From the NCBI GenBank assembly GCA_946477855.1, contig CAMKZU010000004.1, positions 1 through 64,000 on the forward strand: a stretch of DNA of 64,000 nt, given 5' to 3'. The translations under genes and the position numbers were made by a program. The stretch is from an uncultured Lactobacillus sp. GTDB taxonomy: Bacteria; Bacillota; Bacilli; Lactobacillales; Lactobacillaceae. This document shows, piece after piece, positions 1-64,000 of the stretch (the stretch's first letter is position 1; each line of letters opens with the position of its first letter). Below the pieces are notes generated by a model that was not told the origin of the DNA, did not search any database, and saw nothing but the letters and a program-made list of their open reading frames with translations.

Positions 1-43
1 CTATATTAACAGAATATCTTTTAGTAACAATCTTAGTTGCCAT
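1..43 (-). CDS. 5' end of a truncated minus-strand CDS (MATKIVTKRYSVNI...)
   Basis: ATG on minus strand at 43 preceded by GGGAGG Shine-Dalgarno; runs off window edge. Confidence 0.4.
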   Translation of the reverse strand, partial: MATKIVTKRYSVNI

Positions 44-84
44 AATTTGCCTCCCAAAATTATCTTCTTACATAATAATATCAT

Positions 85-119
85 AAAATTACCTAGAACA
101 GCATATTTTAGGTAATTTT
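85..119. terminator. Inverted repeat AAAATTACCTA...TAGGTAATTTT (terminator or operator)
   Basis: Perfect ~11-bp stem read directly. Confidence 0.4.
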
Positions 120-301
120 GATAAGTTTTAGTCTAAAATTGTCTTAAATAAAATACTATAGTAAAACTGACTTTAAATTTTTGGCTTCTTCTAAATCAAA
201 AAAATATGCCACTTGGTTTCTTATAATTGCCACTTAGTCAAAAGTGCTAGATTTTAAATTAAAATAAGCGTTTAATTAAATCATCAAGTGATGAAGGGCA
301 G

Positions 302-772
302 GTGAGAAGCGTGAAAATAAAAATAGAACTAAATCCAGATCTGGACGATGATGATACCAGTATCACAATTCATGCTAAAGCCGTGACACCAGAAGTTGAA
401 CAAATTTACCGTCAACTTCAAGGTATTAATAAACATCCAGATCAAATTGAAGGCAAAAAAGAAAATGTGTCCTATTACTTGAGTATGAATGAAATTTTAT
501 TTTTTGAAACAGAAGATAAACAGGTAATTGCACATACTGCCAGGGATGCGTTTACGGTAGATTATAAGCTCTATGAATTGGAAAACTTGTTAAGTAACCA
601 GTTCATGCGGGTATCTAAGTCAACAATTTTAAATTTAAATCAAATCTATGCGTTAACACGCTCGATTTCTAACTGTAAGATTAATTTTCGCGATTCTTAT
701 AAAACTGTCTATGTTTCACGTCACTACTATCACAATTTGAATGATAGGTTAAACGAGAGAAGGTCATCATAA
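302..772 (+). CDS. LytTR-domain DNA-binding regulator
   Basis: C-terminal LytTR pattern (EILFFETEDKQVIAHT...YELENLLSNQFMRVSKSTILNLNQI); GTG start. Confidence 0.85.
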   Translation: MRSVKIKIELNPDLDDDDTSITIHAKAVTPEVEQIYRQLQGINKHPDQIEGKKENVSYYLSMNEILFFETEDKQVIAHTARDAFTVDYKLYELENLLSNQFMRVSKSTILNLNQIYALTRSISNCKINFRDSYKTVYVSRHYYHNLNDRLNERRSS

Positions 773-1587
773 TGAAAAAATTTAAACTTAGAGAAGTATT
801 TTGGGGGATAGCATTAGTGGCTGTTGCTATTTTCTTGGTAATGAACCAGCTGCATCTGCTTTCATTTCATTTGAAAGTAAGTATGATTATTTGGACCATT
901 ATATTTGGAGCAGCATTGATTGAAAGTTTGGCAGATAGAAGTTTGTTTGGTACGACTTTTTCTATTGCTTTTCTCTTAATTGTTTACGCTGAACCATTGC
1001 ATATTACCAAAATTGTTCCATGGACAGTATTGATTGCTGCATTGCTGATTTATATAGGTTTGACATTAATTTTTAGAAAAAGCTGGTTTTTAGGAGGAAA
1101 CTACTTTAAACATAAATTTAATCCTAGGGATTACTATGATGATTGGTCAGACTTTGATAAAAGTTATAAAACGACTGATAATAACACCATTAATGACAGT
1201 AAAGATTATACAACTGACGGCGATACCATTAATGATAGTAAAGACCATACTGATGGTGAAGATATAGTAATCAATCAGAAGCTGTCATCAGTTTCACGCT
1301 ATGTTCATTCACAAAATTTACGTAGTGTCATGATTAATTCTTCATTAGGTGAAGTTGAAGTCTACCTTGATCAGGCTAAGGCTGCTGGCGATGTAGTGAC
1401 AGTAGATATTAACGGTACCATGGGTGAGATTGAAATTTACGTTCCAACTTCATGGAAAGTCAACAGTGATAACTTAAACCTAGCTCTGGGAGAATTAGAT
1501 ATTAATGACGAATCTACCGGTGGCGGTCCTACATTAATGTTAACAGGCCATTTCAGCATGGGTGAAGTTGAAGTTAATTATGTTTAA
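772..1587 (+). CDS. LiaF-like membrane protein
   Basis: N-terminal TM segments plus C-terminal beta-rich LiaF-like domain (SSLGEVEVYLDQA...GTMGEIEIYVP); overlaps stop of LytTR gene. Confidence 0.75.
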   Translation: MKKFKLREVFWGIALVAVAIFLVMNQLHLLSFHLKVSMIIWTIIFGAALIESLADRSLFGTTFSIAFLLIVYAEPLHITKIVPWTVLIAALLIYIGLTLIFRKSWFLGGNYFKHKFNPRDYYDDWSDFDKSYKTTDNNTINDSKDYTTDGDTINDSKDHTDGEDIVINQKLSSVSRYVHSQNLRSVMINSSLGEVEVYLDQAKAAGDVVTVDINGTMGEIEIYVPTSWKVNSDNLNLALGELDINDESTGGGPTLMLTGHFSMGEVEVNYV

Positions 1588-1939
1588 CTTTTGGAAAAAT
1601 AAAATGGTTAATTTAAAACAATTACATGATTATGTCAAAGAAAATTATGAAGCCAGAAACTATAAAGAAGCTGAAAAAGCCTATAAAAAATGGCGTGATA
1701 CCAATGATTATACCTATCATGCAGCAAAAACTGCTGTGAAAAAGAGTTCTCTCAGTGATTATCAAATGGGTTGTGAACAAGCCAAAAAGGACTATGCAGA
1801 GAGTCATTCTTTTAAGGCTTTTCCTAAAAAAGGTGTTAACTTAGTTAATCGTGTTACCCAGAATAAAGCAATTGAAATAGAACGCTACATTGACGGCTAC
1901 AATGATGCCAAGACCAAAATTTTACGGGCGAAAAAATAG
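1580..1939 (+). CDS. Hypothetical protein, translationally coupled to LiaF-like gene
   Basis: ORF overlapping upstream stop codon; ATG at 1580 or 1604; no recognised domain. Confidence 0.55.
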   Translation: MFNFWKNKMVNLKQLHDYVKENYEARNYKEAEKAYKKWRDTNDYTYHAAKTAVKKSSLSDYQMGCEQAKKDYAESHSFKAFPKKGVNLVNRVTQNKAIEIERYIDGYNDAKTKILRAKK

Positions 1940-1961
1940 TCCATAAAGGAGATTATTAATT

Positions 1962-2801
1962 ATGTATGGCTCATTATTAGCCAATGTAAGTTCAGATAGA
2001 AAAATTAAGGAAGCTGTAGAACAATTTCCTCAACATACACAAGCATATTATCTGGAAAATAAGCCAGTCGGATTAATGACCTGTTGGCAAAATGCTTTTC
2101 ACCCTTATTCCTTAAATTTTGCGGGCTATCTTGCACCTAGATTAACCAGCGGTGAACAAATACAGGCTTATGAGCAAATACTGACAGATTTAACGGCAAA
2201 AGCCCAAAAGAATCACCAAAACGCATTAATTACTTATGATTATGCACCGCAGTTACTCTTTAATGCTATTGGTCAAAAAAATGGTTTTAAGTTAATCAGA
2301 ACTACTGTAGAACCCCAGATGCCTTTGAAAAGGGCACTGAAAAATATTCTAATTGATACTGATTTACAGATGATCACTCTACACGAAATAAAAAAAGATT
2401 CTGTAATGATGAATAGGCTAGCACAAGTGAGTTTCTCCGATTATCAGAAAAATCATTTAGCAAATCCGGTTGCAAAGATACCTCTTAGTGAGTGGAGCAA
2501 AACCATTTTCACTGATCAACTTGAACACGCCCCCTTAGCGCTAATTGCTGCTGGACAAATTAAGGCTTATTGCTTTTCTTTTGAGGATACCCCTCAAGAA
2601 TTGACTTTAGGATGGATGGGTGCTGTTAAGCCTAATTTATTAGATCAATTGCAACAGCAATTGCTAAATTGGGCACAAGCAAAATATCAAACCTTAAGTG
2701 GTGAATTTGACTCTACGGACCCATTAGCAACGAGGACTTACAGAAAATATGCGTTTAATCTGTGTCCAGTTTATGAAACGTATTTAAAAAAATTAAATTA
2801 G
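1962..2801 (+). CDS. Hypothetical protein, possibly GNAT-like acetyltransferase fold
   Basis: Intact 279-aa ORF with SD AAAGGAG; weak GNAT resemblance only. Confidence 0.6.
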   Translation: MYGSLLANVSSDRKIKEAVEQFPQHTQAYYLENKPVGLMTCWQNAFHPYSLNFAGYLAPRLTSGEQIQAYEQILTDLTAKAQKNHQNALITYDYAPQLLFNAIGQKNGFKLIRTTVEPQMPLKRALKNILIDTDLQMITLHEIKKDSVMMNRLAQVSFSDYQKNHLANPVAKIPLSEWSKTIFTDQLEHAPLALIAAGQIKAYCFSFEDTPQELTLGWMGAVKPNLLDQLQQQLLNWAQAKYQTLSGEFDSTDPLATRTYRKYAFNLCPVYETYLKKLN

Positions 2802-2808
2802 AAATTTA

Positions 2809-2843
2809 AAAAGGCACCTTTATTCAAATAATGGTGTCTTTTT
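2809..2843 (+). terminator. Intrinsic terminator
   Basis: AAAAAGGCACC...GGTGTCTTTTT hairpin with T-run. Confidence 0.65.
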
Positions 2844-2849
2844 ACTCAT

Positions 2850-3596
2850 CTATAATTGATAGCGGTAAAAATAATAGGGGATATTCCAGCTTTGCGAATC
2901 AGCTGCAACTAAATCATCATTCATTAAGTATTTAGGCAATAATGCAGTTGCCTGACCTTTTTTGACCAGCTCTAAAATCATTTCCAGCGAATCAATCTCA
3001 GTGACGCTGTTTTTATTCTGCGTTAATTTGAGAGTCAAGTTACGAAACGGACAATTTATGTCTGCGTTTATGGCAACCGGTACTCTTTTATTTTCCTGCT
3101 TTTTGCCTTTTAAAAAACAGGCTTGTAAATGACTTTTCTTGATTAACGAATATTGGGGTAAAGTGATCGGAGTAAAGGCCCAGACCATGTCATAGGGATG
3201 CTTAGTTAATAATTCTTGAATTTCATTAGTACTTTTAATAATGACTTCATATTGATCAAGTGCAAGTTGTGCCTTTCGGGTAATAATATAACCAAAAAGC
3301 AACTCAGAGATTAAAACTTTGGGTTTGTTACTGGTTAAATCGTCTTTTAAATTCTGATAGTTTTGTAGTGCCTTAGTCGCAAAATGATACATTTTTTGCC
3401 CATTTTTAGTTGGTCTGACCCCTAAATTAGAACGCACAAAAAGTGGCGTTTTCAGTTCTCGCTCCATTGTTTTGAGCCTGGCCGTAATGTTGGATTGAGT
3501 GTAGCCCAGTTTTAATGCCGCTTTATTCAGTGATCTAGTTTCATAAATTGTTTGGTAAATATATAAATCGTTAAAATTCATAATACTCCATATCAT
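2850..3596 (-). CDS. LysR family transcriptional regulator
   Basis: N-terminal LysR HTH (TRSLNKAALKLGYTQSNITARLKTMERELKTPLFVRSNLGVRPTKNG). Confidence 0.85.
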   Translation of the reverse strand: MIWSIMNFNDLYIYQTIYETRSLNKAALKLGYTQSNITARLKTMERELKTPLFVRSNLGVRPTKNGQKMYHFATKALQNYQNLKDDLTSNKPKVLISELLFGYIITRKAQLALDQYEVIIKSTNEIQELLTKHPYDMVWAFTPITLPQYSLIKKSHLQACFLKGKKQENKRVPVAINADINCPFRNLTLKLTQNKNSVTEIDSLEMILELVKKGQATALLPKYLMNDDLVAADSQSWNIPYYFYRYQL

Positions 3597-3685
3597 TAAA
3601 AGTGATAACCCTATTACAATCTCGGATTATGCAGAGTGAATTTGTTTTAATATACTAATTTTGTAATCTAAAGGGGGAACTTATT

Positions 3686-4705
3686 ATGACTACAAAAATT
3701 GGTATTAATGGTTTTGGTCGCATTGGCCGGCTTGCTTTACGGCGAATTTATGAAGTGGCCAGTGACGACATCGAAATTGTCGCAATCAACGACTTAACCT
3801 CACCAGCTATGTTAGCACATTTATTAAAATATGATACTGCGCATGGTCAATTTAATCATGAAGTAACTGCTACAACTAATAGTATTGTAATTGATGGTAA
3901 AAATATTCCGGTTTATGCGGAAAAAGATGCCAGCCAAATTCTGTGGGTTAAAAACGACGGAGTTAAAATAGTACTTGAATGCACTGGATTTTATACTTCA
4001 ACTGCAAAATCCCAAGCTCACCTTGATGCCGGTGTTAAAAGAGTATTAATTTCTGCTCCTGCAGGCAATATGAAAACTATTGTCTATAGCGTAAATGATG
4101 ATCAACTAACTGACTCTGATCAAATTATTTCCGCAGGCTCATGTACCACTAATTGTTTAGCACCATTAGCACAGGCAATGAACGATGAATTTGGCATTCA
4201 GGTGGGAATTATGTCTACAACGCATGCCTATACTGCTTCACAAATGTTACAGGATGGACCTGATCGTGGTGGCAATGTCCGTAATGCCCGTGCTGCAGTT
4301 GCTAACGTTATTCCGCATTCAACTGGAGCAGCTAAAGCGATTGGACTAGTTATACCTGAACTGGATGGCAAACTTACGGGTATTGCTCAACGAGTCCCTG
4401 TTATTTCTGGTTCTATTACTGAACTAGCTGCCGTTTTAAGAGAAAAAGTTACAGCTGAAGAATTTAACGCTAGAATTAAAAAGCATACCGAAGGCAATGC
4501 TTCTTTTGGCTATAATGACGACCAAATTGTCTCATCAGATATTATTGGCACTGAATTTGGTTCGGTCTTTGATCCAACTCTTACCCAAGTTGAAACTGGA
4601 GATAATGGGGTACAACTAGTCAAAGGTTACGCTTGGTATGATAATGAGTCCGGTTTTGTAGCCCAAATGATCAGAACACTGCAAAAGATTGCCCAGCTAG
4701 GTTAA
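3686..4705 (+). CDS. gap: Type I glyceraldehyde-3-phosphate dehydrogenase
   Basis: [16 protein letters not shown], [12 protein letters not shown] active site, WYDNESG C-terminal motif. Confidence 0.95.
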
Positions 4706-4756
4706 TTCCAAAAATTAACTGATATTTTTATCAATTTATAACTGTTTATTATCAAT

Positions 4757-4796
4757 AAAAAATGGTTCTGCCAAGTGCAGAATCATTTTTTTGTTT
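4757..4796 (+). terminator. Intrinsic terminator downstream of gap
   Basis: ATGGTTCTGC caag TGCAGAATCAT + T-run. Confidence 0.75.
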
Positions 4797-4806
4797 TTAA
4801 AATATA

Positions 4807-5469
4807 CTAGTCATTTTTCACCCATGGCGCTGTGAGCATTTGACTAACGGTTTGCTTAATATCATTGCTTTGGGCAATCAAAGAAATGACCGCAGCTCCA
4901 GCTGCTTTAGTTTTAGCAATTGCGCTTAAGTCGCTAGCAGTAATCCCGCCAATAGCAACTATTGGCCGGGTTGTGCTTTTGACCAGTTTGCTTAAGCCGG
5001 TAATACCAATTTCGGGATCGGCATCACTTTTAGATTGGGTGGCATAAATTGGACCACTGCCATAATAATCAATTCCGCTAATTTTATTGGCTTGTTCAAC
5101 TTGCGTTAAATTCGAGCAAGAATAGCCGATAATCATTTGACTGCCAACTTCTTTAATGACCTGTCTGATTTCTTCATCGCTTTGCCCAACATGAACGCCT
5201 TCGGCATGAACTTGTTGTGCGAGCTGAACATCATCGTCAATAAAGAAGGGTACTTGATACGATTGACATAATTGATGCAGCTTTTGCGCCATAGGGAGTC
5301 TTTCAGCTTCACTTAAAGTTGAATTAGAACCCTTGTCCCGCAATTGAAAAGCAGTAATACCTGCAGCAAGTGCTTCTTCCACTATGCCCGGTAATGTTTT
5401 ACCTTCTGGAACGTCTTGACTGCCACAAATAAAATAAGCATGTAAAAATTCAGTGTTAAAGTCTTTCAT
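4807..5469 (-). CDS. thiE: Thiamine phosphate synthase
   Basis: QLRDKGS, FIDDDVQLAQQVHAEGVHVGQSD, PIVAIGGI motifs; position in thi operon. Confidence 0.92.
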   Translation of the reverse strand: MKDFNTEFLHAYFICGSQDVPEGKTLPGIVEEALAAGITAFQLRDKGSNSTLSEAERLPMAQKLHQLCQSYQVPFFIDDDVQLAQQVHAEGVHVGQSDEEIRQVIKEVGSQMIIGYSCSNLTQVEQANKISGIDYYGSGPIYATQSKSDADPEIGITGLSKLVKSTTRPIVAIGGITASDLSAIAKTKAAGAAVISLIAQSNDIKQTVSQMLTAPWVKND

Positions 5470-5482
5470 TATTTCTCCTAAA

Positions 5483-6289
5483 TTACTGGGCCCAATGATT
5501 TAAGGGACCGTGACCATGACCAACTTGAATGGTTTCTTTAATGGTTTTAGTAACGTACTTTTTAGCAATTGTAATTGCCGACGGTAAACTTTGACCTAAA
5601 GCCAGCTGAGCCGTAATTGCTGCAGCTAACGTGTCACCGGTGCCGTGGGTGCGCTCGGTATGTATTCTGGAACTGTTGACCCAAAGATCGGAACCATCAG
5701 CAAATAAAGCATAATCTTTTACTTGTTCGCTACTTGCATGACCGCCTTTAATTAGCACATTTTTAACACCCATATCTTGTAATTTATGAGCTAATTCTGG
5801 ATATTGGCTTTGATCTTGTACCTTGATACCAGTTAAAGTCTCCGCTTCTGGTAAGTTGGGTGTTATAAGATCGGCTAAAGGCAGCAGCTCGTTTTTAACG
5901 GTGGCGACAGCATCTTGACTTAATAATGGTGCGCCACCCTTAGCAACCATCACTGGATCTATCGTAATAGGACCAAAGTCATACTTTTGCAAATTAAGTG
6001 CAACTTGGTGAACGTGAGCCGCATCGCCCAACATTCCTGTTTTACAAGCACGGATGTGGAAATCTTCTGCCAAAGAGGCGAATTGAGCATCGATCATTTC
6101 TAAAGGCAGTAAAAAAGATTTCTGGACGCCCAAAGTGTTTTGTGCTGTCACTGCTACTACAACAGCTGTACCAAATACTTTTTGCATTTGAAAAGTTTTT
6201 AAATCAGCCATGATTCCGGCACCTCCACCTGAATCTGTGCCGGCAATAGTTAAAACCTGGGGAAAAGAATTAATTTTTTCAGTCATCAT
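5483..6289 (-). CDS. thiD: Bifunctional hydroxymethylpyrimidine kinase/phosphomethylpyrimidine kinase
   Basis: VLTIAGTDSGGGAGIMADLKTFQ, THGTGDTLAAAI. Confidence 0.93.
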   Translation of the reverse strand: MMTEKINSFPQVLTIAGTDSGGGAGIMADLKTFQMQKVFGTAVVVAVTAQNTLGVQKSFLLPLEMIDAQFASLAEDFHIRACKTGMLGDAAHVHQVALNLQKYDFGPITIDPVMVAKGGAPLLSQDAVATVKNELLPLADLITPNLPEAETLTGIKVQDQSQYPELAHKLQDMGVKNVLIKGGHASSEQVKDYALFADGSDLWVNSSRIHTERTHGTGDTLAAAITAQLALGQSLPSAITIAKKYVTKTIKETIQVGHGHGPLNHWAQ

Positions 6290-6297
6290 AAAGTTCC

Positions 6298-7086
6298 TTA
6301 ATCAAAATCAGCAATTCGTTCAATATCTGCAACTTTTACTTTATACAGATAATCCATGAGATACATGCCAAAAGTACCTGGTCCGACATTGGGATGATCT
6401 TGAACTACTAATTGACCAGCGCAACTGAAAACTAAAGCACCTATTTGAGCCGCTTCAAACGGATCATCAGTGACTGCGGTAAAAGCTGTGACAATACTGG
6501 ACAACATATCACCTGAGCCCACATGAGTTTTAAAAAGGGGTGAGCCATTATGAACATGAGCCAGTCTTTTACCATCACTAATTGTATCTGTAGGACCGCT
6601 GGCAATGACCGTACAATGATATTTCTGAGCAGTTTTCATAGCAATATCATCAATATTACCGGAGCCGGAACCTGCATCAATGCCCTTTGAACTCCAATCA
6701 AAGCCACCTAAGGCAGCTATTTCACCAATATTGCCACGAATAATACTGGTATGAAAATCCCATAAAAGCTTATCTGCGATTTTGTAGCGATATTCAACTG
6801 CACCAACTGCAACAGGATCAAATACTATGGGTTTATTGTATTGGCGTGCCAAATCTTCCACTTTTTTAATGTGGATAATTTGCTGTTTGGTTAAACAGCC
6901 TATGTTAACTGCAACAGCAGAAGCCATTCGCACTATTTCTTCGGCTTCAGCGACTTCATTACTCATAATTGGTGAAGCACCAATAGCATTAACAGCATTT
7001 GCTACGTCTTGAACTGTTACAAAATTGGCAACGTTGAAAATAACCGGGTTTTCTGCTCGCAATTTGTCTAATAATTTTAACTGCAT
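6298..7086 (-). CDS. thiM: Hydroxyethylthiazole kinase
   Basis: ENPVIFNVANFVTVQDVANAVNAIGASPIMS; VGSGDMLSS. Confidence 0.93.
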   Translation of the reverse strand: MQLKLLDKLRAENPVIFNVANFVTVQDVANAVNAIGASPIMSNEVAEAEEIVRMASAVAVNIGCLTKQQIIHIKKVEDLARQYNKPIVFDPVAVGAVEYRYKIADKLLWDFHTSIIRGNIGEIAALGGFDWSSKGIDAGSGSGNIDDIAMKTAQKYHCTVIASGPTDTISDGKRLAHVHNGSPLFKTHVGSGDMLSSIVTAFTAVTDDPFEAAQIGALVFSCAGQLVVQDHPNVGPGTFGMYLMDYLYKVKVADIERIADFD

Positions 7087-7125
7087 TATATTCTCCTAAT
7101 TAGCTGTCTTTAAAATTTTGATTAA

Positions 7126-7159
7126 TAAAAAAGCTTTAGCATGTGAAAATGCCAAAGCC
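7126..7159 (-). terminator. Riboswitch-associated intrinsic terminator
   Basis: Minus strand GCTTTGGCAT tttcac ATGCTAAAGC TTTTTT immediately 3' of TPP aptamer. Confidence 0.75.
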
Positions 7160-7254
7160 TAACAGGTTCGACACGTTCCTACGCAAGTGTTAACTTACAG
7201 GTTCAAAGGGTCTGAAATAATTTTCATCTCAGCCAAAAAGGCACCCCTCGTGTT
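7150..7254 (-). promoter_or_regulatory. TPP (THI-box) riboswitch
   Basis: Minus strand GGGGTGCC...GGCTGAGA...GACCCTTTGAACCTG...GCGTAGGAACGTG conserved aptamer segments upstream of thiM. Confidence 0.92.
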
Positions 7255-7508
7255 ATCGCTTTCAATTATAACGAAATTAATGCTAGATTACAATGTCATG
7301 TTTTGCTGCTTAATATGATTCTGCTTATAATTTCAAGCTTTCTTTACATAATCTAACCAAGTATTTTGTCAAGTAAAGCAAATAATTATAGCAGCCGCTT
7401 TTTTTAGATCAAAAAATTAGCCAATTACTCGCTGCCTAAATTTTTATGCTATATTATACTAAATAAAATAAATTAATTAATTTTTAATGTTGGGCGAAAG
7501 GAGCGGTC

Positions 7509-7769
7509 ATGATGAAAAAGAAAATTACAAATACAGATCGAAATAACGCGCTTCATACACTTTTTATAGAACATAAAATTGATAAAATATTTTTACCTAT
7601 TGCAGCAGTGTTTGTGGCCTTTTTATGGTTATCAATTTTGTTTAATTTTGCTGTTTTCGTTAAAGTGATTACCGTGGTTTTTGTTGTTGTGCTGCTCTAT
7701 TTCGCAATATGTACATTTTTTGAAATACATGATTGGTACAAGAGAAAACATGATAAGGACAAATTTTAA
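7509..7769 (+). CDS. Small membrane protein, function unknown
   Basis: 86-aa ORF with two hydrophobic segments, GAAAGGAG SD. Confidence 0.6.
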   Translation: MMKKKITNTDRNNALHTLFIEHKIDKIFLPIAAVFVAFLWLSILFNFAVFVKVITVVFVVVLLYFAICTFFEIHDWYKRKHDKDKF

Positions 7770-8068
7770 AAGTAATTTTGCAAGACAGTTTTAACTTAAT
7801 TTTCTGAGATTTAAATACAAAAAAGTCCAGTAAATCAGCACTTGTTTGAATGGTGAAACAAATTAATTCTTTAAAGAACCTGTGACTATTAACTACAGGA
7901 GGTTCTTTTCGTGGGTCATTCTTGTGCTAATCGTGACTAACACTGGTAAAAAGGTGAAAGTCAAAGCGTTAAAGACTGCTAAATTAGAATATGATATAAA
8001 CAGTAGTAAGCCGGATCCGATAAACTGTGCCACCATTTTAATGATACTAATATCGCCACAGATGAAAA

Positions 8069-8098
8069 AGCCCCAAAAGTTGTCTAACTTTTGGGGCT
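8069..8098 (-). terminator. Intrinsic terminator for the GH29/PTS operon
   Basis: AGCCCCAAAAGTT gtct AACTTTTGGGGCT; T-run on minus strand. Confidence 0.8.
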
Positions 8099-8144
8099 CA
8101 CCACCTTATTATATATTTTATTAGTCTTTTTATTTAAATGAAGT

Positions 8145-9371
8145 TCAATAAATCTTGGCTACACGCTCTACCAAGTTGGTTCCGTACTCGAATCCGTCTG
8201 CTTTAACTATTAGTTGGCTTTTTTCTGGCAATTGTTTAAACGCCACGTTAGTGCCATTATCCAGCCAAACAATGCGCTCGATCTTTTGGGGCGGGAAATT
8301 ATTAAATACTATTTCTCGCATTTTTTCTCCTCCCAGTACTACGTTTTGATTGCCAACATTACCTAGATTATCCACAAATAAATAATTACCTTTAATAAAA
8401 TCATTATCATTTCCAGCACCGGTATAAGTTTTATGCTCAAAATTATTGGTGTTATAGACTGCTTCTTTATTAATTGCCATCCATTGTTTAATAATTTCTA
8501 GTAACGACAGGCAATGAATATTTAAAGAGCCATCAAATTCTGGGCCCACGTTAATTAATAAATTTGCCCCCACTTTGCGAGTGTGACAAATTTGTTCAAT
8601 TAAGTGCCGCGCCGAAACATAATTAAGGTCATTTTGGGCATTGCCCCAATGTCTGTTTAGAGTCAATGAGGTTTCAGCAGCAAAATAACGATTATTTTGA
8701 AAATGGTTGATTACTTGAGGGTTGCCTCTTTCAAAAGTCAGGACGTCCACTTTTCGCCCGTCACTTATTCCTTGCTTTCCTAATCCGGTGTTGTTGGTAA
8801 TAATAGCTTGTGGCTGCAGTTTTCTAATTTCCTGATAAAGCTGCTCATCCTGCCAATCAGCGTTGGGTTTGTTCCAGTTACCATCAAACCAGAAACCGCC
8901 AATTTTGCCATAATTAGTGCAGAGGATTCCGATTAGCTGGCGTAATTCCTTTAAATACCCGTTAAAATCTGCCTGATATTTTTTATTATGCCAATCATAA
9001 GTAGCGTAGTAAATAAAAGGTGCAATTCCTTGCTCATGGCACTCATGTGTAAATATTTTAATTACATCTTTGCCAAAGGGTGTGTGAACACTATCAAAAT
9101 TGTGGATGCCCTTGGTATCAAATAAATAGAAGCCATCATGGTGCTTAGCAGTCAATACAATATACTTAAAACCGCATTCTTTGGCCAGTTTTACTAAGTT
9201 ATGAATATTATCTTCAATGGGATTAAATTCGCTAAAAGCGTTTTGATAATTGGTAATATTTAAAATATTTTGTGACCATTCTCCCTTAGCAAATCTTGAG
9301 TATAGTCCCCAATGAACAAAGAGGCCGATACCCATTTTTTCAAAATTTATCAGTTTAGGTGCTATTTCCAT
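8145..9371 (-). CDS. GH29-type alpha-L-fucosidase, predicted cytoplasmic
   Basis: MGIGLFVHWGLYSRF, YIVLTAKHHDGFYLFDT, GGFWFDGNW, LLINVGPEFDG motifs; no signal peptide. Confidence 0.88.
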   Translation of the reverse strand: MEIAPKLINFEKMGIGLFVHWGLYSRFAKGEWSQNILNITNYQNAFSEFNPIEDNIHNLVKLAKECGFKYIVLTAKHHDGFYLFDTKGIHNFDSVHTPFGKDVIKIFTHECHEQGIAPFIYYATYDWHNKKYQADFNGYLKELRQLIGILCTNYGKIGGFWFDGNWNKPNADWQDEQLYQEIRKLQPQAIITNNTGLGKQGISDGRKVDVLTFERGNPQVINHFQNNRYFAAETSLTLNRHWGNAQNDLNYVSARHLIEQICHTRKVGANLLINVGPEFDGSLNIHCLSLLEIIKQWMAINKEAVYNTNNFEHKTYTGAGNDNDFIKGNYLFVDNLGNVGNQNVVLGGEKMREIVFNNFPPQKIERIVWLDNGTNVAFKQLPEKSQLIVKADGFEYGTNLVERVAKIY

Positions 9372-9416
9372 TATTTTTCTTTCGGACCAATTGGTGGACT
9401 AACTAATAGTAAATTA

Positions 9417-9755
9417 TTAATCCTTATTATTTCGTTTCTCTTGTTTCAACTTATTGATTTCTAAATTAGTTTTAATTAATTCAGTAGCTAAATCAAGAAA
9501 AGTTTCCGCTGTAATCATTTGGTCTTCAGCGTGCATATATAAGGGATCAATATTACTTTTACCAGTTTTGGCAAAGTCTGATATCACTTTTAAGTGCACA
9601 TTTTGTGCTTTTTTCAGTTCTTCTTTTGCATCCTTAAGTAATGGCTGAGGATCCTTTACTGTATCTCTGGAATCAGCTATTGCCGTCATTATTTCTGTTT
9701 TTGCCTGTCCGGAATGGCTGATAATTTCGAAACTGCTTTCTTCTAAACCTTTCAT
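9417..9755 (-). CDS. PTS lactose/cellobiose-family IIA component
   Basis: MKGLEESSFEIISHSGQAKTEIMTAI...LYMHAEDQMITAETF; likely start at 9755, ORF-track start overlaps upstream gene. Confidence 0.88.
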   Translation of the reverse strand: MKGLEESSFEIISHSGQAKTEIMTAIADSRDTVKDPQPLLKDAKEELKKAQNVHLKVISDFAKTGKSNIDPLYMHAEDQMITAETFLDLATELIKTNLEINKLKQEKRNNKD

Positions 9756-9765
9756 AATTTTTCCT

Positions 9766-10860
9766 TTAATAACTAGCAAGCTCAATAAATTTAAATTTGT
9801 CCCACGGCTTGATAAAGTCGATATATTGCAAATCACTAGGGACTATCTGAGCAACAACATTTTTTAAATGATCATGATTATCCATGTTCTGTTTAACGAT
9901 ATTCAATTCACCCTTATATTGCTTGAAATCATTATTACCGATTGTAATCATTCCCCTTTTTAGGGTAGCTACAGGGTTATTCACAGGAATGTTTTGCTTA
10001 TTGTATTTTAATTTAACAAAAGTAGAACGAATAGCATAGCTGTTAATGTCCCCACGATTAAAGTGTAGATTTTTAAGCACTATTTCTCTTTCAAGTTCAG
10101 TGGCTGTAGGAACGAAGTCGATAAAAAATTGAGGAATATTCGAGCTTAACTTTGCCACCTTTTGTAATTCTTCGTCGCTGGCAAATGCGTTACCAATTAA
10201 AATATCGTCGATCAGTTGGGTATTAATCAAATATTGCGCCTGCTTTTCAATTGGAATTCCGCGGTGAATTTCTAAAGTAGGGAGGCCGGCATTATATGGA
10301 TGTGGCCCAATTTTACCAGAATTAGAAGAAATAAAAGCTGCTGTCCTTAACCCGAGGTCATGATATTTTTTGGTTGTGTTCAAAAAGTATTCTGTGTCTA
10401 AGCCAGTGTAGCGCTGGGGATAAAAGTTGTGGCAACCAATAATTTTGTCTTTTATGGGACTATAACTAAGGATGTTTTCCAAGTTCTTGGTGTCATTACT
10501 GATGTTGACTTCAATGGTTAGTCCTTCGGGATTGTAGGTCATAACTGATTCAGGCAGTCCGTCAAAGCTGGAATCTAGGCGTACAATATCAGCTCCTAAT
10601 TCTTTAAAAAAAGAAAGGTCATTATAACTGACATGCAAACTGGCAAATAAAGCAGGATTAACGTCTAAGCTAACCCACATTTTTCTTGCTCGGGCGTGGG
10701 TTAATACCGTTTTAAATTTATTAAGAGTTTTTGACTGATCTTCTGTCAGCTCCAACAGACTGGTAAAAAGTCTGCTAAAGCCTAAATCAGCCGCTTTATC
10801 AATATAATTAATGCAATCAGCGACACTACTTTTGTTCGGATAGACTGATATCCCCTTCAT
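9766..10860 (-). CDS. DUF871/MupG-family TIM-barrel protein
   Basis: MKGISVYPNKSS...GFSRLFTSLLE, HNFYPQRYTGLDTEYFL typical of the DUF871 family (MupG 6-phospho-N-acetylmuramidase family). Confidence 0.85.
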   Translation of the reverse strand: MKGISVYPNKSSVADCINYIDKAADLGFSRLFTSLLELTEDQSKTLNKFKTVLTHARARKMWVSLDVNPALFASLHVSYNDLSFFKELGADIVRLDSSFDGLPESVMTYNPEGLTIEVNISNDTKNLENILSYSPIKDKIIGCHNFYPQRYTGLDTEYFLNTTKKYHDLGLRTAAFISSNSGKIGPHPYNAGLPTLEIHRGIPIEKQAQYLINTQLIDDILIGNAFASDEELQKVAKLSSNIPQFFIDFVPTATELEREIVLKNLHFNRGDINSYAIRSTFVKLKYNKQNIPVNNPVATLKRGMITIGNNDFKQYKGELNIVKQNMDNHDHLKNVVAQIVPSDLQYIDFIKPWDKFKFIELASY

Positions 10861-12118
10861 TATTGCCTTCCTTTTCTAATTTTAATTGATTGTTGTCAAA
10901 CATTTTGAAGAATGGATAGTATATGGCAAGCGAAATCAAGATATTGATTATGCACAAAACTATTGCGCGCCAGTCAAAACCGGTAGACATCCAGGCACCA
11001 ATAGGTCCTGGAAGCGTCCAAGCAACTACAGCTCTAGTGTATGCCACTAGGTGCAATTTCATTGCGCCATAGGTTACGGCCGCCATTGCAGTAGGGGCTA
11101 AGACAAATGGGATTGCAAAATACGGGTTCATGATGATTGGAATACCAAAAATTAACGGTTCATTAATGTTAAAAATAGCAGGAAGAATTGTTACTGTACC
11201 CATTGCTTTACTGAATTTTGATTTACTAAAGAAAAGTAGGAGTATAGATAATGACAGGGTAGCGCCTGCACCACCAATCCAGACAAACCATTGGAAGAAT
11301 TGCTCGGTCATAAAGTGTACAGGAGCTTGACCGTGGGCAATTGCTGTTACATTGGCATTAAGGTTGGCATACCAGTATGGGTAAAGAATAGGGGTTGCGA
11401 TAACCATACCGTGAACGCCAAACAGCCAAACAATTGTAATCAGTAAGACTGGGATAATAGCTGATAGGAAAGTGTCACGACCAAAGTATCCAATTGGGGA
11501 GAAGACCCAAGTCAAAATCTTATTGATATCTAATTTGAATATTTCTTTCAGAATAAACGAAACGACAATGATTAAAACACCTGGTATCAGGGCACTGAAA
11601 GATTTTCCGACAGCTGCCGGAACACCATTAGGCATCTTAATAACTAAGTTGTGCTGGTTAAAGAACCGCACTATTTCGGTAGCGAAAATAGCACAAAGTA
11701 TGGCAGTAAATAAACCTTGAGCGCCCATGTTGCTGATAGAAACGTAGGTACCTGCTGCCAAACCAGCTTTAGGCTTGTTTAAAACCATAGGTTCAATAGC
11801 TAAAATGAAAAAAGACATTTCAGCTAAAACGCTGGTTGATATTGGATCAACTTTGTAATATTTTGACAAATGAGATGTGATTGAAAAAACACAGTAAATA
11901 GCCATTAGGTTAATGGAATAATACATTGGCACCGATAGCATGGCAGCATAAGGCTTAATAAAATTATTCCATGAAGCAATTGGCAAGTTTAACAGGATAG
12001 TAAAGAAGGAGCCGATAATTGAAACGGGGATGATTACCGACATTCCGTCTCTAATAGCAGTTAGATAGCGATTGTTGGCAATTTGCCCCATCTTTGCGGA
12101 AATGGTATCATAACTCAT
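10826..12118 (-). CDS. PTS cellobiose-family IIC component
   Basis: Multi-TM; NRYLTAIRDGMSVIIPVSIIGSFF, FNINEPLIFGIPIIMNPYFAIPFVLAP. Confidence 0.92.
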   Translation of the reverse strand: MSYDTISAKMGQIANNRYLTAIRDGMSVIIPVSIIGSFFTILLNLPIASWNNFIKPYAAMLSVPMYYSINLMAIYCVFSITSHLSKYYKVDPISTSVLAEMSFFILAIEPMVLNKPKAGLAAGTYVSISNMGAQGLFTAILCAIFATEIVRFFNQHNLVIKMPNGVPAAVGKSFSALIPGVLIIVVSFILKEIFKLDINKILTWVFSPIGYFGRDTFLSAIIPVLLITIVWLFGVHGMVIATPILYPYWYANLNANVTAIAHGQAPVHFMTEQFFQWFVWIGGAGATLSLSILLLFFSKSKFSKAMGTVTILPAIFNINEPLIFGIPIIMNPYFAIPFVLAPTAMAAVTYGAMKLHLVAYTRAVVAWTLPGPIGAWMSTGFDWRAIVLCIINILISLAIYYPFFKMFDNNQLKLEKEGNNEGDISLSEQK

Positions 12119-12426
12119 TTTTCAGCCTCCTGGTTAACTAATTCGTACAACTGGTTGATTTTTGCTGGCGTGTACATGGTCATGGGAATAAGAATAAATT
12201 CGGTATTTTTCTTAGCAGCTTCTTCTTCGAAGTCTTTTTTCTTAAAGGAAACTTGAGGGGCTAGAAGAATAAATTGATAATCTTCTTCATTCAAGTCGTC
12301 AGGCACCTTATCAATGCTGGTTTCATGAACTGTCCAATTTTGCCCATGTTTAGCTGCTTCATTTTGTAATGCGGTTGCTAACAGGGATGAACTCATACCA
12401 CCACCACATGCTAGTAATATCTTCAT
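12115..12426 (-). CDS. PTS lactose/cellobiose-family IIB component
   Basis: MKILLACGGGMSSSLLATAL phosphocysteine loop; start set to 12426 at good SD (AGGAGG). Confidence 0.9.
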   Translation of the reverse strand: MKILLACGGGMSSSLLATALQNEAAKHGQNWTVHETSIDKVPDDLNEEDYQFILLAPQVSFKKKDFEEEAAKKNTEFILIPMTMYTPAKINQLYELVNQEAEK

Positions 12427-12442
12427 AATTTTCCTCCTTATA

Positions 12443-12525
12443 ATGAATCGTTTCAAATTTGTTAAAAACTAATAAATGATGAACTAATAAATTAATATTT
12501 AGATCAAAATGAAACATTTCAAATT
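12443..12525. promoter_or_regulatory. Pair of LacI-type operator candidates
   Basis: ATGAATCGTTTCAAAT (12443) and ATGAAACATTTCAAAT (12509) between PTS operon and LacI gene. Confidence 0.5.
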
Positions 12526-12569
12526 ACAGATAAATTATATTACCATATTCAGCTTGCCGCAAGCGCTTC

Positions 12570-13544
12570 CTACATTTTGTGAAAAATATTATTGCAATAG
12601 ATTGTTTGATAATTAGTTTGGTTTGACTTAGTCAATCTGTTAATTAATAGCCTGCCAGCAGTATTGCCAATTTGATCTAGAGGTTGTTCAATTGAGCTGA
12701 TACCGGGATAAAAAATGTCATTAATAAAAAAGTGATCGTATACTAAAAACTTAACTCTTTTATTACACCATTTTTGGTAATAAGCTTTGATCGCACCTAA
12801 AGACATATAATAATTAATAACAAATACTGCATCTAAATCCTTATTTTGATTGGTGAGATAATTAAATCCGTCATAACCAGATTTGATGGTATAATCGCCA
12901 GACCAAATGTATTTTTTACGCAAAGGTATATTATTTTGCAATAAGGCGTCTTCATAGCCTTGCTGCCTTTTTTGAGTAATATAATTATCCACCGAACCTG
13001 TAATGATGCCGATATTGCGGTAACCCTTTTTAATTAGATAATTAATGCCCGTCTTTGAAGATTCATAATTATTAACTACTACCGCATCTGATTTAAGCCC
13101 TTTAATCGGGGCGTCAATTGCGACAATGGGGATGTTCGTTTTGCTAATCTTATTGAGCATCGGTGTCACTTTATCTTGGTGGAAAACGACTAGGGCATCT
13201 ATTGACCTGTTAATTAAAAAATCAATTTTTTGCTCAAGGCGTTTTTTATCATCGTGATAATCACAGACGATGATGCTGTAGCCAAATTGTTCTACATAAG
13301 TTTCAATCGCAGAAACGATTGACATGGAAAAATAATCGGTTAATTGATTAATGACAATTCCGATTGACATGGTTTTATTTTTCTTTAAACCGCTGGCTAT
13401 AATATTTTGATGGTAATCTAATTCTTTCATAGCCTGTTTTATGCGTTGAGCTGTGACTTTCTTTTGCTGTTTACCGTTGAGATAATTTGAAACCGAGCCT
13501 ATTGATACACCAGCTAATGTTGCCACATCTTTAACTGTTGCCAC
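12570..13544 (-). CDS. LacI family transcriptional regulator
   Basis: ATVKDVATLAGVSIGSVSNYLNGKQQKKVTAQRIKQAMKEL HTH. Confidence 0.92.
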   Translation of the reverse strand: MATVKDVATLAGVSIGSVSNYLNGKQQKKVTAQRIKQAMKELDYHQNIIASGLKKNKTMSIGIVINQLTDYFSMSIVSAIETYVEQFGYSIIVCDYHDDKKRLEQKIDFLINRSIDALVVFHQDKVTPMLNKISKTNIPIVAIDAPIKGLKSDAVVVNNYESSKTGINYLIKKGYRNIGIITGSVDNYITQKRQQGYEDALLQNNIPLRKKYIWSGDYTIKSGYDGFNYLTNQNKDLDAVFVINYYMSLGAIKAYYQKWCNKRVKFLVYDHFFINDIFYPGISSIEQPLDQIGNTAGRLLINRLTKSNQTNYQTIYCNNIFHKM

Positions 13545-13730
13545 TTTTATGACCTCTTTTAAAACTGTTAGAATAATAAAATTGTTATTACATTCATGAT
13601 TTAAATATAAAAATTAAGTTAGTTAAAAAATAATCCGCATTTCTAAATACATAATAAAAGTATTGGTCTATACAAGTCCAATACTCACACATTAAATATT
13701 TGATTTTAAATAGTTTGCGGATAGCTTTTG

Positions 13731-14405
13731 TTATTGGGCATTTACCCGCTCATTATGCCATTCTAAAATCATTTTGACTATGGCATTCGCAACATTTAAG
13801 TTTTTTAATATTGGGCCATGAGAATATGTTCCAATAAAATTGCGGTAACGCAAACCTTCAACGTGGTCTTGGGGATTGTTGCCATAGCCTTCAATCATTT
13901 CGCCAAGAGGATGCAGCTTGTCTTTGTCATCAAAATAGGTTTGTCCTGAATGATTTTCAAAGGCTTTGACTTCACCCCATTCACTCATATAGCGGGTATC
14001 GCCAATCATGCGTTTGTCTGCTTTAAAGACAGTATGAAATGGTAGAATATCTAACCCTTTAATTGTGACGCCAGCATTAGTTTTGTAATAAGTGCCTACG
14101 AGCTGATAGCCGCCACAGACACCTAACATAGGTTTGCCTTCATTAATATACTTGGTTAATGTTTCCTTATGACGCGGTAAATCTTTGGCAACAACCGTCT
14201 GTTCAAAATCTTGTCCGCCGCCAAAAAAGATAAAGTCATAGTCAAAAGCATTAAACTTGGCGCCAAGAGAAATATTATCAACTTGTGTGTGATAGTTTTG
14301 CTTTTTGAGCAAAAAACTAATAATTTTAACATCGCCTGAATCACCATAAGTATTCATCAGGTCTTCGTATAAGTATGCAACTTTGATTGTTTTATTCGTC
14401 ATCAT
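13731..14405 (-). CDS. GatD-like type 1 glutamine amidotransferase (CobB/CobQ-like)
   Basis: YGDSGDVKIISFLL, FIFFGGGQDFEQ, GVCGGYQL, GTYSHGPILKNLNVAN. Confidence 0.85.
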   Translation of the reverse strand: MMTNKTIKVAYLYEDLMNTYGDSGDVKIISFLLKKQNYHTQVDNISLGAKFNAFDYDFIFFGGGQDFEQTVVAKDLPRHKETLTKYINEGKPMLGVCGGYQLVGTYYKTNAGVTIKGLDILPFHTVFKADKRMIGDTRYMSEWGEVKAFENHSGQTYFDDKDKLHPLGEMIEGYGNNPQDHVEGLRYRNFIGTYSHGPILKNLNVANAIVKMILEWHNERVNAQ

Positions 14406-14467
14406 GCACCAACCTCTATTATCTTGTTTAAAGTATATCTTAATAGCTAGAAGTGGGCAAAGAATAG

Positions 14468-15280
14468 TTATTTAAGATTTTGCTGCGCTGCAAAATGATT
14501 AATTGGCCCATATTTTGAGCCAACTTCAATGGGATGGGCAATAGCTTCGTACGTGAAGTCCTTAGCAGTTTGCACACTGTCAATAATGGTCTGCCCCTTG
14601 GCTAATTCAGCAGCAATCACAGCAGAGAGGGTATCACCAGTGCCGTTAATTCTGTCTGTGTTGATAAAAGGCTTGGAAAATTCATGGAATTTGCCGTCTG
14701 CCGTAAGTAATATGTCAGTTACTTGCGACTGGCTGGAGTTGTCGTGGCGGCCTTTCATCAATACATTTTTGGCACCCATATTGTGCAGCTTTTTAGCGCC
14801 TGCATAAATTTCATCCTTGCTATCCAAATTTAAACCAGTCAGTTTTTGCTGCTCGTAAAAGTTAGGTGTGATAATGTCGGCAAGCGGCATTAACTCCTCA
14901 AGAAAGGCATTATAGGCGTCGTCATCAAGCAGGGTGTCACCATGTTTGGTCATTATCACCGGATCAAGCACGATTTTACCCATATCGTATTTGCGCAAAT
15001 TAGCAGCGACACAGGCAATGACTTCCTTGTTAGCCAGCATACCGGTTTTAAGCGCACTAATTTTAAAATCATCATTTAAAACGTCAAATTGCTTTTGAAT
15101 AAAAGAAATAGGCATGACTTCTTGAGCATAAATTCCAGTAGTGTTTCCAGCTACAGCAGCTGTTAAAAGGCCCATACCATATACTTGGCGGGCATAAAAT
15201 GAATGCAGGTCAGCAGTCATACCAGCGCTGCCATCGCTATCGTTGCCGGCAATTGTTAAAGCAATAATTTCTTTTCTCAT
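14468..15280 (-). CDS. PdxK/ThiD-family pyridoxine/HMP kinase
   Basis: IIALTIAGNDSDGSAGMTADLHSFYARQVYGMG; RINGTGDTLSAVIAAELAKG. Confidence 0.85.
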   Translation of the reverse strand: MRKEIIALTIAGNDSDGSAGMTADLHSFYARQVYGMGLLTAAVAGNTTGIYAQEVMPISFIQKQFDVLNDDFKISALKTGMLANKEVIACVAANLRKYDMGKIVLDPVIMTKHGDTLLDDDAYNAFLEELMPLADIITPNFYEQQKLTGLNLDSKDEIYAGAKKLHNMGAKNVLMKGRHDNSSQSQVTDILLTADGKFHEFSKPFINTDRINGTGDTLSAVIAAELAKGQTIIDSVQTAKDFTYEAIAHPIEVGSKYGPINHFAAQQNLK

Positions 15281-15419
15281 TATTATGTATCCTCATTTTA
15301 ATAAAAGCTCTATGTAACCAGTATAACTTAAAATAACTATAATGTTATAATTATTTCTTGTAAAAGCACTGCTGGGTAGTAAAATTAACTTAAATCGCTT
15401 TCTTTTGGAGAGGATACGT

Positions 15420-16922
15420 ATGGTAAAAAAATATATTATGGCAATTGATGAAGGGACTACTTCAACCAGAGCAATGATCATTGATCATCAAGGTCAAAAA
15501 ATAGCGTCTTCACAAAAAGAATTCCCCCAGTATTTTCCCCAGCCCGGTTGGGTAGAGCACAACGCCGAAGAAATTTGGCATGCAGTACAAAGTACTATTG
15601 CTAATGCCATGATTAATTCTGGTGTGCGACCAGAGCAGATAGCGGCTATTGGTATTACTAATCAGCGTGAAACCACAGTTATTTGGGATAAAAAAACCGG
15701 CAAGCCTATTTATAACGCAATTGTTTGGCAGTCGCGTCAAACTACCGCGTTAGCTGAAAAATTAAAAAATGACGGTTTTAGTGACCTGATCCATCAGAAA
15801 ACAGGGCTGATTATTGATCCGTACTTTAGTGCAACCAAAATTCGCTGGCTTTTAGATCATGTTGCAGGAGCACAAGAAAGGGCCGAAAAAGGTGAATTGC
15901 TTTTTGGCACCATTGATAGTTGGCTCTTATGGAATTTGACCAATGGCGAAGTCCATGTGACCGATTATACTAATGCTTCCAGAACCATGCTTTTTAATAT
16001 TCATGATCTAAAATGGGATGATGACATCTTAAAGCTGCTCAATATCCCTCAAGCAATGCTACCGGAAGTAAAGTCTAATTCTGAAATATACGGTTATACT
16101 AAGTCCTATACTTTTTTCGGGGGCAAAGTGCCAATAGCCGGCATTGCTGGGGATCAGCAGGCAGCCTTATTTGGTCAGCTGGCCTTGAAGAAGGGTATGG
16201 TAAAGAATACTTATGGCACTGGTTCATTTATTGTGATGAACACGGGAAATGAACCGACAGAATCGGATAATAATCTGTTGACAACTATTGCTTATGGTCT
16301 AAATGGTGAAATTTCTTATGCTTTAGAGGGCTCTATTTTTGTTTCCGGCAGTGCGATCCAGTGGCTGCGTGACTCCATGAAAATGATCAAGATAGCTGCA
16401 GATTCAGAAAAAGCGGCCAAGCAGTCAAAGTCTGAAAACGAGGTTTATGTTGTTCCGGCATTTACCGGCTTGGGCGCACCATACTGGGATTCGGAAGCAC
16501 GTGGCGCCGTTTTTGGCATCACACGGGGAACAAATAACTACGATTTTATCAAGGCGACGTTGCAATCGCTGGCTTATCAAACACGTGATGTAGTTGACAC
16601 AATGCAAGAAGATTCGGGCATTACAATTCCTGCTTTACGCGTTGACGGTGGCGCATCAAATAACGATTATCTGTTGCAATTTCAATCTGATATTTTAGGA
16701 ATCAAAATAGAACGTGCTCAAGTATTGGAAACAACCTCAATGGGTGCAGCTTTCTTAGCTGGACTAGCTGTTGGTTATTGGCAAAACGTTGAGGAATTAA
16801 AGGATATTTTTGTTATAGGTAAAACCTTTGCTCCGCAAATGTCACAGAGTGAAAGAGAAAATCTCTATCATGGCTGGAAGAAAGCAGTTAAAGCTACTCA
16901 ACTATTTGCGCATGACAAATAA
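15420..16922 (+). CDS. glpK: Glycerol kinase
   Basis: [58 protein letters not shown]. Confidence 0.94.
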
Positions 16923-16943
16923 AAATATAGGGAGGTAAGAAGA

Positions 16944-17714
16944 TTGGCACACGATCGCATAGTTGCATTAGACGGCCCAATGAATTTTCGGGATGTTGGC
17001 GGCTATCAAAATGCGACTGGCAAAACAGTTAAATGGAATAAAATTTATCGTTCGGATTCGCTTAGTTCGCTAACGGCAAAAGATCAGGTTAAATTAGCCA
17101 AGTTGCGGGTCACTGTCGATTGTGATTTGCGCTCTGAATATGAAAAATCTTCCTCGCCTGATAATCCCTGGCCTGAGGTGGAATACGTTGATTTACCAAT
17201 ATATTCTGATGGCATCAGTGACAGGCAGGATAATCGGGTCTACCGCTTTTTGCATCATATTCCCAATATGCAAAATAACTTTATTGGGCGTATATACCAG
17301 CAAACTTTATTAAGTTCACATAGTCAGGAAATGTTTGCGCGCGTTTTTGCAGAACTACTGGAATTGCCGGCAGATGAGGCTTTAGTTTATCACTGTAGTG
17401 CTGGAAAAGATAGAACCGGTATGGTTTCAGCATTGATTTTAATGGCTCTGGGTATTGATGATGATACGATTGCCCGCGATTATTTATTAACTAACGAACT
17501 TTATGATTTTGCTGTTTCAAGACAACTGCCAAGTAATGATGAAATTACCCAAATGGTTTCTAAAATGAATGTCACTAAAGGAGAAGGTATTGCCATTCGC
17601 GGTATTACAGAAACTGTTCGTGGCGGTTGGGGCGGGTTTCCCACCTTTTTTACCAAAGTTCTGGGTTTTAGTGCTGAAGACCTAGCCCAACTGCAGCGCA
17701 TGTATTTGGAATAG
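16944..17714 (+). CDS. Tyrosine-protein phosphatase (dual-specificity-like)
   Basis: MNFRDVGGY...HCSAGKDRTGMVSALIL active site; TTG start. Confidence 0.88.
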   Translation: MAHDRIVALDGPMNFRDVGGYQNATGKTVKWNKIYRSDSLSSLTAKDQVKLAKLRVTVDCDLRSEYEKSSSPDNPWPEVEYVDLPIYSDGISDRQDNRVYRFLHHIPNMQNNFIGRIYQQTLLSSHSQEMFARVFAELLELPADEALVYHCSAGKDRTGMVSALILMALGIDDDTIARDYLLTNELYDFAVSRQLPSNDEITQMVSKMNVTKGEGIAIRGITETVRGGWGGFPTFFTKVLGFSAEDLAQLQRMYLE

Positions 17715-17744
17715 CAAAAATAGCCAGTAAAGTTTTAGACCAAG

Positions 17745-17780
17745 CAAAAAAGCCGCACATTATGTGTGACTTTTTTATTT
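17745..17780. terminator. Bidirectional intrinsic terminator
   Basis: AAAAAAGCCGCACAT/TATGTGTGACTTTTTT. Confidence 0.6.
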
Positions 17781-17805
17781 GAAGCTTAAATTGGACAAAT
17801 AATTT

Positions 17806-19146
17806 TTACATGTAATGATATTTCGTACGTGCTTTAAATAAGAAGAAGACGGATATAATTGCAGTAAATGCTTCAGCAACTGTTAAAGCGATCCAAATAC
17901 CATTACCGCCAAAGATCATTGGTAAGACAATTAAACAAAGAATTGGCATTACTAATGACCGGCTAATTGAGATAACTAAAGGCATCATTGTATCATTGAA
18001 TGCTGTTAACATGTCCTGAATACAAATATTTATACCCACAAAAACAAAGCATGTCGCAAAGAGCAGCCATTTTTGCTTACCCAAGATAAATTCTGGTGAG
18101 TTAGGTGATACGTAAATGCGCAGTACCGGATAAGCCATAAACCATGAGCCAACTCCGAATACGATTAATAAAACGAGGCAGGCTTTGACGTACTTTTTGA
18201 AAATATCTTTAATTTTGACGTAATTCTTTTCACCAATCAGATAACTGAAAATAGGACCAACGCCTTTGCCATAACCTAAGAATGGTGCTAAGAATAAGAA
18301 CTGTGCGTAGAGGTAAATGGCGGCAACAGCTACGCCTTTTTCGCCGTAAAATTTCATTGCCTGAATATTGTAGACGGCAGTCATAACAGCGGTAGCGGCA
18401 CTGTAGACAAAGTCAGCTAAACCTAATTTGAAACATTCCCAAATTTCACTGGGAGTTGCCTTTGGCGCTGCGTAGTGCAATGAATTTTTGTGAGAAATAA
18501 CGGCAACCAATGACAAGATGGCTGAGAAAGCTACACCAGTGTTAAAGCCAAGTGCTGCACCGGCTGTACCCATGTGCCAAACAGCCTGGTAAAGAAAGTC
18601 GGCTGCTAAAGTAACCAGACCACCGGCAATTGTGATAACCATACAATAAGTTGGTTTACCAGCTACCAATAGCCACATCTGGAAGTCAAGCTGAATACAA
18701 TAAACAATCATAAAATACTTATGTACTGACCAATAAGTTGCACATACAGGAGCCAGTTTGGCATCAGCCCCAAGCATGAGCCAGACGTTATTGCCCATTA
18801 ATGTAACGATAATTACCCAAACCAAAGTAATTAAAACTGAGCTAATAAGCATAAAAGTAAACAGCTGGTTGGCTTCTTTATCACGTTTTTCACCCATCAT
18901 TTTGCCTAATACGGCAGTAGAACCGCCGGAAATCAAAAATGATATGGCTTCAATTACCGCCTGCACTGGGTAAATAATATTGATAGCAGATAGAGTAGCC
19001 GTACTATTGAAATTTGTCGCGATGGCCGTATCAAAGATTTGATAAATACCTGTCCATAATTGCAGAAAAATGGAGGGTACACCAAACATGAAAAGGGCGA
19101 AAAAGGTAAAATCGCGTGCTAATCGGTTAGTTTTTTCTTCTGCCAT
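17806..19146 (-). CDS. MATE family efflux transporter
   Basis: Twelve-TM pattern, IFDTAIATNFNSTATLSAINIIYPVQAVIEAISFLISGGSTAVLG; start set to 19146 (MAEEKTNRL). Confidence 0.88.
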   Translation of the reverse strand: MAEEKTNRLARDFTFFALFMFGVPSIFLQLWTGIYQIFDTAIATNFNSTATLSAINIIYPVQAVIEAISFLISGGSTAVLGKMMGEKRDKEANQLFTFMLISSVLITLVWVIIVTLMGNNVWLMLGADAKLAPVCATYWSVHKYFMIVYCIQLDFQMWLLVAGKPTYCMVITIAGGLVTLAADFLYQAVWHMGTAGAALGFNTGVAFSAILSLVAVISHKNSLHYAAPKATPSEIWECFKLGLADFVYSAATAVMTAVYNIQAMKFYGEKGVAVAAIYLYAQFLFLAPFLGYGKGVGPIFSYLIGEKNYVKIKDIFKKYVKACLVLLIVFGVGSWFMAYPVLRIYVSPNSPEFILGKQKWLLFATCFVFVGINICIQDMLTAFNDTMMPLVISISRSLVMPILCLIVLPMIFGGNGIWIALTVAEAFTAIISVFFLFKARTKYHYM

Positions 19147-19147
19147 G

Positions 19148-20782
19148 TTACTTCTTTCCTCTCGAGTAAACCATTTTACCGTCAATCATCGTGAAGATTG
19201 GCTTAGTATTGTGGATGTCATGTGGATTAATTGTAAATAAGTCTTGATCAAGTAGAACCATATCAGCGGCTTTACCAACTTCGATTGAACCCGTTTCTTT
19301 TTCACGGAAGTTTTGGAAAGCACCATTAATCGTGTAACTGGTGAGCATTTGTTCGACACTGACTCTTTCAGTTGGGTCCAAGACAGTCTTTTCACTCTTA
19401 TCGCCGGGGGCACATCTGGTAACGCCAACTTCGATGGTTTCCATTGGATCAGGATTAGTCACTGGAAAATCAGTTGCGGCAGATACCAGAACGCCTTGAT
19501 CCCAAAATGACTTTAACTTGTATTCACGTGAGGCTCTTTCTAAGCCCAAATACTTAACTTCCAAAGCGTCAAAGTAAATTGGGTCCTTGAAGAACCAAGC
19601 TGGATCACAGGCAGCAATGACTTTGTCTTTAGCCATTCTGGCAATGTCACTTTCACGAATGACCTGCAGGTGAGTTAAAGTTGGGCGCCAATCTTTTTTA
19701 GGCTTTTTGGCTTGTGCATACTCAATTCCGGTCAAAGCTGCATCAATTGCGGCATCTCCAATAACGTGGCAGTGAACTTGGAAGCCCTTCTCTTTAGCCC
19801 GCCGCATCATGTTGTTTAATTGCTCTTGTGTGCAGTTGAAGTTACCCCGGTATCCCGGTTTATGAACATAGTCGTCAAAGAAGTAAGCCGTGGCTGATTC
19901 AACCACGCCATCAACGACAAACTTCAGGTTGTTGCACTTATAATGTTTGCCATGGTAAGCATCGCGAATAGCAGCAAAATCGTCTAATTTGTCGGGACTA
20001 TCATGCTCAGGTCTAATGTGGAAGCCTGATACGACCTTTAACTTTAATTTTCCTTCGATGTCCAATTCTTCCAGAGCCTGTTGTGCCCGAGTTTCATCAC
20101 GCAAAATTGGCTCGTAGATTGAAGTCAAACCCATTGATAATAAGCGATCTTGCAGCCATAAAACGGCTTTTTTAATTTCTTCAACCGTATAATCCGGAAC
20201 TGTCTTTAAAATATCGCCCATTGCCCATTCGCGGACTAAGCCAGTGGGTTCTTTGGTCTTAGGATCAAGAACGAATTCACCTTTTTCTTTGGAAACATAG
20301 CCTTTGCCGATGCCAGCATTTTCAAGAGCTTTACTGTTAACAATGTAAGAGTGTCCGTCAACTGATTGCAATAATACCGGCTTATCGCTGCATGCAGCAT
20401 CAATCCATGATTTGTCGGGTCTTTCGGCAATAATAGCATTTTCCCAGCCGGTACCCATGTAATAATCACGATCTGGATGTTCATCAACGTATTTTTTGAT
20501 AATCTTCGTGTAATCATCGACACTTTTACCACCAGCTAACTGAATCTTATACATTCCTTCAGTTGCACCAGATGAAAAGTGCATATGGCTATCTGTCATT
20601 CCCGGGATAAATAGTCCGTTGTTATTAACAATATATTCGGTCTTAGGACCAATATAAGATTTCGCTCCGTCTTTAGAGCCTACATAAACAAATTTACCGT
20701 CTTTAACAGCAACTGCCTCAACATATTTATGCTTTTGAGCAGCAGTAAAAATTTTTCCTGTTAAAACATAATCTGCTTCCAT
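19148..20782 (-). CDS. YtcJ-like metal-dependent amidohydrolase
   Basis: GLFIPGMTDSHMHFSSG, QVHCHVIGDAAIDAAL, SAATDFPVTNPDPMETI, GSIEVGKAADMVLLDQD; start adjusted to MEADYV. Confidence 0.88.
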   Translation of the reverse strand: MEADYVLTGKIFTAAQKHKYVEAVAVKDGKFVYVGSKDGAKSYIGPKTEYIVNNNGLFIPGMTDSHMHFSSGATEGMYKIQLAGGKSVDDYTKIIKKYVDEHPDRDYYMGTGWENAIIAERPDKSWIDAACSDKPVLLQSVDGHSYIVNSKALENAGIGKGYVSKEKGEFVLDPKTKEPTGLVREWAMGDILKTVPDYTVEEIKKAVLWLQDRLLSMGLTSIYEPILRDETRAQQALEELDIEGKLKLKVVSGFHIRPEHDSPDKLDDFAAIRDAYHGKHYKCNNLKFVVDGVVESATAYFFDDYVHKPGYRGNFNCTQEQLNNMMRRAKEKGFQVHCHVIGDAAIDAALTGIEYAQAKKPKKDWRPTLTHLQVIRESDIARMAKDKVIAACDPAWFFKDPIYFDALEVKYLGLERASREYKLKSFWDQGVLVSAATDFPVTNPDPMETIEVGVTRCAPGDKSEKTVLDPTERVSVEQMLTSYTINGAFQNFREKETGSIEVGKAADMVLLDQDLFTINPHDIHNTKPIFTMIDGKMVYSRGKK

Positions 20783-20872
20783 AATTCCCATCTCTTTCAC
20801 TAAATTTACCCATGTGACTAATAACACATGCGCTACAATTCATTATCCGCAAAAACACCATTTTCACATTAA

Positions 20873-20902
20873 CCTAAAGATATATTTCTCTATATCTTTA
20901 GG
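20873..20902. repeat. Inverted repeat CCTAAAGATATA-N6-TATATCTTTAGG
   Basis: Perfect 12-bp arms, upstream of the amidohydrolase gene. Confidence 0.7.
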
Positions 20903-20947
20903 CTACAAGGACTAAGATCTTAAGCTTAACGGGCATAAAAAATCCAG

Positions 20948-20984
20948 GCTCATATTTCAAAATGAACCTGGATTTAGCCGCTAT
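20948..20984 (-). terminator. Intrinsic terminator of LuxR-type regulator gene
   Basis: AATCCAGG(c)TC...GA(a)CCTGGATT; A-run on plus = T-run on minus. Confidence 0.6.
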
Positions 20985-21011
20985 AGCGGCGTTACAAGAT
21001 AAAATTAATAT

Positions 21012-22007
21012 CTAATGGTAATTCAAAAATTTATTAATCAGTTGGCTTCTGCGGGAAACTTCCATTTTATTTAAGATATTATGGACGTGAGCCTTAACAG
21101 TTCCAACGGTAATATAAAGTTTATCTGCGATTGCTTGGTTGCTTTCACCTTGCAAAACTAACAGTAAGACATCAACTTCTCTTTTGGTCAAGCCATAATG
21201 ATCACAGAATTCGTGAACTTCTGCTTTTTGAAAAGATAAATCTTTGTTTTCATATTTTTGCACAGTATATTCACTAAGCCGTTGTTGCACCAAATTTTCC
21301 ACTTGCCTGTGGGTGTATTCTTCATGTTCGTGTTTTGTAATAAATAAAATAACAATAGCTAAAATAAAATAATAACCGTCTTCAATTAAGTTGACGTGAT
21401 TTTCGTAAAAGGGAAATTTGAGATCGATAAGTCTTTGCCATTTTGAAAAGGCACCAATTTCAATTAAAGACAATCCCAGCGCGATAAACGAACAAATATA
21501 AAATATTTGCTGGTTCTGGGACAGTTTTTTCCAGGGCAGACAAAAAAGCAGCAAAATAATGAACTGACAGATTTGATTAGTGCTTTTACCTGCAATATAC
21601 CAATCGGCTGGATTGAGGGTAGTAAGAAAAATTACTTCTAGGATTAAAGAAGTTAGCGCCAAAATATTGGCTATTGGGATCACAGGTAACTTTTTATTCA
21701 TATTAGTTAGTTCGTTAAGACAGAAGATAGTAATAATATTTTCACCAAAAGTAATGGTAAATTCCACCAGCAAGTACCAGTAGTTTAAGATTATTTTTCG
21801 ACTGCCAACAGCAATAATGCTGCGGGTAACAAACTCATAGCCTGTTTCAAAAGTACTTTCAAAAATAAAAGAGATAAATAGCCATTTCAACAGTAAAAAG
21901 AGCTTCTTTTTTGATAAGTTATAAACAACGGCGCAGTTACAAACTACGCTCATAAAAAGAAGTATAAAAATAACGTCATAGACATAAATAAAGATATCAT
22001 TGCGCAT
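21012..22007 (-). CDS. Membrane-spanning LuxR-family HTH regulator
   Basis: Multiple N-terminal TM helices then LTKREVDVLLLVLQGESNQAIADKLYITVGTVKAHVHNILNKMEVSRRSQL. Confidence 0.85.
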   Translation of the reverse strand: MRNDIFIYVYDVIFILLFMSVVCNCAVVYNLSKKKLFLLLKWLFISFIFESTFETGYEFVTRSIIAVGSRKIILNYWYLLVEFTITFGENIITIFCLNELTNMNKKLPVIPIANILALTSLILEVIFLTTLNPADWYIAGKSTNQICQFIILLLFCLPWKKLSQNQQIFYICSFIALGLSLIEIGAFSKWQRLIDLKFPFYENHVNLIEDGYYFILAIVILFITKHEHEEYTHRQVENLVQQRLSEYTVQKYENKDLSFQKAEVHEFCDHYGLTKREVDVLLLVLQGESNQAIADKLYITVGTVKAHVHNILNKMEVSRRSQLINKFLNYH

Positions 22008-22183
22008 CGTTAAAATAACTCCGAGTAAGAATATTGATTCAGAATTACTAATTAAACTAATGATTTACTGAACCTATCTCTTTTTAGTATACGACAATTG
22101 CATTGCATGTGTGCCAACTATCTTAACGTTTTCATAATAAGATTTGTAATTGTCTTAATTAAATTAGCAAAAATGCACTCTTT

Positions 22184-23653
22184 TTATAATACGCTTTGCT
22201 TTGTTGAAAGGATATTAAGCCAATTTTCCCAGTCTTTGCGGTATAGTTGTGCTTGTGAAAACTTCATTTTAGGTGAATAAACCTTAACTGCGGCTATTTT
22301 ATTATTATGGCTCATAGCATTCATAGCTGTTCCTAAGGCACTCAATTCTGAAACAGCAGCAAGTTTAACTTGCATTTGGCTAATATCGCTTAAATATTGC
22401 ATTAAATATTGATTTTGAATCATCCCGCCATCAACGTTAAGCTCCCAGTTAATTTGCGGAAATAATTTTTTCAGTTCACTAATGGTGTCGCTTATTTGGT
22501 AAACTAATGAATCTAACGTCGCTTTTACCAGTTCGTTTTTACCAGTGATAGTCGTCATTCCGACAAAAGCTGCTTTCATATTCGGCTGCCAGTAGGGGGC
22601 GCCTAGACCCGCAAAGGCCGGGATTAAACAGGTGTGATCGTTGCGATTAGCTGCCAATGCTAAATTACTGGTTTCTTTAGGCGAACTAATCAGCTTTAAG
22701 TTATCCTTTAGCCAAGTAATGCAGGCGCCAGCGTAATTAATATTACCTTCAAGCACATAGGAAATTTGCCCATTTAAAGACCAGGCAATCGAAGTATTAA
22801 GCTTATTTTGAATACTTCGCGGCAGATTGCTGCCAATATTGAGCATCACGGAAGAACCTGTCCCAAAGGTAACTTTGAAATCTCCTGCATTAAAACAGCC
22901 ATGAGCATATAACGCAGCTTGTGAGTCACCCAGAACACTCATGATCGGGATAGAGTGGTTAAGCAATCCGAATAAATTCGTATTACCAAAGTGGGAATTA
23001 GAGTCAACGATTTCAGGCAGGCTTTCAATTGCGATACCAAAAATAGCTCCTAACTCTTGATCCCATTTTCCCGTATGGATGTTCATTAACTGGGTCCGGC
23101 AGGCATTTGAAGGTTCTGTTTTAAAACTCTTTTTATTAGTCAACTGGTAAATTAACCAACTGTCCATAGTCCCTAAGCAGAGATCGTCTTTTTCCTGGGC
23201 TTGAATTACTTTGGGCTCATGAAGCAGCATCCAGCCCCATTTAGCTCCGGTAAAGTAGGGCGAGAGCGCCAAGCCAGTTTTTGTTTTGACTGTTTCTGCT
23301 AATTTTGGATAAGAGATAGATTTGATCAGTTTCTCAGCACGATTGTCCTGCCAAACTATGGTGTTACAAAGGGGCGCACCTGTTTTTTTCGACCAGGCAG
23401 CTGCAGATTCACGTTGATTTGTGATTGCTAAGGCTGTCAGTTGGTCAGGTTTGACCTGCATAAGGGCAGCTTCAAAGAGCTTTTTTAAATTAGTCTTAAT
23501 TTCACTTAAATCGTGGCTAATCCATCCGTTCTTGCTGACTATTTGTTTATGAGATAAGCTGGTTTTCCAAAAAATCTGGTTATTTTGATCAATCAGAAGA
23601 ACTTTTGTACCCTGTGTACTCTGATCGATTGTTAAAACATATTTTTCAGGCAT
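22184..23653 (-). CDS. FGGY-family carbohydrate kinase
   Basis: KYVLTIDQSTQGTKVLLIDQNNQ, NTIVWQDNRAEKL, SVLGDSQAALYAHGCF, GAPYWQPNMKAAFVGMT; glycerol kinase-like but diverged. Confidence 0.88.
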   Translation of the reverse strand: MPEKYVLTIDQSTQGTKVLLIDQNNQIFWKTSLSHKQIVSKNGWISHDLSEIKTNLKKLFEAALMQVKPDQLTALAITNQRESAAAWSKKTGAPLCNTIVWQDNRAEKLIKSISYPKLAETVKTKTGLALSPYFTGAKWGWMLLHEPKVIQAQEKDDLCLGTMDSWLIYQLTNKKSFKTEPSNACRTQLMNIHTGKWDQELGAIFGIAIESLPEIVDSNSHFGNTNLFGLLNHSIPIMSVLGDSQAALYAHGCFNAGDFKVTFGTGSSVMLNIGSNLPRSIQNKLNTSIAWSLNGQISYVLEGNINYAGACITWLKDNLKLISSPKETSNLALAANRNDHTCLIPAFAGLGAPYWQPNMKAAFVGMTTITGKNELVKATLDSLVYQISDTISELKKLFPQINWELNVDGGMIQNQYLMQYLSDISQMQVKLAAVSELSALGTAMNAMSHNNKIAAVKVYSPKMKFSQAQLYRKDWENWLNILSTKQSVL

Positions 23654-23666
23654 AAATTACCAGCCT

Positions 23667-24611
23667 CTATTCAGACAAAAAACTTTTGACAGACTTCTTG
23701 ATGCCGGCGGTGTCAAGTCCATAATAACGAAAGACTTCGTCTTGTGTTCCTTGAATTGCCGGTTCGTCTGGAAAGCCTAAAATTTTAAGTTTGGCATGAC
23801 CGTACTGTGCCACTTCACATGCTATGGCGGCACCGATGCCGTTAATAACGTCATGTTCTTCTATAGTTACTAAGTAATTAAATTTTTGTGCTAAGGCGGC
23901 AATCATTTCGGTATCAAGCGGCTTGATTGAAGCAAGATCAACCACAGCAGCTTGTATGCCGTCTTTAACCAGTTCTTTAGCGGCTTGAAGGGCAAAGTAT
24001 AATGTCTCGCCAGTAGAGATTAAGCAAACGTCTTTACCGGGAAGGATTACTTTGGCCTTGCCGGGAGTGAAATGGAAATCTTTGTGGTAAACATTGTCCA
24101 GCTTACGTTTACCAATGCGCACATAAGCAGGCTTATCTGACTTAAGCAGATATTTGAATAGTGCTTTGATTTGGTATTTATCGCATGGCTGGTAGACTTC
24201 GAGGTCGGGAATTGCCCGCGTAATTGCCACATCGTTAAGTGAATGGTGGGTATTGCCCAGCCAAGTGTATGAATTACCGCCAGAAATACCAATGAGTTTA
24301 ACGTTATTGTGGTTAAATGCTACATCGACTTTGACTTGTTCAATTGCTCGCATGGCCAGAAATGAAGCTGGAGAAAAGACATAGGGATGCATACCTTCAT
24401 GAGCCATACCTGCGGCTACAGTTACGGCATTTTGTTCAGCTATGCCCATTTCTATGGTTCTGTCGGGATGTGCGTTAGTGAAAGGAACTAGTCCTGCCGA
24501 TCCCCGAGAATCGCATGTGACCACTATTAAATCTGGATCGCTAGTAGTTGCCTCGTCGAGCGTTTTTGCAATGACTGCATTTGCAGTTAATTTTTCATCC
24601 ACCTTATTCAT
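23667..24611 (-). CDS. Transketolase C-terminal (Pyr + C) subunit
   Basis: DRTIEMGIAEQNAVTVAAGMAHEGMHPYVFSPASFLAMRAIEQ...VTIEEHDVINGIGAAIA. Confidence 0.92.
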   Translation of the reverse strand: MNKVDEKLTANAVIAKTLDEATTSDPDLIVVTCDSRGSAGLVPFTNAHPDRTIEMGIAEQNAVTVAAGMAHEGMHPYVFSPASFLAMRAIEQVKVDVAFNHNNVKLIGISGGNSYTWLGNTHHSLNDVAITRAIPDLEVYQPCDKYQIKALFKYLLKSDKPAYVRIGKRKLDNVYHKDFHFTPGKAKVILPGKDVCLISTGETLYFALQAAKELVKDGIQAAVVDLASIKPLDTEMIAALAQKFNYLVTIEEHDVINGIGAAIACEVAQYGHAKLKILGFPDEPAIQGTQDEVFRYYGLDTAGIKKSVKSFLSE

Positions 24612-25437
24612 TATTTAACGCCTCCATTTGTGCATCTAATTCCTGTAATCCTGCTTGGTATTCAGTTGCAGTAGGAATTTTATGGTGCCAATCCGCTCTG
24701 TTTTCGGCTGCTGAAATACCTTTGCCCTTGACCGTATTAGCAATAATCAGGCGTGGCTTGTTGGTGTCATTTGGCTTAGTTAAAATATTAACCACATCGC
24801 CCATATTATTGCCATTAACTTCCAAAACATCCCAGTTGAATGCACGGTATTTGGTGCTTAGCGGGTTTGAGCGCATCACTGAATCGGTAGTGCCGGAAAT
24901 TTGCAGGTCATTGTGGTCAATAATGGCCGTGAGATTGTCTAAGTTATAATTACCAGCTGCCATTGCGGCTTCCCAAATTGATCCTTCAGCTTGTTCACCG
25001 TCACCCATTAAAACGTAAATGTGTTTGCGTAACTGCTTCATCTTAGCTGCAAGAGCGACACCAACGCCTAAACCTAGCCCATGACCCAGTGAGCCCGTAT
25101 GAAATTCCATGCCTTTGACTTCAGTAGTTGGATGGCCAATATAGGGACTGTTAAAAGTAGAGTACCTTTTTTCAAGGTCAGCGCGATCTATATAACCTTT
25201 ATCAGCTAAAATTTCGTACCAGATTTCAACAGCATGACCCTTACTTTGAATATACGTGTCAATATCTTTTTGACCAATGTTTTCTGCATTTTGGTTCATA
25301 ACCGCATAGTATAAAGCAACTAAGATATCAGCACAGGATAAGTCAGAACCGGTGTGACCGTTTTGGTGATTATAGATTAGCTGCCACGTTCTTTTTCTTA
25401 GTGCAACAGCCTTCTTTTTTAATTCAAGAATATTCAT
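24604..25437 (-). CDS. Transketolase N-terminal (TPP-binding) subunit
   Basis: GHTGSDLSCADILVALYY, GSLGHGLGLGVGVALAAK, YVLMGDGEQAEGSIWEAAMAAGNYNLDNLTAIIDHNDLQ. Confidence 0.93.
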   Translation of the reverse strand: MNILELKKKAVALRKRTWQLIYNHQNGHTGSDLSCADILVALYYAVMNQNAENIGQKDIDTYIQSKGHAVEIWYEILADKGYIDRADLEKRYSTFNSPYIGHPTTEVKGMEFHTGSLGHGLGLGVGVALAAKMKQLRKHIYVLMGDGEQAEGSIWEAAMAAGNYNLDNLTAIIDHNDLQISGTTDSVMRSNPLSTKYRAFNWDVLEVNGNNMGDVVNILTKPNDTNKPRLIIANTVKGKGISAAENRADWHHKIPTATEYQAGLQELDAQMEALNNE

Positions 25438-25504
25438 GAAAACACCTCATTATCAAAAATAATTACTTGTAATTGCTTACACTGATAGAGTATCATGCTT
25501 ATAA

Positions 25505-25543
25505 CTAGTTTAGTTATATTGATTAGTTAGTTTAGCTTATATT
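25505..25543. promoter_or_regulatory. Tandem putative operator CTAGTTTAGTTATATT / TTAGTTTAGCTTATATT
   Basis: Direct repeat in divergent intergenic region; third copy at 26635. Confidence 0.5.
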
Positions 25544-25573
25544 AGTAAACAATAATATTGAAGAGATGATTTT

Positions 25574-26590
25574 TTGAACCTAAAAATGAGTGATATTGCA
25601 AAGATAGCGGGCGTTTCTAAAGCCGCAGTTTCTTTTGCTCTAAATGGCAAGCCGGGCGTAAGCGAAAAAACCAGAAAAAAGATTTTTAAGGTTATTAAAG
25701 ATCAAGGTTATGAACCGCTACGCAAACATAAAAAAGGCGGGGTTCGCAAATTAGCCAGTATCAGTCTGATTATTATTCGCGATCGAGCTGGAATGATGAA
25801 TCGGAGCTATGCCAGCCTGCCCTTTTTTGACACCTTAATATCTAACTTAACGCAAAATATTGGCGGTTTTGGCGGACAAGTCCAAATTGTGCAACTGGAT
25901 ATCAATCACTTGCAAGATAATCTGAATGAAAATACAGCATTGCTGCAGTCTAAGGCTTCAATTGTGCTGGCAACCGATCTGAATAAAAAGCAAGTTAAGT
26001 TAATAAATCAAAAACTAAAAAATGTGATCTTTATTGATACGTATTTTAAAGATGTAAATGCCGATTTTATCTCAATTGATAATTTTCAAGGGGCATATTT
26101 AGCAGGTAAATATATTTTGGCTAAAGGCTATCGGAAAATAGGCTATGTTGCTTCTAACCATAGTATTCCCAATTTTGCGCAAAGACGGGCAGGCTTTACC
26201 CAGGCCCTAAAAGAGAAAAACATTGAAATTCCGCCGGAATTTATTTTTAGCTTAAATCCTACTGAACTTAGAGGAGCCTTGCCGCAATTTATTCATTTGA
26301 GCAAAGTTTTTCCTGAAGTACTTTTTTGTGAAAATGATTATATGGCTCTGCGTTTGGTCAAAGAATTTACCAAAGAAAAAATTAGAGTTCCTCAGGACAT
26401 TGCAATCATGGGCTTTGATGATATTTTTGAAGACACGATGGTTACGCCGGAATTAACAACGATTCACGTCCCGATAACGCAGATTGTCAGCCAAGCAATT
26501 AATCAATTACAAAACAAAGCTGCTGACCACAATTGGCTGCCCCAAAAGTGCTTTATCTCAACCAAATTGGTTAAAAGGGAATCATTATAA
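25574..26590 (+). CDS. LacI family transcriptional regulator
   Basis: LKMSDIAKIAGVSKAAVSFALNGKPGVSEKTRKKI HTH; GFDDIFEDTMVTPELTTIHVP. Confidence 0.92.
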   Translation: MNLKMSDIAKIAGVSKAAVSFALNGKPGVSEKTRKKIFKVIKDQGYEPLRKHKKGGVRKLASISLIIIRDRAGMMNRSYASLPFFDTLISNLTQNIGGFGGQVQIVQLDINHLQDNLNENTALLQSKASIVLATDLNKKQVKLINQKLKNVIFIDTYFKDVNADFISIDNFQGAYLAGKYILAKGYRKIGYVASNHSIPNFAQRRAGFTQALKEKNIEIPPEFIFSLNPTELRGALPQFIHLSKVFPEVLFCENDYMALRLVKEFTKEKIRVPQDIAIMGFDDIFEDTMVTPELTTIHVPITQIVSQAINQLQNKAADHNWLPQKCFISTKLVKRESL

Positions 26591-26634
26591 AAATAGTTTA
26601 GTCTAATTAAGTAAAAACAGTATTGAATGGTCTT

Positions 26635-26652
26635 CTAGTTTAGTTTATATTT
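26635..26652. promoter_or_regulatory. Putative operator CTAGTTTAGTTTATATTT
   Basis: Matches the two motifs at 25505-25543. Confidence 0.5.
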
Positions 26653-26701
26653 TGCTTTGGAAGCGAATACAAAAATAAACAATTAGGAGGCTCTTTTTTT
26701 A

Positions 26702-28150
26702 ATGGTTAATAATAAAAGTTTACAAAAAATAAAAATTGGCTTTGTACCAACTAGAAGAAACATTTTCTCAGCAACAGCAGCGATTGAATTTGCAGATAAA
26801 ACCCGTAAAAAATTAGATGAATTGGGAATTAACTACGTTGATATTAAAGAAGTTAATGATGATGGACTTCTTTATGATGATGACGGACTCGAAAAAATAA
26901 CCCAGAAATTTAAAGCGGCGGCTATTGATGGTTTGTTTATTGCAAACGAAAATTTTGGTACCGAGTATGAAGTTGCACGTCTGGCAGCTAAATTCAACGT
27001 ACCTGTTCTTTTGTGGGGGCCAAAAGACGAGGCACCGGCTCCCGACGGTTCAAGGAGGCGCGATACGCAATGTGGTCTATTTGCTATTGGTAAAGTTCTG
27101 CGTCACTTTAATGTTCCTTTTACCTATATTAGAAATAGCGATATTGCTGATCCGTCATTCAGCCGCGGAGTAATTGATTTTGTGAAGGTATGCAATGTTG
27201 TTAAAACTTTTAGGAATACCCGTGTTTTGCAGATAGGTCCTCGTCCCTTTGATTTCTGGTCAGTTATTGTCAATGAAGGCGAATTATTGGAAAAATTCGG
27301 TATTCAACTTTCACCAATCCCTTTAGGTGAGCTTACTTCATATATGAATGATTTAATTAAGAAAAACGATCCGCGCATTTCAGAGACTAAAGATACTTTT
27401 AGAAAATGGGCAGATATTAAAATTAAGGAAGATGATTTTACTAAAGTCGCTGCCTTGAAATTGGCTATGCAAGATAAAATGAAACAATATGACTGCAACT
27501 GTGGCACTATTCAATGCTGGACGGAGCTGCAGCGTGAAATCGGAATTTTGCCGTATGCTTCTGAGGCTTTGCTCCAAACAGAAGGACTGCCGGTAACTTG
27601 CGAGACTGATATTAACGGGGCAATTTCAGAAGTCTTGGCAGAATCTGCTACACTTGGGGATGAAAGAGCGTTATTTGCTGATGTCAACTGCCGCCATCCT
27701 GAAAACGAAAACGGCGAATTGTTGCAGCATCTGGGTACATTTGCTTTCCAAACGGCTAAAAACCGTCCGGTTTTGCCACCATCGCACTTTGTATTTGATT
27801 ATCCCGGTTCTGCTGCTTTTCAGGCTAAAGACGGCACTTATACTTTAGTTCGTTTTGACGGTGACCACGGCAAGTATTCTATGCTGCTGGGCAATGCTAA
27901 AACTTGTGCGGGTCCGTATGAACAAGGAACTTATGCTTGGTTTGAATTTAATGATCTAAACCGTTTTGAAGCAAAATATGTCTATGGGCCTTATATTCAT
28001 CACATGGCTGGCGTCCGTGCCGACGTTGTGCCAATTCTTGCTGAAGCAGGAAAGTACATTAACGTTGAACCAGATTATTTTGACCCGATTAAAGATAAAG
28101 TTGCAGCATATTGGTACGGCGACTATGAATCGATTTTAACTGATAAATAA
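26702..28150 (+). CDS. L-fucose/L-arabinose isomerase family protein
   Basis: KIGFVPTRRNIFS, GPKDEAPAPDGSRRRDTQCGLFAIGKVLRHF, CNCGTIQCWTELQREIGILPYASEALLQTEGLPVTCETDINGA. Confidence 0.8.
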   Translation: MVNNKSLQKIKIGFVPTRRNIFSATAAIEFADKTRKKLDELGINYVDIKEVNDDGLLYDDDGLEKITQKFKAAAIDGLFIANENFGTEYEVARLAAKFNVPVLLWGPKDEAPAPDGSRRRDTQCGLFAIGKVLRHFNVPFTYIRNSDIADPSFSRGVIDFVKVCNVVKTFRNTRVLQIGPRPFDFWSVIVNEGELLEKFGIQLSPIPLGELTSYMNDLIKKNDPRISETKDTFRKWADIKIKEDDFTKVAALKLAMQDKMKQYDCNCGTIQCWTELQREIGILPYASEALLQTEGLPVTCETDINGAISEVLAESATLGDERALFADVNCRHPENENGELLQHLGTFAFQTAKNRPVLPPSHFVFDYPGSAAFQAKDGTYTLVRFDGDHGKYSMLLGNAKTCAGPYEQGTYAWFEFNDLNRFEAKYVYGPYIHHMAGVRADVVPILAEAGKYINVEPDYFDPIKDKVAAYWYGDYESILTDK

Positions 28151-28178
28151 AAATTACTTTTTAAAGTTAGTAATTGTT

Positions 28179-28213
28179 AAGGCAAGAATATTCCCATATT
28201 CTTGCTTTTTTTG
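28179..28213 (+). terminator. Intrinsic terminator
   Basis: GGCAAGAATAT tccc ATATTCTTGCTTTTTTT. Confidence 0.8.
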
Positions 28214-28268
28214 TGCTCTAACGGCAACTAAACCAAAACTAAAATAAAATTTTATTATCAACTGCTAT

Positions 28269-28282
28269 TGAAAGCGATTGCA
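28269..28282. promoter_or_regulatory. cre (CcpA) site
   Basis: TGAAAGCGATTGCA fits TGWAANCGNTWNCA exactly. Confidence 0.65.
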
Positions 28283-28376
28283 TTAACTGGGATAATGAAA
28301 TTTGTGTAAGGCTCTGTATATTAAAGCCTTAAGTCAGATAAAGCTTAATACTTGTTTTTAGTGAGAGGGGGAAAAC

Positions 28377-29303
28377 ATGAGTATTAATATCTCGGTTCTT
28401 GGCAGTATCAATTTAGATACTACTTATCATGTTACTCATATCCCGTTACCTGGTGAAACGCTCCAAGTAAATAAGAAAACGTATGCTGGTGGCGGGAAAG
28501 GAGCTAATCAAGCAGTGGCTGCACAGCGTAGCGGTGCTACTGTTCATTTTATCGGCGCAGTAGGCAACGATACTGCAGGAAAATTTATGCTGGAAACAAT
28601 GGGCAAGGAAGACATTGATTTAGCTAACGTCGAAGTTAAAGAAAACGAGCAAACAGGTGCGGCTACAATTTTGCTTGATAAGAATGGACAAAACAGTATT
28701 TTGGTTTATGCCGGAGCTAACAGTTTAATTAGTCATAAACAGATAGTTAAAGCAGAAGATGTGATTGCAAAGTCTCAGTACATTATTGCGCAGTTTGAAA
28801 CGCCAATTAAAGCAACTCTTGAGGCTTTTAAGATTGCTAAAAAACATGACGTGATAACTATTTTAAATCCTGCTCCAGCTGCAAAAATTAGTGATGAACT
28901 ATTGGAATTAACGGACATTATTACTCCTAACGAAACAGAAAGTGCCTTTATTACAGGCATCAAAGTCAAAGACCAAAATGCAATGCACGAAACAGACATG
29001 TACTTTAAGAAAAAAGGAGTAAAAGTAACATTAATTACTTTAGGTTCGCGCGGAGTACACTGTTCGATTGGCTCTATCAGCCAATTAGTTCCTGCACACA
29101 AAGTCCATGTAGTAGATACTACGGGAGCCGGAGATACTTTCGTTGGTGCAATGGCATCCATATTAAAACCAGATTTTTCAAATATTTTTGAAGCGATTGA
29201 TTATGGTCAAAAAGCTTCATCAATCACCATTGAAGTTATGGGTGCGCAACCTTCAATTCCTACCAGAGAAAAGGTTGAGCAGGTGTACGGAAAGGAAGAT
29301 TAA
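28377..29303 (+). CDS. rbsK: Ribokinase
   Basis: [57 protein letters not shown]. Confidence 0.93.
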
Positions 29304-29304
29304 T

Positions 29305-29700
29305 ATGAAGAAAACAGGTATTTTAAATTCTAATATCTCTCGTGTCGTGGCTGATATGGGGCACATGGATTGGCTAGGAATTGGTGATGCGGGTACGCCC
29401 GTACCGCCAGAAACAGAAAAAATTGATTTGGCAGTTTCTGCCAACCTCCCCTCATTTACGCAAGTTTTAAAAGAAGTTCTTAAAGAATTGGCTGTGCAAA
29501 AAGTTTATGTTGCTGAGGAAATTAAGAAACAGAACCCACAGCAGTTAGAAAACATTAAAGCAATTTTGCCAAACGTTGAAATTGAGTTTATTCCTCACAG
29601 TGAATTAAAGCAGGATTTACGCAGGGCAAAAGCTTTTATTCGAACAGGAGAAGAGACGCCTTTCTCAAACGTAATTCTCGAAAGTGGTGTGATTTTTTAG
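29305..29700 (+). CDS. rbsD: D-ribose pyranase
   Basis: [34 protein letters not shown]; start adjusted to 29305. Confidence 0.93.
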
Positions 29701-29715
29701 GAGGTGAGCCTTTTC

Positions 29716-31194
29716 ATGAAAATTGAAATGAAAGGGATTGAAAAATCTTTTGGAACCAATAAAGTTTTACGGGGTGTGGATTTTGACGTTCATTCTGGCG
29801 AAGTCCATGCGTTAATGGGCGAAAACGGCGCCGGCAAGTCTACTTTAATGAATATTTTAACTGGCTTACTAAAAAAAGACGCGGGCTCAATTAAAGTTGA
29901 TGACCACGACACTACCTACGCCAGCGCATTAGACGCGGAACATCATGGCATTAGTTTTATTCACCAAGAAATGAATAACTTTGCCGAAATGAGCGTTGTC
30001 GATAATATGTTTTTGAATAAAGAAATTAAAACTAAGCTGGGCCTAGTTGATCAAAAGAAAATGAGAAAAGAAGCCCGGCAGTATTTGGTGAATTTAGGTT
30101 CAGACATTGATGTTGACAGTAAAATGGGCGACTTGACTGTAGGTCAGCAGCAAATGGTGGAAATAGCTAAGTCTCTGATGATTAACGCCAAAATAATTAT
30201 TATGGACGAGCCTACTGCCGCACTGACTGAGAATGAAACTGCTATTTTATTCAAAACTATTAGAGAATTAAGGTCTAATAGCGTCGGCTTTATTTACATA
30301 TCGCACAGAATGGAAGAACTCTGGCAAATATGTGACCGGGTAACAGTTATGCGTGATGGCTTATCAGTTAACACTTATCAGACCAAAGACGTTGCCGAAA
30401 ATCAAATCGTTCACGACATGGTAGGGCGTGACATTGGCGACTATTATCCTGGCCGCCACCCGCATTTGGGAGAAGTGGCATTAAAAGCTGAACATTTATC
30501 AGGCAAGAAGTTTCACGATATCAGTTTTGAAGTCCACGAAGGAGAAATTTTAGGATTTTCCGGCTTGATGGGAGCTGGCAGAACGGAAACCATGAGAGCC
30601 TTATTTGGAATTGACAAATTAAGCTCCGGTAAAATCTATGTCGCTGGCAAGGAAACAAAATTAACCAGTCCCAGCGTCTCCATTAAAAAGGGCATTGGCT
30701 TTTTAACTGAAGATAGAAAAAATGAGGGTCTGATTACTGAACAATCTTTAGAAGATAATATTGCCCTGCCAAGTATTGATACTTTCCGTAAGCATGGCAT
30801 TATTGACAAAAAAGCAGAAGACAAATTTGCTGACATGCTGATTAAGCGGCTAACAGTGAAGGCTAATAATGCGCAAGTAACGGCCGGCAGCTTGTCAGGC
30901 GGTAACCAGCAAAAGGTTGTTTTAGCTAAATGGGTTGGCAGCGGCTCCAAGATTTTAATTTTGGATGAACCAACTCGTGGAGTTGACGTAGGTGCCAAGA
31001 AAGAAATTTATGAACTGATGAATCAGTTAACCGACAGACACGTAGCCATCATAATGATTTCTAGTGACCTGCCTGAAGTTCTTAGTATGAGTGATCGTAT
31101 TGAAGTGCTGTATGAAGGTAAACAAATGGGCGTCATTAATGCCCAAGGTGCAACTCAAGAACAAGTGATGAAATTAGCTACAGGAGGAAAGTAG
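29716..31194 (+). CDS. rbsA: Ribose-type ABC transporter ATP-binding protein (two ABC domains)
   Basis: GENGAGKSTLMNILTG, LSGGNQQKVVLAKWV, LDEPTRGVDVGAK. Confidence 0.93.
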   Translation: MKIEMKGIEKSFGTNKVLRGVDFDVHSGEVHALMGENGAGKSTLMNILTGLLKKDAGSIKVDDHDTTYASALDAEHHGISFIHQEMNNFAEMSVVDNMFLNKEIKTKLGLVDQKKMRKEARQYLVNLGSDIDVDSKMGDLTVGQQQMVEIAKSLMINAKIIIMDEPTAALTENETAILFKTIRELRSNSVGFIYISHRMEELWQICDRVTVMRDGLSVNTYQTKDVAENQIVHDMVGRDIGDYYPGRHPHLGEVALKAEHLSGKKFHDISFEVHEGEILGFSGLMGAGRTETMRALFGIDKLSSGKIYVAGKETKLTSPSVSIKKGIGFLTEDRKNEGLITEQSLEDNIALPSIDTFRKHGIIDKKAEDKFADMLIKRLTVKANNAQVTAGSLSGGNQQKVVLAKWVGSGSKILILDEPTRGVDVGAKKEIYELMNQLTDRHVAIIMISSDLPEVLSMSDRIEVLYEGKQMGVINAQGATQEQVMKLATGGK

Positions 31195-31195
31195 A

Positions 31196-32161
31196 ATGGA
31201 CAAGGCAAAAACAACAAAAAAGAAATTTGATTTTACGAAATACATGGCGCTCGTGGCTTTAATAATTTTAGTAATTATTATTACAGTTTTAAACCCACAA
31301 TTTATTGCGCCAAATAACTTATTAAATTTGCTTCGTCAAGCATCGGTCAACGCTCTAATCGCCTTTGGGATGACATTTGTTATTCTTACTTCCGGTATTG
31401 ATTTATCTGTCGGTTCTATTTTGGCTTTCACAGGAGCTATCAGTGCCAGCTTGATTTTAGGTGGCACACCTGCTTGGCTTGCCGCATTAATTGGCCTTGC
31501 AATCGGAGCTTTATTGGGGGCACTCAATGGTGTATTCATCACCTGGGGCAAAGTTACCCCCTTTATTGCCACCTTGGCTACTATGACTATTTGGCGCGGT
31601 GCCACATATGTCTTCACAGGTGGCAATCCTATTACTGGCGGTAAAATGAATACCAGCTATTTCTTCCAATTTGTAGGGCAAGGCTATTTATTTGGTATTC
31701 CATTTCCAGTAATTATTACTCTGATTGCATTTATTATTTGCTACGTTCTACTTCATAAAACGGCTTTTGGTCGTAAGACCTTCGCGTTAGGCGGCAATGA
31801 AAAAGCTGCGTTTGTGGCCGGTGTTAAAACTAAGAAATTATTGATTATTATCTACACGATTTCTGGTTTATTTGCGGCTTTGGCTGGCTTTATACTAACT
31901 TCAAGATTAGGTTCAGCACAGCCCGATGCAGGTATGTCTTATGAAATGGACGCTATTGCTTCCACTGTTATTGGTGGTGCCAGCCTGATGGGCGGTAAAG
32001 GAAGAATGGCAGGGACTCTCGTGGGTGCTTTGTTAATTGCTTCTTTAAGCAATGGTATGAATTTACTCGGGATTAATAGTTTCTATCAACAAATTGTTAA
32101 AGGTGTCGTAATTTTAATTGCGGTTATGATTGATTCCCAAACACAAAAGAACAGGGAATAA
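31196..32161 (+). CDS. rbsC: Ribose-type ABC transporter permease
   Basis: FGMTFVILTSGIDLSVGSILAF, TVIGGASLMGGKGRMAGTLVGAL. Confidence 0.92.
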   Translation: MDKAKTTKKKFDFTKYMALVALIILVIIITVLNPQFIAPNNLLNLLRQASVNALIAFGMTFVILTSGIDLSVGSILAFTGAISASLILGGTPAWLAALIGLAIGALLGALNGVFITWGKVTPFIATLATMTIWRGATYVFTGGNPITGGKMNTSYFFQFVGQGYLFGIPFPVIITLIAFIICYVLLHKTAFGRKTFALGGNEKAAFVAGVKTKKLLIIIYTISGLFAALAGFILTSRLGSAQPDAGMSYEMDAIASTVIGGASLMGGKGRMAGTLVGALLIASLSNGMNLLGINSFYQQIVKGVVILIAVMIDSQTQKNRE

Positions 32162-32183
32162 AATTATTTTTAGAGGAGAAATA

Positions 32184-33185
32184 ATGATGAATATTAAAAA
32201 TTTTTCCAAACGATTGATGAAAATTGCTACTGCAGCTTCTGTCTTGCTTTTAGCAGGGGGAATTCTTGCGGGCTGTGGTTCCACAGGCTTAAGCAACAGT
32301 TCGGGTTCGTCTTCTAAAGTAGAAAAGAAGGCACCAAAAGATTTGAAAATTGGTGTGTCTATCTCAACATTGACTAACCCCGCATTTGTTAATTTAAAGA
32401 ATGTTATTAGTGACTACGCTAAAAAGCATGGTTCAAAAGTCATCATCGATGACGCAAATAATGATACTTCAAAGCAAAATAACGACGTTGAAGATTTAAT
32501 CACACAAAAGGTAGATGCCTTAATTATCAACCCTTGTGATTCTTCAGCTATTTCTACAGTAGTTAAAAAAGCTAATGATGCTAAAATTCCTGTAATCTGT
32601 GTTGACCGTAGTGCTGACTCCGGTAAAGTAGTTTCAACAGTTGCTTCTGACAATATTGCCGGAGGTAAAAAAGCTGCTAATTGGTTAATTGAAAAATTAG
32701 GCGAAAATGCTAAAATTGCTGAAATTCAAGGAATTCCTGGAGCTTCCGCCACACGTGAACGTGGTAAAGGTTTTGATAGTATTGGTGATAAGAAATTAAA
32801 TATTGTGACTAAGCAGACCGCTCAGTTTGACCGTGCCAAGGCCCTGACCGTTACCGAAAACATTTTACAAGCTCATAGCGATATTAAAGGTATTTTTGCC
32901 CAAAACGACGAAGAAGCAGTTGGTGCAGCTCGAGCTGTTAAAGCAGCCAACAAGAAAATAACTATCATTGGTTTTGATGGTACTCTTGCCAGCTTGAATT
33001 TAATTCAAAAGGGTCAAATTACGGCTACTGTTGGTCAGCAATGGAATAAGATAGGTCAAGAATCTGTCCAAAAGGTTTACGATCACTACCAGAATAAGAA
33101 GGTTCCTAAGAACGACAAGGTAGCAGTCAAGATTATTACTAAGAATAATGTAGCTTCATTTAAGAAGCAAGTTTACAACAAATAA
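32184..33185 (+). CDS. rbsB: Ribose-type ABC transporter substrate-binding lipoprotein
   Basis: Lipobox LLAGGILAGC; DALIINPCDSSAI, periplasmic-binding fold. Confidence 0.92.
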   Translation: MMNIKNFSKRLMKIATAASVLLLAGGILAGCGSTGLSNSSGSSSKVEKKAPKDLKIGVSISTLTNPAFVNLKNVISDYAKKHGSKVIIDDANNDTSKQNNDVEDLITQKVDALIINPCDSSAISTVVKKANDAKIPVICVDRSADSGKVVSTVASDNIAGGKKAANWLIEKLGENAKIAEIQGIPGASATRERGKGFDSIGDKKLNIVTKQTAQFDRAKALTVTENILQAHSDIKGIFAQNDEEAVGAARAVKAANKKITIIGFDGTLASLNLIQKGQITATVGQQWNKIGQESVQKVYDHYQNKKVPKNDKVAVKIITKNNVASFKKQVYNK

Positions 33186-33218
33186 TAAAACCAATTGTTG
33201 ATAGATTATTAATAAAAA

Positions 33219-33257
33219 TGAATAGGAGCTTAAAATTAGACTTTAAGCTCCTATTTT
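33219..33257. terminator. Bidirectional terminator between rbsB and convergent lacI
   Basis: AATAGGAGCTTAAA...TTTAAGCTCCTATT. Confidence 0.8.
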
Positions 33258-33259
33258 AT

Positions 33260-34219
33260 TTAATATGTCGAATTTCTCTTAATAGGAATGACGTTAATAA
33301 TACTATTTTGACTAGATTTCTTTCCATTGATTAAATCTAATAATCGCCTTGCTGCAGTTTGACCAATCAATTTAGGCTGTTGGTCAATTGTAGAAATTGT
33401 AGGCGTAGTATATTCGCATAGCACGTTATTGTCATAGCCTATAAGTTGAAAATCAGCTGGGATTTTAAGATTACGCCGTTGAGCTTCCTTAATAATTTCC
33501 GCAGCATAGATATCATTAACTGCAATTACAGCGTCAAAACGATTGCTTTTCTTTAAGACTTCTTGCGCAGCTTTCTCAGGATCGGTTTCGGAAACCTTTT
33601 TAAGCATGTAGGGAATATTAAGCTTGTTTAGCTCGTTAACTAGTGACTCTACTCTTTCCCTTACTGTTGGCAATCTCAGCGGCCAATGCTGAATCATTAC
33701 CCTAGTTGCCTGATTTTGCAATAGAGAAATACAGTCTTTGCCACCTTTGATATTGTCTGAAACTATGCGGGCAACATTATCATCAATATTAGCGCTATCA
33801 TACATTACAAGAGGTGTTGCCAAGTTTAAATTAGCTGGCATATCAAAAGCGGCAGTGATAATGCCGTCAATATTATTTTTTTGGAACTCGTTAATAAAAT
33901 TCAAATAGTTTTTTTTATTTGAATTGGCGCTAAAAGAAATTAGCGCAGAATAGCCTTTTTTTTGGAGAATAGATTGAATGCCGTCAATAATTTGGGCATA
34001 AAAACGGTTGTTTAGGTCGGGGATGATGATGCCAATCATCCGCGATTTTTTTTGGTATAAAGTTCGTGCTACTTGATTAGGCTGATAATTTATTTCTTTG
34101 ATAACTCGTTCGACTTTTTTTCTAGTAGCAGGGCTGACGTTAGGCGAATCATTAATAATTCGAGAAACAGTAGCTACAGAAACTCCGGCTAATTTAGCCA
34201 CATCTTTAATAGTAGACAT
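33260..34219 (-). CDS. LacI family transcriptional regulator
   Basis: STIKDVAKLAGVSVATVSRIINDSPNVSPATRKKVERVI. Confidence 0.93.
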   Translation of the reverse strand: MSTIKDVAKLAGVSVATVSRIINDSPNVSPATRKKVERVIKEINYQPNQVARTLYQKKSRMIGIIIPDLNNRFYAQIIDGIQSILQKKGYSALISFSANSNKKNYLNFINEFQKNNIDGIITAAFDMPANLNLATPLVMYDSANIDDNVARIVSDNIKGGKDCISLLQNQATRVMIQHWPLRLPTVRERVESLVNELNKLNIPYMLKKVSETDPEKAAQEVLKKSNRFDAVIAVNDIYAAEIIKEAQRRNLKIPADFQLIGYDNNVLCEYTTPTISTIDQQPKLIGQTAARRLLDLINGKKSSQNSIINVIPIKRNSTY

Positions 34220-34319
34220 GATTGATCCTTTTTTAATTACTGTAATGGGTTACATTTTTATTATAACTCATAAATTAATTTATCCTATTTTAGTCATAGT
34301 TAAGTAAATCGCTATTGCT

Positions 34320-34335
34320 TTGTAACCGGTTACAA
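34320..34335. promoter_or_regulatory. Palindromic LacI-type operator TTGTAACCGGTTACAA
   Basis: Perfect 16-bp palindrome between divergent lacI and MFS genes; imperfect second copy TGTAATGGGTTACA at 34241-34254. Confidence 0.75.
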
Positions 34336-34393
34336 GATAATATAAAAATGTAAATCAACGTTAAACCTAATACTTTAGAAAGGAGTTTTAATT

Positions 34394-35623
34394 ATGAACG
34401 TTGAAAATTTGCGGGAGAAAAATAAGGGTAACTGGAAACTCAAAGTAGGAATTTTGGGGATCTCACTTTTTTTGCAGGTTGCTGGTTCTAACCTGGCGGC
34501 GATACCTCTAATTGCCAAATCTTTTCCCCATGAATCTGTGACTTCGGTGCAGGCATTATTTACTATTCCATCATTCACAATCATGTTGTTCATCTTGTTC
34601 AGCAATGCTGTCATTAAGTGGTTTGGTAAAAGAAATACCGTAATCATAGGCATGATTGTAGCTGTAATTGGTGGTATTATTCCGTTTTTTGTTAATAATT
34701 TTACTATTATTGTGATTAGCCGTTTGTTGGTTGGAGCAGGTATAGGGCTGTTTACATCCCTTGCCGTTTCTTTAATTGGTGACTGCTTTAGTGGTGAAGA
34801 ACAGAAGACTTTAATTGGTATTCAAGGAGCTATGGGGACTCTGGGTAACAGCTCGATGACCTTTGTTTCCGGCTTGCTTTTGGGAATCAAATGGCAAGCA
34901 ACCTTCTTGTACTTTTTAATTATAATTCCTTTCTTAGTTCTCTTTATGATGGGTTACACACCAAAAATGGAGCAGGAAACGACTGTTGAAGGGCAAAGTG
35001 CTGCAGCGAATAATACCCAAACGAAAAAGCACGTTAAAATACCCGGTTTAATATATGTTGCCTTTTTGATGCTGTTTCTATTCTTTTCAGCTTTTATGGT
35101 TGAAGCTACAGCTTCGGCTTTAGTTATTGAACAGAATCATCTTGCCAATCAGGGTGCACTTTCTACAGAAATCGCAATCGCGGGCCTAATTGGCGCAGTG
35201 ATTTCTATGGCATATTCGAAAATCTTTAAGATGTTAAAGCACTTTACCCCGGCAGTAGCAGTTGCCTGCGGTGCGGTTGGCTTTATTGTTTGCTCAAAAG
35301 CAGGCAACATGGCTATTTTCTTTATCGGTTTACTATTAATGATGATTGCCAACTTAATTATCCCTTATGTTTATGACACAATCTTGGGAGAAGTTGACGG
35401 CTCAATCAGTAATATGATTATTTCAATTGCGCAAGTCTGCAATAATTTAGGTGCATTTGCCTCTCCTTATGTTATTTCAAGCTTATGCAAAATAACAGGC
35501 TTAAGTACGGCAGTTGATCAAATGAAGATCAGTGCAGGTATATTGGGCCTAATAGCAGTTGTTTTTGTAATAATGGCAATTCTTAGAAGTAAAGGCAGTA
35601 ATAAAGCTAGAAATGTGGCGTAG
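34394..35623 (+). CDS. MFS transporter
   Basis: 12-TM pattern; KWFGKRNTVIIGMIVAVIGG, SRLLVGAGIGLFTSLAVSLIGD. Confidence 0.88.
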   Translation: MNVENLREKNKGNWKLKVGILGISLFLQVAGSNLAAIPLIAKSFPHESVTSVQALFTIPSFTIMLFILFSNAVIKWFGKRNTVIIGMIVAVIGGIIPFFVNNFTIIVISRLLVGAGIGLFTSLAVSLIGDCFSGEEQKTLIGIQGAMGTLGNSSMTFVSGLLLGIKWQATFLYFLIIIPFLVLFMMGYTPKMEQETTVEGQSAAANNTQTKKHVKIPGLIYVAFLMLFLFFSAFMVEATASALVIEQNHLANQGALSTEIAIAGLIGAVISMAYSKIFKMLKHFTPAVAVACGAVGFIVCSKAGNMAIFFIGLLLMMIANLIIPYVYDTILGEVDGSISNMIISIAQVCNNLGAFASPYVISSLCKITGLSTAVDQMKISAGILGLIAVVFVIMAILRSKGSNKARNVA

Positions 35624-35646
35624 CTTAAAGAGGGGAGTTATTTAAA

Positions 35647-37182
35647 ATGACGACAATTAAAAAATGGCACAGATATGAATTATCCCTAGATGGACCAAAA
35701 AATGGTAATCCGTTTAGAGATGTCAACTTGACTGGAACGATCAACCATAACAATCATTTTGTCACCGTTGACGGTTTTTATGATGGCAATGGTATTTACA
35801 AGATTAGGTATATGCCGGAACAAGTGGGCGAATATACCTTGACTACAGCTTCTAATATACCTGCTCTTGATAAAAAAGAGGTTCATTTTACAGTTGCAAA
35901 CGCTGAAGGCAATAATCATGGTCCGGTTCGGGTTGCCGGTAAAACTCATTTCGCCTATGCGGACGGCACAGGTTTTATTCCGTTTGGCACTACAGCTTAT
36001 GCTTGGACTGTTCAACCAGCAAATATCCAAAAGCAGACTATTCAAACTTTAAAGGAGAATAGTTTCAATAAAATTAGAATGCTGGTTTTTCCAAAAAGCT
36101 ATGACTATAACAATAATGAACCGGAAATTTATCCTTTCGCAGGTCAACCTAATGTTAAGCGCGGAGGAACTGATTGGGTCTTTGATGGTGCCAATACTGG
36201 CTTTGATTTTACCCGTCCAGTGCCCCAGTACTTCCAAAACCTGGAGAATAATATTGACAAGCTGGATGAGCTGGGAATCGAAGCTGATCTGATTTTATTC
36301 AGCCCCTATGACCGCTGGGGCTTTGCCCGTATGGGGCTGAAGAATAACTTAGAATATGTAAAATATATAGTTGCCCGTTTGGCATCGTATAAGAATGTTT
36401 GGTGGTCTTTAGCCAATGAGTACGATTTAATGGATATGTGTGGACAAATTCCGCTAAAAGATTGGGATGTAATCGGACAGTATGTGCATGAAAAAGATCC
36501 GTCTAACCACTTGGAATCAATCCATAACTTTTATGATCCCCCTCAGCATAAAGACACAATTAAAAATTGGTATGATCATACTAAGCCGTGGATCACGCAC
36601 TTAAGTATCCAAACTGATAATTTATTCATGGTGCCTAAATGGATTGCTGAATACCAAAAGCCGGTAGTGGTTGATGAATGCCGCTATGAAGGCAATATTG
36701 AATTTGGCTGGGGTGATAATACGGCTCAAGGAATGATGGACAGCTTCTGGCGGGTCATCTTGCGTGGTGGAGGTTGTACACACGGCGAAACATACATTGA
36801 CAAGCCTAATACTGACCGACCGATCTGGTGGGCACATGGAGGTAAGTTATACGGAGAAAGTCAAAAGAAAATTAATTTCTTAAATGACTTGCTCCAAGAT
36901 AACGGTTTTAGCTGGGTAAAGCCTCAAGCTACATCCGGTCCTCACTGGGATTATGCAGTAGGCTCAAATCCTAAAGAAGATAAATGGTTGGTTTATTTTG
37001 GCGACAATGGGTCTGAATTTGTTATCTTGGACTTTTTACCTGAAAACAAGAAATATACTGCCAAACTAATTAACGCTTGGACGGAAACAACACAAGATTT
37101 TGCGGCTGAAATTACTAAAAAAGAAAAATTTCATCTTCCAAGAAAACCATACCAAGTCTTACTTTTAACTGAAAAACATTAA
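35647..37182 (+). CDS. DUF5060-type N-terminal domain + apiosidase-like (DUF4038/DUF5605-related) TIM-barrel glycoside hydrolase, cytoplasmic
   Basis: N-terminal Ig-like WHRYELSLDGPKNGNPFRDVNLTG; barrel FGTTAYAW, WWSLANEYDLM (candidate acid/base), PVVVDECRYEG (candidate nucleophile); no signal peptide. Confidence 0.75.
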   Translation: MTTIKKWHRYELSLDGPKNGNPFRDVNLTGTINHNNHFVTVDGFYDGNGIYKIRYMPEQVGEYTLTTASNIPALDKKEVHFTVANAEGNNHGPVRVAGKTHFAYADGTGFIPFGTTAYAWTVQPANIQKQTIQTLKENSFNKIRMLVFPKSYDYNNNEPEIYPFAGQPNVKRGGTDWVFDGANTGFDFTRPVPQYFQNLENNIDKLDELGIEADLILFSPYDRWGFARMGLKNNLEYVKYIVARLASYKNVWWSLANEYDLMDMCGQIPLKDWDVIGQYVHEKDPSNHLESIHNFYDPPQHKDTIKNWYDHTKPWITHLSIQTDNLFMVPKWIAEYQKPVVVDECRYEGNIEFGWGDNTAQGMMDSFWRVILRGGGCTHGETYIDKPNTDRPIWWAHGGKLYGESQKKINFLNDLLQDNGFSWVKPQATSGPHWDYAVGSNPKEDKWLVYFGDNGSEFVILDFLPENKKYTAKLINAWTETTQDFAAEITKKEKFHLPRKPYQVLLLTEKH

Positions 37183-37204
37183 AGAAAATGAAGTTTAACG
37201 CATA

Positions 37205-37235
37205 AAATGCGACCACAATGTGATCGCATTTTTGT
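37205..37235 (+). terminator. Intrinsic terminator
   Basis: AAATGCGA-cca-caatg-TGATCGCATTTTTG. Confidence 0.65.
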
Positions 37236-37286
37236 TTGGGCAAAAATAGCTTTAGGTTTAGAATAGAATAAAAAGAGGCTAAATTC

Positions 37287-37793
37287 ATGGAAAATCTCAA
37301 AATCGTTCAGGGTGATATTACCAAATTAACAATTGATGCAATTGTCAATGCTGCAAATAGATCGCTTCTTGGCGGCTTAGGCGTTGATGGTGCAATTCAC
37401 CGTGCGGCAGGACCCAAATTATTAGCTGAATGTCGTCAATTGCATGGTTGCGAGACCGGACAAGCTAAAATTACTAATGGTTATCAATTACCGGCAAAGT
37501 ATGTCATTCATACTGTGGGCCCCATTTATTCAGGTTCTAACCAAGACGATAAGTTACTAAGAAACTGCTATTTAAATTCTTTAGCTTTAGCTAAAAGTCG
37601 CGGATTACACAGTATTGCTTTTCCCGCCATTTCTACGGGAGCTTATGGTTTTCCTGCATCACGGGCAGCTCACATTGCTTTTACGGCTGTCAAAAATTGG
37701 TTGGAACAGAACGCCGACTATCAAATGAAGATTATTATGTGTGCGTTTAATTCTAAAACTGCTCAGCTTTATCGTCAAGAGCTGGCAGAATAG
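37287..37793 (+). CDS. Macrodomain protein (O-acetyl-ADP-ribose deacetylase/YmdB-like)
   Basis: IVNAANRSLLGGLGVDGAIHRAAGPKLLAECR; AFPAISTGAYGFP. Confidence 0.93.
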   Translation: MENLKIVQGDITKLTIDAIVNAANRSLLGGLGVDGAIHRAAGPKLLAECRQLHGCETGQAKITNGYQLPAKYVIHTVGPIYSGSNQDDKLLRNCYLNSLALAKSRGLHSIAFPAISTGAYGFPASRAAHIAFTAVKNWLEQNADYQMKIIMCAFNSKTAQLYRQELAE

Positions 37794-37820
37794 TCAATTT
37801 AATGTTGCTGTAAATATACT

Positions 37821-37863
37821 AAGAGGACCAGTTTTACTCAAAATGATGAAAACTGGTCCTCTT
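37821..37863. repeat. Long inverted repeat AAGAGGACCAGTTTT-N13-AAAACTGGTCCTCTT
   Basis: Perfect 15-bp arms, no clear U-tract on either side. Confidence 0.8.
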
Positions 37864-37890
37864 AATTATTAGCAAAAGTAATAAAATAAT

Positions 37891-38376
37891 TTATTTATCC
37901 TTTTTAGTGAGCAATGGCTTTATTGGCTGTTTTTCGTTTTGCGGTACTATTTGCACGTAAACATTTACGCCTTTATTTAGTAAACGCTCGAAGCATTCGT
38001 CTTCTGCTGGGCTGGTAGAGATGTATTGGTATAGGGTGCTGCGACCATCTTTTGCTCCCATACCTCCCAAGTCAACTTCTGTAATGTCAATACCATGATC
38101 AACCATATATTCGATAGTTTCAGGAACCTTAACCAAGATAATGGTCGGGGCTTCCAGTGGTTGTGAAAAGAATGTGACGCCGTCTTCTTTATTAAATATA
38201 CCAATACCAATATCTTCGGGTATCGCCTGCTCAAAAACGTTGATCATAAAGTCATTATTTGATGTTGCGTCATCCACAATAACAACGTTTTGTGCTCCGG
38301 TTTCTTTGAGCCACTTGGTCATGACTTGACCATGAATTAAACGGTCATCAATTCTAGTTAAGACTAAGTTTTGCAT
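37891..38376 (-). CDS. PTS mannose/fructose/sorbose-family IIB
   Basis: LTRIDDRLIHGQVMTKWLKETGAQNVVIVDD. Confidence 0.93.
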   Translation of the reverse strand: MQNLVLTRIDDRLIHGQVMTKWLKETGAQNVVIVDDATSNNDFMINVFEQAIPEDIGIGIFNKEDGVTFFSQPLEAPTIILVKVPETIEYMVDHGIDITEVDLGGMGAKDGRSTLYQYISTSPAEDECFERLLNKGVNVYVQIVPQNEKQPIKPLLTKKDK

Positions 38377-38773
38377 GATGTGTTCCTCCTAATTTACTAT
38401 TTTGAATACCCCAGTTTTCATTATTTAAACAGATATTGAGCAAATCGCTAATCGAACTTTTTGCTGTTCTACTAGTAATAATGCTTAAAAGCATAGGCAC
38501 ATTAACCCCAGTAACTATTTCTAAATTATATTTTTGTTTTAAATACATTGCCGTATTAAAAGGCGTACCACCCTTTAAATCTACCAGTACTAATGTAGGT
38601 TGGTCATTTTGCGATTTTAGTACTTGTTCAAAATTATCCCTATAATTATCAGGATCTTGACCGGGTTTAAAAGAAATTGTTTCCAAGTAGTCTGTTTTTC
38701 CGGCAATCATTTCCACGGTCTGTTTCAACCCTAAACAATATTGACCATGACTAGCTAAAATAATTTGTATCAA
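38354..38773 (-). CDS. PTS mannose/fructose/sorbose-family IIA
   Basis: IILASHGQYCLGLKQTVEMIAG; VLVDLKGGTPFNTA. Confidence 0.92.
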   Translation of the reverse strand: MIQIILASHGQYCLGLKQTVEMIAGKTDYLETISFKPGQDPDNYRDNFEQVLKSQNDQPTLVLVDLKGGTPFNTAMYLKQKYNLEIVTGVNVPMLLSIITSRTAKSSISDLLNICLNNENWGIQNSKLGGTHHAKLSLN

Positions 38774-38785
38774 ATTAATTCTCCT

Positions 38786-40465
38786 TTAAATAGTTGCCAA
38801 GATGCCCAAGTAAGAACATAAAATACCTATTACAAAAATGCCGACAACAATAATACTTGCGTTAACTTTCTTTCTTAAAAGCCACCATACTAACAGAGTA
38901 ATTAATAGTGGAATTAAACCGGGTGCTAACTGATTAAATAAAGACTGCACCTTAATTACGCTTTGACCTACATGCCAAATTAATGGTGTTTTAATAGTTA
39001 CCCTCGTGGCTGCCATAGTGCCGACAACCATTAAGCCTACAATTGAGAACGCATTTGTGACTTTATCAAGCAAGCCACTCTTTAAAATGGATACAACTGA
39101 AGCCTTACCTTTTTTATAACCATACATAAACATCAAATAACCAATAGAATAGATGATCAATTCGAATACGACAGTGAACATAATTGGACCAAAGTAATTA
39201 CGCTCCAGTGCCATAGTGGCTCCAATACTTGCCAAAATTGGGAAGATTATACCTTGCTGTACTGTGTCACCAATACCTGCTGCGGGTCCCATTAATCCTG
39301 TACGAACACCGTTAATATCTTCAGCGCTCACATTCGCACCGTTTGCACGTGCTTCTTCCATCGAAAGTGCAATACCGTGAATAACAGGTCCAACCATGTG
39401 TGGTTCAGTGTTAAAGAATACCATGTACTTTTTAAGTTCGTCTGCCTGTTTGTTTTGCGGATATAATTTTCTGATAGGGTAGATCATCATGTTGGTTAAA
39501 CCCAAAGCCTGCAGCCTTTCATAGTTATAGCAGGCCTCGTCTGATTGCTCCCATAGCCAAGTTTTAACTAAGTCGCTATGGGTCAATTTAATTTTATAGT
39601 TTAATGGGGAAATGTCTTGAGCAATACTAGTACTATCAGCTGCAGCAGGAGTTACAGTTTCTGGTGCTCCTGTTCTATTTTGCAAAGTTAGTCTATTAAC
39701 CTTTTTCTTTGCCGGTGCAGCATTGGTAGCGGTAGTTCTGAACTTTTCATTGATGTAAAGTAGGTAGGCTAATAAACCCGCGAAAATAGCAACAGCCATA
39801 ATTTGCAGTTTAAGATAAGCGGTCAAGAAGAAACCAATAAAGAAGTATGGTACTAGTGATTTCTTACCTAAGTAATTAAGTAACATTGCGATACCTAGAG
39901 CAGGCATGATGGCACCAACGACTTCAAGTGCAGTGGTTAAGCTCTTAGGAATCATGCGTAACATGTTTTGTGCCCAACCTTTGCCAAAATATACTAGACA
40001 AAAGGCAGGAATACCGTAGACAATCAGTGACACAATGAATGAAGGTACATAATTTAAAAACCTGATAGCTTTAACATTGCCCTTAGCCAATTCGGCATCA
40101 GCTCTGTGAACCCAAAATGAGTTAACGCTTTGGTAGATTTCTACCATTAGAAGCCCGATTAATGAGAAAGGTACAGCAAAGGTAACTGCTAATTTAGGAT
40201 TTGCTCCGGAAAGGATGGTTAATGCGGTACCGAAAATACCGGCAACCATAGTGTTACTCGGCATTACACCACCAGTATTGATCCAGCCTAGATAAACCAA
40301 CTGGATAGTGGCACCGGATAGCATTCCCAGCATTGGATTACCCATAAAAATACCTACTAAAAGGCCGGTGGTCAATGGATAAGTTAAACATCTTGTTATT
40401 GGGGCAAAAAACCACCATTGGGAAATAATAGCGAGTAAAGCTACTAACAACGCAGATAAAAACAT
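38786..40465 (-). CDS. Fused PTS mannose-family IIC-IID protein
   Basis: N-terminal IIC (GLLVGIFMGNPMLGMLSGATIQLVYLG) and C-terminal IID (EPHMVGPVIHGIALSMEEARANG...GLMGPAAGIGDTVQQGIIFPILASIGATMA) in one 559-aa frame. Confidence 0.92.
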   Translation of the reverse strand: MFLSALLVALLAIISQWWFFAPITRCLTYPLTTGLLVGIFMGNPMLGMLSGATIQLVYLGWINTGGVMPSNTMVAGIFGTALTILSGANPKLAVTFAVPFSLIGLLMVEIYQSVNSFWVHRADAELAKGNVKAIRFLNYVPSFIVSLIVYGIPAFCLVYFGKGWAQNMLRMIPKSLTTALEVVGAIMPALGIAMLLNYLGKKSLVPYFFIGFFLTAYLKLQIMAVAIFAGLLAYLLYINEKFRTTATNAAPAKKKVNRLTLQNRTGAPETVTPAAADSTSIAQDISPLNYKIKLTHSDLVKTWLWEQSDEACYNYERLQALGLTNMMIYPIRKLYPQNKQADELKKYMVFFNTEPHMVGPVIHGIALSMEEARANGANVSAEDINGVRTGLMGPAAGIGDTVQQGIIFPILASIGATMALERNYFGPIMFTVVFELIIYSIGYLMFMYGYKKGKASVVSILKSGLLDKVTNAFSIVGLMVVGTMAATRVTIKTPLIWHVGQSVIKVQSLFNQLAPGLIPLLITLLVWWLLRKKVNASIIVVGIFVIGILCSYLGILATI

Positions 40466-40497
40466 TTTAACGCCTCAACTTTCTTATTTTCAGTAGC

Positions 40498-41214
40498 TTA
40501 TAAAATGGAGAATCCGAGCGCTTTAACATCCTTGTTAAAGTCTTGGACTGTCTGTAAGGAACGCTCTTTAGGAGAAGTTCCAATTAGTGGGAATTTGGCA
40601 ATAACGGGTGCGGTGCACGTAATAATGTCACAGCCGCATTCTTCGGCTTGAAAAATATTAAGTACTTCGCGGCAGCTTGCCCACAACAGCCAGCCATTAC
40701 CATTTTCATGACACAGTTTTGCCGCATCTTTCATTAACGGCATTGGATCGATGCCAGTATCTGCCAAACGACCGGCAAAAATTGAGAGAATATTCTGCGA
40801 GCCGGGTTTTAATGCCGCTAATACATCTTTAGTCTGCTCTAATGTAAACATTGCGGTAACGTTTAACTTGATTCCTTCCGCGGATAATTTTTTAATTAAA
40901 GGTACAGAAGATTCACCTTTGGTATTGGTAATTGGTATTTTTACAAAAACGTTCTCGCCTAAAGCTGAAATTTTTCGAGCTTCCTTGGCCATTGTGTCAA
41001 AATCATCGCTGAAAACCTCAAATGAAATAGGCAGACCAGTCACTTTTGCTAATACTTCTTTAGCAAAACTAAGATAATCGGTAACGCCTGCTTTTTTCAT
41101 TAATGAGGGGTTAGTAGTAAATCCTTTAACTACACCACTTTCTTTGGCCTTGACCATGTCACTGATTACAGCGCCGTCAGCATAAATTTGCACATTTAAA
41201 TCGTTAATTTTCAC
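40498..41214 (-). CDS. Transaldolase / fructose-6-phosphate aldolase-like protein
   Basis: VQIYADGAVISDM..GVVKGFTTNPSLMKKAG, FVKIPITN, LNVTAMFTLEQ; GTG start at 41214. Confidence 0.88.
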   Translation of the reverse strand: MKINDLNVQIYADGAVISDMVKAKESGVVKGFTTNPSLMKKAGVTDYLSFAKEVLAKVTGLPISFEVFSDDFDTMAKEARKISALGENVFVKIPITNTKGESSVPLIKKLSAEGIKLNVTAMFTLEQTKDVLAALKPGSQNILSIFAGRLADTGIDPMPLMKDAAKLCHENGNGWLLWASCREVLNIFQAEECGCDIITCTAPVIAKFPLIGTSPKERSLQTVQDFNKDVKALGFSIL

Positions 41215-41254
41215 GCTTTTTCTCCTCCTGCTTTGATAACAAAAATGCGGTAAC

Positions 41255-41266
41255 GTTTGCGCAAAC
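41255..41266. promoter_or_regulatory. Palindromic operator candidate GTTTGCGCAAAC
   Basis: 12-bp palindrome upstream of transaldolase-PTS operon, divergent from LacI. Confidence 0.5.
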
Positions 41267-41416
41267 AGCAAAAATTATAGGCCTAATTTAAAGGCCTTAA
41301 AGTTAATTAATGCAAGCGTTTCCGCTAACTACATTTTTATTGTATAATGTTGTTGACAAGATGTAAAGTAAAATTAGAAAAATAAAAATAGAATTTAAAT
41401 TAGGATAAATTGCAGA

Positions 41417-42409
41417 ATGGCAGTAAAATCAATTAAAGATATTGCTCGTTTAAGTGGCTTTTCAGTTTCAACAGTTTCGCGAGTGTTAAATAATACGGGT
41501 AGGTTTTCCGATCAAACCAGAGATAAAATTATAAAAATAGCTAAGGAAAATCACTATTCACAGAATATAATTGCTAAAGGGATGCGTAAGGGCAGCCTTG
41601 CAATAATAGGTATTTTGGTACCCGATATTACTAACGCTTATTATGCTGCTATAGTTAAAAAATGTGAGCAATATTTTTTTGAAAAAGATTATTTAACTAT
41701 TGTGTGCAATACAGAAAGAAATGCGGAAATAGAAGAAAAATATATCGCGAAGTTAAGTAATCATATAGTTGATGGGCTAGTGGTTATCTCTACTCAAAGA
41801 GCAATAAGCAAAAACCGGGCAGATTTACCTACGGTATTTATAGATCGGTCACCCAAACTAAGTAACAACACAATTACAGCTTCTTCTGACAATTACGCAG
41901 GTGCAGTGATAGCCGCTAACCATTTGGTTGATAGAGGTTGTTATCCTATTATGCTTACAAACAAAAATAATGAATTTTCCAGCAATAAGAGCCGTATTCT
42001 GGGTTTCACGCAAACGGTCAAAAGCCGCGGCATAAATAAACCAATAATTATTAATTCTAAAACTAATTCAGACGAGATTTATCTAGTCAAAGATAAAATA
42101 TTTAAGCAGATAAAAAAGCTACTGAAAGAACATCAAAAACTGGGTATTTTTGCCATCAATGATAATGTGGCAAGTTATATTTATCAGGCCGCAATAGGTG
42201 AGGGGATTAGAGTACCGGAACAATTGAGTATAGTTGGTTTTGACGATACCCCAGTAGCCAGCAAGCTGCAATTAACCACAATTAGGCAGAATACTTCAGA
42301 GATTGCCCGGGTTTCATCTACCAATTTATTAAAAATACTGAAAAGAGAAGATATTTTAGAACATAAATTTACTATTCCGGTTTCATTAGTGAAAAGAAAA
42401 ACGACCTAG
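41417..42409 (+). CDS. LacI family transcriptional regulator
   Basis: KSIKDIARLSGFSVSTVSRVLNNTGRFSDQTRDKI. Confidence 0.93.
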   Translation: MAVKSIKDIARLSGFSVSTVSRVLNNTGRFSDQTRDKIIKIAKENHYSQNIIAKGMRKGSLAIIGILVPDITNAYYAAIVKKCEQYFFEKDYLTIVCNTERNAEIEEKYIAKLSNHIVDGLVVISTQRAISKNRADLPTVFIDRSPKLSNNTITASSDNYAGAVIAANHLVDRGCYPIMLTNKNNEFSSNKSRILGFTQTVKSRGINKPIIINSKTNSDEIYLVKDKIFKQIKKLLKEHQKLGIFAINDNVASYIYQAAIGEGIRVPEQLSIVGFDDTPVASKLQLTTIRQNTSEIARVSSTNLLKILKREDILEHKFTIPVSLVKRKTT

Positions 42410-42422
42410 TACAAATATAACT

Positions 42423-42459
42423 AAAAAGGTTCCCAGAAAATATTTTCTGAGAACCTTTT
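42423..42459 (+). terminator. Intrinsic terminator
   Basis: AAAAAGGTTC(c)CAGAAAATATTTTCTGAGAACCTTTTG. Confidence 0.75.
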
Positions 42460-42510
42460 GCTAATTATTGAAAACAATTTTTAAGGCGTTGTTTATGATA
42501 CATGATAATA

Positions 42511-42609
42511 TTAATACTTTTTTTGAGTATTAATTTTATTTTGATACTTGAGAAAGTTGTCGTAATGCCCTTGAGTGATTTTACCATTTTTAAGTGCTTC
42601 TTTGACAGC
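42511..42609 (-). pseudogene. Short C-terminal ORF remnant (AVKEALKNGKITQGHYDNFLKYQNKINTQKKY*)
   Basis: Coding-like minus-strand frame closed upstream by TGA; no start. Confidence 0.3.
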
Positions 42610-42794
42610 TCACTTTACAATATTTATTAATCTAATATTAATTTATACGTTCAATTGTTTAATACATGTTTTAATAATAGCACTGCATTAAATATTTGCA
42701 ATTAAACCATTTATGCTAAATAAAATTGAATAAAAATGAAAAATATCATATTATTAATTGAAAACATTAATAAAAAATAAGTTTTAGGAGGAAT

Positions 42795-44399
42795 ATGCCC
42801 TTATTTAAATATTTTAAAAGAGCTAAGTGGCAATTTAGTATAGTAATTGTCCTAACTGTTATTAATTCAGGGTTTTCAACACTTGCAGGAATTGCCAGTG
42901 CAAATGCCCTAACTCAGGTCACCAAACTGCATGCCCAACTGTTTTTTATTTGGGTCACAATTATGGCTGCTGCCTATGTCATGTACGCGATCTTTACTTA
43001 TTTAATTTCGGTCAATCAAACAAAATTGAAGCAGCAAATTGATCTGCTGATTCGGCAGGATGTGGCCCAAAAGTTGTCACAGTCGGATTATCAGTCTTTT
43101 CATCAGCAAACCACTGCTACCTATGCCTCATGGCTAACCAATGATATTAATACGATCAATGAATTTGGTGTCAACGATTTGATGATGATTGTACAACAAA
43201 TTAGCGAAATCTTGTTGGGTGCAGTCACTTTAGCGTATTTTCAGGTCAGTTTACTTGCTACTGTTATTATCTTAACTGTGATTATGGCGGTAGTGCCTAA
43301 TTTGTTTTCAAAATGGTTATCTAAACGTTCACTTGAACTCTCCCATGCGCAAGAACGGTTGGTTAATAAAATTAATGATGTCCTGAATGGCTTCAATACA
43401 TTATTTTTAGCAAATTTATCCCAAGTAATTGTTAAAAGAATTAATCAAGGATCTGCAGATGTTCGAAAAAATGCTGTTGATTACGTTAAGGCGGCTGGCT
43501 TTACCCAAGCCTTTACCAATTGCATTGCCTATTTAAGTCAAGTGATTGTTTTAGCTCAAAGCGGTTATTTAATTTTGCGGCATCTTACTCCAGTGGGAAC
43601 TATAAGTGGCGCGCAGTATTTTGCCGGTACAATTTTTGCTGAACTGAGTGGTATCAGCTTTAATTGGCAGGAATTTAAATCACTTAAACCAATTATGGAT
43701 AAGCTGGCAAATATTAAGACGACCACGCAGCCTGCTCAAAAACAAGAAATTTCTGCTAAACAAATTCAAATTAAGAACCTTTCGTATACTTATAAGGAAA
43801 AGAGGCAACCAATTTTGGATAATCTGAATTTGACTATTGCAGAAGGGAAAAAATACCTCTTGCTCGGTGATTCAGTTGCAGGTAAATCAACGCTGCTTAA
43901 TATTATTAGTGGCCTGTTAAAAAATTATACCGGTACGATTAAATTGGGTGGCATAGACTATGCTAAAATTACTGATACTCAGCTGCATCAAATAATTTCT
44001 TATGTCGAACAAACACCATATATTTTTACGGCTAGTTTAAAGTGGAATTTAACTTTGGGGCAAAAGGTTGCTCCTGCAAAGCTAAAACAGGTCATTACGG
44101 CGTGTGGCATTGATCAAATAATTGCTCATTTACCCGCTGGTATCAACACGATACTGGCAAACCAGGGGACTAATCTATCTGGTGGGCAGAAGCAGAGGAT
44201 TGCGCTTGCACGAGCGCTTTTGCGTGATACGCCCGTATATCTTTTTGATGAGGCGACCTCGTCATTAGACAAGGCGGCCAGCATTTCGTTAGAAAAACTA
44301 ATTTTAACGCTGAAGAATAAAACCATTGTTTTAGTAACACATCATTTACAAAAAGAGACAGCCGACTTATTCGACGAAAATATTGTATTGGATAAATAA
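42795..44399 (+). CDS. ABC transporter, fused permease/ATP-binding (exporter type)
   Basis: TM domain + GDSVAGKSTLLNIISG Walker A, LSGGQKQRIALARALLRD signature, LFDEATSSLD. Confidence 0.92.
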   Translation: MPLFKYFKRAKWQFSIVIVLTVINSGFSTLAGIASANALTQVTKLHAQLFFIWVTIMAAAYVMYAIFTYLISVNQTKLKQQIDLLIRQDVAQKLSQSDYQSFHQQTTATYASWLTNDINTINEFGVNDLMMIVQQISEILLGAVTLAYFQVSLLATVIILTVIMAVVPNLFSKWLSKRSLELSHAQERLVNKINDVLNGFNTLFLANLSQVIVKRINQGSADVRKNAVDYVKAAGFTQAFTNCIAYLSQVIVLAQSGYLILRHLTPVGTISGAQYFAGTIFAELSGISFNWQEFKSLKPIMDKLANIKTTTQPAQKQEISAKQIQIKNLSYTYKEKRQPILDNLNLTIAEGKKYLLLGDSVAGKSTLLNIISGLLKNYTGTIKLGGIDYAKITDTQLHQIISYVEQTPYIFTASLKWNLTLGQKVAPAKLKQVITACGIDQIIAHLPAGINTILANQGTNLSGGQKQRIALARALLRDTPVYLFDEATSSLDKAASISLEKLILTLKNKTIVLVTHHLQKETADLFDENIVLDK

Positions 44400-44440
44400 A
44401 AAAAGTCGTATTTGAGTTTAAATTCAAATACGACTTTTAT
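44400..44440 (+). terminator. Intrinsic terminator
   Basis: AAAAGTCGTATTTGA-gtttaaa-TTCAAATACGACTTTTATTTGTTTG. Confidence 0.8.
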
Positions 44441-44545
44441 TTGTTTGTGTCATGAACTACATCATTAGCAAATAATTTTAATACCTAATAGCTGGTATTA
44501 TTTTACAAGGTGTAGAACTTTGCGGTGTAATTTTTTGGGCTTAAT

Positions 44546-45619
44546 TTAAAGACCTAAGTCTACAATTAATTGCATTGCCTCTTTATCATCACCAAGCTGC
44601 ATGAGGGCGTCTTTTAGGCATAACATTGGCTTACCGTCACGGTCGGGCGTTGTTTTTGCATGAGCCAAGGAACTGAGAATGGCTTCGTGCACAATATCTA
44701 CCGTAATTCTGAAGTAGCGGTCAATTTTGTCATCAGTAATTGCCTGGATTGTACTCAACTCGTTTTCAGGGAAATGACTTACCCGGTTAGCAGTAGAGAA
44801 AGCTAGAGTAATCTCGCCACTACCGTTGCCGCTAAATGAGCCACTGCGAGTGATGCCGATACCGGAGCGTTTGGCAATGCGTTTTAATTGTCTCGAGTTA
44901 AACGGGATATCGGTAGCAATTATTGTGATGATACTGCCTTTTTCCTTAGTGTCCTTGTTATCCACAAATTTTTTACCAATAGCATGACCATAAATGTTCA
45001 AATCAGCACTAAGACCAAAATTAGACATGACTAGCGCGCCCATTGTAAAGGTTTTGCCGTCAATTTCTACTTGTCTTGAAGCAGAACCAATGCCGCCCTT
45101 AAGTTCGTAGCAGCGCATGCCCGTGCCGCCGCCAACTCCGCCTTCAGCAAAATCTGTACTAGCAACTGTAAAAGCATCGTTAACATCGTCTTCGGTGACG
45201 CCCAGATCACGAATGTGGTTAATCGAACTGTCATTGCACTCCATGATGATCGGATTGACACTACCAGTGGAAAGACCAATTTCTGGATTTTCAGCCAGCA
45301 TTCTTTTGACTAAAGCCATTGATGCGGTACCCACGCTGAGAGTATTGGTTAAAACCAGTGGTGTTTCAATTGTGCCCAGTTCGTTAACCTGAACAAGTCC
45401 TGTGCTTTTGCCAAAGCCGTTGATAACGTGTGCAGCGGCTGGCATTTTTTCCCGGAAGATATTATCTGGGCAGGGGTTGACCACAGTAACACCGGTTCTG
45501 AGTCTATCAGTAACAACTGTTCTATGCCCGACAGTAACACCGGCAACATCTGTAATTAAATTTTTTGGTCCTGGCTTAGTATCGCTAAGCGCAAATAAAA
45601 GTGGTTTATTAAGTCCCAT
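44546..45619 (-). CDS. P1 family (DmpA-like) peptidase
   Basis: NLITDVAGVTVGHRTV, GFGKSTGLVQVNELGTIETPLVLTNTLSVGTA, GVGGGTGMRCYELKGGIGSASR. Confidence 0.9.
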   Translation of the reverse strand: MGLNKPLLFALSDTKPGPKNLITDVAGVTVGHRTVVTDRLRTGVTVVNPCPDNIFREKMPAAAHVINGFGKSTGLVQVNELGTIETPLVLTNTLSVGTASMALVKRMLAENPEIGLSTGSVNPIIMECNDSSINHIRDLGVTEDDVNDAFTVASTDFAEGGVGGGTGMRCYELKGGIGSASRQVEIDGKTFTMGALVMSNFGLSADLNIYGHAIGKKFVDNKDTKEKGSIITIIATDIPFNSRQLKRIAKRSGIGITRSGSFSGNGSGEITLAFSTANRVSHFPENELSTIQAITDDKIDRYFRITVDIVHEAILSSLAHAKTTPDRDGKPMLCLKDALMQLGDDKEAMQLIVDLGL

Positions 45620-45732
45620 TTTTACTCCTTTTGCTTAAAAAATATTCTTCTTTAATTAAAACGGTTCAGTTATTTTTATGCAAGTCAAAAAATTCCAGCG
45701 TAAATTGACGGAACTTTTTCATACTATTGTAA

Positions 45733-47697
45733 TCAATCTTTTTTCTTTTTGCTAAAACAGTTGCTAAATAGACTGCCAATTACTGCCATGAAGCCCAATA
45801 AAAGCATTGTTATCTGGGAATGCTTATTAGTACCGGTTTGTGGCAATTTTTCATGGCGACCATTGTCAGTGAACAGCACTGACTTGGTGGAGTCAGGTTC
45901 ACTTTCAGCTGGTTTTAAAATGGTATAGTTCTCAGTAATACCGTTTGAAGTAGAATTATTTTTATTTTGATGAGGATTTTTAGCCTTGCTTTGAGTTTGA
46001 CTAGCCGAGTTGGTCGAACTATTTTGACCGCTATGCTCAGGGCTGGTATTAGCTTGAGGTTCATCTTTAACATAGATATAGGTTACGCTTTGTGGTGCAA
46101 TGCCAAAAAAGTTGGTGGCATTTTCAGGCCTGACTTTTAAGGTATAACCCGGTATCGCCTTAGCACCAGTGGTGTAGCCATCACCCACATTACCTTGTAA
46201 TATCGTTTCAGGTGCAATTTGATTGCCGTTTTCATCTTGATAAGAGACTGTAACATCTGCAGCTTTAATTGGTGTGGTGGTAGAGGTAGATTCGGGGTCA
46301 ACAGAATAAATAAATTTGACATTCTGCTGTTGATCAGTGAAAACCCCAGTGGCATTATCTGGGACTTCCTTTACGATATATCCCGGAATTGTCTTCGCCG
46401 TCACCTTATAATCATCGCCAATTTTACCCTTCAAACTAATATCAGGTGTAAGTGATCTTTTACTAGTATCCAAGTAAGAAACAGTAATAGGACTACCTGG
46501 TCGAATATAAGTGTCGCCAAGAATGTCGTCAGCATGGGCAATTAAGTCTTCAGACAGATATTTATTGTTTGCTTGTGGTGCGTCTTCGCTTCTATCGCCG
46601 ATATTGACCCAAGTTCCAAGAGTGTTAAGATGTGTATCATTAATATATGTACTTTTACCTAGTTTAAGGGTGTTTAATTTAGCAAGTCCGTCTAACATAT
46701 AACCTTTATCAATATTAGGATCTATGACAAAACTCCTGAGATCAAGTTCTTTTAAGCTACTACAATTATTAAACATTCCATTCATATCAATTACGTTAGA
46801 AGTATCAAATGAAGTTAAATCCAACTTGGTTAAGCTGGAGCAATCTTTAAAAGTCCAAATCATTTTTTTAACTTGGCTAGTATTAAACTTACTGAGATCT
46901 AAAGCAGTTAAACTTGAACACCCACTGAACATGTGACTTATATCGTCCACCTTGGCTATTGTGAAATCAGGTGAAAACTTAATGTTCTGTAAATTTTCAC
47001 AATCCTGAAACATGCTCTCTACATAACTAGTATTAGCAGTATTAAAACTTGATAGGTCCAGACTAGCTAATTTACTGCAGCCCGCAAACATAAAAGACAT
47101 GTTAGTAACTTTGGTGGTCTGCAAATTATCAATGCCATCTATGCTGGTTAAATTTTTACAATCCGCAAACATGTACCGCATATCACTGGTAGCAGATGTG
47201 TCAAGGTTTTCCAAACCAGTGATTTTAGTTAGATTAGCTAGCCCTTTGAACATTTCAGAAGCCGAGTTAACTTTTAATGAGCCGGCAAATCGAACTTCTT
47301 GCACGTCGCCACTGTTAATGCCGTTAATAAGACCTAAAGACCCCGGTTGGGCCACACTGCCACTTGGGATGGTAATGACATGATTATTGTAACTAACATC
47401 GAGATTGCCCCACTTGAAACTAGTGGCACTTTGAGTATGCAGTTCTGAATCTTTAGGTGGCAAGTTTTTTGGAGAAATAACTTCCTGCTTGGTATCGGTT
47501 TTAGCGTTAACATGATTAACTTTGTTATTGTTTTGACCTGTTGTGGTTGGAGATTTTGTTACAGAAGTCGATGAAGGCACTATTTCGTCTGCTTTAGTTG
47601 TTTGGGGGGATATAGCTAATAAACTTAAGGCTGCAGCAGCAACACTAAAGTATATTTTTGAAGTTTTTGTTCGATTAGAATCTTTTTTCTTACTCAT
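45733..47697 (-). CDS. BspA/DUF285-type LRR surface protein with MucBP-like repeats and LPXTG anchor
   Basis: Signal peptide; LDLSSFNTANTSYVESMFQDC LRR repeats; MucBP-like VSYQDENGNQIAPETILQGNVGDGYTT; LPQTG + TM + KKKKD. Confidence 0.9.
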   Translation of the reverse strand: MSKKKDSNRTKTSKIYFSVAAAALSLLAISPQTTKADEIVPSSTSVTKSPTTTGQNNNKVNHVNAKTDTKQEVISPKNLPPKDSELHTQSATSFKWGNLDVSYNNHVITIPSGSVAQPGSLGLINGINSGDVQEVRFAGSLKVNSASEMFKGLANLTKITGLENLDTSATSDMRYMFADCKNLTSIDGIDNLQTTKVTNMSFMFAGCSKLASLDLSSFNTANTSYVESMFQDCENLQNIKFSPDFTIAKVDDISHMFSGCSSLTALDLSKFNTSQVKKMIWTFKDCSSLTKLDLTSFDTSNVIDMNGMFNNCSSLKELDLRSFVIDPNIDKGYMLDGLAKLNTLKLGKSTYINDTHLNTLGTWVNIGDRSEDAPQANNKYLSEDLIAHADDILGDTYIRPGSPITVSYLDTSKRSLTPDISLKGKIGDDYKVTAKTIPGYIVKEVPDNATGVFTDQQQNVKFIYSVDPESTSTTTPIKAADVTVSYQDENGNQIAPETILQGNVGDGYTTGAKAIPGYTLKVRPENATNFFGIAPQSVTYIYVKDEPQANTSPEHSGQNSSTNSASQTQSKAKNPHQNKNNSTSNGITENYTILKPAESEPDSTKSVLFTDNGRHEKLPQTGTNKHSQITMLLLGFMAVIGSLFSNCFSKKKKD

Positions 47698-47960
47698 ATT
47701 ACTATTCTTTCTTAAATGATAAAATAAACATATACATGATTAACATTTAGCTTATACCTTGTTTAACTTATTATACAATTCATTTTACTTAATAGCACCA
47801 TCTATACATTTCAACTTATTTTAAAAGAATAAATAATTAGCCTTAGCTAAGAAGTAATTTTTGATTTTTAAATTCAATTTGGTTATTTGCTGGAAGATAT
47901 GACACTAGTTAATAATATAGACACACTATTTTAAAGTAATTTATTAATTTTTGAGCATAG

Positions 47961-48005
47961 AAAAAGAACTCAATTAGCATTTTTAACTGCTAATTGAGTT
48001 CTTTT
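47961..48005 (-). terminator. Terminator of SLAP-type LRR gene
   Basis: AAAAAGAACTCAATTAGCA...TGCTAATTGAGTTCTTTT. Confidence 0.8.
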
Positions 48006-48031
48006 CATTTATAGAGTAAATCTCTTAATCT

Positions 48032-49777
48032 TTAAAAGTTAGCTTTCTTGACAAATTGGTTCTTGCCTACGATGTAATATAACTTATTGTGCATCTTAAC
48101 AGCACCACCGTAAGTTCTAACTGACTTGTTCTTCTTCAGAACATCATGACCATAACGTTTAACTTTGTTATTGGCTTTCTTAGTGTAAATAAAGGCATTG
48201 TGCTTTAATTTACGGTTGATACCAGTAACATTATTAGCCTTAACGAAACGGTTCTTGCCTAAAGCATAGAACTTCTTGCCGTTAATGGTCTTAGTACCAT
48301 AAGTGGTAATAGTTTTGCCAACGAAGTATTCACCTTTTACACGCTTGCCTTTTTGGTTAAAGATATAAGCGTTGTGGGTAACTACTCTCTTAACACCTTT
48401 CTTGGCCTTCTTAGCTGGCTTCTTGTTGTCAGTAGCAGGCTTGTTAGTGTCTGGCTTGTTAGTATCCGTCTTATTAGTGTCTTGCTTATCAGTCGTAGTA
48501 TTTGTGTTGGTGTTACCCGTGTTAGTTGTATTACTTGGAGTAGTCGGTGTGCTTGGTGTTGTTGGAGTACTTGGAGTTGAAGGGGTGCTTGGAGTGCTTG
48601 GGGTTGAAGGTGTGTTTGGTGTAGTTGGAGCAGGCTTGGTGGTAGTGTATTCACCAGCATATTTAGTAGCATCATTTTTACCGTCAAATTTCTGCATAAG
48701 TTCTACTGAACTTAATCCTTTGTCTTTACTATCATTTAAGAACCAGGTAGTCTTTCCATCCCATAGACTCTCTTCTACTGAACCACGGAGTCCTGAATTG
48801 TTAATGATATTACCTGCACCAAGTTTAATATCATTTAAGCTGTCCATGCCTGATAACATATCTTGATCAATGGTATATGTTTGATGAGATGGGTTTGCAG
48901 TACCTTTATTATCGTCGGTATTGTTAGTGTCAGAAACGTCATCTTTAATGGTTTCGTTATTTTCAAGCATCTTAAAACTACTAATGTCTAGGGATGTCAA
49001 AGCCTTATCACCCTTAAACATTTCCCACATCTTAGTAACTTTTTCTGTGTTGAATTTTTCCAAGCCATCAATTTTGGTTAAACTTGAATCATCACTAAAC
49101 ATATAAGACATGTCTTCTACTGAATCTGTCTTAAAGTTGGATACATCTAAAGTACTTAATGCTTCATCGCCAAAGAACATACCCATCATGTCAGTTACGT
49201 TAGAAGTGTTAAAGTTTGACAGGTCTATTGAAGTTAATTTAGGATCATTGGCAAACATTTCTTTCATGCTAGTAACTTCTTTTGTATTAAGGTTGTTTAA
49301 TCCCTTAATTTTCTTCAAGTTTGGTAAATTAGCAAATAATAAACTGGCATCTCCTTCGAAAATAACAGGACCGTCAATGTTAATGGTTTCAATTTCATCT
49401 GTGTTAACATCATCAATATTCCAAGCTATTCGGGCAGGATTGATAGGTGGTTCTTGATCACCTGCATAATGATTGTTAAATTTATTTTCTTTACCTAGTC
49501 TAATAGTAAAAGTCTTAGTCTTTTTGTCATAACTATAAATGCCCTTAGTCCAACTTGAAGCCCATAGACTGTGTGAATCATTTTCGCCAGCGTTATCACC
49601 AGAATTAACTGGTGGTACTGTCGGCTTTGTGTTAGCCGGCTTAACAGGTTGCTCTTTCTGTGCTTCGGCAGCCTTAGCTGCAACAGGATTAACTGCAATT
49701 ACGCTTAACGCAGCAACTGCCATACTAGAGAATAGTACCTTTTTACCTTTATGATAAAAATTGTTATGCTTACTCAT
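48032..49777 (-). CDS. BspA/DUF285-type LRR surface protein with Thr/Pro linker and two SLAP-type S-layer attachment repeats
   Basis: Signal peptide; TSIDLSNFNTSNVTDMMGMF repeats; PSTPSTPSTPTTPST linker; C-term THNAYIFNQKGKRVKGEYFVGKTITTYG...KHNAFIYTKKANNKVKRYGHDVLKKNKSVRTYG; start adjusted to 49777. Confidence 0.9.
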   Translation of the reverse strand: MSKHNNFYHKGKKVLFSSMAVAALSVIAVNPVAAKAAEAQKEQPVKPANTKPTVPPVNSGDNAGENDSHSLWASSWTKGIYSYDKKTKTFTIRLGKENKFNNHYAGDQEPPINPARIAWNIDDVNTDEIETINIDGPVIFEGDASLLFANLPNLKKIKGLNNLNTKEVTSMKEMFANDPKLTSIDLSNFNTSNVTDMMGMFFGDEALSTLDVSNFKTDSVEDMSYMFSDDSSLTKIDGLEKFNTEKVTKMWEMFKGDKALTSLDISSFKMLENNETIKDDVSDTNNTDDNKGTANPSHQTYTIDQDMLSGMDSLNDIKLGAGNIINNSGLRGSVEESLWDGKTTWFLNDSKDKGLSSVELMQKFDGKNDATKYAGEYTTTKPAPTTPNTPSTPSTPSTPSTPSTPTTPSTPTTPSNTTNTGNTNTNTTTDKQDTNKTDTNKPDTNKPATDNKKPAKKAKKGVKRVVTHNAYIFNQKGKRVKGEYFVGKTITTYGTKTINGKKFYALGKNRFVKANNVTGINRKLKHNAFIYTKKANNKVKRYGHDVLKKNKSVRTYGGAVKMHNKLYYIVGKNQFVKKANF

Positions 49778-50189
49778 ATTTTTCCTCCATTTATACCATC
49801 TAAATTTCATTATACCATTATTAAGTATATACATATATCCTGTCTAATTCAATACTGTGATTGGTATTTTCATATAGATTTAATACTTTTGCATATTACT
49901 AGTAAACAAAATTTTGCCAATTATTCATAAAATAAGCTTATTCAAATAAAAAATGGACTTAATTAAGAATAGGCTAATTTTATTTATGCCAAAATCAAGC
50001 ATTAACTGAAATAATAAATAAGGCCAAAAAACAAGTTAAAAATACTATAATAATGCTGTTTAACTCGGCTAATTCCATTATTAATAGCCCTTAATATTTT
50101 ACTTATGGTTAGCGTTTCCAGGTTTAACGTTGTTTTAATTGTGAAAAAATTTTACTTTGGCAGTTGAATAATAGGGAGACTGTTCGAAT

Positions 50190-50236
50190 AAAAAATACTC
50201 CGTAAAAGCTAATCGCATCTTACAGAGTATTTTTTT
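50190..50236. terminator. Terminator-like hairpin
   Basis: AAAAAATACTC(c)GTAA...TTAC(a)GAGTATTTTTT. Confidence 0.6.
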
Positions 50237-50421
50237 AATTGGTATTAAATTTAGTTAGATTAAACCAGCACCTACTGTACTGATGATATTTGCTACAAAG
50301 CAGTAAATTTAGCTTGTTCATTTAGAGCCGGTAAGGGAATAGTTTAATTTTTGAGTGGAGAAAAAGAACACAACTAGTACTGGCTAAGTTCTTTTATTGA
50401 TGGGAAAAGTGTTTTTAATTG

Positions 50422-50793
50422 TTAAAAGTTAGCTTTCTTAACAAATTGGTTCTTACCTACAATGTAATACAACTTATTGTTCATCTTAATTGCTTTGCCA
50501 TACACTCTAACACGTTGATTTTTCTTTAAAACTTTATTATTTAGGCGTTTGCCGTTCTTACCATAAATAATAAAAGCATTGTGAAACACAGTTCTAGTGG
50601 CTGTGGTTGTTTTGTTGTTAGGATCAGAATTATTATTTTCTGTATCAGCGGTAGAGCTTATACTTTTGAATGTTCTAGTTTCTGTAGCACCATTAGTGGC
50701 ATTATCAGTATTGCCCGCAGCGGTACTGGTATATAAAAACTTTTTATGAATTTGATGGATGTTCTTTTGTTTATCGAATTTATTTAAGCCTCA
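50422..50793 (-). pseudogene. Truncated 3' remnant of a SLAP-domain LRR surface protein
   Basis: Minus-strand frame ...LNKFDKQKNIHQIHKKFLYTSTAAGNTDNATNGA...TVFHNAFIIYGKNGKRLNNKVLKKNQRVRVYGKAIKMNNKLYYIVGKNQFVKKANF*; closed upstream by a stop, no LRR or signal peptide. Confidence 0.75.
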
Positions 50794-50892
50794 AAATTAT
50801 ACATATATATTGGAAAAATAGCAAAATATATCGTGTTAAATATCTTATAAATTTTAGTTTCAATCTATCATAGTAAAAAATTACTGCATATA

Positions 50893-50931
50893 AAAACGTC
50901 TCTCGTTACTAAAAATTTGGAGAGACGTTTG
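50893..50931. terminator. Terminator-like hairpin
   Basis: AAAACGTCTCTC...GAGAGACGTTT. Confidence 0.6.
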
Positions 50932-51108
50932 TGAAAAAAGTGTTTTTGCTAATTAATAAAAGTTAACTTTCTAGAAAAAATGTTGTCAGCATAACTACTA
51001 GAATTTAAATATTAAAGTACTTGCTGATTACACAGTTATTTTTGTAGTTGCAAAGGTATGATCATTATGATATTCAAGACTTAGAAAAGTCTTGTTAAAT
51101 AATATTTG

Positions 51109-54100
51109 TTAGTCTTTCTTACGCTCAAGCCAAGCAGCACCTAAGGCAGTTGCTAAAGCTAAACTACCTAAAGCAAGTAAGGCTAGGTTATTCCGTTTAT
51201 CTGAGCCTGTTTGTGATAACATTTTACCTTTTTGGTTACTTGTATTTTCATTGTTATTTCTAGTGGTATATTGAACATTATTAATGCTAGTATTTTTTTT
51301 ACCACTAATTTTGTGATTATTAAAGTTATGACTAAGAATTGAGCCAATAGAATGACTATTATACTTGGTAGAAACTTTTGAAGTGTTTTTATTAGAATTT
51401 TTATGCTTTTTATTACCGTTTAACTTCTTTGAAGTTTTTTTACCAGAACTTTGATGTTTATTCTTATTTGGCTTTTTACTGTTGTTCTTATGTTTATTCT
51501 TTTTTGAATTAGAAGTATTATTCGGGTTGTTTAAGCTGTTGCTGGAGTTGGAACCATTGCCAGAGTTATTATTACTCTGATTGCTACCAGAACTGCTACC
51601 CGAGGTACTACCAGAGCCATTATTAGAACCGCTACCTGGAGTACTCCCTGGATTGTCACCAGAATCGCTACCTGGAGTACTTCCTGTGCTACCAGAACCG
51701 CTACCTGGAGTACTCCCTGTGCTACCGGAACCGCTACCCGGAGTACTCCCTGTGCTACCGGAATTGCTACCTGGAGTACTCCCTGGATTGTTACCATTCT
51801 TCTTATAAGTAAAGACAATATCTGAATTTGGTTCATCAAAAGTTGTTGTGACTGCACCATTTCCGGTCACTTCTTTGCCATTAACCAAATATAGAGTATA
51901 ACCAGGCACATTACTTTCAGGTGTGACAGTAATGTGATCACCAAAAAGGCCAGTTACTTCATGATCGTAAGTTTTTCCGTTGGTATCTGTTAAAGTTTCA
52001 TTTTTATCATCGATATAATGTACTTTAATAGTTTCAGAGTTGGGACTATAAATGAAAATAACGGTCTGCGGTGTATTTCCAAAAGTTACATTTGCTTTGT
52101 CAGGATCAGTTGTAGATTCAGGGACATCTGTTGAATTAGGATCAGTAATTATCTTTTTAGATTTAATAGTATAACCCTTAATTGAAGTAGCAGCAGTTAT
52201 CGTTGAAGTGTCACCCATAAAACCGCTTATTTCTTGATCTGGTTTGCTAGAAATTTGTTTTAAGTCGCCATTCTTATCTTGATAACGATATTGAACGGCA
52301 ATAGATTGTGCTTTATCATGTGAATATGAAAAAATAACAGTTTGTGGGTCAAAAGAGAATTTTAAATTATTGGGGTTTACTTCAGTCTGATTATTCACAG
52401 TAACTCGATAAAGTGTATAATTAGGAATTTTTCTAGCATTAATTGGATCTGTTTGCTTATCGCCATTATTACCATATTGGTAGTCTGTGGGGGAAATAAT
52501 TTTGGTTGGATCATCTTTGTCAACATACTTAATAGTAATAGAACAAGGATTTGGTACTTTGGTAATATTTACATATGTATCACTATCTTGACTGCTATCA
52601 TAATTGGACATAAAATCTTTTGCTGTCCAATTGTGTGTTTTTGCAGGCAAAATGCCATTGCCCATATTAATCCAATTGCCCTCAGTGCCAAAATAGAGAT
52701 TGTCATTAACATTATCATTATTTTTTATTATATTTTTTCTACCTAAAATAAGAGTTTGAAGGCCATCCAAACTTTGTAGCATTGCCAAACGGCCTGAGAT
52801 ATTCGAACTTTGCTTAAGGTTTGACATATCAAAGGAACTAATATCTAATTTCTTTAAGCTTCTACAATCATCAAACATAAAACTCATGTCATATACATTA
52901 GAAGTATTGAAACTGGATACGTTAATACTTGTCATACTTGCACAATTTTCAAACATGCTATGCATATCAGAAACATTAGAAGTATCAAAATTTGATAAAT
53001 CTAAACTTGTTAAAGATGTACACCAATAAAACATGTCGCTCATATCGCCTACATTAGAAGTATCAAAGCTAGATAGATCAAGTTTACTTAGACTCGAACA
53101 ACCATCAAACATATGACTCATAATTATTCCACCTTTAATAGCGGTTTTGGCAGTAGTATTAAAATGACTTAGGTCAATACTTGATAGGTGTCTGCAGTCT
53201 TTAAACATAGACTGAAATGTTGTTACATTAGAGGTATCAAAGCTAGATATGTTTAGATTAGTTAAATAAGTACAACCATCAAACATATTTGTCATAGTCT
53301 TAACATTACTTGTATTGAAAGAACTTAGATCTAAAGTTGTAAATTTTGGATTAGAGCAGTATTGAAACATGTTATCTAATTCTTTCACATTGGCAGTGTT
53401 AAAATGTGAAAGATCTAAACCAGTTAAACCACTGCAGCCATTAAACATGCCTGTCATGTCTGTTATGTGAGAAGTATCGAGGTTAGACAAGTCTATACTT
53501 GTTAAACTTTTACATGCTTTAAAAAAGTTTTTCAGGGATGTGATATTAGAAGTGTTTAAATGGGTAATATCTAAATTATTCAATGAAGTACAATTTTCAA
53601 ATAGGCCTTCCATACTAGTGACATGAGAAGTGTCAAATTTGGTTAAATCGGAACCGACTAGTTTTAAGTCAGTAAGTTTTTCATTGTAAGAAAACATGTT
53701 TGCCATGTCTGTTACATTAGAGGTGTCAAAATTTGAAACATCTAGTGTTGTTAAAGCGGTAGCATCAAACATTTTATTCATATTAGTAACTTTACTAGTA
53801 TTAAATTTAGAAACGTCTAACTTAGTTATATTGGCATAGTAAAACATTTGTTCCATATTAGTAACTTTTGAGGTATCAAAACTTGATAAATCTAGTGATG
53901 ATACACCAATTCCAGAAAACATGTTTGCCATATTTGTTACATTAGAAGTGCTAAAATGTGAAACATCTATATTTGAAGCTCTAGAAAGGTCGAACATATG
54001 CTCCATATCAGTAACCTTACTAGTATCAAATTTAGAAACATCAATATTTTTAGCAGCACAGTTGTAGAACATATATGACATATCAGTAATATTTGCAGTT

Positions 54101-54936
54101 TTAAATTTATCAATATCAAACTTGATGTTGGTCAAAGTATCGCAGTTACTAAACATATGTGACATATTGTTTACATTTGATGTATCAAAGCTTGATATGT
54201 CTAAACTTTGCAGATTTCGGCAACTATCAAACATATAAGACATGTCAGTTACATTTGTGGTTACTACTTGGTCAAGCCCGTCAATTGAAGTTAAATTAGT
54301 AAGATTTTGGAATAAACTGTTTGCTGAACCGATAATTTTTATTGGACCATCTATCACAATGTGTTCAATATCATAAACGTTTATTTTAGTCATAGTACGA
54401 GCAATACTAATATCATGGTTATCACTATTATCAAGTGTGCCACCATGAATAGTAAGTACATTATTATCATAATTTAAATTAACGTTTAAACTGTTCCAAA
54501 CCATTGAATCAGAATTTTCAGATTCTCTTTTGGCTTTGGAAACATCAAAACTGTGATCAGTTTTTTCATCGGAAGATAAGCTTGTAGTATTTTCAGACTC
54601 GGATGTATTATTTTCTGTTCCATTCTGTGCAGAATCATTATTCTGCTCATTAGCTTGAGTATTTGTATCTTCTTGATTCTGTTCTATCCCTGAATTTTCA
54701 TCTGTATTTTGATTAAACTTATTTTCAGGTACTGCACTTTTAGTTTCTGTTTTAGGTTGAACGGTTTGATAGTTAATTTTGGTTTTAACGGCAGTTCTTT
54801 TAGCTTTCTTAAAAGTTGAATGATTATTATTAGCAGTGGCGGCTTTTATTACCTTGGGTTTGCTGGTGACTAAGCCTAAAGCAGCAGCAGCTAAACTACT
54901 AAATAGCAGCTTTTCACCTTGTTTATGTTTATTCAT
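51109..54936 (-). CDS. Large BspA/DUF285-type LRR surface protein (1275 aa) with MucBP-like repeats, Gly/Ser/Pro repeat linker and LSQTG sorting-like signal
   Basis: Signal peptide; many LDLSSFDTSNVTDMSxMFxxC repeats; KYVDKDD.. / VQYRYQDKNGD.. / VHYIDDKNETL.. domains; GSTGSTPGSGS repeats; LSQTG + TM + RKKD. Confidence 0.92.
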   Translation of the reverse strand: MNKHKQGEKLLFSSLAAAALGLVTSKPKVIKAATANNNHSTFKKAKRTAVKTKINYQTVQPKTETKSAVPENKFNQNTDENSGIEQNQEDTNTQANEQNNDSAQNGTENNTSESENTTSLSSDEKTDHSFDVSKAKRESENSDSMVWNSLNVNLNYDNNVLTIHGGTLDNSDNHDISIARTMTKINVYDIEHIVIDGPIKIIGSANSLFQNLTNLTSIDGLDQVVTTNVTDMSYMFDSCRNLQSLDISSFDTSNVNNMSHMFSNCDTLTNIKFDIDKFKTANITDMSYMFYNCAAKNIDVSKFDTSKVTDMEHMFDLSRASNIDVSHFSTSNVTNMANMFSGIGVSSLDLSSFDTSKVTNMEQMFYYANITKLDVSKFNTSKVTNMNKMFDATALTTLDVSNFDTSNVTDMANMFSYNEKLTDLKLVGSDLTKFDTSHVTSMEGLFENCTSLNNLDITHLNTSNITSLKNFFKACKSLTSIDLSNLDTSHITDMTGMFNGCSGLTGLDLSHFNTANVKELDNMFQYCSNPKFTTLDLSSFNTSNVKTMTNMFDGCTYLTNLNISSFDTSNVTTFQSMFKDCRHLSSIDLSHFNTTAKTAIKGGIIMSHMFDGCSSLSKLDLSSFDTSNVGDMSDMFYWCTSLTSLDLSNFDTSNVSDMHSMFENCASMTSINVSSFNTSNVYDMSFMFDDCRSLKKLDISSFDMSNLKQSSNISGRLAMLQSLDGLQTLILGRKNIIKNNDNVNDNLYFGTEGNWINMGNGILPAKTHNWTAKDFMSNYDSSQDSDTYVNITKVPNPCSITIKYVDKDDPTKIISPTDYQYGNNGDKQTDPINARKIPNYTLYRVTVNNQTEVNPNNLKFSFDPQTVIFSYSHDKAQSIAVQYRYQDKNGDLKQISSKPDQEISGFMGDTSTITAATSIKGYTIKSKKIITDPNSTDVPESTTDPDKANVTFGNTPQTVIFIYSPNSETIKVHYIDDKNETLTDTNGKTYDHEVTGLFGDHITVTPESNVPGYTLYLVNGKEVTGNGAVTTTFDEPNSDIVFTYKKNGNNPGSTPGSNSGSTGSTPGSGSGSTGSTPGSGSGSTGSTPGSDSGDNPGSTPGSGSNNGSGSTSGSSSGSNQSNNNSGNGSNSSNSLNNPNNTSNSKKNKHKNNSKKPNKNKHQSSGKKTSKKLNGNKKHKNSNKNTSKVSTKYNSHSIGSILSHNFNNHKISGKKNTSINNVQYTTRNNNENTSNQKGKMLSQTGSDKRNNLALLALGSLALATALGAAWLERKKD
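51640..51795 (-). repeat. 33-nt (11-aa GSGSTGSTPGS) tandem repeat
   Basis: Repeated ctacctggagtactccctgtgctaccggaaccg on plus strand. Confidence 0.8.
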
Positions 54937-55030
54937 ATTATATTCCTCTTCTAAATTAAACAGCGATTTAAGTCTAGTATATGTTTAAGTGTGTATAAAA
55001 TCAAACAGTTATAGTTAATATATTAAAATA

Positions 55031-55076
55031 CAAAAACGTGCTTTATAGATAATTTTTACCATAAAGTACGTTTTTA
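55031..55076 (-). terminator. Intrinsic terminator
   Basis: AAAAACGTGCTTTAT...ATAAAGTACGTTTTT. Confidence 0.7.
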
Positions 55077-55089
55077 GCTTTAATTGATA

Positions 55090-57891
55090 TTATTCACTTT
55101 TTCTACGGTTTAACCAGGTAGCTCCTAAAGCACCAATTAGAGCTAATCCACCTAAAGCACATATTGCTATATTTGCATATTTATTTATACCAGTTTTTGG
55201 CAAAGTTTTGATATTATTATTTGTCTTATTAGTAGGAATAGACTTTCTATTAGTCATAGGTTGGTTATTGTATTTATTCTTAGACAAATTTTTAATAGTT
55301 TTTCTCTTTGACTTTTTACCTGCAGGTATAGCTGTAGGCTTATTATCATCTGGTGTAATAGTATTTGTTCCAGCGTTATTCTCTTTTTTACTATAAATAT
55401 ATATTACACTTTGTGGAAATGTATTGAAGAATCCGGTAGCATTTTCCGGTCTTGTCTTAAGAGTATATCCAGAGACTTGCTCTGCACCTGTTGTGTAACC
55501 ATCACCTACGTAACCGTTTAATATTTTATCAGGAGCTAAAGTTTTACCATATTCGTCCTGATAATGAACAGTTACAACTCCCGCTTTAACTTTGTTTGCT
55601 GTATTGTCAGGATTTTTAGTGTAAACCAAAGTAACTTCTTGAGGCTTGTCCGAGAAAGTACCGCTGACATTTGTCGATTTGCTTTTATCCAGAGTATAGC
55701 CTGTCAAGTCACTGTATTCCGGTGCAGTGGCATCGAACGGATCACCATAATAGCCACTGGCATAATCACGATCAGGAGCAATTGTCTTTCCGCTTTCATC
55801 ATGATAATGAATAGTTATTTGTGCACCTTTGTTACGTGTGTAATACAGATAAACATCTTGAGGCGTGTTGGTAAAAGTGCCGCTAACATTTTTCGATTTG
55901 GCTTTATCCAGAGTATAGCCTGTCAAGTCGCTGTATTCCGGTGCAGAAGCATCGAACGGATCACCATAATAACCACTGGCATATTGACGATCAGGAGCAA
56001 TTGTCTTTCCGCTTTTTTCATCTTGATAATGGATGGTTATCGTTTTGCCTTTGTTGCGTGTGTAATACAGATAAACATCTTGAGGCGTGTTGGTAAAAGT
56101 GCCGCTAACATTTTTAGAATCTTCTTCATCAAAAGTATATTTTTTATTCAGCTCGCCAGGAAGCTCAGTATAATTGGTATTTTTGTCACCATAATTAATG
56201 ACATTAAACGGCTCACCAATATTGCCGTCATTAATGACTTTGTCAGCAATTATTTTTGTGGTTTTATCAGATTCATCTAAGTAATGAATTGTTACGGTTC
56301 CAGCTACTTTTTTCTTATAATATAAATTAACTTCTTGCGGTTTATCCGAAAATTGGCCAGTAAGATTAGTAGAATTAACTTTGTCAAAAGTATACTTTTT
56401 ATTCAGCTCGCCAGGAAGCTCAGTATAATTGGTATTTTTGTCACCATAATTAATGACATTAAACGGCTCACCAATATTGCCGTCATTAATGACTTTGTCA
56501 GCAATTATTTTTGTGGTTTTATCAGATTCATCTAAGTAATGAATTGTTATGGGTTCACCAGTAAATCTTCTGTAGGTATCATGTCTATCGCCTTGATAAT
56601 TTTTCATTAAATCAGCAGAATTCCATGAATAAGTACCTTTTTGAAGTGGATGAGTATCACTATAATCAACCCCCATATTGATCCAGGTTCCTGGAACAAC
56701 AAGTCCTACATTATTTTCATCACCCTTGCTTAAGACGTTAGTTGGGCCTAGAACAAGAGTTCTGAGAGAAGTTAAATTGCTGTTAGGATATGGAGAATTT
56801 CCTAACATACCCATAAAGTTAGAAATTTTGGACATATCAAGATTGGAGATATCTAAGTCCTCAAGTCTAGTACAACCAGATAACATATAAGACGAGTCTT
56901 TTATCGCACTTTTAAAAGTATTTGGAAAAACTAGGCTCTTTAATTTAGCGCATCCAAAAAACATATAGCTTATGTTTGTTACTTTCGAAAAGTTAAGCTT
57001 ATCAAACCCTGGAATTGAAGATAAACTACTGCAGCCACTAAACATATTGCTTGCATCAGTTACATGCGAAAAATCAAGGCTATCTAAACCATTAATTGTC
57101 TCTAAACTTCCACATCGCTGAAACAAACCGTCTGTTGAAGTTGTTCCTTGTGTAAATATTAAATTATCAATATTGTTAATTGTTATAAGTCCAGTTAGAT
57201 CAGCGAATATGCCAGACGCACTCCCCATTAATGTTATTTTGCTATTTATATTTATTGTCTTTATTGGCTGATTTGGCGATTTATTTAGGTAAGAGCCATC
57301 ATCAAGCATTACTCCATTGAGTCCACCTTGTCCATGTCCAATTGTTATAATAGTATAGTCTTTACCATCACCGAGATTGAGTGTTCCACCACTTTCATAT
57401 GTAAATGGTATCTGATTATACCATTTACCAGTTAGGACTTTTCTAGCTTCTTTCGGTCTAAGTCTACTGCTATTCATGTCCTGTTTAACAGTTGACTTTG
57501 ATTTATCTTCTGTATTTTCTGTATTATTGATCTGATTAGAACTAGCTAAAGAATGATCATTATTATTTGGTGTGGAATTAACATTTTGATTTGTTAAATT
57601 ATTATCAGTATCGTCAGAATTTTGACTCTCCATATAAGAAGTTTCAGAAGCTGATTCATCTGCCGCCTGCAAAAATTCTGTTTTTTCTGCTCTTGGATTG
57701 TGGGCAGTTTTATAATTAATTTTAGTTTTAATGGTTTTTCTGTTAGCCTTTTTAGTTGCTAAATTAATGTTTCCATTATATGCAGCTTTAGCAATTTGAG
57801 GCTTGGCATTAACTAAACCCAAAGCAGTAGCAGCTATGCTGCCAATTAAAATCTTTTCCTTTTGCTTAATATTATTATTACCTGTGTTCAT
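55090..57891 (-). CDS. BspA/DUF285-type LRR surface protein with five MucBP-like repeats and LPXTG anchor
   Basis: Signal peptide; LRR GLDSLDFSHVTDASNMFSGCSSL; repeated TIHYLDESDKTTKIIADKVINDGNIGEPFN and TIHYQDEKSGKTIAPDRQYASGYYGDPFD; LPKTG + TM + RRKSE; start adjusted to 57891. Confidence 0.92.
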   Translation of the reverse strand: MNTGNNNIKQKEKILIGSIAATALGLVNAKPQIAKAAYNGNINLATKKANRKTIKTKINYKTAHNPRAEKTEFLQAADESASETSYMESQNSDDTDNNLTNQNVNSTPNNNDHSLASSNQINNTENTEDKSKSTVKQDMNSSRLRPKEARKVLTGKWYNQIPFTYESGGTLNLGDGKDYTIITIGHGQGGLNGVMLDDGSYLNKSPNQPIKTININSKITLMGSASGIFADLTGLITINNIDNLIFTQGTTSTDGLFQRCGSLETINGLDSLDFSHVTDASNMFSGCSSLSSIPGFDKLNFSKVTNISYMFFGCAKLKSLVFPNTFKSAIKDSSYMLSGCTRLEDLDISNLDMSKISNFMGMLGNSPYPNSNLTSLRTLVLGPTNVLSKGDENNVGLVVPGTWINMGVDYSDTHPLQKGTYSWNSADLMKNYQGDRHDTYRRFTGEPITIHYLDESDKTTKIIADKVINDGNIGEPFNVINYGDKNTNYTELPGELNKKYTFDKVNSTNLTGQFSDKPQEVNLYYKKKVAGTVTIHYLDESDKTTKIIADKVINDGNIGEPFNVINYGDKNTNYTELPGELNKKYTFDEEDSKNVSGTFTNTPQDVYLYYTRNKGKTITIHYQDEKSGKTIAPDRQYASGYYGDPFDASAPEYSDLTGYTLDKAKSKNVSGTFTNTPQDVYLYYTRNKGAQITIHYHDESGKTIAPDRDYASGYYGDPFDATAPEYSDLTGYTLDKSKSTNVSGTFSDKPQEVTLVYTKNPDNTANKVKAGVVTVHYQDEYGKTLAPDKILNGYVGDGYTTGAEQVSGYTLKTRPENATGFFNTFPQSVIYIYSKKENNAGTNTITPDDNKPTAIPAGKKSKRKTIKNLSKNKYNNQPMTNRKSIPTNKTNNNIKTLPKTGINKYANIAICALGGLALIGALGATWLNRRKSE
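56129..56549 (-). repeat. Near-identical direct repeat (copies 56129-56293 and 56384-56549)
   Basis: ~165-bp copies nearly identical at the nucleotide level. Confidence 0.85.
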
Positions 57892-58008
57892 ATTAAATTC
57901 CTCTTCTAAATTGCATAACACTATATCTTTAGTATATTTATGTGCAGCACAAAAATCAAGATTCAACCAAATAATATATTATTGCTTATTTTAAAAAATC
58001 ATCATAAT

Positions 58009-58050
58009 AAAAAGCGCATATTCAAGATAAATTTGAATATGCGCTTTTAT
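58009..58050 (-). terminator. Intrinsic terminator
   Basis: AAAAGCGCATATTCAA...TTGAATATGCGCTTTT. Confidence 0.8.
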
Positions 58051-58088
58051 ATATAAAGTTAAACTATACTGTTTATATTATCTCTAAC

Positions 58089-59249
58089 CTAATCAGTAAT
58101 TACAAATGGAAAGATTAGGTAGCCACCAGCACCTGAATTACCTTTGAAGTTGATAGTCATATATCCTTTGTATCCAACAGGAAGACCCGAAAGATCCCAG
58201 ACAACGTGTTGACCATCAGCAGTTACTTGTCCTGCATTGTCCTTCCATTTGCTGAGATATGCTGAAGCAAAATGATCCTCATTATCATCATTGGCGATCC
58301 TGATAGTCATTTGGCTGCCATCCACATCGATAAAAGGTGGGTAAGTTACCGTAATATATGGTGTTTTTTGTGAAACTCCGAGTGTATTATAAGCACCAGC
58401 TTGATAGTAAGCACTTAGAATGCCATTTTTACGAAGGTTTTCATCAGAACCTAAAGGTGAGAAGTCTGTAATAGCATTATATGAAATCGAGCAATCATAC
58501 AATTTTGGTTTATTAGCCAATGCAGAAATGTCCCTAATTTGACATTGTTGTAATACTACACTACTCAAATTGTTTAAATCTTTTAATGCACTTATATCAT
58601 AAAGAGTGCTGTAAGCTAGTGCAGTTCCATAATACCTTAGGTTAAGATCAATGCTTGGTGATAAATTAATTGACTCTAATTTAGTTGCATATTGTAAGCC
58701 TTCTAAAGATTGAATATTCATGTAAGCTAAATAGTAATACGGATCTTCTTCAGCATGGTTAACATCCAAGTTAAGACTGGTCATGTTAGCCAAGTCGTCT
58801 TTAGTAACTTTAGCTACACCAGTTTCTGAATCATCAGAATATAAGCTGTAAGCAATAACTTTTTGCAAGTTTTGATCTGGCATCCAGTCATCAATTGATT
58901 CGCTTTCTTTAGTAGTCACTTTAGCTGGTGCGCTAGTTGTATTAGCTTGAGTTTGGGTGTTAATTTTACCAGATTCTTCATCTTTGTTCACATCAGTATT
59001 GGATTCTGCAACGTTGTTGCTAGGCTTGTCTTTAGTAGCTTTATAATCAGCTTTTTTATTAAATGAAACAAAACCTGTCTTGTCATTAGCAGTTTTTGTA
59101 TTTAAGCTTTGCGCAGCCAGTGTGCTTCCAGATACGCTGTCAGCTTTAACTGCATGTGGGCCACCAACAACTAGTGCCAGTGCGGCAGCAGTAATTCCAC
59201 TAAATAGCAATTTCTTGCTTTGTTTACTTAGTTCTATGTGTTTATTCAT
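58089..59249 (-). CDS. Secreted internalin-like LRR protein without wall anchor
   Basis: Signal peptide KKLLFSGITAAALALVVGGPHAVKA; LKDLNNLSSVVLQQCQIRDISALANKPKLYDCSISYNAITDFSPL; ends ...IFPFVITD with no anchor. Confidence 0.8.
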   Translation of the reverse strand: MNKHIELSKQSKKLLFSGITAAALALVVGGPHAVKADSVSGSTLAAQSLNTKTANDKTGFVSFNKKADYKATKDKPSNNVAESNTDVNKDEESGKINTQTQANTTSAPAKVTTKESESIDDWMPDQNLQKVIAYSLYSDDSETGVAKVTKDDLANMTSLNLDVNHAEEDPYYYLAYMNIQSLEGLQYATKLESINLSPSIDLNLRYYGTALAYSTLYDISALKDLNNLSSVVLQQCQIRDISALANKPKLYDCSISYNAITDFSPLGSDENLRKNGILSAYYQAGAYNTLGVSQKTPYITVTYPPFIDVDGSQMTIRIANDDNEDHFASAYLSKWKDNAGQVTADGQHVVWDLSGLPVGYKGYMTINFKGNSGAGGYLIFPFVITD

Positions 59250-59361
59250 AATTTTTACCTCTTAAATTATTAACCAATAACAATTTACACTATCATTGTA
59301 TATCCATAATATAATAATTTCAAGATGTAACAACTATACTTTTCTAAAATAGTATATAAAA

Positions 59362-59405
59362 ATACACTCAATAGAGTGCATTTATACTTTGATTGAGTGT
59401 AATTT
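59362..59405 (-). terminator. Intrinsic terminator
   Basis: TACACTCAAT...ATTGAGTGTA. Confidence 0.65.
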
Positions 59406-61274
59406 TTATTTTCTATTCTTTTTGTTATAGTATATTAGCGTTAATCCTAAAATGCTAAACAACGATGCTAAACCTAGTATTAACAACAAAAACTGCCACT
59501 TCTTTTTTGCTTTTGTATGCGACTGCTGGGCTTTTTTCTTCCTATTATTAAGTGTTTTTATCTTATTAGTTAGATGATGGTATGACCTGTTTTTATATTT
59601 TGGTAAAGGTTTGTTATTAGCCACTTTTTTATTGCCGATAATATCCTTAGTATAAATATAGGTCAATTTCTGTGGCTTTTCCTTAAGGGTAATTGCTGTG
59701 GTATTTAGCTCGCTTTTAGTACTTAATCCGTTTAAATTTTTGGATTGAATAGTGTACCCCGGTAACTTTAATGTATGAACCATTTGCTGATCATTAACAT
59801 AGCCACTTAGTATTTCATCCGGAGCCACTTTTTGGCCCTCAATGTCTTGATAATGAACAATCACATTCGAAACCTTTTGCCTATTATAATAGAAGGTAAT
59901 TTCCTGTGGCTGATTATTTAGTAAAATAGCAACGCTGCCAGGATGATGAGAAATACCATTATGATCAATTTGATAACGACTAGGAGTATAACCTGAAATT
60001 TCCTGTGGCTTAACGATTTTTTGCTCACTAAAAACGCCGCTAATCATAGTTGCGGGAGCAATGGTCTTACCATTTTCGTCTTGGTAATGAACGGTAATAT
60101 CTGCTGCTTTATTACGGTTATAAAGCAAAAAAATGTCTTGCGGTTGGGCGGTAATAGTAGTGGTTAGTGAACCTTGATTTAATGGTGTTTTAACCCCATT
60201 GACCAATTTAGCTTCAATCGAATAACCGTTAAATGTAGGAACTGGAGCAGTACAGCTGTTATTAATATCACCATACAACTTTTGTTCACAAGCGATTGTA
60301 TTATCAGCATCATCTTTGAAATGGAAGGTAATAGGTTGTCCGCTAACAATTCTGAAGGGGATGACGTACCAGCCGGAAATCAATGGCTTTTGTGTAGCAC
60401 TATTACTATGAAACTTAATGGTCATTGCTGCATTGCTATCCGGCTTTAAGTTTGTAAGATCCCACGTCACAGTTTGCTTACCATTAACTTGCCCCACATG
60501 TTCGTCCCAATTGCTGCAATACTGCTTGATGTTGCATCTGGCGCCGATATGCTTCCCAGTTTCGATCTTGATCGGCATACTTGCACCATTAAGATCTAGC
60601 AACTGATAAGGTCCAGAGGTATAAGAAAATGTTCCAGCTGTGATATGTACCGGTTCAGCTATAATAATCTGCTTTTTCAGTTCAATACTGCCACTTGCAA
60701 GCAGTTGCTTATTTGCTTTTAACGGTGAAAAATCACTTATTGCGTTATATGACAGATTGAGTTGCATTAACTGCGGCTTATTTGCTAACGCAGAAATATC
60801 AGCAATGCTGCACATTTCTAAATTAACACGGGCTAGTTTTGTCAGGTTTTGCAGAGCCGAAATATCTATTAAGCTTGACCTGCTAAAAGTACGGTGGAGC
60901 CACTCATGATTAAGCTGCCGGTCAGGAGCAAGGTTAAGTTTAACTAGATTAGTTGCGTATTCTAACCCAGCCAGTGATTTAAGCTTTAAACGTGACTGAT
61001 ATTCTCTAGGGGAAATAACGTATTGTTTCCTGCCTTGAACTATAGTAGTTTCACTTTTTGCAATAAGATTAATTTCTGTTAAGTTGGCAAGGTCTTCTTT
61101 AGTAACTTGATCTAATTCCCGCCCTAAATTAGCAGCCACGATTTTTTGTAAGGCTCTATCAGGCATCCAATTGGAAATTGCGTTGGGGCCAATATCAAAA
61201 TCATAATTTTTAGTTTTTAGTTCAGGTTCAGATGCCTTTTCTGGGCTGGCAGAATTTTGATTTTTGGTCGTCAT
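59406..61274 (-). CDS. Internalin-like LRR protein with MucBP-like repeats and C-terminal TM, no signal peptide
   Basis: LQNLTKLARVNLEMCSIADISALANKPQLMQLNLSYNAISDFSPL; VHYQDENGKTIAPATMISGVF, VHYQDIEGQKVAPDEILSGYVND; C-term FLLLILGLASLFSILGLTLIYYNKKNRK. Confidence 0.85.
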   Translation of the reverse strand: MTTKNQNSASPEKASEPELKTKNYDFDIGPNAISNWMPDRALQKIVAANLGRELDQVTKEDLANLTEINLIAKSETTIVQGRKQYVISPREYQSRLKLKSLAGLEYATNLVKLNLAPDRQLNHEWLHRTFSRSSLIDISALQNLTKLARVNLEMCSIADISALANKPQLMQLNLSYNAISDFSPLKANKQLLASGSIELKKQIIIAEPVHITAGTFSYTSGPYQLLDLNGASMPIKIETGKHIGARCNIKQYCSNWDEHVGQVNGKQTVTWDLTNLKPDSNAAMTIKFHSNSATQKPLISGWYVIPFRIVSGQPITFHFKDDADNTIACEQKLYGDINNSCTAPVPTFNGYSIEAKLVNGVKTPLNQGSLTTTITAQPQDIFLLYNRNKAADITVHYQDENGKTIAPATMISGVFSEQKIVKPQEISGYTPSRYQIDHNGISHHPGSVAILLNNQPQEITFYYNRQKVSNVIVHYQDIEGQKVAPDEILSGYVNDQQMVHTLKLPGYTIQSKNLNGLSTKSELNTTAITLKEKPQKLTYIYTKDIIGNKKVANNKPLPKYKNRSYHHLTNKIKTLNNRKKKAQQSHTKAKKKWQFLLLILGLASLFSILGLTLIYYNKKNRK

Positions 61275-61521
61275 TAGTCATCATCTTCTTTACTGATTCA
61301 ATTAGCAGTAATTTAACATTTTTAATAGCGTTTACCTTTACGTAATAATGATTAAATAAAATTATTTATGTGAAAATCAAATATTAATATTAAGTATTAA
61401 AGTAACCGCAACCATATACTATCCTAATAATACCATCTTAACCCCAGTATAGCATGTATTTAAAAAGCTGACTATTTGAAATAAGTAATTTTATTACCTT
61501 ATATAACTGATGCTAAAGAGC

Positions 61522-62475
61522 CTATTTAAAAAGCCAGATACGAGCTAACCGCCAGAAAATAAATAATATAAAAATAATATTAAAGGTAATGATTACTGTT
61601 CTGATTAAAGTCATGTTTTGGAAAAATTTAGGCTGTGCTTCTGCACGTACTTTAGTAGTCTTTTGAACTGTTTTGCGCCCATTGCCAGTCGTAAGGGTCA
61701 CGTGTTTCTTTTTATTAGTTTGCTTTGGTTTAGCAATTAATTCGCTAGCCGCCAGATTATGCTTAGTAGCCTTCATTTTGCCGATTAAGTCGCCTTGTGC
61801 AACAGTGCGGTGCTGTCCATACCCATACTTAGAAGTATTGAAATCAGAACAGGTAATAAGGGTAATCATGCTCTTATCCTGCATGTTGTTTTCAACTTCA
61901 ACTTGTGTAGGTTTAATGGCAAAAGAAATTCTTTTAATTTTATAAGTATAAATATGGTGTAAATCTGTCACATAAATGAGGTCACCGGGATGTGCCAGAT
62001 GCAAATTATCTAAAACTGCAGGGCCGTATGAACCCATATAGTGTCCTGCAAGTACATAATTATTAGCACCGCCCATAACGCGATCGGGCAGGCAGGTAAC
62101 GACACCGTATTCCAAATTTTGATTTTGATCACCATAACCGGCAAAGAGAGGATTGTGAATATTAACAGCAGGAATAGCAATGCGACCTATAGCATAGGCC
62201 TTAATTTGCTTCGCTCTCAGAACGCTGGCTGCACTAACTGATTTGGTTTTGCTGGCGTCATAACTTGTTTTGCGTTTTTTATTTCTATCTGCTTTTTTTT
62301 GTGTTAAAGTGGTATTTGCTTTTTCCGCATTTTGCTGCACTACATAGGAGTTGCCAAATCCTGAACCGAAAAAAATTAAGGTAACTCCAATATAAAAAAG
62401 GGCACTTAAAAGAAAGACGCGTATTGTAGACCATACTCGGTCTTTTAATGAATGTTTTTGCTTTTTACTTGCCAT
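61522..62475 (-). CDS. Sortase with N- and C-terminal TM segments
   Basis: IGRIAIPAVNIHNPLFAG, YVLAGHYMGSYGPAVLDNL, MITLITCSDFNTSKYGYGQHRTVAQG catalytic H/C/R. Confidence 0.92.
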   Translation of the reverse strand: MASKKQKHSLKDRVWSTIRVFLLSALFYIGVTLIFFGSGFGNSYVVQQNAEKANTTLTQKKADRNKKRKTSYDASKTKSVSAASVLRAKQIKAYAIGRIAIPAVNIHNPLFAGYGDQNQNLEYGVVTCLPDRVMGGANNYVLAGHYMGSYGPAVLDNLHLAHPGDLIYVTDLHHIYTYKIKRISFAIKPTQVEVENNMQDKSMITLITCSDFNTSKYGYGQHRTVAQGDLIGKMKATKHNLAASELIAKPKQTNKKKHVTLTTGNGRKTVQKTTKVRAEAQPKFFQNMTLIRTVIITFNIIFILFIFWRLARIWLFK

Positions 62476-62635
62476 TGAATTGTTTTCCTTTAAACTTATA
62501 TAGTGCTTTCAGATACTATTTAAGTATAAATCGGTTTAAAGCACAATTATTTATCTTGAAAAGAAACACTTATAAAAAATAATCAAATAAGTATTGAGAT
62601 CGCTTTAATACTGATTTATAATGTAAGCGTAAGTA

Positions 62636-62708
62636 GTCGTGTTACTGATTCGATCAGGCATTAACCTATGAACAATACTTATTTCTGGTACTGTTTGTAG
62701 GTTTTTTT
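62636..62708 (+). promoter_or_regulatory. RAT antiterminator sequence + overlapping terminator upstream of licT-like gene
   Basis: GTGTTACTGATTCGATCAGGCATTAACCTA...TAGGTTTTTTT. Confidence 0.75.
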
Positions 62709-62731
62709 ATTGAAAAAAAGGAGTAAGTTGA

Positions 62732-63601
62732 GTGAAATTTATTAAGAATTTTAACAACAACGCTGCTTTAGTGTCAGATGAATCCGGAGTAGATTGGGTG
62801 GTGATTGGTAACGGGATTGGCTTTGGCAAAAAAGCAGGCGATCCCATTGATAAGGACAAAATTTCGCGTCGCTTTATCGCTGTCGAAAAGAACATTAAAA
62901 TGGTTGACAGTGTGAGAGATATTGATCAGCGAACATTGGCGTTGACTACTGCTGTGATTAATTTAGCGAGCCAAAAATTACAAATAACTTTTTCCGATTA
63001 TCAATTTTTGGTGTTAGCCGATCATATTGATTTTATGTTAACCCGAGCTGATGAAAATATTGAATTAGGCCAAGATACATTAGGCTGGGAAATGCAAAAA
63101 TTGTTTCCCAAGGAATATAACACAGCACAAGAGGCTCTTGAGTTAATAAAGAAAAAAACCAAGCTGGAATTTCCCAAAAGTGAAGTAGCTTATCTGACAT
63201 ATCACTTTATTAACGCTGGTTCTGGTCAAACCAAACTGCAGGATACAATTAAAATTACTAAGTTAATTCGCGGCGTAATTGATATTATCCAGTACCAATA
63301 TGGTATGCAGCTTGATAATGAATCATTCAACTTTAACCGTTTTATGACACATTTACGTGCTTTTATGGTGCGACACATGTGTGGTGAATGTGACAAGGAC
63401 TCTGGTAGTGAGCTTGATAATTCTTTAATTGAACTAATGAAGGTCAAATACCGAAAGGCATACGATACTGTCCAAAAAATCGACACGTACTTATACAATC
63501 AGGCAGGCTGGCAGTTGCAGCCTGATGATCAGGTATATTTAACCCTGCATGTTTGGCGGGTCACTCATAGGCAAGATGACAACCATTCAGAAAAGGGTTA
63601 A
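62732..63601 (+). CDS. BglG/LicT-family PRD transcription antiterminator
   Basis: CAT-RBD (FIKNFNNNAALVSDESGVDWVVIGNGIGFGKKAGDPID) and two PRDs. Confidence 0.94.
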   Translation: MKFIKNFNNNAALVSDESGVDWVVIGNGIGFGKKAGDPIDKDKISRRFIAVEKNIKMVDSVRDIDQRTLALTTAVINLASQKLQITFSDYQFLVLADHIDFMLTRADENIELGQDTLGWEMQKLFPKEYNTAQEALELIKKKTKLEFPKSEVAYLTYHFINAGSGQTKLQDTIKITKLIRGVIDIIQYQYGMQLDNESFNFNRFMTHLRAFMVRHMCGECDKDSGSELDNSLIELMKVKYRKAYDTVQKIDTYLYNQAGWQLQPDDQVYLTLHVWRVTHRQDDNHSEKG

Positions 63602-63633
63602 TTCTACCTTAATTTAATAATATTTAGTTTAAA

Positions 63634-63730
63634 CGGTGTGTTACTGTTTACAGGCATTAACCCGAGAACTTTAACTAGCAACCTGACAATTTATCTTGTT
63701 AAGGTGTTTCTTGAAGTTCCCGGGTTTTGA
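63634..63730 (+). promoter_or_regulatory. Second RAT + terminator between antiterminator and PTS gene
   Basis: GTGTTACTGTTTACAGGCATTAACCCGAGAACTT...AAGTTCCCGGGTTTTG. Confidence 0.75.

Positions 63731-64000
<270 letters not shown>

Follow-up and report, generated by a model that had tools for sequence, protein, structure and literature searches.

A compact, widely conserved gene set of honey-bee gut Lactobacillus most likely degrades apiose, an unusual plant sugar with a branched skeleton, through an enzyme route that has been described before. We found it in a stretch of 64,000 nucleotides, hereafter the window, from a Lactobacillus MAG that is 67% complete. The cluster probably represents the known D-apiose transketolase pathway as it occurs in Firmicutes, and D-apiose is the best-supported substrate predicted from its sequences. 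Its isomerase is 99% identical to the counterpart in L. helsingborgensis, a honey-bee gut species.

Organization of the locus

The window contains the following features, with kinase residues numbered as in E. coli GlpK.

22184..23653, minus strand: AplK-like FGGY kinase, predicted to phosphorylate D-apulose; related to GlpK but carrying the substrate-site residues of AplK (Q246S and F270S)
23667..24611, minus strand: AptB-like transketolase C-terminal subunit TKb, with the pyrimidine-binding domain, the C-terminal domain and a GIAEQ motif
24604..25437, minus strand: transketolase N-terminal subunit TKa, AptA-like; thiamine-diphosphate binding, GDG...N motif
25468..25481, no strand: palindrome TGTAATTGCTTACA in the TKa-LacI interval; operator-like or cre-like (CcpA)
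25574..26590, plus strand: regulator of the LacI family, transcribed divergently from the kinase-transketolase operon
26702..28150, plus strand: aldose-ketose isomerase with the L-arabinose/L-fucose isomerase fold, predicted to act on D-apiose; E301, D327, H343 and H434 are conserved
28182..28212, plus strand: intrinsic terminator-like hairpin 3' of the isomerase; 10-bp perfect stem and T-run
28377..33185, plus strand: ribose-type operon rbsK-rbsD-rbsA-rbsC-rbsB, an optional neighbor
33260..34219, minus strand: another regulator of the LacI family (the second), transcribed divergently from the MFS-hydrolase unit
34241..34334, no strand: two palindromes ahead of the MFS-hydrolase unit, TGTAATGGGTTACA (34241-34254) and TGTAACCGGTTACA (34321-34334)
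34394..35623, plus strand: MFS transporter, predicted apiosyl-glycoside uptake
35647..37182, plus strand: predicted cytoplasmic glycoside hydrolase, DUF5060-Apiosidase(PF13204)-DUF5605 (Pfam)

The ORF list and Pfam searches confirmed that the genes for the kinase, the split transketolase, the LacI regulator and the isomerase-like protein are real and lie where an earlier note on this DNA had placed them. Pfam matches above cut-off were obtained for the kinase (FGGY_N/C), TKb (Transket_pyr and Transketolase_C), TKa (Transketolase_N) and LacI. The TKa and TKb ORFs overlap by 8 bases, and the first LacI ORF is listed with a TTG start, with an ATG 4 codons in.

Predicted pathway

We infer D-apiose as the substrate and the following order of steps. 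The MFS transporter is predicted to import an apiosyl-glycoside, and the PF13204-type glycosidase would release D-apiose from plant apiosides to feed the isomerase. The metal-dependent isomerase would convert D-apiose to D-apulose, which the GlpK-derived FGGY kinase would phosphorylate to D-apulose 4-phosphate. The two-subunit transketolase would then transfer the C2 unit of D-apulose 4-phosphate to glyceraldehyde 3-phosphate, yielding dihydroxyacetone phosphate and xylulose 5-phosphate. Phosphoketolase would split the latter into acetyl phosphate and glyceraldehyde 3-phosphate, thus regenerating the acceptor, so that no other transketolase or pentose-phosphate enzyme would be needed. Phosphoketolase is present in 49/49 near-complete Lactobacillus genomes; it was not found in the window's own incomplete genome.

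The D-apiose transketolase pathway was reportedly defined by Carter et al. in 2018; a search for 'apulose' gave no match in the open-access literature. The suggestion of a new pathway in the earlier note is not supported, because the kinase and transketolase match the AplK/AptAB cluster of E. coli strains that grow on D-apiose (PMC13001218). E. coli K-12 fails to use this sugar for growth (PMC13001218). Enterobacterial apiose clusters carry the same gene set, including an isomerase of the L-fucose/L-arabinose family.

A more speculative joint reading, possible but doubtful, is that the isomerase clade was independently recruited and that the split transketolase and phosphoketolase form a two-enzyme C2 cycle, or that another, unrecognized branched aldose is used with the same logic. 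From a branched plant sugar, such a cycle would produce acetyl phosphate and dihydroxyacetone phosphate, in hosts otherwise mostly devoid of transketolase.

Conservation of the gene set

The isomerase, the kinase and the split transketolase are one conserved unit, as their clustering and co-occurrence support, in line with the dedicated catabolic unit of isomerase, kinase and C2 transfer proposed earlier. The same genes are clustered in 23/23 Lactobacillaceae loci examined, which excludes a chance arrangement. The isomerase occurs in 11/61 Lactobacillus genomes, and the split transketolase was found in exactly the same 11 (11/11 vs 0/50). GTDB genomes contain at least 520 relatives in the isomerase family, and we took neighborhoods from the 80 best named loci, several of which are on incomplete contigs. 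TKa was present in 79 of these 80, TKb in 76 and the kinase in 73.

The possibility that this transketolase is the cell's sole housekeeping copy was rejected, since the split pair is missing from 50/61 Lactobacillus genomes and tracks the isomerase exactly. In G415, a near-identical genome, two separate transketolases of full length accompany the split one. The cluster thus consists of dedicated genes. They are currently annotated as 'glycerol kinase', 'transketolase' and 'L-fucose/L-arabinose isomerase'.

Isomerase

The isomerase gave no Pfam match, and its only NCBIfam match was to the sulfoquinovose isomerase SftI (NF048012; 85.5 bits, cut-off 700). PDB sequence searches, single or profile, returned nothing useful; only a fold search worked. 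The AlphaFold model (pLDDT 90.7) matched L-arabinose isomerase structures with TM scores of 0.83 and 0.80, and E301, D327, H343 and H434 are invariant in the alignment. We take their counterparts in E. coli AraA to be E306, E333, H350 and H450. The protein thus has both the fold and the metal-binding and catalytic Glu, Glu/Asp, His and His of the L-arabinose isomerase fold family, which bears out its proposed likeness to L-fucose/L-arabinose isomerases.

That this family sets the cluster apart from the known apiose route mostly dissolves as a claim, because a gene of the same family lies beside aptAB and aplK in enterobacterial clusters. The Firmicutes isomerase, the activity of which is predicted, nonetheless forms a separate deep clade of the superfamily, with ~25% identity to the presumed enterobacterial ApsI and the same catalytic residues, in a comparison that did not include the Pectobacterium ApsI.

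Kinase and split transketolase

The kinase is of the AplK type rather than the GlpK type. Of 76 cluster kinases, 75 have Q246S and F270S, as do the AplK proteins of E. coli, Rahnella, Sodalis and Klebsiella, whereas true GlpKs have Q at 246 and F at 270. The cluster kinase keeps the GlpK-type residues R83, E84, W103 and D245. A plain glycerol kinase was rejected on positions 246 and 270 and on the TIGR01311 score (463 bits, cut-off 590); the XylB model gave 158 bits (cut-off 380).

The transketolase is catalytically complete across its two ORFs, as in the D-apiose transketolase pathway, with the GDG...N thiamine motif in TKa and the catalytic Glu of GIAEQ in TKb. Two observations count against the apiose reading: identities to E. 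coli AptA, AptB and AplK are modest (TKa 45%, TKb 34%, kinase 33%), and Rhizobium split transketolases are nearly as close as AptAB.

Apiosidase-domain hydrolase

An apiosidase-like hydrolase had been noted ~9 kb downstream. The gene is there (PF13204, 57 bits, cut-off 26.5, indicating a GH140-like catalytic domain), but ~7.5 kb from the end of the isomerase, with the ribose operon, the second LacI and the MFS gene in between. Its distance and its location under another regulator count against the apiose reading. It also falls outside the subfamily of the solved apiosidases 8t9w and 5msy, which it did not match up to E 10, and this too speaks against apiose; its sole match was 4n0r, a structure deposited under the name 'putative glycoside hydrolase'.

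PF13204 hydrolases occur in 17/23 Lactobacillaceae genomes with the isomerase vs 7/378 (Fisher 8.8e-20, uncorrected for phylogeny), and a DUF4038-type hydrolase lies within 10 kb of the cluster in 22/29 Lactobacillales loci. For the short-type DUF4038 hydrolase, the best solved relative is 8t9w, 'Apiosidase'. The MFS gene also adjoins the hydrolase in L063, L064, L067, L070 and L072.

Transporters and regulatory sites

The ribose operon was rejected as part of the core, as RbsB is absent from two cluster-bearing genomes (G171 and G037) and the terminator-like hairpin separates it from the isomerase; it possibly serves as an additional apiose importer. No apiose-type ABC transporter with DUF2291 was seen near the window cluster. 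Clostridial clusters have a ribose-type ABC/DUF2291 transporter, as in the enterobacterial apiose cluster, with a binding protein 36-48% identical to the E. coli apiose-locus counterpart; DUF2291 was confirmed in one of them (L129). Transporters differ between clusters, and the DUF2291 system is not essential to membership.

The exact palindrome TGTAANNNNTTACA occurs three times in the window vs 0.2 expected and is common to the hydrolase unit and the operon of the kinase. The palindrome in the TKa-LacI interval is conserved in L060, L061, L063 and L064. As one site, TGTAACCGGTTACA, also fits the cre consensus, the shared sites may stem from general catabolite control instead of defining a private regulon.

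Alternative readings

An unlikely alternative is that another rare aldose is the substrate of this isomerase clade, and that the kinase and transketolase act on a ketose other than apulose. The depth of the clade relative to ApsI would fit, as would the S246/S270 signature in kinases of Rhizobium split-transketolase loci, the substrate of which is not known to be apiose. About a quarter of Lactobacillales loci and most others also lack an apiosidase-type hydrolase within 10 kb. However, the strong association with PF13204 hydrolases, the apiose-type ABC system of Clostridial clusters and the gene-for-gene correspondence with enterobacterial apiose clusters argue for apiose.

It is very unlikely that the order is reversed, with the transketolase acting on free apulose to give dihydroxyacetone, then phosphorylated by the GlpK-like kinase. 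Glycerol kinases phosphorylate dihydroxyacetone, and the retained residues point to that family, but the two serines shared with AplK make a pocket unlike that of glycerol kinase, and AplK is said by Carter et al. to act on apulose.

Least probable are two further readings. The sulfosugar route, with the isomerase as the sulfoquinovose isomerase SqvD and the transketolase as SqwGH, also has a two-subunit transketolase and would explain the SftI match, but that match is far below cut-off, the described route is kinase-free (PMC12890257), and Lactobacillaceae SqvD-like proteins form another deep clade (21-25% identity) and adjoin transaldolase-like genes. A common-pentose route, with a XylA-II-type xylose isomerase, a xylulokinase and a general-purpose transketolase, has a precedent in a fucose-isomerase-related protein that is a proven Clostridium xylose isomerase, but XylA-II is PF02952 (PMC2873477), and the window isomerase gave no match to that family. 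The kinase falls short of the XylB cut-off, L118 has, besides this cluster, a PF02952 isomerase next to a kinase that scores best as XylB, and phosphoketolase lactobacilli need no transketolase for xylulose 5-phosphate.

If the D-apiose transketolase pathway is the right reading, it names a substrate for a cluster of hundreds of Firmicutes, including lactobacilli, enterococci, Listeria and Lachnospiraceae. Bee-gut and food lactobacilli would be predicted to utilize apiose derived from plant glycosides, which would bear on the processing of dietary apiosides. Q246S and F270S would provide a signature for re-annotating false glycerol kinases.

Comparison with known systems

The sulfo-TK pathway (SqvD, SqwGH) resembles the window in its isomerase and split transketolase and differs in having no kinase. 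GH140/DUF4038 apiosidases (BT1012, 5msy; 8t9w) share the PF13204 catalytic domain with the window hydrolase, which differs by its DUF5060 and DUF5605 domains.

In Listeria monocytogenes, a cluster (L140) comprises an isomerase, a transketolase pair, a 'glycerol kinase', a beta-glucoside PTS and a DUF4038 protein, under names that give no hint of apiose. Its isomerase and TKa are each 56% identical to those of the window, with the order Iso-TKa-TKb-kinase and a divergent LacI; unlike in the window, the PTS and a short-type DUF4038 hydrolase lie within the operon.

The enterobacterial D-apiose pathway (apsI, aplK, aptA and aptB; E. coli SE15 locus ECSF_RS02670-02715) shares with the window a two-subunit transketolase, a GlpK-like FGGY kinase with S246/S270, a linked isomerase of the L-fucose/L-arabinose family (in Klebsiella, Rahnella and Sodalis), a sugar-responsive regulator and sugar uptake genes close by. 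It differs in its isomerase clade and in its regulator, which is of an enterobacterial type and not LacI. In place of its DUF2291 ABC system, apiosidase-type hydrolases are found here, and relatives of the window cluster have a beta-glucoside PTS and a 6-phospho-beta-glucosidase. In the Firmicutes form, moreover, phosphoketolase could close the cycle.

Gene content and the isomerase protein

An ORF listing located all five genes proposed in the earlier note:

22184-23653 (-), FGGY kinase
23667-24611 (-), transketolase, C-terminal subunit (TKb)
24604-25437 (-), transketolase, N-terminal subunit (TKa)
25574-26590 (+), LacI regulator
26702-28150 (+), isomerase

Domain searches identified the kinase, the regulator and the two transketolase subunits. 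A Pfam search with the isomerase protein returned no match, and its only NCBIfam relative, sulfoquinovose isomerase, scored far under the cut-off. In fold comparisons its AlphaFold model (mean pLDDT 90.7) matched solved L-arabinose isomerases (TM 0.83 and 0.80), with L-fucose isomerases a poorer match. E301, D327, H343 and H434 are conserved across the window protein and its relatives, and also in the enterobacterial homologues and sulfoquinovose-isomerase-like proteins; their spacing agrees with that of the four metal-site residues of E. coli L-arabinose isomerase. Judged by its modeled fold and these residues, the protein is very probably an active aldose-ketose isomerase.

ARAGORN called a tRNA-Ser(gct) at 20686-20777 (-), within the 5' part of an amidohydrolase ORF (19148-20827); the call is likely spurious, or else the start of that gene is wrongly set.

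The genes form a dedicated unit

Of 401 Lactobacillaceae genomes, 23 have an isomerase orthologue, in every case adjoined by TKa, TKb and the kinase. At least 520 stretches across GTDB carry isomerase relatives; among the best 80, 79 have TKa, 76 have TKb and 73 have the kinase, and truncated contigs account for part of the missing genes. As gene order differs among loci (divergent or co-directional), the linkage has probably been kept by selection rather than passively inherited. The transketolase is not the sole housekeeping copy, a case that by the earlier note would have counted against the pathway: split TKa occurs in 11 of 61 Lactobacillus genomes, exactly the isomerase-positive ones, and a full-length transketolase in only four, one of which (genome G415) has the split enzyme too. 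Thus, the split transketolase is dedicated to the isomerase-kinase unit.

The same cluster is present in Listeria monocytogenes (locus L140, 4004-13086), with a beta-glucoside PTS and a DUF4038 gene. A Clostridial locus (L118, 3575-6456) has a second isomerase (PF02952, 35% to the Klebsiella apiose-cluster isomerase) adjoining a XylB-best kinase, about 5 kb from its apiose-type cluster; these two are probably a XylA-II xylose pair.

Predicted substrate

Four lines of evidence point to D-apiose as the predicted substrate of the cluster. The genes aplK, aptA and aptB are present in E. coli strains able to use D-apiose for growth (PMC13001218). The window kinase, TKa and TKb are 33, 45 and 34% identical to AplK, AptA and AptB of E. 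coli SE15, in nearly full-length alignments. AplK is a relative of glycerol kinase. Like 75 of 76 cluster kinases, it carries serine at the positions of E. coli GlpK Q246 and F270, which in glycerol kinases belong to the glycerol pocket. The true glycerol kinase in the window (15405-16922) retains Q and F. The label 'glycerol kinase' is probably wrong for the Listeria protein, in which both positions hold the AplK-type serine.

Hydrolases bearing the apiosidase domain PF13204 are encoded by 17 of the 23 Lactobacillaceae genomes that have the isomerase and by 7 of the 378 that lack it, a co-occurrence whose Fisher values take no account of shared ancestry, so that its real significance is weaker than the p-values imply. 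At 22 of 29 Lactobacillales loci, such a hydrolase is no more than 10 kb from the isomerase. The nearest solved relative of the short-type hydrolase is a structure deposited as 'Apiosidase'. The window hydrolase (35647-37182, +) is of the DUF5060-DUF5605 type, with 4n0r as the only related structure; by gene position, it would be governed by the second LacI (33260-34219, -). Clostridial clusters share a ribose-type binding protein with the enterobacterial apiose locus (36-48% identity to the E. coli one), and its companion gene, DUF2291, was confirmed in one compared locus (L129).

Rhizobial loci with a split transketolase are examples of related enzyme sets that lack this isomerase, and the substrate may possibly be another branched or rare aldose. 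Two such loci on Rhizobium and Agrobacterium plasmids (L145 and L147) combine a split transketolase and an AplK-type kinase with SDR dehydrogenases and a sugar ABC system, L145 additionally with a triose-phosphate isomerase; no isomerase of the window family was found within 6 kb. Perhaps they represent a related route of the kind proposed for E. coli, with a dehydrogenase in place of the isomerase.

Proposed route

With D-apiose as the substrate, apioside uptake and then hydrolysis would supply the sugar. The isomerase would convert it to D-apulose and the kinase would yield apulose 4-phosphate, from which the transketolase would transfer C2 to glyceraldehyde 3-phosphate, giving dihydroxyacetone phosphate (DHAP) and xylulose 5-phosphate. 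From known reactions, we infer that phosphoketolase can close the route by converting xylulose 5-phosphate to acetyl phosphate and glyceraldehyde 3-phosphate; the acceptor would thus be regenerated, for a net yield of one DHAP and one acetyl phosphate per apulose 4-phosphate. All 49 near-complete Lactobacillus genomes in the sample have phosphoketolase; it was not found in the window genome, a Lactobacillus assembly that is 67% complete. The beta-glucoside PTS, antiterminator or 6-phospho-beta-glucosidase genes in relatives' clusters suggest apiosyl-glucosides as a natural source.

Regulation and neighboring genes

One palindrome is common to the TKa-LacI intergenic region and the one ahead of the MFS-hydrolase unit, and could be a catabolite-control site. 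Directly 3' of the isomerase lies a complete rbsK-rbsD-rbsA-rbsC-rbsB ribose operon (28377-33185), which has a promoter region of its own as well as a cre-like site. In L. pasteurii (L065), L. colini (L062) and Lp. pingfangensis (L130), too, a ribose operon adjoins the cluster. At 37891-41271, PTS genes adjoin a transaldolase-like gene and a LacI regulator. In L. helsingborgensis, pollen is reported to induce a 'ribose utilization' cluster specifically (Brochet et al., PMC8456714), and sugar-alcohol PTS clusters are reported as induced on pollen.

Comparison with enterobacterial apiose clusters

The earlier note took the isomerase to be what distinguishes the cluster from the known route. Its family does not distinguish it: the aptA-aptB-isomerase-aplK clusters of Klebsiella, Rahnella and Sodalis encode a protein, presumably ApsI, annotated as L-fucose/L-arabinose isomerase family or fucose isomerase, hence of the same family as the window protein. 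What does set the Firmicutes isomerases apart is their deep clade, separate from both the enterobacterial cluster isomerases and the sulfoquinovose-isomerase-like proteins.
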